Positions 1-36,992 of a DNA stretch of 36,992 nucleotides are shown in pieces. The notes below the pieces were generated by a model that was given only the letters and a program-made list of their open reading frames with translations, was not told where the DNA came from and made no database searches. The stretch lies in assembly GCF_000374165.1 (NCBI RefSeq), contig NZ_KB893755.1, positions 1-36,992 on the forward strand. The letters run 5' to 3'. Made by a program: the position numbers and the translations under genes. Source of the DNA: Parafrankia elaeagni. GTDB lineage: Bacteria; Actinomycetota; Actinomycetes; Frankiales; Frankiaceae. Positions within the stretch are counted from its first letter, which is position 1; each line of letters starts with the position of its first letter.

Positions 1-2
1 CG

Positions 3-236
3 ACCGACCTGACGGTCCCGTTCTCGAACAATCTCGCGGAACGCGACGTCCGCCCCGTCAAGATCCAGCAGCGGGTCTCCGGTGGCTGCTGGCGCACGCT
101 CCAAGGCCTCGCTGACTTCGCTGTTGTGCAGTCCTACCTGTCGACCGCCAGCAAATGGGGCGTCGACACCCTCGATGCCCTCACCCGCCTGTTCACCACC
201 GGCGCGTGGCTCCCACCCACCACACACCCGGCCTGA
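3..236 (+). CDS. IS66-family transposase, C-terminal fragment (cut by window start)
   Basis: The open frame enters from the left edge and encodes the C-terminal end of an IS66-type transposase. The visible signature is FSNNLAERDVRPVKIQQ followed by SGGCW and VVQSYLSTASKWGVDTLDAL, the conserved NN-AER-R block and tail of the family. The frame stops at the TGA at 234-236. The 5' part lies outside the window, so it cannot be said whether the transposase is whole. It abuts a flavin amine oxidase that lacks its N-terminal half, so this element, or a rearrangement around it, probably truncated that gene. A degraded copy of the same transposase tail lies at 7617-7857. Confidence 0.85.
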   Translation, partial: TDLTVPFSNNLAERDVRPVKIQQRVSGGCWRTLQGLADFAVVQSYLSTASKWGVDTLDALTRLFTTGAWLPPTTHPA

Positions 237-275
237 ACAGCGCATTCAATCTCGACCTCAGCTGAACAGCTACCC

Positions 276-1292
276 CTGGAGGATGACCACAGTTACCAGG
301 GCTCCACCCGCTCCGGGTACATCGAGGATCCCGACGTGCACGACTTCCCCCGCCCGGCGCCGCCGATCCCCCTGCCGGACCTGGTGGAGTCGGGATTCTG
401 GCGTCACAGCTTCTACCAGCCGGTGGACTATCTGTGGCAGGCCACGATGTTCCAGCCGGTCGGCGGGATGGACCGCATCGTGACCGCCTTCGAGCGGGAA
501 CTGAGCAAGAATTTCGGCGACATCGTCGAGCTGAACTCCGAGGTCACCGCGATCCGCCTGGTCGACGGGGGAGTGGTCGTCGAATACGTGCACGGCGGCG
601 AATCACGGACGCTGACCGCCGACTACTGCGTCAGCAGCATCCCGCTGCCGGTACTGCGGCGACTGCCGACGAACTTCTCCACCGACTTCCGCGACGCGAT
701 CAAAGCCGTCGACTTCGCGAACACCTGCAAGGTCGGCTGGCAGGCCGAGGAACGCTTCTGGGAGAACGACACCGACCAGATCTACGGCGGGATCAGCTGG
801 ACGAATCATCCGATCACCCAGGTCTGGTATCCCAGCAACGACTACTTCTCGGCGACGGGAACCGTCACCGGCGCCTACAACTTCACCGACGTGGCCGAGA
901 AGTTCGGCGACCTCGCGCCGTCGGAGCGCCTGGCGCAGGCTCGAGCCGGTGCTGCGGACCTGCACCCGGGGTTCGCCGACGAGAGCATCGTCCCCACTGC
1001 GAAGGGTGTCACCATCGCCTGGCAGAAGGTGCCCCACCAGCTCGGCGGCTGGGCCGGCTGGGATTCGAAGGATCCCGTGCACATGGCGGCCTACAAGCAG
1101 CTTCTCCAACCAGAAGGGGACGGACGCTTCTACGTACTGGGCGACCAGAGCTCCCCGCTGCCCGGCTGGCAGGAGGGCGCGATGATGTCGGCCCACTACG
1201 TGATCGGGCAGATCCAGGGCATCATCCCGCTCACCGTTCCCGAGGCCGTCCGAGTACCCGACTCGGTCGCCCTCACCCAGGGCTCCCGCTGA
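276..1292 (+). pseudogene. Flavin amine oxidase, 5'-truncated
   Basis: The frame encodes the C-terminal two thirds of a flavin-containing monoamine oxidase. Family blocks are FQPVGGMDRIVTAFEREL, an SIPLPVLR segment, FWENDTDQIYGGISWT, QVWYPS, and the C-terminal GWQEGAMMSAHY that normally packs against FAD. Complete members are roughly 450-550 residues and start with a GxGxxG dinucleotide fold, which is absent here. The reading frame is open right up to the stop of the IS66 transposase at 236, so the missing 5' end was replaced by mobile DNA. The first usable start is a GTG at 336 without a clear ribosome site. I judge it a pseudogene; a shortened, still translated protein is possible but would lack the main FAD fold. 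Confidence 0.8.
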
Positions 1293-1803
1293 CGTTCCGC
1301 CGTTCCCCCTGATCCGGGCGCCTGGCCGAACACCTGGCCGAGTACCTGGCCGAACGTCGACATCCCGTCGCGGCGCGCATCGTCAGGGACAGAGACCGCG
1401 CGCCCCTCGAGGCGGTGCGGTGCGGGTGTCGTCCTCGCCGGCGCGGCTGGGACCTCGAGGCCGGACCTCGACCGAGCGCACGGTCCGGCTGGTGGTCGGG
1501 GCCGCAACCAGGCGACTCCGACCACCACGCCACCCGAGTGGACCCGCCCACCCACGCGCCAGGCATGGCCGCCCGAAGGGTGTGCGTGGAGTCCGGACAT
1601 CCGCGGCCCATCCGCTGGCTCCACTCACCGGTCCGCTCGCGGCACGCTCCTCGGCGGAAGCGCACGTAGCAGACAAATATGCGCCAACAAAGCCATTGAG
1701 AGTCATCCCCATCACTTCAGTGAGACGCGGTTCCGGCAACATGGACACCATCTCGGGCTGAAGTTGGACGAGATACCTACGCTGACCCGGTCACAGAAAG
1801 TTC
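1293..1803. other. Gene-free interval
   Basis: No convincing gene is seen. ORFs on both strands here are arginine- and proline-rich frames typical of random high-GC DNA. The last 130 bases are richer in A/T and probably hold the promoter of the Excalibur lipoprotein gene that begins at 1820. Confidence 0.5.
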
Positions 1804-1819
1804 GGGGGGAGATACAGAA

Positions 1820-2683
1820 GTGACCGATTCAGTCATGCCCAGAACCAGCCGGGCGACATGCAACCCGGAACCGTCGAGCGGCGTGGCACCCGCAACGACG
1901 TCCCACGGAGACGCACCCGGACCACACTGCGGAAAGCCTCGCGCATCGGGACCCGGCGGACTCCGCAGCCCACGCCGGCGCCCGTCGGCGCCGGGCCCTG
2001 GCGCCGGCCGCGGCCGCCTCCTCGGCGCCAGCACCGCCCTCGCCATGCTGCTGATCGCCGCCTGCCAGAACGAGGACTCCACCGGTGCGGTGGACACCAG
2101 CCGCCTCGCCGGCGCCGCGGCCGGGCTACCCGCCACCACCACACCCGACCGCGTTCCGGCGACAGCCCCCTCACCGGCCACGACCACACCACCGGCGTCA
2201 CAGTCACCCGCGACCTCGCCGCCGCTCGCCCCATCGACGGGACCTGCGGTGCGGGCAGGAACAGGCATGGCAGGGAAGTCAGGGCCAGGCGGCGGTGCGG
2301 AAGCCCGGGCCGGGGCCCAGACCGGAGCGGTCGGCCCCGGTGCTCCGGCGCCAGCCCCCGCCCAGGGTGCCCAGCCGCCGGCCGCCCAGCCGCCGGCCGC
2401 GCCGCCCCCCGCTGCCCAGCAGCCCGCCGGGCCGCCACCCGCCGCACCGGTGACCAGGGCAGCCGCCCCGCCGCCGCCACCCGCCGCGCCGCCGCAGCAG
2501 CAGCCGGCCTCCTCGGCGTGCCACCCCTCCTACTCTGGGGCCTGCCTGGATCCGAACGCCTCCGACTATGACTGCGAAGGCGGCAGCGGCAACGGGCCCA
2601 AGTACGTGCGGGGCCCGATCGAGGTGCGAGGCTCCGACCCGTACCAGCTCGACAGTGACGACGACGGCGTGGCCTGCGAGTAG
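1820..2683 (+). CDS. Proline/alanine-rich lipoprotein with C-terminal Excalibur domain
   Basis: The GTG start is preceded by a GGGGGGA ribosome site about 9 bases upstream. The 287-residue protein has a hydrophobic stretch at about residues 66-81 ending in the lipobox LIAAC (Cys82), so export and lipid attachment outside the membrane are likely. A long Pro/Ala/Thr-rich linker follows (about 90-225). The C-terminal 55 residues carry two Cys and end in DSDDDGVACE, the DxDxDGxxCE calcium-binding motif of the Excalibur domain, known from actinobacterial and bacillar surface proteins. Odd: about 65 mostly polar residues precede the signal peptide, and I see no good internal start just before it. 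The gene stands alone, with a hairpin downstream. Confidence 0.7.
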   Translation: MTDSVMPRTSRATCNPEPSSGVAPATTSHGDAPGPHCGKPRASGPGGLRSPRRRPSAPGPGAGRGRLLGASTALAMLLIAACQNEDSTGAVDTSRLAGAAAGLPATTTPDRVPATAPSPATTTPPASQSPATSPPLAPSTGPAVRAGTGMAGKSGPGGGAEARAGAQTGAVGPGAPAPAPAQGAQPPAAQPPAAPPPAAQQPAGPPPAAPVTRAAAPPPPPAAPPQQQPASSACHPSYSGACLDPNASDYDCEGGSGNGPKYVRGPIEVRGSDPYQLDSDDDGVACE

Positions 2684-2734
2684 CAGCGCGCCGCTGACGG
2701 CCGGGCGGAGCCGGGTAAACGTCCTCGCCCCATG

Positions 2735-2783
2735 CCTGCTGATCATCTGGTGCCGAGCACTTCCGGCCTGGATGATCAGCAGG
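2735..2783. terminator. Hairpin with perfect 13-bp stem
   Basis: The arm CCTGCTGATCATC (2735-2747) is the exact reverse complement of GATGATCAGCAGG (2771-2783), with a 23-base loop. It lies 50 bases after the lipoprotein stop codon and before the tRNA gene. It has no T-run, so transcription termination is plausible but not certain. Confidence 0.5.
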
Positions 2784-2862
2784 AGTCGGCCGCCACCCCG
2801 CGCGTCAGGTACCTCGCGGAGCTGGTATGGTTGTCCTCGTCGCCGCGGAGACGCGGAGGCAG

Positions 2863-2935
2863 GCGCCGCTAGCTCAATTGGCAGAGCAGCGGACTCTTAA
2901 TCCGCGGGTTCGGGGTTCAAGTCCCTGGCGGCGCA
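2863..2935 (+). tRNA. tRNA-Lys (anticodon CTT)
   Basis: A complete cloverleaf can be drawn. The acceptor stem GCGCCGC (2863-2869) pairs exactly with GCGGCGC (2928-2934), with discriminator A at 2935. The anticodon stem GCGGA/TCCGC (2889-2893, 2901-2905) encloses the loop CTCTTAA with anticodon CTT at 2896-2898. The T arm is CGGGG-TTCAAGT-CCCTG. No CCA is encoded. A TATGGT box at 2826-2831 may be the -10 element. The 3' half overlaps the antisense end of a serine integrase, so this gene is probably the attachment site of an integrated element and has been restored intact. Confidence 0.95.
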
Positions 2936-4562
2936 CCCGGGTATTCATTGCGCGAACCGTTCCCTTCGGGGCTGTTGTCGCTGGTGGGTGGGCTGCGACG
3001 GCGGTCAGGGTGGGTGGCTGATCGTCGTCGGGGTCTGGTTGTGGGATGCGGAAGACGGGTATGAGCCGGTCGGGTCCGCTGATCTTGACTTCGGCGATGA
3101 GTGCTTCGATGAGTGCCTTGCGTTGCTGGTTGGTGCCGGTCTTGATGACGATCGTGATGTTCACGGCGATGGTGTCGAGGTCGGCGGGGGCGGGTGTGAC
3201 GGGTTCGCGGGCGATCTGATCGGTGAGTTCGCTGTGGCGCTGGCGGAGCTGTTTCTGCTGGGTGCGGAGTTTCGCGAGGCGTTCCCCGATGGTTTCTTCG
3301 TCGATGGTGCCATGTTCGAATGCGGTGAGGTAGCGGTCGATCGCCCGGTCGGTCTGGGTGAGTTCGGTGTCGACGGTGGCGAGTTCGGCGCGTAGGTCAC
3401 CGCGGGCGTTGCGGTGGGCCTGCTGGGCCGCTTTGACGGCGTCGGCGATGAGGGTGTGCTGCTCGCGGTAGAAGCCGGCGAGGGCTTCGAGGACGGCGTG
3501 GTCGATGGCGTCGGCGTCGAGTCGGGGGGCGTCGCAGCGGTCGGAGCCGTAGCGGTTGCGGGTGAAGCAGGTGTAGTAGCGGTATTTGCGGCCATGGCGG
3601 CCGGTGGCGCGGGTCCCGAGCATGGTCTTGCCGCAGCGGGGGCAGCGCATCCGGCCGGTGAGGTGGTAGTCGGAGGCGTTGGAGGCCCGGCGGGAGTGGG
3701 CTTCGCTGCGAGCGGTGAGCAGCCGCTGGGCTTCGTCGAAGATGGCCCGGTCAATGATCGGCTGGTGCGTGTCGACGACGACGATGTCACGGAACGATGC
3801 TTCGCCGAGGTAGACGCGGTTGTCGAGGTAGCGCAGGACCTGGTGGCCGGTCCACTGGTTACCGCTGCGGGTGCGGTGGCCGCGGTCGTTGAGGGTGGTC
3901 GCGATCGCGCGGGCGCCGAGCCGGCGGCGGGTGTAGAGCTCGAAGATCGCCCGGATGATCGCGGCTTCGGGTTCGTGCGGGATGAGGGTCCAGGTGGGCT
4001 TGTCGACGTGGTAGCCGTAGGGGGCTTGGGTGCTCATCCAGCGGCCTTCGCGGGCTTTGCGTTCCATGCCGGCGACGACGCGGTCGATGATGGTGTCGCG
4101 TTCGAACTGGGCGAACATGGCCAGCATCTGCAGGAGCATGCGGCCCATCGGGGTGGAGGTGTCGAACGGCTCCGTGGCGGACCGGAACACGACGCCTGCC
4201 TCGTCGAGGTCTTCCAGCAGTTGGACGGTGTCGCGCAGGTTGCGGGAGAGCCGGTCGACTCGGTAGACGAGCAGGACGTCGATGAGTCCGTTGCGGGCGG
4301 CGGCCAGGGCGCGGTGGAGGTCTTTGCGGTCGGTGCTGGCGCCGGAGGCGTCGTCGGAGAACCGCAGGGTGATCTCCCAGCCGGGTTGGGAGTCGACGTA
4401 GGAGCGGAGCCGGTCTTCCTGGGCGTCGAGGGTGTAGCGCTGGTGGTCGTCGTCGGTGGAGCGGCGTAGGTAGATCCCGACGCGGACGGTGGCGGGCAGG
4501 GTGCTGGCGAAGGCGTCGCGGGTGCGGTGGGTGGTGGCGCGGCGGGCGGTGGAACGGGGCAT
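2874..4562 (-). CDS. Large serine recombinase (site-specific integrase)
   Basis: The 562-residue protein has the large serine integrase layout. A resolvase N-terminal domain comes first, with YLRRSTDD (nucleophile Ser35), the VYRVDRLSRN block (about 99-108) and the MLLQMLAMFAQFERD helix. A recombinase domain follows (about 180-290). A zinc ribbon comes next (CPRC at 307-310, further Cys at 332 and 343), then a coiled-coil-like segment (about 365-450). The chosen ATG follows a GGAG 10 bases upstream; the open frame extends further but without a family match. The last 19 residues (RRQGLEPRTRGLRVRCSAN) are antisense to tRNA-Lys, so the C-terminus is made from attachment-site sequence. It is last of three minus-strand genes. 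The catalytic residues look intact. Confidence 0.93.
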   Translation of the reverse strand: MPRSTARRATTHRTRDAFASTLPATVRVGIYLRRSTDDDHQRYTLDAQEDRLRSYVDSQPGWEITLRFSDDASGASTDRKDLHRALAAARNGLIDVLLVYRVDRLSRNLRDTVQLLEDLDEAGVVFRSATEPFDTSTPMGRMLLQMLAMFAQFERDTIIDRVVAGMERKAREGRWMSTQAPYGYHVDKPTWTLIPHEPEAAIIRAIFELYTRRRLGARAIATTLNDRGHRTRSGNQWTGHQVLRYLDNRVYLGEASFRDIVVVDTHQPIIDRAIFDEAQRLLTARSEAHSRRASNASDYHLTGRMRCPRCGKTMLGTRATGRHGRKYRYYTCFTRNRYGSDRCDAPRLDADAIDHAVLEALAGFYREQHTLIADAVKAAQQAHRNARGDLRAELATVDTELTQTDRAIDRYLTAFEHGTIDEETIGERLAKLRTQQKQLRQRHSELTDQIAREPVTPAPADLDTIAVNITIVIKTGTNQQRKALIEALIAEVKISGPDRLIPVFRIPQPDPDDDQPPTLTAVAAHPPATTAPKGTVRAMNTRVRRQGLEPRTRGLRVRCSAN

Positions 4563-4594
4563 GGTTGGGCGGCTCCAGGGTGAGACGGGTGGGG

Positions 4595-4831
4595 TCAGGC
4601 GTGTGGCCGGGTCGGGTTGTGGACGTCGTCCCGGCGGGGGCCTGTGGCGGGTTGGTCGGGGATGAGGTCCCAGCCGGGGTGGGCGTCGAGGAACGCGCGG
4701 ATCCGGTCGTGTTGGGCGTCGAGGGAACCCTGTCCGGCGGGGTCGGGCCGGCGCCGCTGGTAGACGGCGACCCGCGGCGGACCGGCGGCGGGCCGACGCC
4801 GCCAGGGCAGGTGTGGGCGGGTGAGGGGCAT
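4595..4831 (-). CDS. Small resolvase-N-like protein lacking the catalytic serine
   Basis: This 78-residue protein starts at an ATG with GGAG seven bases upstream and ends 32 bases before the integrase start. Its middle, RVAVYQRRR then QGSLDAQHDRIRAFLDAHPG, lines up with the first strand and helix of a serine recombinase catalytic domain (compare RVGIYLRRST and TLDAQEDRLRSY in the adjacent integrase). The position of the catalytic Ser is Arg/Pro and everything after the first helix is missing, so it cannot recombine DNA by itself. It could be a decayed duplicate of the integrase N-terminus, or a kept partner that modulates integrase assembly. The good ribosome site and clean spacing favour expression. 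Confidence 0.6.
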   Translation of the reverse strand: MPLTRPHLPWRRRPAAGPPRVAVYQRRRPDPAGQGSLDAQHDRIRAFLDAHPGWDLIPDQPATGPRRDDVHNPTRPHA

Positions 4832-4851
4832 GGCGTGACTCCGGTGGGGTG

Positions 4852-5088
4852 TTAGGCGGCGTCTTCCTCGGCGGGCGGGGCGGGCCGCTGCTGATGCTGC
4901 TTCCAGTAGGTGATGAGCGCGGCGAGCGCGCGGATGGCGGCACGTTCCTGGTCGTCGGTCATCGGTTCGGTCTCGATCCGTTCGATCTCCACGTGGCGGG
5001 CCGCGTCGCGGCGGGTGTCCCGCAGCGGCACCACGCCGCTGTCGTCGTCGGAGTCGTGGGGGTGACCAGGGGTGGTGCCAGCCGGCAT
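4852..5088 (-). CDS. Small acidic hypothetical protein, first gene of integrase operon
   Basis: This 78-residue protein begins at an ATG preceded by GGAGG four bases upstream and stops 20 bases before the next gene. The N-terminal half is acidic (DSDDDSG, then EIERIETEP). The C-terminal half contains one likely amphipathic helix (about residues 43-62, RAAIRALAALITYWKQHQQ) and a Pro/Glu/Ala tail. I recognise no family. Its place directly upstream of the resolvase-like gene and the integrase makes a role in excision or control of the integrase possible, but that is inferred from position only. Confidence 0.55.
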   Translation of the reverse strand: MPAGTTPGHPHDSDDDSGVVPLRDTRRDAARHVEIERIETEPMTDDQERAAIRALAALITYWKQHQQRPAPPAEEDAA

Positions 5089-5820
5089 ATCGCCTCCAGG
5101 CGTCGGGAAAACGAGGGGTGCGCAGGGCAGGGGTGGGCAGCCGCTGCCGGCGGGGCACGGAGCGGTGTCCGGGGTGGTTCTGGAAAGAGTAACGCCATGC
5201 CGGGCCGGATGATGCCCAGGAAAGCACGGGAAGAAACCCGATTCGGGATCGGATCGTGGACAGAGGAACACCCGAGCCGGGTCCGGATTCCCCTCGCTGG
5301 GAAAGCCCGTGGTCGGACCGGGAACGGGTCCGGGTCCGGACCCGGACTCACCCCCGGGTGTTCGCGGGGAATCTGACCGCGGCGGCGGGTCGACCGATGC
5401 CGCCGGCGACACCGCGGGCAGCACGGGCCGCGGCGGCACGCCGCTGGTCTTCTGTGCTGCAGGTGATGCGGGTGATGCGGGCCGAAGAGCCTGCGGCGAG
5501 TGCGGGTCGGGCAGGCCGGTGCGATCGGGATCGGGGTGGGCCGGGTCGAGCACGAGGCGGTCTCCTCCACGGACTGAAAATTGCCGTCGTAGAGGAGACC
5601 GGTTTCTGGGCGCGTTTTTGCCACTCACCCCCCGACTTTATTGATAGATCTTTTTTATGGGTCGCGTGCACGATCCCGCTGGACATGCCCAGTGGGACGC
5701 TGTGCAGCCCCAGTTTTCGCCGCCGATTAGTTAAGAATGGCGACCACCCACCGGACCGCCAGAGGTAAAGATCGATATGTGCCCTGACGTGCATTCACAG
5801 CGATTTCTAGTCTGCATGAA
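5089..5820. other. Interval without a convincing gene upstream of the integrase operon
   Basis: Long ORFs on both strands are Pro/Arg-rich and show no family signature. The interval holds a perfect 20-base palindrome at 5328-5347 and, near 5630-5660, a local A/T-rich patch. The patch is a candidate promoter region for the minus-strand integrase operon, though no clear -35/-10 pair was found. Confidence 0.45.
5328..5347. repeat. Perfect 20-bp palindrome built from GTCCGG units
   Basis: GTCCGGGTCCGGACCCGGAC equals its own reverse complement. The same GTCCGG tandem unit recurs in the hairpin at 7370-7416, on the other side of the IS630 element. A related GGTCCGG also occurs about 50 bases to the left. 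It could be a protein-binding site or cruciform of the integrative element; the function is unknown. Confidence 0.6.
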
Positions 5821-5849
5821 CTAGTAGACTGTCGCTGTTTAGTCCTGGT

Positions 5850-6389
5850 GTGTTTCGTGTCTGGGTGGGAGTGTTGGGTCTGGCAGATCTTGTCGTCCCT
5901 GCCGGTCAGGACTGTGTCGTGGGTTCGCAGAAGAAGCGGCCGGTCGTGTTGACCGCGGCTGATCGTGAGGCGTTGGTTCGGGTGACCTCGACGGGGGTTC
6001 ATCCGGCGTCGATGATCCGGCGGGCGCGGGTCCTGCTGGCGTTGGATACCTCGGTGGGTCCGGTGGCGTCCCAGGAGGAGCTCGTGGTCCGGGTCGGGGT
6101 GTCGGGTGAGACGCTGCGGCTGGTCGCGAAGCGGTTCATCGAGTCCGGTGGGGATGTGTGGGCCACGATCGGCCGGAAGGAGCGGGAGCGTCCCCCGGTG
6201 CCGTCCCCGGTGACCGGGGAGGTCGAGGCCAGGCTGATCGCGCTGGCCTGCTCGCAGCCACCGGCAGGGTATGCACGCTGGTCGCTGCGGCTGTTGGAGA
6301 AGCACGTCGCGCTGGTCGATGACATCCCGGACCTGGACCATTCCACCATCGGCCGGGTTTTAAAAAAACGAGGTTGCGTCCTCATCTGA
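5850..6389 (+). CDS. IS630 transposase, first frame (helix-turn-helix part)
   Basis: This 179-residue frame has the IS630 N-terminal region: [22 protein letters not shown], a helix-turn-helix around [23 protein letters not shown], and a second DNA-binding segment ending in [15 protein letters not shown] at 5850 or at 5919 could be the start; neither has a strong ribosome site. The frame ends shortly after the A7 run at 6362-6368. A -1 slip there continues into the catalytic frame, giving the usual GRVLKK[10 protein letters not shown] junction. The frame-0 product alone is probably a DNA-binding regulator of transposition, as known for other frameshifting IS elements. Confidence 0.8.
6362..6368 (+). 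promoter_or_regulatory. Programmed -1 frameshift site (A7 run)
   Basis: Seven A residues lie where the first frame (codons TTA AAA AAA CGA) must shift by -1 to join the second frame (ACG AGG TTG CGT). A homopolymer of this kind is rare in this GC-rich window. The fused protein matches the expected continuous IS630 transposase. Confidence 0.75.
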
Positions 6390-7060
6390 AGAAGTGCTGG
6401 ACCATCCCACCGAAGGCGAACGCGCAGTTCGCCGCACGGATGGAAGACGTCCTGGCGGTCTACGCCCGTCCCCACGACCCGGCGGTGCCCGTGGTCTGCA
6501 TGGACGAGAAGCCCTACCAGCTGCTGGGGCATGCCCGCGAGCCGATACCGGCCGCCCCGGGCCGAGACGCACGGCAGGACTCCGAGTACGTCCGGCACGG
6601 GACCTGTTCGATCTTCTGCTGGGTCGAGCCACTGGCCGGCTGGCGCCGGGTCCAGGCCACCCCCCGGCGCACCAGGATCGACTGGGCCCACCATGTCCGG
6701 CGCCTGCTGACCATCGACTATCCCGACGCCGAACGGGTCGTGCTGGTCATGGACAACCTCAATACCCACGACATCGCCTCGCTCTATGAAGCCTTCGCCC
6801 CGGACACCGCGTTCGCCCTCGCCAGGCGACTCGAGATCCACCACACCCCCAAACACGGCTCCTGGCTCAACATCGCCGAAATCGAACTCTCCGCCCTGAC
6901 CCGCCAATGCCTCGACCGCCGCATCGACACCCTCGACACCCTGAACACCGAACTCGACGCCTGGCAGACAGCCACCAACGCCAACCAGCGCCAGGTCACC
7001 TGGCAGTTCACCACCGACGACGCCCGCACCAAACTCCGCCACCTATACCCCACACATTAG
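6374..7060 (+). CDS. IS630 transposase, second frame (DDE catalytic part)
   Basis: This frame encodes the RNase H-like DDE domain: [13 protein letters not shown] (first Asp), [11 protein letters not shown] (second Asp) and [13 protein letters not shown] (Glu), all intact. It is most likely produced by -1 frameshifting from the upstream frame rather than from its own TTG at 6374, which has no ribosome site. It ends at the TAG just before the right inverted repeat. Confidence 0.85.
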
Positions 7061-7077
7061 CAGCGACAGTCTACTAG

Positions 7078-7616
7078 TCCATACGAACCATGATCGCTGG
7101 GCACAGCGATCACGCCTCCGAAGATCGCTGACATGCCCCGACGGCCAGACGCGAACCGGCTCCATCCACAGTGGCAGACCGCACGCCACACCCTGCCGTC
7201 GGGCGCCTTCCCGGGGCCATCACTCGGGAGGGACCGACGGCCGCCGGCCTGCCGCGCTGGCGGCGTCGACCGGCATGCCGGTCGGCACCCTACATCAAGA
7301 CGACCCGCGCACCGCCCCGACCGTCCGGGGGAGCACGAACCCGATCAGCACCACCTCCGTCGTCCGCACGCCGACCCCCGGGGTCCGGGTCCGGGTCCGG
7401 ACCCCGGGGGGTCGGCCGGCAGACCGGGCCGTATCCCGACCCGCCAGTCTGACAGCAGGCCCACCGGCAAGCCGTCAATCGCGGACCCGCCCGGCCGGAC
7501 CCGAAGAGGCACCGAGCGCCCGAGCCGGCCGGGAGGGGAACAGCACCAACGCCCCGACGGACCGCGCCAGCGCGACCGACGTCACCGGTGCAATCGGCGG
7601 GCACCAGCCGACCGGA
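7078..7616. other. Gene-free accessory DNA with a long hairpin
   Basis: No supported gene. ORFs are Pro/Arg-rich with no family motifs. The striking feature is the long GC-rich stem-loop at 7370-7416. Confidence 0.5.
7370..7416. repeat. Long GC-rich hairpin sharing the GTCCGG motif
   Basis: The left arm (7370-7388, starting GCCGACCCCC) pairs with the right arm (7397-7416) over 19 base pairs with a single extra base on the right, leaving an 8-base loop. The loop-side sequence is three tandem GTCCGG units followed by their complement, as in the palindrome at 5328-5347. It may be a terminator without a U-run, or a structural or binding site of the mobile region. Confidence 0.6.
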
Positions 7617-7857
7617 GGGTTCACCTCGCCATGCCCTTCACGAACAACTTGGCGGAAGAGGCCGCCAGGCCCATCAACAAGGTCCAGCAGAAACACCTCC
7701 GGCAGCGCCCAGCGCACACTGACCCGGCGTCGCCGACTCGCCCTCGTGCAGTCCTACCTGGCAACCGCCACCACATCGGACCGCAACACCCTCGACGTCC
7801 TCGTCGACCTGATCGCGACCGGCCCTGGCTCCCACCCGCCGCCCAACCCGGCTGACG
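7617..7857 (+). pseudogene. Degraded IS66-family transposase tail
   Basis: The segment FTMPFTNNLAEEAARPINKVQQ corresponds to FSNNLAERDVRPVKIQQ of the fragment at the window start. After a short corrupted stretch and a frame change, LALVQSYLATAT, TLDVLVDLI and GSHPP match that copy's VVQSYLSTAS, TLDALTRL and WLPP. The AER Glu and Arg context is altered and the frame is broken, so this is a relic. It marks another past insertion between the integrase region and the RiPP cluster. Confidence 0.7.
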
Positions 7858-8502
7858 ACCAGGACTCGACCGAGCCGCCCGCGGACAGCGCACCGATACT
7901 CCGCCGACGGCCGCTCTGGCCTGCACAAACACAAGCGCAAGGCATCCCACCCAAGCCGGACAGCTAGCGGCTATACAAATCCTGCCAGGGTGTGTACGTC
8001 ACCATGTAGAATCCTACGACGAACGGTTGATCGTTGAAGGATTTGACATCGGCCAAACTGCTCGAAGCTGAGCCTCATGGCTCGCCTCTCCAGTGGAGCG
8101 TGATGATGCCCGATATGCAACCCTCGCGATGCTATCGGCTGATTGCTGATATTGAAGGTCGGGCTGGCCAGTGCCAGGCTCCGCCAGCAGTATCGGGGAT
8201 CGCTCGGGATGGCGCGGGCAGGCGGTACCGGGTACTCGCCTGCGGGCAGCACGCAGATGATCTGCTGCGCATCAAGCCCGTTCCCCGCGTCTCGCGGCAG
8301 CTATTCCATCCACCCGCAGACGACGATGATCGATAGTCCGCGAATCGCGCCTCCCGTCGCCTGACACGTTCGCTCTCTATCCTGCCCGCAACATGATGCC
8401 CATGCTAGCCTAGTGGAAACTGGGCATTCGCGTGATCATGATCGATTCTATTCGGCGCGGCTCGGTGACACTATGGAGATTATAACCCGTCGGAGGAGGC
8501 CC
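7858..8502. other. Gene-free interval upstream of the methyltransferase
   Basis: No ORF here has a recognisable product or a good ribosome site. From about 7970 base composition becomes visibly richer in A/T than the DNA to the left, and stays so through the RiPP operon. The last 100 bases should hold the promoter for the gene starting at 8503. Confidence 0.45.
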
Positions 8503-9384
8503 ATGTCAGAGGCAAAGACTGATCAGTGGTTGGATTGGTTGACCGCAGGACGCGACGCGAAGAGCATCGAGATCCGCCGACGTTCGCTTAATATGCTTTT
8601 GCCTATCCGCGACCGCGTGCTCGATGCAGCTCGACTGCAGCCTGATGACATTGTATTGGACATTGGATGCGGGGAAGGTCTACTGGGAATCGGGGCGCTT
8701 GAACGACTTGGCGACAAGGGCCAGGTCGTCTTCTCTGATATATCGCTTCCGCTCCTAGAGCACACAGAAAACGCGATCAATGCACTCGGTGCCGATTCGC
8801 GATCGACATTCGTGCCCGCTGACATTCGTGACCTGGCGGAAGTGTGCGATGAGTCAGTCACTGTCGCTGTGGCGCGTTCCGTCCTGATCTATGTAGCTCA
8901 ACGTGAGGCGGCGTTTCGGGCGATCGCCCGGGTTCTGAAGCCGAAGGGGCGTCTATCGATCTATGAGCCCGTTGCCTCCTTTCTCGACGGAGCCGGCGAT
9001 GATGGATCATTTTTTGGCTGGGACGTTAGAGAGACCAAGGACCTAGCCGCGCTTGTAAAGGCTAGTTTTGGCCCTATAGATCAACCAATCCTCACGCTTG
9101 ATCCCCGCGACCTGGTGCACGCGGCTGAGTACGCTGGGCTTGACGATGTCCGCGCGTTGGTGACGGCATCGTCAGTCCGGCACTCTCCGGGAGATGAGCT
9201 CATTGTTCGCCAGGTGCTCGAGGGGCGTCCGAATCCGAACGCGCCGACGCCTACTGAGGCGGCCAGGAAATGTCTAGGGCCCGACCAGGCCGGGAGATTC
9301 CTGGAATCTCTCGCGGCCGCCGTGCGCGAAGGACGTGGCCGCCGCCGCTACACTGATGTGCTCCTGACGGCAACGAAGCCGTGA
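8503..9384 (+). CDS. Class I SAM-dependent methyltransferase
   Basis: The ATG at 8503 follows GGAGGAGG closely, which decides the start over the longer open frame. The 293-residue protein has the Rossmann methyltransferase core: motif I VLDIGCGEGLLGIGAL, an acidic strand-2 end VVFSDIS, an ADIRDL segment and a VLKPKGRLSIYEP post-motif. A C-terminal extension (about 100 residues) contains no further motif I recognise. The substrate is unknown. It is outside the minus-strand RiPP operon but beside it, and shares its lower-GC composition, so a role in methylating the RiPP product or in self-resistance is possible. The link to the cluster is inferred. Confidence 0.8.
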   Translation: MSEAKTDQWLDWLTAGRDAKSIEIRRRSLNMLLPIRDRVLDAARLQPDDIVLDIGCGEGLLGIGALERLGDKGQVVFSDISLPLLEHTENAINALGADSRSTFVPADIRDLAEVCDESVTVAVARSVLIYVAQREAAFRAIARVLKPKGRLSIYEPVASFLDGAGDDGSFFGWDVRETKDLAALVKASFGPIDQPILTLDPRDLVHAAEYAGLDDVRALVTASSVRHSPGDELIVRQVLEGRPNPNAPTPTEAARKCLGPDQAGRFLESLAAAVREGRGRRRYTDVLLTATKP

Positions 9385-9496
9385 CCAAAGCCAAGATTGC
9401 TAGGCACGCAGCGGCCTAGGAGCGCGAAATCTATCGGCCGCAAGCAGCTCCGCGCGACGGCTCGATCATGGTCTGGTGACTTGCAAATCCTCGGCC

Positions 9497-9571
9497 ATGG
9501 GCGAAAGGAAGGCGATCGTGGACTACGGATTCGTAGAGAATCCTAGCGGCTCGAACACGGCAGACGGCTGA
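9497..9571 (+). CDS. Possible 24-residue small ORF
   Basis: An ATG at 9497, or an in-frame GTG at 9518 preceded by GAAAGGAAGG, opens a short frame containing VDYGFVENPSGS and ending at 9571. The ribosome site for the GTG is good, but there is no homology argument. It may be a leader peptide for the GntR gene downstream, or chance. Confidence 0.2.
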   Translation: MGERKAIVDYGFVENPSGSNTADG

Positions 9572-9627
9572 CCTCGGCTGAGGCATCAACCCGGACACGG
9601 CGTCCAGCATTCTCAAGGGAATTCTGT

Positions 9628-9912
9628 GTGAGCGAGAACCTTGACCCAGACAGTGGCGTTCCACTCTACCGCCAGATCGCCGCACGACTAATGGAGGATA
9701 TCGACAGCGGTGTCTTCAAGCCAGGCGACAAGATCCCGACCGAGACCGAGTTATCCAGACATTACGGTGTATCTACCGCGACGATCAGGTCGGCCATGGG
9801 GATCCTCCAGCTCGGCGGGGTGGTGGTGCGCCGGCAAGGAGTCGGAACCTTCGTCGCGCGGCCGGCGCAACCCGCCGACGTAGCCCCCGATGACGATCCC
9901 ATGCAGTGCTGA
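9628..9912 (+). CDS. Short GntR/YtrA-type transcriptional regulator
   Basis: The GTG start is preceded by AAGGGA seven bases upstream. The 94-residue protein consists of a GntR winged helix: PLYRQIAARLMEDIDSG, FKPGDKIPTETELSRHYGVS, ATIRSAMGIL and the wing VVVRRQGVGTFVA. Typical GntR proteins add a ligand domain of 100 residues or more. Here only about 15 residues follow the wing, so it lacks a sensor domain, as in very short YtrA-like forms. The gene converges on tfuA with a 16-base gap. It is the nearest regulator of the RiPP operon and a candidate repressor of it. Confidence 0.88.
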   Translation: MSENLDPDSGVPLYRQIAARLMEDIDSGVFKPGDKIPTETELSRHYGVSTATIRSAMGILQLGGVVVRRQGVGTFVARPAQPADVAPDDDPMQC

Positions 9913-9928
9913 TGAATTACAGTCCGCC

Positions 9929-10678
9929 TCAGCCGGATCCCGCAGGGTGGGCATCTGTGGCGACCCGACGTAGAAGCCTTTCAAATGCGGCCGTATGAGC
10001 GAACGTGAAATCTTGCGCGGGGGCCTGGAAACTGGAGGCCACGTCGAGCGATACCCGTCGCAAAGCCTCCTCGGCATCAGCCATTTTCTGGTCGACTCGC
10101 CCCGTTGGCAACCATTCGTGCAGCGTGCGAAGCTCGCTTGAGGGGCAAATCGCCGAGGCCTGATCGATAAGTAGAGGATAGACACGGTCGGGATAGTGAG
10201 CGTTCTTCGCAAGTTTAACCAGGACATCCGATGTCTCCTGCGAAATAATGCCCTCCCGAGCAGCGCGCACCAACGTTATTCTCATATTGACCATCGCCTC
10301 GGATGCTAGCCGGTAGCCGCTCGCCGCTGGTCCGTGCATAACAGCGACTTCGTCATCGTCAGACAGTTCCCCAGAGGCAAAGCGGCTATAGATCTCGCCC
10401 ACGCCGACCATGCCGAATCTGTCGAGTTCCGCGGCGCGCAGCGCACCCATGCTGCTAGCGCCGAAGACTGGGATTCCCTCTTTGAGCGCCCACAGGATTT
10501 CCTTGTGCCATATCGCGGGAGCGGACTCAAAGATTCCGTCGATTATGACGATGGCCTGGGGTCGTACTAGTGCAGCTCGCAAGACATCGCCGCAGGCAGC
10601 GGGCTGAAGGAATTGCGCGTCGACGATGCGCTTGGCATCGCAACGCCCAAGTGTGGGCCCCAAAAATACCGTGATCAT
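9929..10678 (-). CDS. TfuA-like protein (YcaO partner, thioamidation)
   Basis: The 249-residue protein carries the TfuA core in full: ITVFLGPTLG, a GDVLRAAL segment, IVIIDGIFESAPAIWHKEIL, the hallmark GASSMGALRAAELDRFGMVG, and DDDEVAVMHGP. The ATG overlaps the stop of the upstream YcaO gene by four bases (ATGA), so the two are coupled. TfuA proteins act with a YcaO enzyme to turn a backbone amide into a thioamide, as known for methyl-coenzyme M reductase glycine and for thioviridamide-type peptides. TfuA is thought to help deliver sulfur. It is the last gene of the RiPP operon. The C-terminal third shows no known motif. Confidence 0.92.
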   Translation of the reverse strand: MITVFLGPTLGRCDAKRIVDAQFLQPAACGDVLRAALVRPQAIVIIDGIFESAPAIWHKEILWALKEGIPVFGASSMGALRAAELDRFGMVGVGEIYSRFASGELSDDDEVAVMHGPAASGYRLASEAMVNMRITLVRAAREGIISQETSDVLVKLAKNAHYPDRVYPLLIDQASAICPSSELRTLHEWLPTGRVDQKMADAEEALRRVSLDVASSFQAPAQDFTFAHTAAFERLLRRVATDAHPAGSG

Positions 10679-11907
10679 CTCGCGATTCCCCGCTCAAGCA
10701 TGCGGCGCAGAAGGCGCCGGCCATACCTGTAGTTCGCCTTGTAAGCTATACCTTCCAGGCCCTCAACGACTACCCGCGCGACAGCGAGACCCGACCCCTC
10801 GACCGACAGGTCACAGACGGCCGCCGTGGCCATGCCAGCCTTGTCGAGCGCGGCCAACTGGAAGTCGATCCAGTCTGCGAGGGTGACAGTCGGACACTCA
10901 GGGATCGATGCGAAGTCCGCCACCTCGGGCGTGATGTCCCGGCGCTGCTCCCGATCGTACGGGCCTTTGTACAGCGCTGCGATCAGGTCGTCCCGTCCGC
11001 CTGAGATGATGCCCAGACGGGACTGCGCGGCCTCGGTCAGGGCACGAAGCAGCGCGACTTCTCGAACCGGGTGGCAGCCTGAACCACGGCCCTCCGACGT
11101 CCTCCGATAGGGATTGTCGTGGTCCGATATCAGGCACAGAAACGCGGGTACCCGCACGTCGCTTGTGATGTTCCAGACCCGCGCGCTCACACCCGCAGCC
11201 TGGTACATGTCCAGCACTTCCCGGCACGATCGGGGAAGACCGCTATCCAGCCGCAGCCTAGTCCTGGTTCGCTCCTCGCGACCGAGGGCGAGCCACTGGG
11301 AGAGCGCATCACGTTCGATGAGCTCCGCGAGACCGTGGCATATCGCCTCAGCCAATGATGCGCCGGAGGCGAGACCATTAGTCGAAACCTGGAACGCCGA
11401 TAGGCCTGCGCCGCTCTGCAGGCGGTAATCGGTGTGTACGAGGTCGTAGGGGACGTAAAGCGTCGACCCTCGCACCAGATCCCGTCCCACAGACCACCAT
11501 ATGGGCACTGCCGTTACCCGGCCCCCAGCTCCCCGCACCCTCGGCAGAAGGAGCGGGTCCAACGCCTGATTCGCAGCCCCAGCTTCGTCATAGCTGAAAA
11601 GAGCATCGCGTGGCGCCGTCTCGGCATAAAATGTCTCGGCCGCCTCCATGAGGGCTGACGTCAACGCGGCGTCCAGCGTGACCCCCTTGCCCTGTGCCAC
11701 GGATATGGACATTGAGTTCGGTCGACACGCCATCGCAACGGGAATACCAATGTGATCAAGGCCCGTAATGTTGCTCACGCGGGTGATTCCCATGCTTGGT
11801 GCCAGCGGGAGAAGTCGATCCAGCATGGCGCGCGGCGACTCGCTGCGCCAGCCTCCCGCCTCGCGCGAGAGATCTACCTGTTCGGCGAGCGACCGTATCC
11901 AGCTCAT
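10675..11907 (-). CDS. YcaO-domain protein 2 (predicted thioamide synthetase partner of TfuA)
   Basis: The 410-residue YcaO protein has ATP-binding elements SALMEAAETFYAE (84-96), VSTNGLASG (174-182) and EAICHGLAELIERDAL (187-202). These match the conserved Glu-rich helices of the family, which phosphorylates a backbone amide oxygen. It lacks the PxPxP-type C-terminus typical of azoline-forming YcaOs, ending in LERGIAR. Its start overlaps the JmjC stop by one base (TGATG) and its stop overlaps tfuA, so pairing with TfuA for thioamidation is the best inference. The cluster has another YcaO at 14276-15487, so the two probably perform different chemistry on the same peptide. Confidence 0.92.
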   Translation of the reverse strand: MSWIRSLAEQVDLSREAGGWRSESPRAMLDRLLPLAPSMGITRVSNITGLDHIGIPVAMACRPNSMSISVAQGKGVTLDAALTSALMEAAETFYAETAPRDALFSYDEAGAANQALDPLLLPRVRGAGGRVTAVPIWWSVGRDLVRGSTLYVPYDLVHTDYRLQSGAGLSAFQVSTNGLASGASLAEAICHGLAELIERDALSQWLALGREERTRTRLRLDSGLPRSCREVLDMYQAAGVSARVWNITSDVRVPAFLCLISDHDNPYRRTSEGRGSGCHPVREVALLRALTEAAQSRLGIISGGRDDLIAALYKGPYDREQRRDITPEVADFASIPECPTVTLADWIDFQLAALDKAGMATAAVCDLSVEGSGLAVARVVVEGLEGIAYKANYRYGRRLLRRMLERGIAR

Positions 11908-13193
11908 CAGAAGATGCCGTCCGGATCGTCCACCAGGGACGGGACGAGGACACCTTCCGCGAGCAGGGCTCGTAGAACCTCATCCGCTAGGCGTGCGGGC
12001 ATCGCGTTGAGTAGTTCCCGGCGTCGAATCGTCCTGGCAGGCGTCAAAGTGAGCCAGGTCATGTCGGGAAGGGGGAAACGTAGCGGCCGATGGCCAACAC
12101 GATGGACCGCGCCCCAGCCGTCATTAGCCGGTCGGGAATCAGCGAGGCGGCGCGTCTGGATCACGGTATAGCAGTCGGCTCGCGCCGGCTCCGATATGGC
12201 TTCATGACTGTCCACCAGAGGAGATGCTCTCAGTAGAGACTCTGGCTGTAGACTGCCCAGAATGGCCAGTCGAAGACGCTCATTCGGTATCTCGGCAAGC
12301 GACCGGGACACAGCGTCAAATACTTCCGATACCGCCTCTTGAAGGCTCGCGGTGACGGTGAAACCGATTGGCAGATGGCCAACTAGCGAGCCGTCTACAT
12401 CGAGGAGGCGTACGAGTCGGCTGAGCAACTCGCCGATCCGAACGGGGTGGATTGCCACGGTCAAATGGATGGATGGTGTCTGCGTCGTCTGGGCGGCATG
12501 CAGCGTGCCCCTGGGTAGATATAGCACGTCGCCCGCAGCCAAGGTTTGCTCACGTGTCGACGACGTGGCTCCATTGATAATCCTCTGACGATCCAAGCTA
12601 TCCAGTTGCTGCCAGGGTTGGCGATTTTGCACGTTGCTCACACGAGGCCCTAGAATTGTCCATGTCTTTACGCCATCAATCTGGATAATCAACGCGTCAT
12701 GACTGTCGTAGTGAACACCGAATCCTCTGGAATCGCGCGGACTGACGTAAGCATTGATGCCAACCCTAGCACCTCGGGCGGCCGCCACTGAATGAGCAAG
12801 AGCCGTGATGGCAGGCGGCCCGAGGTGCAAAGAGTTGAGGACGATCGTATAGCCGTCCGAAAAGAGGGATGTCCGTTCCACCGCCGCCGCTGAGACGGTG
12901 GATATGGGTGCCTCCACGCCGTCACGAACAAATCTTATATCGTTCCGTGGTGCGCTTTCCGATATAATTTTGTCGACTATTGCCCAAGACATTAGTCGAC
13001 GAATCGTTCGGCCGGGAACCGCTCCCCCGACATATACCACCTCGTCTGCCAAAGATTCGAGCAGTGCATTGTCGAGCAGGTAACCTCCCGCCGGGCGGAC
13101 GCCGATTGCAGCAGGACCGTTCAATGTGGTGCGCCTAGCGGCGCTTTCCTTCCGAGGCGCAAGCCCGGAGGTTCGTGATATCGAATGTGTCAT
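11907..13193 (-). CDS. JmjC/cupin-type Fe(II)/2-oxoglutarate oxygenase
   Basis: The 428-residue protein contains the cupin_4/JmjC core of ribosomal-oxygenase-like enzymes: GVHYDSHDALIIQIDGVKTW, with iron ligands His161 and Asp163, then LAAGDVLYLPRGTLHAAQT with His232. The C-terminal half resembles the winged-helix/dimer part of such enzymes (LTPARTIRRRELL, MPARLADEVLRALL). Relatives hydroxylate amino-acid side chains in proteins, so a hydroxylase of the precursor peptide is likely. The ATG lies in the ATGA overlap with the SagB gene and is preceded by GGAGGCGAT. The enzyme has no assigned place in known YcaO-TfuA pathways that I recall. Confidence 0.85.
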   Translation of the reverse strand: MTHSISRTSGLAPRKESAARRTTLNGPAAIGVRPAGGYLLDNALLESLADEVVYVGGAVPGRTIRRLMSWAIVDKIISESAPRNDIRFVRDGVEAPISTVSAAAVERTSLFSDGYTIVLNSLHLGPPAITALAHSVAAARGARVGINAYVSPRDSRGFGVHYDSHDALIIQIDGVKTWTILGPRVSNVQNRQPWQQLDSLDRQRIINGATSSTREQTLAAGDVLYLPRGTLHAAQTTQTPSIHLTVAIHPVRIGELLSRLVRLLDVDGSLVGHLPIGFTVTASLQEAVSEVFDAVSRSLAEIPNERLRLAILGSLQPESLLRASPLVDSHEAISEPARADCYTVIQTRRLADSRPANDGWGAVHRVGHRPLRFPLPDMTWLTLTPARTIRRRELLNAMPARLADEVLRALLAEGVLVPSLVDDPDGIF

Positions 13194-14257
13194 ATCGCCT
13201 CCGCCAGCGGCACCGCCCGACGATTGACATGCCCGAAGGCAAATGCGCCGAGATATCCGTGATGTACAGGCTCCAAGCCCAGATCTAGACCGATCTGCTG
13301 GTCCGGCCCTCCGCCGATGGCGTACCCTCCGATTCCGAGCGCTTCGGCTTCAAGATATAGAGTCTGGAGAAGGGCGCCGGCGTCACGATGGACGACCGAT
13401 AGACCGAATTCCTGATATTTCCAAAGGGTGCGGCCGTATACGGCGGTGATTAGCAGGATTCCGGCAGGTGCGACAGCTGGGCTTATACCAGCATCATGTA
13501 TCGCGGCGAGGACTCCGCGCGAAAAATCTCTTGGGAATCTGTCTCTGCTCTGGTGTCGAACCAAGCTGCCACTCGGGTCAAAATAATACAGCCCACAGTC
13601 CAGCTCGGCGCAGCGGACCGAAATCAGGTAAATCTCGAGCGGATGCCGTGCACCACCAGAGGGGTAGGGTCTTCTGCTGACCGCCCGATCGGCACTAAGC
13701 CACTGAACTCCCGCCGCGTTGGTGAGAAAAGCGGAAAGCAGCTCGAAGGAGACCTCCTCGAGGAGGAATTCCCGGCGAGAGCGACGTCGTCGAAGTACCT
13801 CGCCAAAGGAGATCGCCATCGAGGGATCCCGAGGAGGAGGCCGGAGCGGTAGCCGCGGACCAGACACGTCAAGCGTCGGGGAAGGCATCGTCAGACTGTC
13901 GAGATGCTTACGTCGCTTGCCATGGCCGTACCGGCTGCGGGATGTGAGCTCGTTGGTGGTCCACCAGCCGAGCCGGACGTCAGCGCTCGGCCCGACCGGT
14001 TCGATGATCCCGGCTGCCAGAAGCCGGCCGGCGATGGGCCGCGGCAGCGTCGAGGTGGGCGAGCGCGAGGAATCTTCCGCACCCGACCCGGAGACGTCTC
14101 CGTCACCACCCATCTGGTCGAGCGCGACGGCGACAGCGGCCGAAACAGCACAGCGGCGGCCGGTAATTGCGCTCGTGCAGACCAGGGAGCCATTCTGCCA
14201 GCTCAACGACACGTGGGCCGCGCGACGATATCGAGGATGGTCCTGCATCTCCGGCAT
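13190..14257 (-). CDS. SagB-type FMN dehydrogenase (azoline oxidase)
   Basis: The 355-residue protein has an N-terminal region of about 140 residues and a C-terminal nitroreductase-fold domain. The domain shows RRRRSRREF, the hallmark YPSGGARHPLEIYLI, GLYYFDPSG, and a late HRDAGALLQTLYLEAEALGIGG. SagB/McbC-type enzymes use FMN to oxidise thiazolines and oxazolines to thiazoles and oxazoles. Start at ATG 14257, or nine bases later at 14248, where GGACGAAGGG is better spaced. The gene follows the first YcaO by 18 bases and overlaps the oxygenase by four. It predicts at least one aromatic azole in the product. Confidence 0.92.
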   Translation of the reverse strand: MPEMQDHPRYRRAAHVSLSWQNGSLVCTSAITGRRCAVSAAVAVALDQMGGDGDVSGSGAEDSSRSPTSTLPRPIAGRLLAAGIIEPVGPSADVRLGWWTTNELTSRSRYGHGKRRKHLDSLTMPSPTLDVSGPRLPLRPPPRDPSMAISFGEVLRRRRSRREFLLEEVSFELLSAFLTNAAGVQWLSADRAVSRRPYPSGGARHPLEIYLISVRCAELDCGLYYFDPSGSLVRHQSRDRFPRDFSRGVLAAIHDAGISPAVAPAGILLITAVYGRTLWKYQEFGLSVVHRDAGALLQTLYLEAEALGIGGYAIGGGPDQQIGLDLGLEPVHHGYLGAFAFGHVNRRAVPLAEAI

Positions 14258-14275
14258 CCCTTCGTCCTGTCAGGG

Positions 14276-15487
14276 TCACGCGAACGGCGATGGCTCTTGG
14301 CGGATGGGCGTCCGACGGGCGAACTCGCGCGTCCGACCCATCAGACGCGCGGCGTCGTGGCGCGCCTCCATTGCCTGTGCATGCGGCGCCAGCACACGCA
14401 CGACCTGGACCCGATCGTCATTCCGCAGGCGAAGCACAACGGCATCCGTTAGCGCTTCCGGGCCCGTGTCAAGGGAATCCTCCACCGGGGCAGCGGCGTT
14501 CCCGCTGCCAAGAAGCGCGTCCCGGACGAACCGGCAGCCGTCTGGGTGGGCGTAGTACCGGACGTGATCGAGAAAGTCGTTCACCTCCGCCACGGGCATC
14601 ATCTGGGAGACGCTCGCGAGGAAACGTATCTGGAGCGCCTCAGCGAGAGCGTGTTCCGCCGCACCGTCGAGATCCGTGTCCATGCTGCTTCCGATCCCCA
14701 AGAGTGGCCGCGTACTGCTCTCGGTCAGAACCACAACCAAAGGCGGGCGGTTGAGTTGGGGGACCGTATGAAATGTCGTGCGCCATCCGAGAGCTGCATC
14801 GCGCTCGCTCATACTGTGCCAGAAATGAGGCGGTTCGCTGGGGGTGAGGAGACCGCCGGTGAACCACATGTGGCGCAGAGTGTCACGCTCGAGAAGCTCG
14901 TCAAGGGCATGCTGAAGTGCCTGGTTGTAGTCTTTGCCGGCAGCTGTACCATTAGTCGTGAGCTCGCACAAGACAGGCCCGCTCCGGCTCTGTCCGGGAA
15001 AGGTCAAAGCGGCAGGGATGAGCACCTGCCCGCCAGTAGCGAGGTCGGTGGATAGAACCCAATCCAGAACGAGATCGGCATCGTAGCGGATGAATGGCCA
15101 AGCGGGTCCTTCGAGTGGCTGCCCGAGATACTCTCCGACCGAGAATACTCGGAACCCGGCGTCGCGTAGATCTGCCTCGCTGCCTTTTGCCTGGACCAGC
15201 GGCATGAAACACACCAGGGCAAGCCGCTCCGCAAGTTCCCCGCACAGTTTCATTACGGCTTCGGCCGGATCACGTGCGCATCCGGACGCCCGGACTGAAC
15301 GATGTTCGGGCACATCCAGTTCCGCGGTAAGCAGAACGAACTCCAAGAGCTCGACTGGCTGTCGATAATGGTAATAGCGAAGCTTGCGCCACGGTTCGGG
15401 AAGATTCTTTATTTGCTTCTCAAGCATCGCTGTGATTCGCTGGTGCCAGGCGAGAGGGGCAAAGATTGAAACAGGTATCTCCCGCAT
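14276..15487 (-). CDS. YcaO-domain protein 1 (predicted azoline-forming cyclodehydratase)
   Basis: The 403-residue YcaO has MKLCGELAERLAL (79-91), ELTTNGTAAG (175-184) and ALQHALDELLERDTL (190-204), matching the ATP-binding helices of the family. Its C-terminus, RTPIRQEPSPFA, is proline-rich, like that of cyclodehydratases, whose tail enters the active site. The ATG at 15487 overlaps the stop of the PqqD-like gene (TGATG). That protein probably supplies leader binding, as fused or separate recognition domains do in other azole peptide systems. No E1-like (ThiF) partner is visible in the cluster. It is grouped with SagB and so probably makes the Cys/Ser/Thr-derived azolines. Confidence 0.92.
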   Translation of the reverse strand: MREIPVSIFAPLAWHQRITAMLEKQIKNLPEPWRKLRYYHYRQPVELLEFVLLTAELDVPEHRSVRASGCARDPAEAVMKLCGELAERLALVCFMPLVQAKGSEADLRDAGFRVFSVGEYLGQPLEGPAWPFIRYDADLVLDWVLSTDLATGGQVLIPAALTFPGQSRSGPVLCELTTNGTAAGKDYNQALQHALDELLERDTLRHMWFTGGLLTPSEPPHFWHSMSERDAALGWRTTFHTVPQLNRPPLVVVLTESSTRPLLGIGSSMDTDLDGAAEHALAEALQIRFLASVSQMMPVAEVNDFLDHVRYYAHPDGCRFVRDALLGSGNAAAPVEDSLDTGPEALTDAVVLRLRNDDRVQVVRVLAPHAQAMEARHDAARLMGRTREFARRTPIRQEPSPFA

Positions 15488-15762
15488 CACTGCGTCGCCA
15501 CCAAGCCCAGTTCCGTCCACGTCATGAGCAGGGCGGATACATCACTGCGGATCCGTTCGGGCTCGCCGTCATACTTCCCCAGAAGTTCCGTCACGAGATC
15601 ACCGATGGATGCCGGTTCCTCGAGAGAATTCCACACCGCTAGCGCTGTGCGCTCTACCTTCACCCATCGCCGGCCATCGGAACTCAAGAAGTACCCGGTA
15701 TCGATCTCCTCGACCTCCAATGAGTCGCTTTTTCTGAAGAAGATGTTCGAGTTGATGCTCAA
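15487..15762 (-). CDS. PqqD-like RiPP recognition element
   Basis: This 91-residue protein has the PqqD fold pattern: a strand pair SDGRRWVKVERTALAVW, then SIGDLVTELLGKY and a final helix DVSALLMTWTELGLV. Such winged-helix proteins bind RiPP leader peptides and bring them to the modifying enzymes. The only in-frame start is TTG at 15762, because a TAG precedes it. The TTG has AGAAGGA seven bases upstream, inside the end of the peptidase gene. It is translationally coupled to the YcaO that follows, its likely partner. Confidence 0.88.
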   Translation of the reverse strand: MSINSNIFFRKSDSLEVEEIDTGYFLSSDGRRWVKVERTALAVWNSLEEPASIGDLVTELLGKYDGEPERIRSDVSALLMTWTELGLVATQ

Positions 15763-15766
15763 TTCA

Positions 15767-16369
15767 TCATCCTTCTACTTTACCGGAGGTGGCCGGCATG
15801 GTTCGCCGTATGGCCTCCGTATGTGTGACTACGGCTCCCAGGTGAACGGCGAGAAAGCGTATCGCCTCGGCGGCCAGGGCGCGGAAACGTCGCCCAGCTG
15901 TTCGCTCTCTCCACGAGTAGTGTCCGGCGCAGGCTATCATCCGGCCGCAGATCTGAGTTATTCGTCCGCGGTCACTATAGCGCTGTTTACCGGTGGCGAG
16001 GCGGACCGAGAGAACCACGGCCAAGACATCATGGTCCGGCAGCCACGTGATCCCGTACGGGCTGCGTGAGGGCTGGTGGTCGGCCGTCTGCAGCACACGC
16101 CCTCCCGCGGTGTCCACTCTAATGCAGCGATGTACGGCGAGAAAACTTCCCCAGTTCACCAGGATAAGACAGCCGGGTCGCAGGTTGCCTATTTGATCGG
16201 TCCAGCGCACGTTCGCGACGCATAGCCCTTTGAACGTCGGCGACATACTTCCCGAGTCGAGGATGTTTACCTCAGTCATTCGCCCCAATTGGCCATAATG
16301 GCGGCGAATTATGCGGCGCGCGTCATTTCGGGACCACGCTTTGGAGGCTGGCACGGCGGGCTGGCTCAT
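15767..16369 (-). CDS. S26-type signal-peptidase-like protein (possible leader peptidase)
   Basis: The 200-residue protein has the S24/S26 peptidase core: LDSGSMSPTFKG with nucleophile Ser41, a strand GCLILVNW, and FLAVHRCIRV with His80, followed by LQTADHQ. Bacterial type I signal peptidases use a Lys general base. A VHR motif at this place is typical of the SipW/eukaryotic-type group that uses Ser-His, so this looks like a Ser-His enzyme. There is no obvious N-terminal membrane anchor, which suggests a cytoplasmic role such as cutting the leader of the RiPP precursor. A weakly hydrophobic segment near 175-185 might touch the membrane. The ATG overlaps the upstream gene by four bases. Confidence 0.75.
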   Translation of the reverse strand: MSQPAVPASKAWSRNDARRIIRRHYGQLGRMTEVNILDSGSMSPTFKGLCVANVRWTDQIGNLRPGCLILVNWGSFLAVHRCIRVDTAGGRVLQTADHQPSRSPYGITWLPDHDVLAVVLSVRLATGKQRYSDRGRITQICGRMIACAGHYSWRERTAGRRFRALAAEAIRFLAVHLGAVVTHTEAIRRTMPATSGKVEG

Positions 16370-17643
16370 CGCCGATTACCCAGCAGATAGGGCGCATCGC
16401 CCTGCGAAGCCGTCACCTCGGCGACGCCGCGGTGAGCCCAGACCTCTGGGGGGAAACGATCTCGGATCGATATCGCCGTTCCGAGGGGGAGAAGTCCTCG
16501 TAGTTCGGTGGGTATCGGCTGTACAACCCTGCCCGCCACCTCGTCGCGATTAACCGGCCAGTCATCGGTCATTAGTAGTGCGGATGCATCCCCACATTCG
16601 ATTACAATTCCGCGCTTCCGGAGCCTCTCGTCTTGGAGGAGACGCGCGGCCTGGGATTCGAAAGGGCCCGCTCGGCCGAGAAGCTTCAGCCGAGGTGTGA
16701 TGCGGCCGCAGTCGCATCGGCCGTATATCACCGCACCGAGATCACCCAGTTCATAGCGCACGAACGGCGTGGCGGTGTTCAGAAGGTCGGTCACGACCAA
16801 GTGGCCGACGACTCCTGACTTCTGGGGCTGGCCGGACGTGGAGGAGATCACCTCGACCAGCACGGCATCCACGTTTATATGGAGAAAAGAACAGCCAGCC
16901 GGCCGGAACGCGACTGGTGCCGTTAACTCGGCAGCAACGTACAATTCATAGGGTGCCTCCGCCTGCGCGCCCGCACGGCCCTCCAGCAGGCCGCGGGTCG
17001 GCTCGGAGACCTCCCACGCGGACGCTAGACGGTTCCGGTTCACCAGGCCGTCCTGGATGAGAGTTCGGCAGATTCGCGGGGATGTGACAACTAGGCCATC
17101 CCGCGGGAGGCGCCCGATGTCGTCGAGGCTGAGAACCCGGTACCCAATCCGCCAATCGTAGAGGGTATGCCGGCGGCCGGACGAGCCGCGCCACGGCGTC
17201 AGGACCGTCAACTCGAAGAACGACGGCAGGCCGATCGATGAGTAGAGCCGGCGGTCGATAGCGGCGCGTTCGACGACGGCGTCGCGGGGCCGTGCGAGTT
17301 GCGTGGGTAGCCCACTGGTCCCTGAGGTGACCCGCACGTCGACCGGACCAGGGTCGCCGGCGACAAGGCGGTGGAGGCTGTTCCGTATCTTTTCCTTGCG
17401 AAGAACGCTCACCTGATTGAGAAGGTTTCGCGCCGCTAAGTCAACCGGCTCATCCCGCCCTGGGCGGTCGACAGAACCGGCGTGTTCGAGGAGGGAGAGC
17501 AGAGCGGCTTGGTCGTATGCTGAAGCTGTCGCGGCGGCCGCCAGGACTTTCGGTAGTCGGGAATGAATACGGTCCAGCAGAAGGTCCGCCGAGCGCTCGG
17601 CCGCGAGCGCCTCGCGTACCCGCTGGGACAGCCCTATCGCCAT
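16366..17643 (-). CDS. PaaK-like adenylate-forming enzyme
   Basis: The 425-residue protein resembles phenylacetate-CoA ligase. It has the P-loop-like VTSGTSGLPTQ (105-115), a HLVVTDLLNTATPFVRYELGDLG block and GRCDCGRITPRLKLLGRAG, the end of the main adenylation domain. Such enzymes activate a carboxylate as acyl-AMP and pass it to CoA, an amine or a carrier. In a RiPP operon it could acylate the peptide N-terminus or activate its C-terminal carboxylate; neither is shown. The open frame extends to a GTG at 17754, but that lies in the hairpin at 17741-17777 and has no ribosome site. I choose the ATG at 17643, which overlaps a well-started small ORF and is probably translated by coupling. Confidence 0.82.
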   Translation of the reverse strand: MAIGLSQRVREALAAERSADLLLDRIHSRLPKVLAAAATASAYDQAALLSLLEHAGSVDRPGRDEPVDLAARNLLNQVSVLRKEKIRNSLHRLVAGDPGPVDVRVTSGTSGLPTQLARPRDAVVERAAIDRRLYSSIGLPSFFELTVLTPWRGSSGRRHTLYDWRIGYRVLSLDDIGRLPRDGLVVTSPRICRTLIQDGLVNRNRLASAWEVSEPTRGLLEGRAGAQAEAPYELYVAAELTAPVAFRPAGCSFLHINVDAVLVEVISSTSGQPQKSGVVGHLVVTDLLNTATPFVRYELGDLGAVIYGRCDCGRITPRLKLLGRAGPFESQAARLLQDERLRKRGIVIECGDASALLMTDDWPVNRDEVAGRVVQPIPTELRGLLPLGTAISIRDRFPPEVWAHRGVAEVTASQGDAPYLLGNRR

Positions 17644-17696
17644 CCAGCGATGCCCCGGCAAACCGGCGAAAGCTCGGAGCCTAGGACGGGAGACAT
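17634..17696 (-). CDS. Small ORF (20 residues) coupled to the PaaK-like gene
   Basis: The ATG at 17696 has GGAGG eight bases upstream, one of the best ribosome sites in the operon. It encodes MSPVLGSELSPVCRGIAGWR and ends in a TAG that overlaps the ATG of the adenylating enzyme (ATGGCGATAG). It may be a coupling peptide that brings ribosomes to the next gene, a second very small precursor, or the sign of a frameshift in the real 5' end of the PaaK-like gene. Confidence 0.4.
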   Translation of the reverse strand: MSPVLGSELSPVCRGIAGWR

Positions 17697-17740
17697 CTGC
17701 CAATCCTCCACCTCTCTCGTGCCAAAAGCGACCGCAAGAG

Positions 17741-17777
17741 GGTGTGGGGCGCACCGCGGTGCGGCCCGCCCCACACC
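17741..17777 (-). terminator. Hairpin between precursor and enzyme genes (attenuator)
   Basis: GGTGTGGGGCG (17741-17751) pairs perfectly with CGCCCCACACC (17767-17777), and the loop contains the palindrome GCACCGCGGTGC centre. It starts eight bases after the precursor stop codon. There is no T-run, so it would act as a partial terminator or an RNA stabiliser. This arrangement commonly gives more precursor than enzyme. Confidence 0.65.
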
Positions 17778-17785
17778 CCGCCGGA

Positions 17786-17911
17786 CTAGAGGTCCAGCGT
17801 CAGATCGCTGCAGAAGCTGGCGAACGCCGTCTCCATGTCGGCGCTCTCTTCGATCTGCTCCACCTCGAGAACATCTGCCCGCGGCTCTTCCCAATGCGGC
17901 TTCTCGTTCAT
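17786..17911 (-). CDS. RiPP precursor peptide (41 residues)
   Basis: The ATG at 17911 follows GGAGG by four bases (AAGT), and the frame ends at TAG 17786-17788. The N-terminal part (MNEKPHWEEPRADVLEVEQ) and IEESADME are acidic, as in leader peptides bound by PqqD-like domains. The C-terminal end AFASFCSDLTLDL has one Cys, two Ser and one Thr that YcaO/SagB chemistry could convert, so the core probably starts within residues 28-32. It is the first gene after a sigma70-type promoter and directly precedes the full set of modifying enzymes. No family is recognised. Identity as the precursor is inferred from size, leader-like composition and position, which together are strong. Confidence 0.85.
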   Translation of the reverse strand: MNEKPHWEEPRADVLEVEQIEESADMETAFASFCSDLTLDL

Positions 17912-17946
17912 ACTTCCTCCATCCTGTAGCCAATGTGGCAGCCTCG

Positions 17947-17975
17947 AAGATAGATATCGAAATTGCGGCCGTCAA
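17947..17975 (-). promoter_or_regulatory. Promoter of the YcaO-TfuA RiPP operon
   Basis: Read on the minus strand, TTGACG (17970-17975) is followed after exactly 17 bases by TATCTT (17947-17952). These are near-consensus -35 and -10 boxes for the main sigma factor. The start would fall near 17940, leaving a leader of about 30 bases before the precursor ATG. Confidence 0.7.
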
Positions 17976-18089
17976 GATAGCATGAACACAGGTTATTAGC
18001 TGCTGCGAATATTCGATCCTCTGGTCATTCGTATGAATTTCCCCTGGCGGTAGCTTCTGGAAGCCGTGTAGGGGCATGGTTGGCAGGTT

Positions 18090-18120
18090 GGCACGGCGTG
18101 ACTGGCGGTCACGCCGTGCC
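18090..18120. terminator. Perfect 13-bp hairpin
   Basis: GGCACGGCGTGAC (18090-18102) pairs with GTCACGCCGTGCC (18108-18120) around the loop TGGCG. It lies about 115 bases upstream of the RiPP promoter and at the edge of the IS graveyard. It could be a terminator that shields the operon, or an operator; no T-run is present. Confidence 0.5.
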
Positions 18121-18360
18121 GGCAGTGGGTTGGCCAATCGGTCGGCTACCTAGGGTGCTAGCGAGTTCGCTGATCGTAGCTACCCGTAGGGCGTGGTGAG
18201 GGTTTCTGGTGGAGATGAGGTGTGCGGGTGGCTGGGGCTGGGTCCCCAACGAGGACGGACATGACCTTCAACTGATCATGGAGATTCTCGCGCCATACTG
18301 ATTGCCCCGAGGTGCCATGCCCGCCGCCCCTTATCTCCGTCTGTCCCTGTTCTGGATCGG

Positions 18361-18805
18361 TTGGCCTTGGCCGCCACCGCCGGTCCGCCGCGGTCAACGT
18401 CGCCGGCAGGTTTGCTGGCGGTATTCGCCCAGGTCACCGACCCGCGGAAACGCCGTGGGCGCCGGCATCGGCTACCGGCCCCACTCACGCAGGCGACCTG
18501 CGCGGTGCTGGCTGCTCAGCGCCCGGAACCTGCGCAACGTGCCTGGCCGCAAGACCGGTACGGGGGACGCGGCGTGGATCGCCGAGCTGGTCGAGTACGG
18601 GCTGGTCCGCCCGTCGTTCGTCCCGCCGCAGCCGATCCGCGAGCTGCATGACCTGACCCGCTACGGGCGGACCCAGATCGACGAGCGGATCCCTGAGAGT
18701 CTGCGCAACCTCGCGATCGCGGTCCTGCGCCTGACCGGCGTCACGAACATCGCGGCGGGAATCCGCCACCACGCCCGCCGCCCCGAACGTCCACCACACG
18801 AACAT
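18361..18805 (+). pseudogene. Mosaic transposase relic: ISAs1 pieces with an IS110 piece inside
   Basis: The first part reads LLAVFAQVTDPRKRRGRRH, an ISAs1-family N-terminal motif. From about 18528 the frame reads NVPGRKTGTGDAAWIAELVE, then VRPSFVPPQPIRELHDLTRY, which is characteristic of IS110-family transposases. From about 18693 it returns to ISAs1 with ESLRNLAIAVLRLTGVTNIAA and GIRHHARRPERP, the ISAs1 C-terminal motif. The IS3-family element then interrupts it at about 18812. The catalytic centres of both families are missing. It is dead, but records three nested events. Confidence 0.7.
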
Positions 18806-18878
18806 GAAGCTTGAGCTGGTGCCCGTTCTTCGGACAGTGATCCCTGTGGGATAATTGATCCGTGAACGGAGGGTATTG

Positions 18879-19175
18879 ATGGCTGAACATCGCAGGCGGT
18901 ACACGCCCGAGTACAAAGATGAGGCGGTAAAGCTCGTCATTGATTCGGGTCGGCCGATCTCCGCGGTTGCCAAGGACCTGGGTATCAACGAGGGAACTCT
19001 CGGCAGCTGGGTCGCGACCTGGCGGCGCGCGCACCGGCATGACGCCGAGGAGGAACCGCTGTCCATGTCGGAGCGGGCACGGTTGCGTGAGCTGGAGAAG
19101 GAGAACCGGGAGCTGCGGATGGAGCGTGAGTTCCTCTCAAAAGCCGCAGCCTTCTTCGCGCAGCGCCATCAGTGA
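18879..19175 (+). CDS. IS3-family transposase OrfA
   Basis: The ATG at 18879 has GGAGG six bases upstream. The 98-residue protein has the IS3 OrfA helix-turn-helix (RRYTPEYKDEAVKLVIDSGR, then ISAVAKDLGINEGTLGSWV) and a leucine-zipper-like tail (RLRELEKENRELRMEREFL). It binds the IS ends and overlaps orfB by four bases. In this family a frameshift or coupling gives the active OrfAB. Confidence 0.9.
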   Translation: MAEHRRRYTPEYKDEAVKLVIDSGRPISAVAKDLGINEGTLGSWVATWRRAHRHDAEEEPLSMSERARLRELEKENRELRMEREFLSKAAAFFAQRHQ

Positions 19176-20062
19176 CCGACAAGTACGAACTGATCGCCGC
19201 GGAGAAGGATTCCTACCCGGTGCGGAACATGTGCCGGTGGCTCGCCGTGTCGGCCTCCGGTTTCTACGACTGGTACCGCCGGCCACCCTCGCCGCGTACC
19301 CGCCGGCGCACCACCCTGGACACCCAGGTCCGGGCATTGTTCGCCGCATCCCGGCAGACCTACGGCGCCCGCCGGATCGCCGCCGCGCTGCGGGCGTCCG
19401 GCACACCGGCGTCGGTCCGCCTGGTCCGCCGCGTCATGCGTCGCGCCGGGCTGCGGGCCTGCCAGCCCAGGGCCTACCGACGCACCACCCTGCCCGGTCA
19501 GGCGCCCGCGCCGACCGACCGGCTCCGCCGCGACTTCACCGCGGCCCGGCCCGGCGAGAAGCTCGTCGGCGACATCACCTACATCCGTACCGGTGAGGGA
19601 TGGCTGTATCTCGCCACCGTCATCGACTGCTATTCAAGAAAGGTAATCGGCTGGTCGATGGCTGACCACATGCGCACCGAACTCATCATCGACGCGTTCA
19701 CGATGGCCGCGACCCGGACCCGCCTCCAGCCGGGCGCCACGTTCCATTCGGACCGCGGCTCGCAATACCTGTCCGACGCCTACCAGCGGGTCCTGCGGCA
19801 CCATCAGGTCCACCCCTCGGCCGGTGCGACCGGCGTGTGCTGGGACAATTCCCTCGCCGAGTCTTTCTTCGGCACCCTCAAAAACGAGCTTATCCACCGT
19901 GAACACTATCCAACCCGCCGCGTTGCCCGCACCGCCATCGCCGACTACATCGAGATCTTCTACAACCGGCAGCGGCTCCACTCCACCCTCGGATACCGCA
20001 CCCCCAACCACATCGAAAACCTCTACCACACAGCCACCGCAACCATTGCAGGCGCCGCATAA
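19172..20062 (+). CDS. IS3-family transposase OrfB
   Basis: The 296-residue protein has an HTH_21-like region (QTYGARRIAAALR) and an intact rve integrase core. The core is VGDITYIRT (Asp134), FHSDRGSQYLS (Asp194) and CWDNSLAESFFGTLKNE (Glu230), the IS3 DDE signature. The GTG start lies in the GTGA overlap with orfA. It ends with the usual RLHSTLGYRTP block shortly before the right inverted repeat. Confidence 0.92.
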   Translation: MTDKYELIAAEKDSYPVRNMCRWLAVSASGFYDWYRRPPSPRTRRRTTLDTQVRALFAASRQTYGARRIAAALRASGTPASVRLVRRVMRRAGLRACQPRAYRRTTLPGQAPAPTDRLRRDFTAARPGEKLVGDITYIRTGEGWLYLATVIDCYSRKVIGWSMADHMRTELIIDAFTMAATRTRLQPGATFHSDRGSQYLSDAYQRVLRHHQVHPSAGATGVCWDNSLAESFFGTLKNELIHREHYPTRRVARTAIADYIEIFYNRQRLHSTLGYRTPNHIENLYHTATATIAGAA

Positions 20063-20113
20063 GCCAGATAGGGTTCCTGCTGCGCAGGTGTCCGAGAAAC
20101 GGGGCTCACCTCA

Positions 20114-20281
20114 GCTTGTTTGCTAACCGACAACTATGCCGAGGCCCTGCCCCGAAACCTGACGCGCGGTACACAGCAGACCCCCGCGCTATGGCGCGTC
20201 ATGCCCAAGGCTTGAGTGTGCCAGTCGCCAGCGCCGGTGCCCGCCTGACAGCACCCGCCCAAGACTGACACAGAGGGGAGA
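20114..20281 (+). other. Remnant between IS3 and IS256 elements
   Basis: This short interval has no intact gene. A frame LTDNYAEALPRNL just right of the IS3 end could be the displaced C-terminal tail of the ISAs1 relic at 18361-18805, which would confirm that the IS3 element landed in it. That match is by eye and weak. Confidence 0.35.
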
Positions 20282-20392
20282 TGAGCAATGGTTGAGACCT
20301 GTGGATCGGCTGGGGAGGGCGTACCTTCCCGGTGATCGAGGTTGAGGTCTCAGTCAGGCCGACGTTGACGCGTCGGTCGGGAAGGCACGCCT

Positions 20393-21661
20393 GTGCTCAC
20401 GGTAGTACCCGAGGACAACACGCCCGAGAACGGCTCGACGGCCAGGCCGTCGCTGATCGATGAGATCGTCCGGGAAGGTGCGCGGCGGATGCTCGCGGCC
20501 GCGTTGGAAGCCGAGGTCGACGCCTACATCGCCGAGCTCGCCAGCGATTGTGACGGCCGCGGCCGCCGGCTGGTGGTCCGTAACGGCCATGCCCAGCCCC
20601 GGCAGGTGATGACCGCCGCCGGGGCGGTCGAGGTCACCGCACCACGGGTCAACGACCGCAGGATCGACCCGGACACCGGCGAACGGCAGCGGTTCTCCTC
20701 GGCGATCCTGCCGCCGTGGTGCCGCCGCTCCCCGAAGATCGCCGAGGTGTTGCCGCTGCTCTACCTGCACGGCCTGTCCAGCGGTGACTTCGTGCCCGCG
20801 TTGGAGCAGTTCCTCGGCTCGGGTGCCGGCCTGTCCGCCTCGACAGTGACCCGGCTGACCACCAGCTGGCAGGCGGACTACCAGGCGTTCACCGCCCGGG
20901 ACCTGGCCGGCGTGGACTACGTCTACCTGTGGGCCGACGGGATCCACGTCAACATCCGCCTGGACGAGGACCGGCTGTGTCTGCTCGTCCTCATCGGGGT
21001 CCGCGCCGATGGCCGCAAGGAACTCGTCGCCCTCACCGATGGCTACCGGGAGTCGACCGGGTCGTGGGCGGACCTGCTGCGTGACTGCGCCCGGCGCGGC
21101 ATGTCCGCCCCGGTGCTCGCGGTCGGGGACGGCGCGCTGGGGTTCTGGGCGGCGCTCCGCGAGGTCTTCCCCGCGACGGCCGAACAGCACTGCTGGGTCC
21201 ACAAGACCGCGAACGTGCTCGCCGCGCTCCCGAAGTCCGCGCATCCCGGTGCGAAAAAGTACCTTGCGGACATCTACAACGCCGAGGACAAGACCCACGC
21301 CACCGCCGCGGCGAAGACGTTCACCGCCGCCTACAAGGCGAAGTTCCCCAAAGCCGCCGCGAAGGTCACCGACGACCTGGAGGTGCTGCTGGCGTTCTAC
21401 GACTACCCCGCCGAACACTGGGTGCATCTACGGACCACGAACCCGATCGAGTCGACGTTCGCGACCGTGCGCCACCGCACCCGAGTCACCAAAGGGCCGG
21501 GATCACGTGCCGCCGGGCTAGCCATGGCATTCAAGCTCATCGAGGCCACCCAGGCCCGCTGGCGAGCGGTCAACGCACCCCACCTCGTCGCCCTCGTCCG
21601 CGCCGGCGCCGTCTTCGAAGCAGGCCAGCTCGTCGAACGCCCACAGGCCCGCGCCGCATGA
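20393..21661 (+). CDS. IS256-family (Mutator-type) transposase
   Basis: The 422-residue protein has family blocks LVVRNGHAQPRQVMTAAGAV, VTAPRVNDRR, a YVYLWADGIHVNIR segment with the first Asp, VLAVGDGALGFWAALREVFP with the second Asp, and HCWVHKTANVL. The final catalytic region is TTNPIESTFATVRHRTRVTKG with Glu. Length is normal and no disruption is seen. The start GTG at 20393 has no strong ribosome site. Its stop overlaps the ATG of the next gene (ATGA), so the passenger gene is translated by coupling. Confidence 0.92.
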   Translation: MLTVVPEDNTPENGSTARPSLIDEIVREGARRMLAAALEAEVDAYIAELASDCDGRGRRLVVRNGHAQPRQVMTAAGAVEVTAPRVNDRRIDPDTGERQRFSSAILPPWCRRSPKIAEVLPLLYLHGLSSGDFVPALEQFLGSGAGLSASTVTRLTTSWQADYQAFTARDLAGVDYVYLWADGIHVNIRLDEDRLCLLVLIGVRADGRKELVALTDGYRESTGSWADLLRDCARRGMSAPVLAVGDGALGFWAALREVFPATAEQHCWVHKTANVLAALPKSAHPGAKKYLADIYNAEDKTHATAAAKTFTAAYKAKFPKAAAKVTDDLEVLLAFYDYPAEHWVHLRTTNPIESTFATVRHRTRVTKGPGSRAAGLAMAFKLIEATQARWRAVNAPHLVALVRAGAVFEAGQLVERPQARAA

Positions 21662-22251
21662 GCAGTCCCCGCCCCGCTCACCCGGGGGCACCGGCCCGCG
21701 CCTCGGGAGCACCAACCGGCAGAGTGATCGTGATGACCGGGCCGCCTGGCGCGGGCAAGACCACGATCGCCCGGCAGGTGGCCGACCGGCTCTCGCTCAG
21801 CGTGCACCTGCACGCCGACGACTTCTGGCACGTCATCCGCCAGGGCGCCATCGCGCCCTATCTACCCGAAGCACACCACCAGAACACGATCGTCATCGAC
21901 ATCGTGGCTCACACCGCGTTCGGCTACGCCGCCGGCGGCTACGACGTGATCTGCGACGGCATCATCGGCCCCTGGTTCCTCGACGCCTTCCGCGCCATGA
22001 GCACGACCAGCGGAATCGAGCTGCACTACCTCGTGCTGCGCCCCGACGAAGCGACGACGCTCCGCCGAGCTACCAGCCGGACCGCCACCGACGCGTTGAC
22101 CGACCCCGAACCGATCCGCTCGCTGCACCACCAGTTCAGCAGCCTCGACACCCTCGAACCCCACGTGTTGGACTCCAGCCACATGGATCCCGCAGCCACA
22201 GCCGAGGTTGCGTTGCACGGCATCACCAACAGCCACTACCAGCTCAGTTGA
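21658..22251 (+). CDS. P-loop kinase (AAA_33/zeta-like), IS passenger
   Basis: The 197-residue protein starts at an ATG inside the transposase stop (four-base overlap). After about 20 flexible residues comes VIVMTGPPGAGKTTIARQVA with a perfect Walker A (28-36), then HLHADDFWHVIR, a VICDGIIGPW strand, and LVLRPDEATTLRRAT. This pattern fits small phosphotransferases such as gluconate-, chloramphenicol- or zeta-toxin-like kinases; the substrate cannot be told. It lies within the inverted repeats of the IS256 element and so moves with it. A resistance or small-molecule phosphorylation role is possible. Confidence 0.82.
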   Translation: MSSPRPAHPGAPARASGAPTGRVIVMTGPPGAGKTTIARQVADRLSLSVHLHADDFWHVIRQGAIAPYLPEAHHQNTIVIDIVAHTAFGYAAGGYDVICDGIIGPWFLDAFRAMSTTSGIELHYLVLRPDEATTLRRATSRTATDALTDPEPIRSLHHQFSSLDTLEPHVLDSSHMDPAATAEVALHGITNSHYQLS

Positions 22252-22344
22252 TCTCTATCAGCCCGACACACGATCCACAGGTTTTGACAATTCCTCAGGG
22301 GAAAGAGAGACCTGTTCTCCGGAACGGAGCGTGATGAAGTTGGG

Positions 22345-22797
22345 TCAGACTGACAGGTGGGCGTTCATGGCGCGGGCCTTCTCGGCAAGCTCAGGTAGTT
22401 CCGCGACGGTGACGCCGGCCTGAGCGAGGAGTTCGTAGCCTTGGCAGTCGGCGACGAAGAGGCTGGGCTCGCGCCAGGCGATGACCACCCGCGGGATCTT
22501 CGCCTCCAGGATGAGCTGGGTGCAGGTGCGTGGCCGGGATTTGCGCTGGGAGCAGGGTTCGAGGGTGCTGTAGATCGTCGCGGTGGCGAGCCGGGGGTCG
22601 TCGGGGTCGATCTTCGCGAGGGCGGATTCCTCGGCGTGTACCGCGTCGTCGACCTCACGGGAGTAGCCGAAGGCGATCTCCTCGTTGTTCTCGTCGACGA
22701 TGACAGCGCCGACCGAGTAGGCGCTGGTGGCGGGTGGGCAGCGGTGGGCGAGTTCGATGGCTCGGGTCATCCAGCGATGGTCGTCGAGCTGGGGCAT
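22345..22797 (-). CDS. Cytidine/deoxycytidylate deaminase-fold enzyme (RibD-N-like)
   Basis: The 150-residue protein has the zinc deaminase core: VHAEESALAK with His54, Glu56, and STLEPCSQRKSRPRTC with Cys82 and Cys92. YSVGAVIVDENNE earlier and IPRVVIAWREP later match the RibD deaminase or diaminohydroxyphosphoribosylaminopyrimidine type. The two Cys are nine residues apart, longer than the C-x2-C of simple cytidine deaminases and close to RibD. The ATG at 22797 is taken because the upstream extension is low-complexity. It is the last minus-strand gene of the FxLD region, 71 bases after the regulator. A function in lanthipeptide synthesis is not evident. Confidence 0.8.
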   Translation of the reverse strand: MPQLDDHRWMTRAIELAHRCPPATSAYSVGAVIVDENNEEIAFGYSREVDDAVHAEESALAKIDPDDPRLATATIYSTLEPCSQRKSRPRTCTQLILEAKIPRVVIAWREPSLFVADCQGYELLAQAGVTVAELPELAEKARAMNAHLSV

Positions 22798-22868
22798 GGA
22801 GCGGCTCGTCCTTCCCTGGGGCCGGTCCCTGGTGGAGTCGGACCGGATAGCCGGTGGCGGGATGGTAG

Positions 22869-24482
22869 TCAGACGGTGATGGCCGTGGGGACCTGGTCCA
22901 TCGCTTGGCGGAACTCGCGTACCTGGGGGACAGTCTGCCATCCGGCGACGGCGTCACGCAGGGACCGCAGGCTGGTCATGATGCGTCCGGAGTGCGTGCT
23001 GGCGCCGACCGTGAGTGCGTTGAGACCGAGTGTCGCGGCTTGCTCTGGTTCGCGTGCTCCTGCGTGCGCGAGGGCTTCGCGGGCAAGGTAGACACCGCGG
23101 TCGCGGTGGAAAGCCGAGGGGAGACCGTCGATCGCTGTCCGGAATCCGGTGGCCGCGGCAGGGTAGTCACCGAGTGCGGCGAGGCTATGCGCCCGCTGGA
23201 CTTCGATGTAGGCGGGGCTGAAGAACTCGCCCCAGGGGTCCGTGTCGGGCCCGGCCTGGTCGAGGATGTCGTGGGCACGGTCGTAGAGCGTCAGGCAGGT
23301 TGTTTTCTCGCCCCGTAGTGCGTGGCCATGCGCGCTGTAGGTCGCGGCGATGGCGGCGAGACGACCGGTTGGCTCCGCGCTGGTCAGGGCTGCGTCGGCG
23401 ACGTCGACGGCTTCATCTGGGTCGCCACGGTCTGCGGCGAGTTGGCTTTTGCGGGCAAGGATGAACACGGTGGCCTTGGGGTCGCCTGCTCGGTGTGACC
23501 ATTCCAGCGCTCGGTCGAGCCAGTATCCGGCGGTGGCGTGATCGCCGCTGTCTTGATGGAGCCAGCCGAGGAGATCCGTGAACTGTGTTTGGATGTGGAG
23601 CAGGGTCTGCCGTTGTGGACGCGAACTCGTGCCGTGGCGGAGATGGGCGGCGATGAGGCCGGCCTGTTCCTGCGCTGTGGTGATGACCTGCCGCGGTCCG
23701 AAGAGGTTGTCGTTCTCCGCGAGCACGGCGCGCAGGCGTGCGAAGTGATCGACGACACGTGGGTCGATGGAGGACGATCTTGGTGGCATCGTGGCGAGCG
23801 GGCTGAGGGCTGCGCCGCTGGCGGCGGTGAGGCCCAGGCCTCTCAGGAAACCCCGGCGATCGAGTGGCATGAGGACGATCCTCCCATCCGGGGCGAGTTG
23901 CGGAAAAATGATCACGTTGTCTTCGTCTGCGGGACCGGCCGGGTGGGGGGCCGGTGCTTGCCCAGCTCTGGCGGCGCTGAAGGCGACGTCAACTGGTCGT
24001 TCGGTGGTCGTTCCCCATCGTTTCCCCGCGAGCGTGATCGAAGAGGCCGTTGATGACGCAGCCACGCCGTCCGGTGGCCGGCGCATGCCGTTGATCAGGA
24101 ACACGTCTGCCGGAGGGAGGTGTTCGCGGTCGTCCACGTCGACGAGGGCGTGGAGATCGCATCCGTACACCTCGGCAAGCAGGGCGAGGATCTGCGGGGT
24201 GGGACGTCGCCGGGCAGGGCGAGGCCAGTTCTCCACCTCCGATAGCCGCGGCGCGGTCATCGGGGCGGTGCCGTCGGGGTCGAGGCCGGCACGGACGGCG
24301 TGGGCGTTGATGCGGTCGGCGGCCTGCTGCTGTGTCCAGCCGTGCGCGACACGGTAGGCGGCGCGGGGGCGTAGCCGGTAGCGGCGGGCGAACTCGATCG
24401 CGATCTCGTGGTGGCTCATGCCGGTCGCGCGCATCCGAGTCCGCAACTCGTCCTGCTCAACCCTTTGGCTGGGCTTGTTCAT
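22869..24482 (-). CDS. XRE-family regulator with TPR-like C-terminal domain
   Basis: The 537-residue protein begins with an HTH region (MSHHEIAIEFARRYRL, then HGWTQQQAADRIN, LSEVENWPRP, LALLAEVYGC). A middle linker with RRGFLRGLGLTAASGAALSP resembles a twin-arginine motif but sits inside the protein. The rest is helical repeats of TPR type (HATAGYWLDRALEWSHRAGD, REALAHAGAREPEQAATLGL). This architecture is common among actinobacterial regulators next to antibiotic and lanthipeptide genes. It probably senses a peptide or small ligand and controls the FxLD operon. The 262 bases upstream contain an inverted repeat that may be its operator. Confidence 0.85.
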   Translation of the reverse strand: MNKPSQRVEQDELRTRMRATGMSHHEIAIEFARRYRLRPRAAYRVAHGWTQQQAADRINAHAVRAGLDPDGTAPMTAPRLSEVENWPRPARRRPTPQILALLAEVYGCDLHALVDVDDREHLPPADVFLINGMRRPPDGVAASSTASSITLAGKRWGTTTERPVDVAFSAARAGQAPAPHPAGPADEDNVIIFPQLAPDGRIVLMPLDRRGFLRGLGLTAASGAALSPLATMPPRSSSIDPRVVDHFARLRAVLAENDNLFGPRQVITTAQEQAGLIAAHLRHGTSSRPQRQTLLHIQTQFTDLLGWLHQDSGDHATAGYWLDRALEWSHRAGDPKATVFILARKSQLAADRGDPDEAVDVADAALTSAEPTGRLAAIAATYSAHGHALRGEKTTCLTLYDRAHDILDQAGPDTDPWGEFFSPAYIEVQRAHSLAALGDYPAAATGFRTAIDGLPSAFHRDRGVYLAREALAHAGAREPEQAATLGLNALTVGASTHSGRIMTSLRSLRDAVAGWQTVPQVREFRQAMDQVPTAITV

Positions 24483-24540
24483 GGCGACGTTGCCACCCCT
24501 TCCAGGTCAAGGATGCCCACTGATCCAGCGGCTACCGCCA

Positions 24541-24559
24541 CCGATCGATTCCCGATCGG
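24541..24559. promoter_or_regulatory. Inverted repeat upstream of the XRE regulator
   Basis: CCGATCG (24541-24547) and CGATCGG (24553-24559) form a dyad with a 5-base spacer, about 60 bases upstream of the regulator start. Its size and position suit a helix-turn-helix operator. The rest of the interval 24483-24744 has no gene. Confidence 0.45.
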
Positions 24560-24744
24560 AACCCGCCCACAGTAACCGGTCCCTCACTATCGGGGCCGTA
24601 GCGGTCAGGGTGTCAGCTTGCCGCCCTTGGCGATCCCTTTGCTGCCTGTCCGTCCAGACGCCGGCCGATACTGATCAACCTGCCGTGAGATGTCGCGCAG
24701 GAGCGCGGGCGACAGGCGTCCCGAACCGGAGCAGGTGCGTACCG

Positions 24745-25941
24745 CTAGTAGCGCAGTACCAGGCGGTTCTCTGGCTTGGTTATGATCTTGCCTTGCGTCT
24801 GGTTCGGGATCGGCGTGCCGGCCGGGAAGGCGAGGATTTTGGGGTCGGCAGTGCGGTCGTGGTCCCAGGCGTCGATCTGGTCGACGATCCGTGAGGCGAG
24901 ACGGTGACCGAGGGGGCCGTGGCCGATGGCGCCGAGCTGCCAGCGCCCTGGGGTGTCGGCGCGCCGGATGGTGAAGTAGGCCAGTGAGCCGTCTTTGACC
25001 AGGGCTGGGCTGCGTGAGGCGATCGCGGGTGTGCACAGCCCGTCGGCGACGGCCTGCTGGTCGGCCTCGATGCGGACCGTGCCGTCTTCCACGGCGCTGA
25101 GGTGGAGCCAGACGCGGTCGAAGGGTTCCTGGCCGTGCACGGTGACGTCAGACCAGATTGTGGACTTCTCTCGGTCGAGGACACCGCGCAGGGCGTCGGT
25201 GTCGATGGGCTGGTCGAGATCGTGGTGCAGGGCGGCGAGGTCGTTGGGGTGGATGACGCTCCTCCGTTCGCCGGGCTGGCCGAGCATGGGGACGAAGCCG
25301 CACAGGAAGACCCAGTCGGACTTCCAGTGGTTTTCCTGTTTGGTGAGTGCGACGGCGCGGGTGGTGCCGCGCCAGCGCAGCGGGAGGACGAGGCGGCCAT
25401 CGGGGGCGAGTTGCTCCCACCAGGCATGCGGGATGTCCCAGGCGCCGACCGTGACGATGATCCGATCGAAGGGGCCGTCCTCGGCAGCGCCGTCGGCGCC
25501 GTCGCGGGTGAGAACGCGGACGTGGGGGAAGCTGGTGTCGTCAAGGTTGCGCCGTGCTGCGGCGGTGACGTCGGCGTTGATGTCGATGGTGGTGACCTGG
25601 CCGCCGGCTCCCACAAGGGTGGCGAGGAGGGCCGCGTTGTAGCCGGTGCCGGCGCCGATTTCCAGGATGCGCTGGTCGGGCCGGATGTCGAGGGCGGTGA
25701 GCATGGCGGCCACGATGGTGGGGCCAGAGGCGCAGCTGAGGTGGGTGCCGTCGGGGAAGGTGTGGGTGATGACCGCCTTCTCGTCGTAGGCGTCGGCCAG
25801 TGGCGTCTCGGGGACGTAGCGGTGGCGTTCGACGGAACGCAGCGCCGTTTCGACCCACGGGGGCAGATCCTGGCTGGTGAGGATGCGGTCGACCATGCGG
25901 TCGCGCAGCGTGCCTGGTGATGTGGCTGCGGTGGTGTCCAT
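24745..25941 (-). CDS. FxLD-system methyltransferase (isoaspartate-methyltransferase type)
   Basis: The 398-residue protein has a PCMT-like domain: RHRYVPETPLADAYDEKAVI, SCASGPTIVAAML, motif I ILEIGAGTGYNAALLATLVG, and IIVTVGAWDIP, with an additional C-terminal domain of about 170 residues. Protein-L-isoaspartate methyltransferase homologues in lanthipeptide clusters methylate an Asp of the ring peptide, which can then rearrange to isoaspartate through a succinimide. FxLD clusters carry a dedicated member. The gene follows LanC by 63 bases. The core of the nearby precursor has two Asp residues (45 and 48) that could be targets. Confidence 0.9.
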   Translation of the reverse strand: MDTTAATSPGTLRDRMVDRILTSQDLPPWVETALRSVERHRYVPETPLADAYDEKAVITHTFPDGTHLSCASGPTIVAAMLTALDIRPDQRILEIGAGTGYNAALLATLVGAGGQVTTIDINADVTAAARRNLDDTSFPHVRVLTRDGADGAAEDGPFDRIIVTVGAWDIPHAWWEQLAPDGRLVLPLRWRGTTRAVALTKQENHWKSDWVFLCGFVPMLGQPGERRSVIHPNDLAALHHDLDQPIDTDALRGVLDREKSTIWSDVTVHGQEPFDRVWLHLSAVEDGTVRIEADQQAVADGLCTPAIASRSPALVKDGSLAYFTIRRADTPGRWQLGAIGHGPLGHRLASRIVDQIDAWDHDRTADPKILAFPAGTPIPNQTQGKIITKPENRLVLRY

Positions 25942-26004
25942 CAGTCTCCTTCACAGCGGCAGGGGGCATGGTGGTGACAGCGGCCTCGGTCGGGTGACCA
26001 ACTG

Positions 26005-27183
26005 CTAGTTGATCAACAGGCAGTGGTCCCAGTCTGGCAGCGTCAGATCGGATGTGATCTTCAGGGCAGCGTGGGCGAGTGCGATGCCGGCCGCGCCGTC
26101 TAAGAAACCCGCGGGGGTAGGGTCGCTGTTGCCGCGGAGGTACTGGTGCCTGTGTGTTTCGGCGGCGTGCAGGGCGGCGGAGAGTTCGCCGGTGCTGGTG
26201 TCGGCCGTGGCCCGGTGGGCGGTCAGGAGGAGGCCGGCCCAGCCGTGGCAGAGACCCGCGTCGGTGAGCTGCGCGAGCTGGTGGTCGTCGGTGAGATATC
26301 CGATGAGGGTCTCGACCGCATCGAAGGCTCTTTGTTGGTCACCGAGGGCGAGGGCCGCGAGGTGTTCGGCTCGGGCGATTCCGGGACTGCCGTAGCACCA
26401 GGACGGTCGAGGCGGCCCCGGGGAGGTTGCACTGCCGGTACGCAGCTCGTTGTGGTCGATCACCTCGGGCCACCAGCCTGTCCTCCTCTGCCCTCTGCGC
26501 CACTGGTCGAGCCACGCGATGATGGTGTGGAGCGCGTCGACGTGTCCCGCCATGGCGATGCCCCGTCGCTTGGCGATGGCCAGGAGCGCCAGCGGTCCGG
26601 CGATGCCGTGGGCCATGCCGAAGCCGGCGTGGCCGGCGTTCCATCGGGCGGAGGCGCGGCGGTCGGGGCTGCCCGTCGCCCACCAGCCGGGCAGGTCCCG
26701 GCCGTCGACACGGATGGGTCGCGTGAGTCGCACCAGGTACGCGAGCACGTCCCGGAGAAGAGCGCTTTCGCGGTCGCGGTGTAAGAGGAGTGCGCCGAAG
26801 CCGGTGAGTCCGTTGATCAGGTCGTACTCGCCGGCGTAGGGCATCTGCCCGTGATCGATGCGGCGGTGGGCGGCCTCCAGACGGTGTCGGATGACGGTGG
26901 CGATAGCGTCGTCGAGGGTGGCGAGCACGGCGTCGTAGGCCCGGTGGCCGGCGGTGTGCAGGGTGTAGGCGACGGCCGGTGCGCCCTGGTACAGGCTGGC
27001 GGTGTCCGGATGGGCGTTGAGCGGGCTTCGTGTCATCGCCGTCGCGAGGCGGTGCACCGGTTCCCAGCCGTCGAGGCCGGCGCGGGCACGAGCGATATAC
27101 GCCAGTGCGATCCCTGGTGCTCCGTCGCCGAGGGACTGGGCCCAGCGCGCCGATTCGGCAGGGATGCGGGGCAGCGTGGTCAC
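26005..27183 (-). CDS. Lanthionine cyclase, LanC-like
   Basis: The 392-residue protein has the LanC toroid repeats. Zinc ligands are visible in SWCYGSPG (Cys263) and LCHGWAG (Cys312, His313), and a GMAHGIAGPLALL repeat lies at about 189-201. It catalyses addition of Cys thiols to dehydroalanine or dehydrobutyrine to close thioether rings. Its ATG overlaps the LanB stop by four bases, so the two are made together. Confidence 0.93.
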   Translation of the reverse strand: MTTLPRIPAESARWAQSLGDGAPGIALAYIARARAGLDGWEPVHRLATAMTRSPLNAHPDTASLYQGAPAVAYTLHTAGHRAYDAVLATLDDAIATVIRHRLEAAHRRIDHGQMPYAGEYDLINGLTGFGALLLHRDRESALLRDVLAYLVRLTRPIRVDGRDLPGWWATGSPDRRASARWNAGHAGFGMAHGIAGPLALLAIAKRRGIAMAGHVDALHTIIAWLDQWRRGQRRTGWWPEVIDHNELRTGSATSPGPPRPSWCYGSPGIARAEHLAALALGDQQRAFDAVETLIGYLTDDHQLAQLTDAGLCHGWAGLLLTAHRATADTSTGELSAALHAAETHRHQYLRGNSDPTPAGFLDGAAGIALAHAALKITSDLTLPDWDHCLLIN

Positions 27184-30100
27184 GGGCTGTCCGCCGTGGT
27201 GCGCGCGCGTCGGGTGAGGGTGATCTGCCGGGCAAGACGCCGGCAGATGGCCTCGTCGGCACGATCGATGAGCCTGGCGCGGTTGTGGTGCATGTGCAGG
27301 AGCGCGGACAGAACCTGATCGGCGTCGGCGTTACCGGGGAGCGCGAGCCGATAGCGGGTCAACGCTTCCCGGCGGGCCTGCCACGTCTGGGCGAGGGCGG
27401 CGGGCAGGGAGGTGCCGCCCGGCAGGGTCCTTCGGGCTGCCCAGCGGGTGACCTGCTCGGTGACGGTCCGATCCGCGCCGGGCCCGGCTTTGGTGGCGAG
27501 ATGCGTCAGAAGCCAGGCGTTCGCGTGGACGGGGTCGGCGTGGAAACCGTCGGCGATGTCCACCATGCCGACGGCCGTGAGTGCCATCGGATGGACTGCG
27601 AGTGGCGTCGGGAGCTGGAGTGCGGTCGCGACCGCGTGCGAGTCGGCCGCGAACACCGCTTCGGCGGCATCCATCGCGGCCCCGCTGCCGTAACGGCCGA
27701 TCTCGGGATGGTAGGTCGCCAGGGTCAGCCGGGACGCCGCACCCGCGTCGCAGAGCTGCTGCCCCCACTGGCCGACCGCACAGGCCACCGCAGTGTACTC
27801 CTCGGGGCTGGCCGTGCGGATCCGCAGCCGCAGGTGGTCGGTTTCCCGGACGCTGCGGTAGCGGGCGAACCAGTACGGCCGGTCTCCGTCGAGCAGGTCA
27901 CGTAGCCGGGGCAGGTGCGTGCGGAGGATGTCGTCGAGGCGTTCGGGATGGGTGAAGATCTGCGCGTAGAGCCAGGAGCCATGTGGCGAGGCCGGCCGAT
28001 GCGCGGCGTTCGCGCTGGTCACGACCGGCAGGTTGCCGGTGACGAGGTTCGGCGCCGCCGGTACCGCGCGGACGAACGGCAGGACGACCTCGTGGACGTG
28101 GCCGCCGATCCATCCCGTGTCCTCGACGGAGTCGGTCTCGGTCAGCGTCGCGCGGCCGTGTTTGTCCAGATGCTCACGCAGGATCGCCAGGTGCGCGTCC
28201 ACGGTGAGGTCCAGGCGCAGTGACCGGTGGTCGTCATGCAGCTCCACGATGTCCGGGTAGGCCCCGCGCTGCCGCCACCGGGCGAAGGCATCCTCCCAGG
28301 AGTGACCATCGGCGCGTAGCGCGGTGTGGTCCGCAGTGCTGATCCGCCACGTCGCGGGTGACAGGATCGCGCGCCGGTAACGCACCCGAGGCGTGTAGGG
28401 CAGGCAGGCGGCCAGCGGACCCCAGTCGAACTCGGTGAAACGGGCGAGAAAGCCCCGGGTCAGCGTGGCAAGGAACCGCGCCAGCGGCGGCGCCTGCTTG
28501 CGCAACGCGAGCGCGTGGAAGACCTGCGGTTCCACGACCTGGCGCCGCGAGATGCTGACCAGGTGCAGCCCGTCGGCCACCGCGACGATCCCGAGATCGT
28601 CCAGGCGGATCACGGTCGACTCGTCCGCCCGGTGCTCACCGACCGGCAGCACCCGGGACAGCCAACGGGGAACCCGGGAGACGTTCTCCGAATGCGGAAA
28701 CAGCGGCGGGAACGACATCTGAACCGGCAGCGCGCCCTCGACAGCCGCCGGCGCGGCGGCGAAGACGGTGTCCAGTCCGGCACGGCCCACGGCGGAGCCG
28801 AACCGGCAGGTGAGCGTGCCGAACGCCCACGCAGGATGAACGCCGAACGTGTAGTCCCCCGCCGCCAGCGCCTCGACGCTGGCGGCGTGGACACGGGCGC
28901 CCAGCTCGACGTGCGGCGGAATCCACCGTGGGTCCACCGGCCTGTCCGCTGTGATCGCGGCGATGAGGGAGTCGGTCAGCACGAGTTCGTGATGTCCGGC
29001 CGTGACCGTCTCCCAGGCCAGGCGCAACAGCTCCTGATCGCGCTGGCTGACCGTGTCCTCGGGTTCGGCCAGCATGCTTCCCGGGAAGCCAGCCGGCCAG
29101 CCGATGCCCGTATCGGGATGCACCGCGTCCAGGACCGGGACCAGCGCTCCCGTGCCGTAGCGGTCCCAGAACTCGCGGCACCAGTCGTTCCACCCCTGGT
29201 CCGGACGCGGCTGGCGCGTGAGCCGCAGCAAGGCACCCACCGCCTGGGCCATCTCGTCGGCGACGTCGGCGGGGACAGCGATGTCGCAGTCGAGATGTAG
29301 GTCGCCAGCCAGTGATGTCCGGCCGGCCGGCGACAGGCGACGCATCCGTTCCGACGCCTCCTCCCGTAGCCGTGCCTGCGCGCCCGGCTCGACGTGGTCG
29401 TCGTTGTGTGCCCGGATCAGCTGCTGGGTGGCACGGAGCTCGCCCAGCATGGCGGCCGTCGCCTCACCGTCGCCGACCATGGCACGCTCGACCACCGCAG
29501 CCACATGCGCCAGCGGGTCCGTCTCTGTCATAGGCGCACGAAGACCCGTAATCAGGATGCCTTGGGCGACCAGGTCACCGAGCACACGGCGGACAGCCGG
29601 GGCAGGGGCGGCAGGAAACGCGAGGGCGACCTGGTCGAGCAGAAGGTGGAACGGGATCGGCTTGGCCGCCAGGTCACGGACGAGACGCATCACCGCCGTG
29701 TTGCGCACTGTCACCCGTCCTGGGCCGCGAGGCATCTCGATCCGGTCGCCGCGTTCGACCAACAGGTCGCAGGCCAGGACGTCCAGATGGGCGAGCAGGT
29801 CGGGCAGCATCTCCAGCCGCTCGACAACGTCGTCCAACCACAGCGTGTCCGCCCGCAAGACCAGCCGGTGGGCCGATCCCCAGTACACACGTACGTCCTC
29901 GCCGATACGGACCCCGGCGACACCGGCGAACAAGCCGAACGGAGTCGGCCGTCCCAGAGAACGCAGCAGGTAGCGGACGACTGCCAACGTCACCCGTCGA
30001 ACCTGCTTGCCGCCCGCAGCCTGGTCGTCGAGAACAGCTTCGACCTGAGCGGCGAATGATCCGCTCGCGTAGCGGATCGCCTCGGCAAACCCGGGCAGCG

Positions 30101-30248
30101 CCCATACGGCGCATAGCCACGACCGGCACGAGTCCTGATCGGACAACGTCGGCCAGTCCTCCGGCTGCTGGGACAGCGGAAGGACCGCCGCCCGCAGCAT
30201 CGCACCGCCAGCATGGCGGTACAGCGGCACCTCCACGTTGACCATCAC
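27180..30248 (-). CDS. Class I lantibiotic dehydratase (LanB), full length
   Basis: The 1022-residue protein combines the glutamylation domain and the C-terminal elimination (SpaB_C/thiopeptide-type) domain of full-length LanB. Signs of the first are RRVTLAVVRYLLRSLGRPTPFGLFAG and the GVHPAWAFGTLTCRFG and PRVRYRRAILSPATWR blocks. Signs of the second are GSWLYAQIFTHPERLDDIL, WFARYRSVRETDHLRLRI and TLATYHPEIGRYGSGAAMDA. It uses glutamyl-tRNA to activate Ser/Thr and then eliminates glutamate. Start at ATG 30248, 76 bases after the precursor stop; that gap may hold a partial terminator. It is coupled to LanC. Confidence 0.95.
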   Translation of the reverse strand: MMVNVEVPLYRHAGGAMLRAAVLPLSQQPEDWPTLSDQDSCRSWLCAVWALPGFAEAIRYASGSFAAQVEAVLDDQAAGGKQVRRVTLAVVRYLLRSLGRPTPFGLFAGVAGVRIGEDVRVYWGSAHRLVLRADTLWLDDVVERLEMLPDLLAHLDVLACDLLVERGDRIEMPRGPGRVTVRNTAVMRLVRDLAAKPIPFHLLLDQVALAFPAAPAPAVRRVLGDLVAQGILITGLRAPMTETDPLAHVAAVVERAMVGDGEATAAMLGELRATQQLIRAHNDDHVEPGAQARLREEASERMRRLSPAGRTSLAGDLHLDCDIAVPADVADEMAQAVGALLRLTRQPRPDQGWNDWCREFWDRYGTGALVPVLDAVHPDTGIGWPAGFPGSMLAEPEDTVSQRDQELLRLAWETVTAGHHELVLTDSLIAAITADRPVDPRWIPPHVELGARVHAASVEALAAGDYTFGVHPAWAFGTLTCRFGSAVGRAGLDTVFAAAPAAVEGALPVQMSFPPLFPHSENVSRVPRWLSRVLPVGEHRADESTVIRLDDLGIVAVADGLHLVSISRRQVVEPQVFHALALRKQAPPLARFLATLTRGFLARFTEFDWGPLAACLPYTPRVRYRRAILSPATWRISTADHTALRADGHSWEDAFARWRQRGAYPDIVELHDDHRSLRLDLTVDAHLAILREHLDKHGRATLTETDSVEDTGWIGGHVHEVVLPFVRAVPAAPNLVTGNLPVVTSANAAHRPASPHGSWLYAQIFTHPERLDDILRTHLPRLRDLLDGDRPYWFARYRSVRETDHLRLRIRTASPEEYTAVACAVGQWGQQLCDAGAASRLTLATYHPEIGRYGSGAAMDAAEAVFAADSHAVATALQLPTPLAVHPMALTAVGMVDIADGFHADPVHANAWLLTHLATKAGPGADRTVTEQVTRWAARRTLPGGTSLPAALAQTWQARREALTRYRLALPGNADADQVLSALLHMHHNRARLIDRADEAICRRLARQITLTRRARTTADSP

Positions 30249-30324
30249 ACCTCCGTCTCACGCTGCGGTCGCCGGCTCGCCGAGCGGGCGCGACCGGCGA
30301 GCCGGCGCCGCAGCCGTCACCGGG

Positions 30325-30510
30325 TCAGTCGCTGGCGCACGCCGAGGCGCAGGTCGAACCACAGGTGTCGCTCGTGTCGCACGCCCGGATCGTGTATCCG
30401 GGCGCCGCCTCGACCGTCACCTGCACATCGAGCTGGAACTCGTCCCGCAGGCCGAGCGGTGTCGCCTCGGTCCGCTCCAGAACCGCACTCGCGGAACCAC
30501 CAAGCGTCAT
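30325..30510 (-). CDS. FxLD-family lanthipeptide precursor
   Basis: The 61-residue peptide contains the family motif in EFQLDVQV (the FxLD box, residues 25-28) of class I leaders. It ends with a Cys-rich core: IRACDTSDTCGSTCASACAS then D, with four Cys (44, 50, 54, 58) and several Ser/Thr. AAGGGG lies nine bases before the ATG at 30510. An in-frame ATG at 30516 would add two residues but is too close to that site. It is the first gene of the LanB-LanC-methyltransferase set. The cleavage point is not obvious; it may follow VEAAPGY or AAP. Confidence 0.92.
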   Translation of the reverse strand: MTLGGSASAVLERTEATPLGLRDEFQLDVQVTVEAAPGYTIRACDTSDTCGSTCASACASD

Positions 30511-30515
30511 GGTCA

Positions 30516-30743
30516 TCAACCCCTTCGAAGGAGGAAGTAGGGCAACGCCCCGAGGGCGCGCCGTAACGATGCTCCGTCCCGGCCGGTGAACCATTCCCAC
30601 CAGCCAGAATCTTTGGCTTCGCGCTCCGGGTGGCGCTTGACCTGCGATAACAGCGTCCGCGAGCCCTCCTCGTTCGGCGAAAGACCGGAGATCGACGCCG
30701 AAATGTTCGTGAGCCACGAATCGTTAGGGCCCCATCGCGGCAC
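30516..30743 (-). CDS. Possible small protein upstream of the FxLD precursor
   Basis: This is a 75-codon frame from a GTG, with ordinary-looking composition (NEEGSRTLLSQVKRHPE, DSGWWEWFTGRDGA, ALGALPYFLLRRG). It stops just before the precursor start, so coupling is possible. There is no ribosome site at the GTG. It could be the end of a truncated gene rather than a complete one. Confidence 0.35.
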   Translation of the reverse strand: MPRWGPNDSWLTNISASISGLSPNEEGSRTLLSQVKRHPEREAKDSGWWEWFTGRDGASLRRALGALPYFLLRRG

Positions 30744-31032
30744 ACGCGCCGGCTGTCACCCTCGCGATCCAGGGGAGCCCCCGTTTACCGGCGCCCAGGA
30801 GCGATCAGGTTCCCGGTCGTGGGGGCGACGACGCCGTTCGCACTGCGGCGGGCATGGCAGCGCGCGCGTTCCCAGAGCCCGGGAACCGCAAGAACGGGCC
30901 GAACGCGCACCCGCGGTGCCTCTCAGGCCGGCCGCTCATCCTGACGCGGACGGTCGGGACCTTCGGCCGCCAGTCCTAAAGGCGAGGGCAGCGCCCGCGG
31001 CTTATCGAGTCGGATCAGGAGAGCGCGCTGCC

Positions 31033-31317
31033 GTGCACGCGGAGCCCGAGGAGCTGGTCGAGAAGGTGATGGTCCTGGGGTGGCGATCCGACAGGTACGC
31101 GCCGATGATCGTCGGTCTGCGCGATGGGTGGAACCTGTGCCTGGACGGCCACGGCATCCGATGCCAGGGCTGCTTACGTGGTCGGCCAGGGCAGAGGCTG
31201 CGTTCGCGGTGTGCCAGCGGGAACGTGCAGATGCCCAGCATTCGATTCATGCCAGCGATCTTGTGGTTCTTCTGGGCTAGATGGCGGTTCGAAATGACTA
31301 GCCGTCTTATGGTTTGA
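31033..31317 (+). CDS. Possible small hypothetical protein or gene fragment
   Basis: A GTG at 31033, with AGGAGA about ten bases upstream, opens a 94-codon frame. Its first half looks protein-like (EELVEKVMVLGWRSDRYAPM, IVGLRDGWNLCLDG, RCQGC). The second half is less convincing (GQRLRSRCASG) and hydrophobic near the end. It may be a frameshifted remnant. The stretch 30744-31032 to its left shows nothing else. Confidence 0.3.
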   Translation: MHAEPEELVEKVMVLGWRSDRYAPMIVGLRDGWNLCLDGHGIRCQGCLRGRPGQRLRSRCASGNVQMPSIRFMPAILWFFWARWRFEMTSRLMV

Positions 31318-31453
31318 ATGTGTCAAATTGCGCTGGCGTGTCGTTCCGACTTGGAAGTTGGAACGGGCCGGCGCGTGTCCGGCAAGGCAGGCTGAAGGGG
31401 ACGGTCCGTCGTATCGGTGTGACGGACCGGCGCCGGATGTTTGCGAGGTGGGC

Positions 31454-32065
31454 ATGGTGGCTCCTCGTTCGGACTCTCGCGGTCGCCGCTGGCCGGTCCG
31501 CGGGGTGGCCGTCGGGTTGCTGGCCGCGGGCGTGCTCGTGGTCTCCTGCAGCTCCGATGACAGCGCCGAACCGGCTCCTGGGCCGGCGACGTCGCTCGGT
31601 CGATCCTCGGGGCCGCAGGTGACGGTGTCGCCGTCGCCCACGTCACCAGCTGATGCTGCCGGGCAGCGGGCGGTGGCCGCCTATGTCGGTCTGTGGGAGG
31701 CGATGGCCGAGGCGAGTCATACCTCGGACTGGCAGTCACCCGAGCTGGCGCGGTACGCGTCGGGGGATGCGTTGCAGGCGGTCTCCGGCGGCCTGTATGC
31801 CGATCATTACAACGGGCTGGTGTCGCGTGGCGCCCCCGTGCTGCATCCGGAGGTCACCTCCGTGGAGCCGGCTGACGCGCCGACGACGGTGATGGTGTTC
31901 GACTGCTCCGACAGCACGAACTGGCTGCGCCACCGTGCGGACGGGGCGCCGTTCACCGACGAGCCCGGTGGGCGGCGGGCGGTGACGTCCGAGGTGCGGC
32001 TGCATCAGGACGGGTCGTGGAAGGTGACCCGGTTCGCTGTCGAGCCGGTGGGCTCATGCAGCTGA
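31454..32065 (+). CDS. Secreted lipoprotein of unknown function
   Basis: The ATG at 31454 has GAGGTG just upstream, and I prefer it to the longer open frame. The 203-residue protein has a signal peptide with arginines (RGRRWPVRG), a hydrophobic core and the lipobox VVSC near residue 32. It is followed by an Ala/Pro/Ser linker and a soluble domain of about 130 residues (AAYVGLWEAMAEASHTSDWQ, VFDCSDSTNWLRH, EVRLHQDGSWKVTRF). The domain resembles small NTF2-like lipoproteins of actinobacterial plasmids and integrative elements, but I cannot name a family. Its stop overlaps the next gene, so both are expressed together. Confidence 0.75.
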   Translation: MVAPRSDSRGRRWPVRGVAVGLLAAGVLVVSCSSDDSAEPAPGPATSLGRSSGPQVTVSPSPTSPADAAGQRAVAAYVGLWEAMAEASHTSDWQSPELARYASGDALQAVSGGLYADHYNGLVSRGAPVLHPEVTSVEPADAPTTVMVFDCSDSTNWLRHRADGAPFTDEPGGRRAVTSEVRLHQDGSWKVTRFAVEPVGSCS

Positions 32066-33078
32066 CACGCCTCATCCTCACCGGCACCTGCCTACTGGGA
32101 CTACTTGCTGCGGGAGCGCCGGCGTTCGCTGACAGCTACGCGACCACGGACTGTGCGCAGAATCCGATCCCGGGCTGCGACCTGGCCGCGGGCGGCAACG
32201 GCCTCGCGCCCGCAGCCCCTGGCGGGCAGGCGCCGCCACCGCAGGATGGCGGGAGCGGTGGCTCGGGGCGCGGTGGGTCGGCCCGCCCGCCGGGTGACGT
32301 GGCGCTCGACCCGGCGGATGTCGCGCGCCGCTCCTACGTCCGCAGCGACTTCCAGCCCACCACAGAGGCGATCCAGCCGGTGCTGTTCCGCGTGGCCCCC
32401 GACAGCGGCGGTCTGCGGGTGGTGGCGGCAGTCGACCGGTCCGGCCCGCTCCTCGCGCGGCCGGTCGCGACGGGGCCGGACGGTCGGCCGGGTGCCTGGT
32501 ACGTCTACCAGTGTCAGACCGACGGGGTGCGGGACGCTCTGTACCGGCCGCCGGTATGGATAGCCGACGGCCAGGGCGGGCCGGTGGCAGGCGGGCCGGA
32601 TGTGGGTGGGCTGGCGGAGCAGACCCGCAGCCAGCTGCGGCTGCAAGGCCCGGCGATCGCGTTGAGCCCGATCGGCCGGCAGTTGATCCGCTTGCCGACC
32701 TGGATGTGGCTGGACCCCGCCGGCTGGCGGCCGGTCTCCGCTACGGCCGCCTCCGGCGGCGTGTCGGTCACCGCGACGGCGACCCCGACGGGGGTTGACT
32801 GGGTGATGGGCGACGGCGCCCAAGTCCACTGCACCGGGCCCGGCACCCCCTACCCGGATGGCGGTGACCCGAAGGCGTCGTCGCCTGACTGCGGGCACAC
32901 CTACCAGACGGTCTCCGAGGATCAGCCCGGCGGCGTGTTCACCGTGACCGCGACGGTCACCTGGAACGTCACCTGGGCCGGCGGTGGCCAGGCTGGGGTG
33001 TTCGACGGTCTCACGACCGTCTCCACCGTCCCGGTTGCCGTGATCTCCATTCCCGCGCTCAGCACTGGCGGCGGCTGA
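32056..33078 (+). CDS. Secreted protein with PKD-like domain
   Basis: The ATG at 32056 lies ten bases inside the lipoprotein gene. The 340-residue protein has a signal peptide (about residues 1-26, ending APAFADS), a Gly/Pro-rich linker and a middle domain (about 90-210). The C-terminal segment has VDWVMGDGAQVHC, then CGHTYQTVSEDQPGG, and FTVTATVTWNVTW, the pattern of a PKD-like beta-sandwich (W-x-GDG then HxY). No enzyme motif is seen. With the preceding lipoprotein it may form a cell-surface pair; such pairs are common in actinobacterial mobile DNA. Confidence 0.75.
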   Translation: MQLTRLILTGTCLLGLLAAGAPAFADSYATTDCAQNPIPGCDLAAGGNGLAPAAPGGQAPPPQDGGSGGSGRGGSARPPGDVALDPADVARRSYVRSDFQPTTEAIQPVLFRVAPDSGGLRVVAAVDRSGPLLARPVATGPDGRPGAWYVYQCQTDGVRDALYRPPVWIADGQGGPVAGGPDVGGLAEQTRSQLRLQGPAIALSPIGRQLIRLPTWMWLDPAGWRPVSATAASGGVSVTATATPTGVDWVMGDGAQVHCTGPGTPYPDGGDPKASSPDCGHTYQTVSEDQPGGVFTVTATVTWNVTWAGGGQAGVFDGLTTVSTVPVAVISIPALSTGGG

Positions 33079-33133
33079 CCGCCCGCGGCCTCGGTTCGTC
33101 GCACGGTGTCCGGCTCGACGAACGTGATGGTGG

Positions 33134-34153
33134 TCAGGGGTTCGTCGGTGCGAGCAGAGTGCCGAGGGCGGTGGCCGCGTCGAGGAGGTCGAGAACCTGG
33201 CGGAGACCGACGTGGACCCGCTGGCCCATCGTCTGGGCGGTGCGCGGGACGCGTGTGAGGTACCGGTCGTCGACGAGGCCGGCGTTGTGGGTCAGGACGT
33301 GTCGGACGGCCATGCCCTCGGTCAGGGTCGTCCAGCTGTCCCCGAGAGCGGCAGGCAGGTCGCGGTGGAGGTGGTCCCGGTAGAGGGCGGCGGCGGCGTC
33401 GAGGCGTTGGAAGACGTTCCCGGTCTGCTTGGCAGTCTTCAGGACCGCGTCCGGGTTCGGGACATTGCGGTGGAAGACGTCGCGGAGCAGCGTCTCCAGC
33501 GCGGCGCACACGTCTTTGATCGCCGATTCGTAGATGCTGGTGAGACCGCCTGCTGCCTCCAGCCTGGCGCGCTGGCCGTCGGGGAGATCCGCCAGGGTGG
33601 TGATGACGGCGCGCTGCACGCCGACCAGCTCGGCGAACTGCTCGTCGGGGGCGCGCTGGCCGCAGGTCGGGCAGAACAGTGCGATGCCGAAGACGGCCGT
33701 AGTCTCCTGGCACACGCGGCACGTCATCGTGCGCAGCGTCGCTTCTTGGTCGAAGCTGAAGATCCTCCTGCGTGGGGCCGGTCGGGACGCGGGCTTATAT
33801 TGCAGGGTTCCGCGCGAGCGACGCGCGACGCCGCGGAGCATCGTCGCCAGCTGGTCAGCCGCCCTCTCGTAGGCGACGGCCTCGGCCGCTTCTTGAAGAC
33901 GCCGACGGGTCTGCGGGCTGAGGAAGCTGTCCGCGCCGGCCTGGTGGCCGCAGTAGGCGCAGTGCACCTGTGAGGATGTGCGCTGGCCAGCTCCGGCGAA
34001 GGTGAGTTCGACCGCGAACCGGTGGTCGGCCTCGACGGGGCAGACGAGCATGTGCAGGCCCTCGTGCGCGGGCAGGGCGACGCCGAGAACGAAGCCTTGT
34101 CCGTCGTGGCGCTCGATGTGGACTCCGTCAGGAAGCCGCCGCGTCCAGTCCAT
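33134..34153 (-). CDS. Zinc-ribbon protein with HEPN-like C-terminal motif
   Basis: The 339-residue protein has CxxC pairs at 65/68 (HCAYCG), 145/148 (CRVC) and 161/164 (CPTCG). The last two could form one zinc ribbon. A helical C-terminal half follows. It contains VRHVLTHNAGLVDDRYL with Arg284-x4-His289, the Rx4-6H signature of HEPN RNases, placed in a helix as expected. HEPN domains occur in toxins and anti-phage proteins. I recognise no exact family. No antitoxin gene is adjacent except possibly the acetyltransferase-like gene upstream, 72 bases away on the same strand. Confidence 0.65.
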   Translation of the reverse strand: MDWTRRLPDGVHIERHDGQGFVLGVALPAHEGLHMLVCPVEADHRFAVELTFAGAGQRTSSQVHCAYCGHQAGADSFLSPQTRRRLQEAAEAVAYERAADQLATMLRGVARRSRGTLQYKPASRPAPRRRIFSFDQEATLRTMTCRVCQETTAVFGIALFCPTCGQRAPDEQFAELVGVQRAVITTLADLPDGQRARLEAAGGLTSIYESAIKDVCAALETLLRDVFHRNVPNPDAVLKTAKQTGNVFQRLDAAAALYRDHLHRDLPAALGDSWTTLTEGMAVRHVLTHNAGLVDDRYLTRVPRTAQTMGQRVHVGLRQVLDLLDAATALGTLLAPTNP

Positions 34154-34225
34154 CCCTGATCTCCGCAGTAGACCCGATTTGGATCATTCTTTCAGGCGGG
34201 TCCGCAGCCCGGTCTGTCGGGTCGG

Positions 34226-34750
34226 TCAGCCGCCGACGGTGACATGCGGGCAGACATCGCGCTGCTGGTAGCCGCCGGGAACACCGGTACCGGCGGCGGT
34301 CCAGAACGGCTCGGAATCGCGGAAGTGCCCGCCGAGGGTGTGCCAGGACAGTCCAGGGTGTTCGGCGCGCAGCGCGGCGAGCCCGGCCGCGGCCAGGCCG
34401 CAGCGCTGGTAGCGGGGCAGCGTGAAGGGCTGTTCGACCCAGCCGAGGCGGCAGCGGCGGCATACCTCGTAGTCGACGGCGAAGGCGACGTCGCCGTGCA
34501 GGTTCGCCGCACGCTCCCGCCAGCCGGCCCGCTCCGCCGAGGGGGTGTCCTGCCACGGCGTGCTCAACCGGAGGACCTCTGGCCGGCCGCGGCGCTGGCC
34601 GTACCGGCCGCGACTAATCCACCGCGCGAACTCCCGCCACGGCTGGCGACCGGAAACCCTCCCGAGGTGGTGCGCCTCGCTGGCCAGACGCCGCGCTGCC
34701 GCGACGTCGTCCGCAGTCTGATCGGTGGTCACAGCTGGAGATGATCCCAT
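34226..34750 (-). CDS. Hypothetical protein with acetyltransferase-like end
   Basis: The 174-residue protein starts at ATG 34750; the ribosome site is weak and the frame is open a little further upstream. The N-terminal part is helical and charged. The C-terminal part reads VCRRCRLGWVEQP, PRYQRCGLAAAGLAALRAEH, and LSWHTLGGHFRDSEPFW. The R-Y-Q-R-C-G-L-A turn and following helix resemble the acetyl-CoA-binding loop of GNAT enzymes, in a short form. A CxxC is also present. The function is unknown; it lies upstream of the HEPN-like gene on the same strand, possibly in one operon. Confidence 0.6.
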   Translation of the reverse strand: MGSSPAVTTDQTADDVAAARRLASEAHHLGRVSGRQPWREFARWISRGRYGQRRGRPEVLRLSTPWQDTPSAERAGWRERAANLHGDVAFAVDYEVCRRCRLGWVEQPFTLPRYQRCGLAAAGLAALRAEHPGLSWHTLGGHFRDSEPFWTAAGTGVPGGYQQRDVCPHVTVGG

Positions 34751-35394
34751 CACCCATGCGCACGGGTCAGGCCGTCGAGCCCGCACGACGCAGTGGACAG
34801 CCGTGTGGCGACCCGCGCCGCGCACGAAGGGCGTACCGACAATTGCCGAGCTCGTCCGTCAGGAGGCTCGACGAGATCACTGACGGCGCACAGACAACGA
34901 CGATGCCGGCGATGCAGAAACAATTCTAAACAGGCCGGTAGGAGGAACCTGGATGCCTGGATGCATCATGCACACTCGCCATCGCTCTCCTGTTTTCGAA
35001 CGACCTGTTGCGATCGGACACGGCGAGACCTCTATAGAGGTAAACAGCCACGGACGCGCGAGCGTCCCTCATAGCTATCAAGGTCTGGTCGCGAAGGAAA
35101 TCACCCGCGCCACCGAGTGCGAATTTCCCGCCTGCGCCGCCGCTGCGGCGATACCCAGCGGAATGCCGGCGACGGTGTCCGCGCTGGCCACAAGCCCCAT
35201 GCCGCTCACGGTGAACTGAAGTCCGCCCAGGGCCAGCGTCGGATGCTGGCACCGCCAAGGCGACGCACAGCGAGCGGCCACAAGGTCGTGACCAGCGGAT
35301 GCGCTACCCAGGTCGAGCCGCTGGCCCTGCCTTCAGCCGTGAAGGTAGTTCGCCGCCTGAGCCCGGTCGCGGCATCGGCATGCCCCCTTCCCGT

Positions 35395-35445
35395 GGGGTA
35401 TCCCCTCTGGTGCGCATAAGGGTTTCCCGATTGATGGGATACCCC
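35395..35445. repeat. Inverted repeat GGGGTATCCC / GGGATACCCC
   Basis: Two perfect 10-bp arms (35395-35404 and 35436-35445) are separated by 31 bases. They could be paired operator half-sites or a cruciform. No gene begins immediately beside them. Confidence 0.5.
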
Positions 35446-35493
35446 CTGGGGCGGGCGGGCGCAGGTCAGGGGCCCGCTGGCACTGCCCAAGAA

Positions 35494-35537
35494 CAGCCCG
35501 ACTGGGCTACCAGGAGCCCTGGATGATAGTCGGGCTG
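35494..35537. terminator. Hairpin with nested stem
   Basis: CAGCCCGAC (35494-35502) pairs with GTCGGGCTG (35529-35537). Inside it, GGGCT and AGCCC form a second stem. It is terminator-like, but no T-run or obvious upstream gene is present. Confidence 0.4.
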
Positions 35538-35880
35538 CTCCAGGTCCACGGGTCCCAACCACGGCACCAGCCGCCGTTCAGATAGACGCATTCGACTAGA
35601 ATTTCGCGAATACTTGAATGTCTCACGCGACCCTTCCTTTACATTTCTCCCCACTCGCCCATTCGTGCTTCCGTTCTTTTCTTGGCTCACATCTCTATCG
35701 TTTCCCGACTCGCGGGAATGAGTTCCTGGCCTGCGGAAACGCGATTGTTGGATCCCCCGGAAAACCCTAGAAATAGTCGCCCGGCGGCATTGATTTCTCG
35801 GGCACGCGGAGGGATTATTAGCTATCGGCGCGTTGCGCCCGGCGCGCGGCGCTAAATCCCCCACTCACGTGGAGTCCTCC

Positions 35881-36699
35881 ATGTCGCATGACTTCTTTTC
35901 CTCATTCTTTTCCCGGGACATTCCGTCGATCGTTCCCGCCCAGTCCGCCACGACCGAGGACATGGCGCGTGTCACCGAAGCGGACTGGACCGCGATCGTC
36001 GACCACGCACACTGCCACTGCCGGAAGGTCGACGCATCCCGCTCCCGCAAGCGCGCCGACGGCAGCGCCACCATCGCCCGGGACGGATTCGGCACCTACG
36101 GCAGCGACGACGTGTCCGACGACATCGCCCAGGACGCGGTGCTGATCTACGCCCGTCGGCTCGGGACGATCATCCGGAACTGCGCCGTCGCCTCCCTGAA
36201 CGTCGCCACCCGGGAACCCGACGGGTGGCAGTACCAGACCCAGGACGGCGAGACCTCCGTCGTGAACCGTGCCGTCATCCGTCGCTGGGCGGTCCACGAC
36301 GCTGCCCAGCGCAACGGCTACCGTCCCCGTCGCACCACCCCCGACGCCGGTAACCCCGATACGGCCCGGCGGCAGGCCGAGCATCTGGCGTCGGTGACCT
36401 TTCTCGCCGGACTCTCCAACGTGATCTTCACGATGGCATGGGAGGACGGACACGACTTCCCCACCCTGCGCCAGCTCCTCCACCTGGCAGGCCAAGCCGA
36501 AGATCTTGGACGCGCCGGACTGCTCGCCACCGTCGCCCAACAGACCTACGGCGGCAAGTACGGGTCACGCCGCGCCGTGATCAAAACCCGTGACGCCGCA
36601 CTCGCGGAAGCACGCGAACTCACCAACCGCTGCGACGACATCCGCCGCAACCTCACCCACCGCGACCGACCCCACCACGAACACCACACCGACGACTAG
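35881..36699 (+). CDS. Hypothetical protein, sigma-factor-like segment
   Basis: The ATG at 35881 has GGAG six bases upstream, and is preferred over a GTG 48 bases earlier. The 272-residue protein has a segment DDVSDDIAQDAVLIYARRL that recalls sigma70 region 2 (the acidic DxxD-Q-x-x-hydrophobic helix). It also has RRWAVHDAAQRNGYRPRRTTP and a helical C-terminus ending in a His/Asp-rich tail. No -10 recognition residues can be assigned, so I do not call it a sigma factor. The preceding 250 bases are A/T-rich, consistent with a promoter. Confidence 0.65.
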   Translation: MSHDFFSSFFSRDIPSIVPAQSATTEDMARVTEADWTAIVDHAHCHCRKVDASRSRKRADGSATIARDGFGTYGSDDVSDDIAQDAVLIYARRLGTIIRNCAVASLNVATREPDGWQYQTQDGETSVVNRAVIRRWAVHDAAQRNGYRPRRTTPDAGNPDTARRQAEHLASVTFLAGLSNVIFTMAWEDGHDFPTLRQLLHLAGQAEDLGRAGLLATVAQQTYGGKYGSRRAVIKTRDAALAEARELTNRCDDIRRNLTHRDRPHHEHHTDD

Positions 36700-36743
36700 A
36701 GGGAAAATGAGGTGACTGGTGGTCGTGACGGGCCCACGGCGCT

Positions 36744-36788
36744 GGTGACCACGCTGGAACGGGCAAGGCCAGGTGGTGACCGCGCTGG
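36744..36788. repeat. Imperfect 14-bp direct repeat
   Basis: GGTGACCACGCTGG (36744-36757) recurs as GGTGACCGCGCTGG (36775-36788) with one mismatch and 31-base periodicity. It lies in the gene-free stretch after the gene ending at 36699. Significance is unknown. Confidence 0.4.
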
Positions 36789-36915
36789 GACAGGGCGCGT
36801 CGGTGCCGGGGCCACGCCGAGTCACCCACTGCCTGGGGCGCGGGGCGTTGGCGGGCGGGCTGACGCCCGCCGTGGGCTGGGCCCGGGCATGGGTGACGCT
36901 GTGTTCAGTTCCTTG

Positions 36916-36992
36916 TCAGGCAGCTCTCGCGGGGCCGGTGGGCGGTGCCGGCCGTTTGGTGAGGACTACGTCGTAGCCGAGCGAGTTCATCT
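36916..36992 (-). CDS. Possible C-terminal end of a gene cut by the window edge
   Basis: A minus-strand frame enters from the right edge and reads NSLGYDVVLTKRP, then a Pro/Ala-rich tail, ending in a TGA at 36916-36918. Composition suits the end of a real protein, but 25 codons are too few to identify. Confidence 0.3.
   Translation of the reverse strand, partial: MNSLGYDVVLTKRPAPPTGPARAA

What the first reader, a model, noticed from the sequence alone, without database searches (positions are those of the whole stretch)
9929..17975. Probable undescribed RiPP system: two YcaOs, TfuA, SagB, JmjC oxygenase, PaaK-like enzyme and S26-like peptidase in one operon
Nine enzyme and precursor genes on one strand overlap or nearly touch, behind one near-consensus promoter. 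YcaO plus TfuA predicts a thioamide. A second YcaO plus PqqD-like protein and SagB predicts azoles. The oxygenase and the adenylating enzyme predict further hydroxylation and acylation or capping. I know clusters with some of these parts (trifolitoxin: YcaO and SagB; thioviridamide type: YcaO-TfuA), but not this full set with this precursor.
Basis: partly seen in the sequence, partly recalled or inferred. Interest (0 to 1): 0.92.

Follow-up and report, generated by a model that had tools for sequence, protein, structure and literature searches.

The report
Orphan two-YcaO modified-peptide operon
A nine-gene bacterial operon that probably makes a heavily modified short peptide by putting both a sulfur-for-oxygen swap and a ring into a 41-residue precursor; most parts are of known kinds, and this combination turned up nowhere else in the genomes that were searched.

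Summary
Nine co-directional minus-strand ORFs (9929-17911) overlap or nearly touch. Profile searches confirm PqqD, two YcaOs, SagB, a JmjC oxygenase and TfuA. The PaaK-like and S26-like labels are weaker: the first matches mainly over residues 270-380 of 462 and lacks a C-terminal lysine that 12 of 14 homologues have; the second rests on motifs. In a YcaO tree, YcaO-1 falls with 29 TfuA-adjacent YcaOs and YcaO-2 with 22 others; YcaO-2 ends in P-x-P, as do 21 of those 22 but 2 of the 29. Best reading: a RiPP operon installing a thioamide (YcaO-1/TfuA), an azole (PqqD/YcaO-2/SagB) and probably a hydroxyl near the C-terminus of the 41-residue precursor. In the 26 other TfuA neighbourhoods of a 394-genome class sample, no match (E<=1e-3) to the precursor, PaaK-like, S26-like or PqqD protein was seen. 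Clusters joining a YcaO-TfuA pair to a second YcaO and dehydrogenase, and TfuA's involvement in trifolitoxin, are in print. So: a rare, untested new variant of a known kind.

The parts
17947..17975 (-). promoter-like site TTGACG-17-TATCTT; start of transcription would lie about 30 nt before the precursor ATG (inference)
   Evidence: 9 of 12; 3 sites against 1.8 expected in shuffles: weak
17786..17911 (-). candidate precursor peptide, 41 aa; acidic leader (10 D/E in the first 31 residues) and C-terminal SFCSDLTLDL
   Evidence: upstream ggaggaagt|ATG, G+C at codon positions 1/2/3 0.64/0.33/0.83; in 36 family genomes found only in its own
17740..17778 (-). strong hairpin between precursor and next gene (no T-run): possible attenuator that gives more precursor than enzyme
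   Evidence: -46.5 kcal/mol, z -3.65, 0 of 200 shuffles as stable; I5, I8
16366..17754 (-). PaaK-like protein, 462 aa, TSGTSGLP motif present, C-terminal catalytic-type lysine absent; start codon uncertain
15767..16369 (-). putative S26-like (SipW-type) serine peptidase, G-S41-M-S-P-T ... V-H80-R
   Evidence: motif, NCBIfam SipW E=0.061; no Pfam hit; no match in plasmids at E<=0.01; only weak hits in 11 other of 296 genomes
15487..15762 (-). stand-alone PqqD-like RiPP recognition element
   Evidence: Pfam PF05402 7.1e-12
14276..15487 (-). YcaO-2, azol(in)e-type, C-terminus EPSPFA (403 aa from the ATG; 414 aa from the GTG at 15520)
   Evidence: PF02624 8.5e-27, TIGR03604 6.8e-27 below cut-off, P-x-P end and tree place
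13190..14257 (-). SagB-family flavin dehydrogenase
   Evidence: TIGR03605 103.9 bits over the cut-off of 78.4; a WKY stretch shared with the solved SagB-type dehydrogenase 8pz5
11907..13193 (-). JmjC oxygenase of the NO66/MINA type, iron ligands H161, D163, H232
   Evidence: PF08007 1.6e-23, NO66 structure 8.8e-12, motif
10675..11907 (-). YcaO-1, thioamide-forming type
   Evidence: PF02624 2.3e-64, best solved match MJ1094 5.7e-25, grouped with TfuA-adjacent YcaOs
9929..10678 (-). TfuA, sulfide-releasing partner of YcaO-1; S76 and K198 kept
   Evidence: PF07812 9.5e-48, NF033432 216.5 vs cut-off 235.2, conservation in 31 rows
8413..9384 (+). SAM methyltransferase on the opposite strand in the same lower-G+C block; possible tailoring gene, membership unproven
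9628..9912 (+). short GntR-type regulator, convergent with tfuA; possible regulator, membership unproven
   Evidence: PF00392 8e-21

Best explanation
The operon makes one ribosomal peptide with two kinds of YcaO-made backbone change. (1) PqqD binds the acidic leader of the 41-residue precursor (inferred). (2) TfuA releases sulfide from thiocarboxylated ThiS and YcaO-1 swaps a backbone oxygen for sulfur to give a thioamide (family knowledge; site unknown). (3) YcaO-2 uses ATP to cyclise the backbone at Cys34 (possibly also Ser/Thr) to an azoline and SagB oxidises it to an azole (family knowledge; site inferred; the order of 2 and 3 is open). (4) The JmjC enzyme hydroxylates a side chain, most likely in the D-L-T-L-D-L tail (inferred). 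(5) The S26-like peptidase cuts off the leader, perhaps after the signal-peptidase-like A29-F30-A31, releasing a modified SFCSDLTLDL (speculative). (6) The PaaK-like protein does not look like a normal adenylating ligase; its role is open. Shown here: gene content, open frames, operon layout, separation of the two YcaO types, kept iron ligands of the oxygenase. Everything about the product is inferred.
For: Families and scores; contiguous operon; YcaO-1 with 29 TfuA-adjacent YcaOs and YcaO-2 with 22 others, one change on the tree, 84% of 200 bootstrap trees, P-x-P ends 2 of 29 vs 21 of 22; TfuA S76 and K198 kept in 30 and 31 of 31 rows; three ThiS-family genes in the same genome as possible sulfur carriers; precursor with strong Shine-Dalgarno and coding-like composition followed by a stable hairpin; YcaO-TfuA-JmjC in a row also in L078. 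Precedent for thioamide followed by hydroxylation in one RiPP: the std cluster (PMC13174530 abstract and passages).
Against: No second genome with the cluster or the precursor was seen, so no conservation supports the precursor or the core. YcaO-2 sits on a very long branch (2.44) and its exact place may be long-branch attraction; it misses the TIGR03604 cut-off (94.3 vs 219.25) and there is no C protein. The core has one Cys; 6 of the last 20 residues are C/S/T, below the 45% that PMC4603692 asked of TOMM precursors (passage). The A-x-A motif arises in 26% of shuffles of the peptide. No transporter or immunity gene is among the nine.
Confidence: 0.62

Rival explanations
1. Only one of the two YcaOs does the predicted chemistry: YcaO-2 makes something else (for example an amidine) or is a helper, and SagB oxidises something other than an azoline.
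For: YcaO-2 is extremely divergent: at E<=1e-15 only 2 of 394 class genomes incl. its own match (at most 4 candidates per genome scored); no C protein; single Cys in the core.
Against: ERD and E-x-x-Q-x-R stretches of the ATP site (motifs as recalled) are present, P-x-P end as in 21 of 22 non-TfuA YcaOs, SagB next to it over its cut-off; Streptomyces NBC_01707 has a small ORF, a YcaO and a SagB in a row with no C protein listed (that gene table is incomplete).
Confidence: 0.2
2. The YcaO-1/TfuA pair thioamidates a housekeeping protein and only happens to lie next to a smaller azole RiPP operon.
For: YcaO-1 best resembles MJ1094 and TfuA the McrA-glycine thioamidation family; relatives in Azospirillum and a Chloroflexi MAG stand as a pair without the other parts.
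Against: YcaO-1 overlaps the JmjC gene by 1 nt and TfuA by 4 nt inside the operon; YcaO-TfuA pairs of RiPP clusters belong to the same families.
Confidence: 0.1
3. The true precursor is another small ORF or a distant gene; the 41-residue ORF is a leader-like regulatory peptide.
For: No convincing homologue of the 41-residue peptide in the searches made; its best plasmid hit lies in a LuxR-like reading frame.
Against: First gene of the operon, strong ribosome site, acidic leader with a Cys-containing tail, codon-position composition of a gene.
Confidence: 0.1

Closest known systems
Trifolitoxin (tfxABCDEFG plus tfuA, Rhizobium anhuiense T24)
   Same: YcaO believed to act without a C protein (PMC4603692 passage), azole-modified peptide (PMC9670871 abstract), tfuA involved in production; the SagB-type TfxB and the short precursor are recalled
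   Different: here TfuA and a YcaO of its own lie in the same operon; PqqD, JmjC, PaaK-like and S26-like genes are extra; similarity of precursors or proteins was not tested (the tfx cluster is chromosomal, and I had no record of it)
TfuA-YcaO clusters with a further YcaO and a flavin dehydrogenase (PMC8120280, section 13 with Fig. 5 legend)
   Same: thioamide pair plus second YcaO plus nitroreductase-family dehydrogenase in some clusters; PqqD appears among the labels of the figure
   Different: most of those carry fused YcaO-cyclodehydratase and split lanthipeptide dehydratases, absent here; the word JmjC does not occur in the paper
Nakamurella sp. PAMC28650 cluster among dehydrazole pathways (PMC10676384 passage)
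   Same: a second YcaO beside TfuA in an azole-type pathway
   Different: dehydrazoles also carry Ser dehydration (abstract); no dehydration enzyme here
std cluster of Streptomyces thermodiastaticus (PMC13174530 abstract and passages)
   Same: YcaO-TfuA thioamidation followed by hydroxylation and a peptidase step, characterised in vitro
   Different: hydroxylase is an MNIO; no SagB, JmjC or nitroreductase in the text; the authors list the YcaO-TfuA RiPP classes known to them, and thiopeptides are the only azole peptides among them
   Same: YcaO, TfuA and JmjC in a row
   Different: three JmjC-family genes; no match to SagB, PqqD, PaaK-like or S26-like protein

Membership tests
Thioamidated RiPP (YcaO-TfuA) | ycaO next to tfuA | tested here: met
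   overlap of 4 nt, PF02624 and PF07812 over cut-off
Thioamidated RiPP (YcaO-TfuA) | YcaO of the TfuA-associated group | tested here: met
   tree of 53 rows, support 85/93
Thioamidated RiPP (YcaO-TfuA) | thioamide in the product | not testable with these tools
   needs MS
TOMM / linear azol(in)e peptide | YcaO with P-rich C-terminus (rule recalled, contrast measured here) | tested here: met
   EPSPFA; 21 of 22 non-TfuA YcaOs have P-x-P in the last 10 residues
TOMM / linear azol(in)e peptide | C protein (E1/ocin-ThiF), separate or fused | tested here: not met
   none among the nine proteins; stand-alone PqqD instead
TOMM / linear azol(in)e peptide | FMN dehydrogenase (B protein; present in part of TOMM clusters) | tested here: met
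   TIGR03605 over cut-off
TOMM / linear azol(in)e peptide | C-terminal half at least 45% Cys/Ser/Thr (rule of PMC4603692) | tested here: not met
   6 of the last 20 residues (rule)
Trifolitoxin family | YcaO without C protein, SagB, short precursor, and TfuA (part of this list recalled) | tested here: met
Trifolitoxin family | sequence relationship to TfxA-TfxG | not tested
   no record of the T24 tfx cluster fetched; the 1996 paper is not held
Thioamitides (thioviridamide type) | cysteine decarboxylase and Ser/Thr dehydration enzymes (recalled) | tested here: not met
   no such family among the nine proteins
Adenylating PaaK/ANL ligases | C-terminal catalytic lysine (rule recalled) | tested here: not met
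   D in the column where 12 of 14 aligned homologues have K
S26 signal peptidases | profile match and Ser with Lys or His base | tested here: inconclusive
   motifs only, E=0.061, single-sequence model pLDDT 48

The most novel reading that the evidence does not exclude
A new RiPP class: a decapeptide-scale product in which two YcaOs of different kinds act on one short core (thioamide and azole side by side) with a JmjC hydroxylation, matured by a SipW-like peptidase after A-x-A, and with a lysine-less PaaK homologue that has left adenylation for another step, such as docking the peptide or ligating its C-terminus.
Probability: 0.25. Interest if true: 0.75.

Novelty: new variant of a known kind. 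Interest (0 to 1): 0.5.

Why it matters
What TfuA does in making trifolitoxin, an azol(in)e antibiotic, is not explained in the passages read here. This operon holds a YcaO/SagB pair and a complete YcaO-TfuA pair around one 41-residue substrate, so the division of labour between the two YcaO kinds can be tested directly with co-expression and a mass spectrometer. The lysine-less PaaK-like protein and the orphan peptidase may carry new chemistry.

Tried and rejected
Precursor homologue in Sinorhizobium plasmids (3 records, E 0.8-2): the one I opened lies in a LuxR-like reading frame, dropped as chance. Chance hit of the precursor (13 residues, E 0.007) in a frame of L005 away from its YcaO-TfuA pair: dropped. 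P0003 in 296 genomes: 11 other genomes at E 0.003-0.007 and 16-20 bits, not inspected, treated as chance. Single-sequence AlphaFold of the S26-like protein (pLDDT 48.1) and of SagB residues 1-140, tried for a hidden recognition element (pLDDT 39.3): not used. PaaK-like neighbourhoods: all 11 non-own places and 3 more were fetched (L115-L128); apart from the PaaK-like protein the only match to the nine was a JmjC about 6 kb away in L126. Viral contigs with P0005 and P0002: no relative. Rfam over 8-19 kb: nothing. Tandem YcaO pairs of family genomes (L099-L105): a different two-YcaO system with no TfuA match in the stretches. Limits: tblastn may miss a diverged 91-aa PqqD or 41-aa precursor; in the class searches only 4 to 6 (10) candidates per genome were scored; six of the 26 TfuA stretches are cut by contig ends to 4.9-17.1 kb and one to 19.1 kb, and two (L059, L079) show no YcaO-1 match. 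From the phylum search only the short locus L145 of the one new genome was looked at. In plasmids, 25 of 294 records were listed for YcaO-1 and 12 of 353 for TfuA, and few were opened.
Full report
What is there. Nine minus-strand ORFs run from the precursor at 17911 to the end of tfuA at 9929 with gaps of 31, -4, 4, -34, 18, -4, -1 and -4 nt. The -34 overlap goes if YcaO-2 starts at the ATG at 15487, which shares TGATG with the stop of pqqD (sequence). Pfam and NCBIfam place six of the nine firmly: PqqD, YcaO twice, SagB-type nitroreductase, JmjC_2, TfuA. G+C at codon position 3 is 0.60-0.83 in the nine genes, against 0.83-0.89 in seven other genes of the window; the methyltransferase (0.60) and GntR gene (0.74) at 8413-9912 share the lower range and the lower-G+C block. 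Beyond the block lie an rve-type and a Mutator-type transposase on one side, and a DDE transposase and a serine recombinase on the other. This looks like an acquired island (inference).

The two YcaOs are of two kinds. I collected 51 YcaO rows from the TfuA neighbourhoods, L005, the family genomes and four plasmid loci, added the two of the window, and built a tree. The 30 TfuA-adjacent rows incl. YcaO-1 and the 23 others incl. YcaO-2 separate with one change (support 85/93; 84% of 200 bootstrap trees). P-x-P within the last ten residues occurs in 2 of 29 TfuA-adjacent and 21 of 22 other rows; YcaO-2 has it (EPSPFA), YcaO-1 does not. YcaO-2 has the longest end branch, and the program warns that long branches meet there, so its exact neighbours are unsure. 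That a proline-rich C-terminus marks azoline-forming YcaOs is recalled; the contrast is measured here. YcaO-1 best matches the solved MJ1094.

The other parts. TfuA keeps S76 (30 of 31 rows) and K198 (31 of 31); a Ser-Lys pair in TfuA hydrolysing ThiS-COSH is stated in PMC13185837 (passage), but that these two residues are that pair is my inference. The genome has three ThiS-family genes. The oxygenase keeps H161-x-D163 and H232 and resembles NO66/MINA hydroxylases. SagB is over its cut-off and shares a WKY stretch with a solved SagB-type dehydrogenase. The PaaK-like protein has the TSGTSGLP loop, but has D in the column where 12 of 14 aligned homologues have a lysine, which speaks against normal acyl-adenylate formation. 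The S26-like protein shows G-S-M-S-P-T and V-H-R, both inside the stretch of the weak SipW match (residues 36-94, E 0.061); no match was found in plasmids and only weak ones in 11 other of 296 genomes.

The precursor. The 41-residue ORF has ggaggaagt before its ATG, ten acidic residues in 31 and the tail SFCSDLTLDL. A-F-A before that tail fits signal-peptidase-type cutting, but A-x-A turns up in 26% of shuffles. A hairpin of -46.5 kcal/mol (z -3.65) separates it from the enzymes, as expected if precursor should outnumber enzymes (inference). No relative of it was found: among 36 family genomes only its own, none in the fetched TfuA neighbourhoods at E<=1e-3, only chance-level hits in plasmids.

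How rare is the set? TfuA: 25 of 394 class genomes incl. the own and 7 of 396 phylum genomes, 6 of which were already. All 26 TfuA places outside the own genome were fetched and compared with the nine proteins at E<=1e-3: none matches precursor, PaaK-like, S26-like or PqqD; a partial SagB match lies about 9 kb away in L060; JmjC lies near in L077 and L078; two further YcaOs lie in L054. The own genome's second TfuA place (L080) has a SagB match about 8 kb away. YcaO-2: 2 of 394 at E<=1e-15 incl. the own, and 9 of 36 family genomes incl. the own at E<=1e-6. PaaK-like: 10 of 394 at E<=1e-10 incl. the own, the others matching 82-164 residues (254 in G135). In plasmids the best listed TfuA matches are Azospirillum and Indioceanicola at 49-52% and the best YcaO-1 matches Paracoccus, Azospirillum and Indioceanicola at 40-44%. 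In three loci that I opened of those listed (one Azospirillum, one Paracoccus, one Rhizobium) the pair stands without a match to the other parts. So the pair seems to have joined the operon from a lineage shared with alphaproteobacteria and Chloroflexi (inference; tree support there 91/53 to 99/97, with the actinomycete-class row L054 in the same group).

What is known. Searches for YcaO+TfuA+SagB+thioamide and thioamid+TfuA+JmjC found no paper; JmjC+RiPP+YcaO, Frankia+YcaO, TfuA+azole+thioamide, YcaO+TfuA+RiPP+precursor and a looser six-term search gave 1, 5, 9, 20 and 122 (20 listed) papers; two on trifolitoxin gave 5 and 8. Of these I opened nine, seeing section 13 of PMC8120280 and passages of PMC6511847, PMC8120280, PMC12710340, PMC4603692, PMC8939145, PMC13185837, PMC10676384, PMC9670871 and PMC13174530; none of what I saw describes this set. 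The library holds open-licence papers only and supplements could not be read, so absence from print is not shown. PMC8120280 reports TfuA clusters with a second YcaO and flavin dehydrogenase; PMC10676384 a cluster with YcaO-TfuA among dehydrazole pathways; PMC12710340 notes JmjC homologues in RiPP-like contexts; PMC13174530 characterises a YcaO-TfuA pathway with later hydroxylation. PMC4603692 says that the trifolitoxin YcaO is believed to act without a C protein, and tfuA is named as involved in its production. A small ORF, YcaO and SagB lie in a row in Streptomyces NBC_01707, and two rhizobial plasmids carry TOMM-type clusters with three YcaOs and SagB.

Verdict. The operon is real, its frames are open, and it is unmatched in what was searched. 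It is best read as a trifolitoxin-like azole core joined to a YcaO-TfuA thioamide pair, with extra tailoring, that is, a new variant of a known kind. The product is a prediction. I score it 0.5: a good target whose individual chemistries are mostly of known families and whose novelty lies in the combination and in two poorly understood proteins.

Noticed in passing
24745-30717 (minus strand): An FxLD class I lanthipeptide cluster: precursor (TIGR04363, 48.4 vs cut-off 30), LanB, LanC, FxLD methyltransferase.
   Followed up: partly
L080 (G000:C52:25000-44900): A second large RiPP-like locus in the same genome: a peptide ending CACCCPCCCS, an ABC-type protein, a SagB match, an 811-aa YcaO, B12-radical SAM, TfuA, another YcaO and a small ORF.
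   Followed up: partly
L078 (G168:C14:820000-839900): A thioamide-type cluster with three JmjC-family genes, YcaO, TfuA, a large peptidase-like frame (judged by eye) and a CmcI-type methyltransferase; a small ORF at 15006-15233 may hold its precursor.
   Followed up: partly
10196-10213 and 17395-17412: A perfect 18-nt inverted repeat between the tfuA and PaaK-like coding regions, 7.2 kb apart; unexplained.
   Followed up: no
L099-L105: Family genomes carry tandem pairs of YcaOs, all ending in P-x-P, without a TfuA match; L054 (G287) has such a pair next to a YcaO-TfuA pair.
   Followed up: partly
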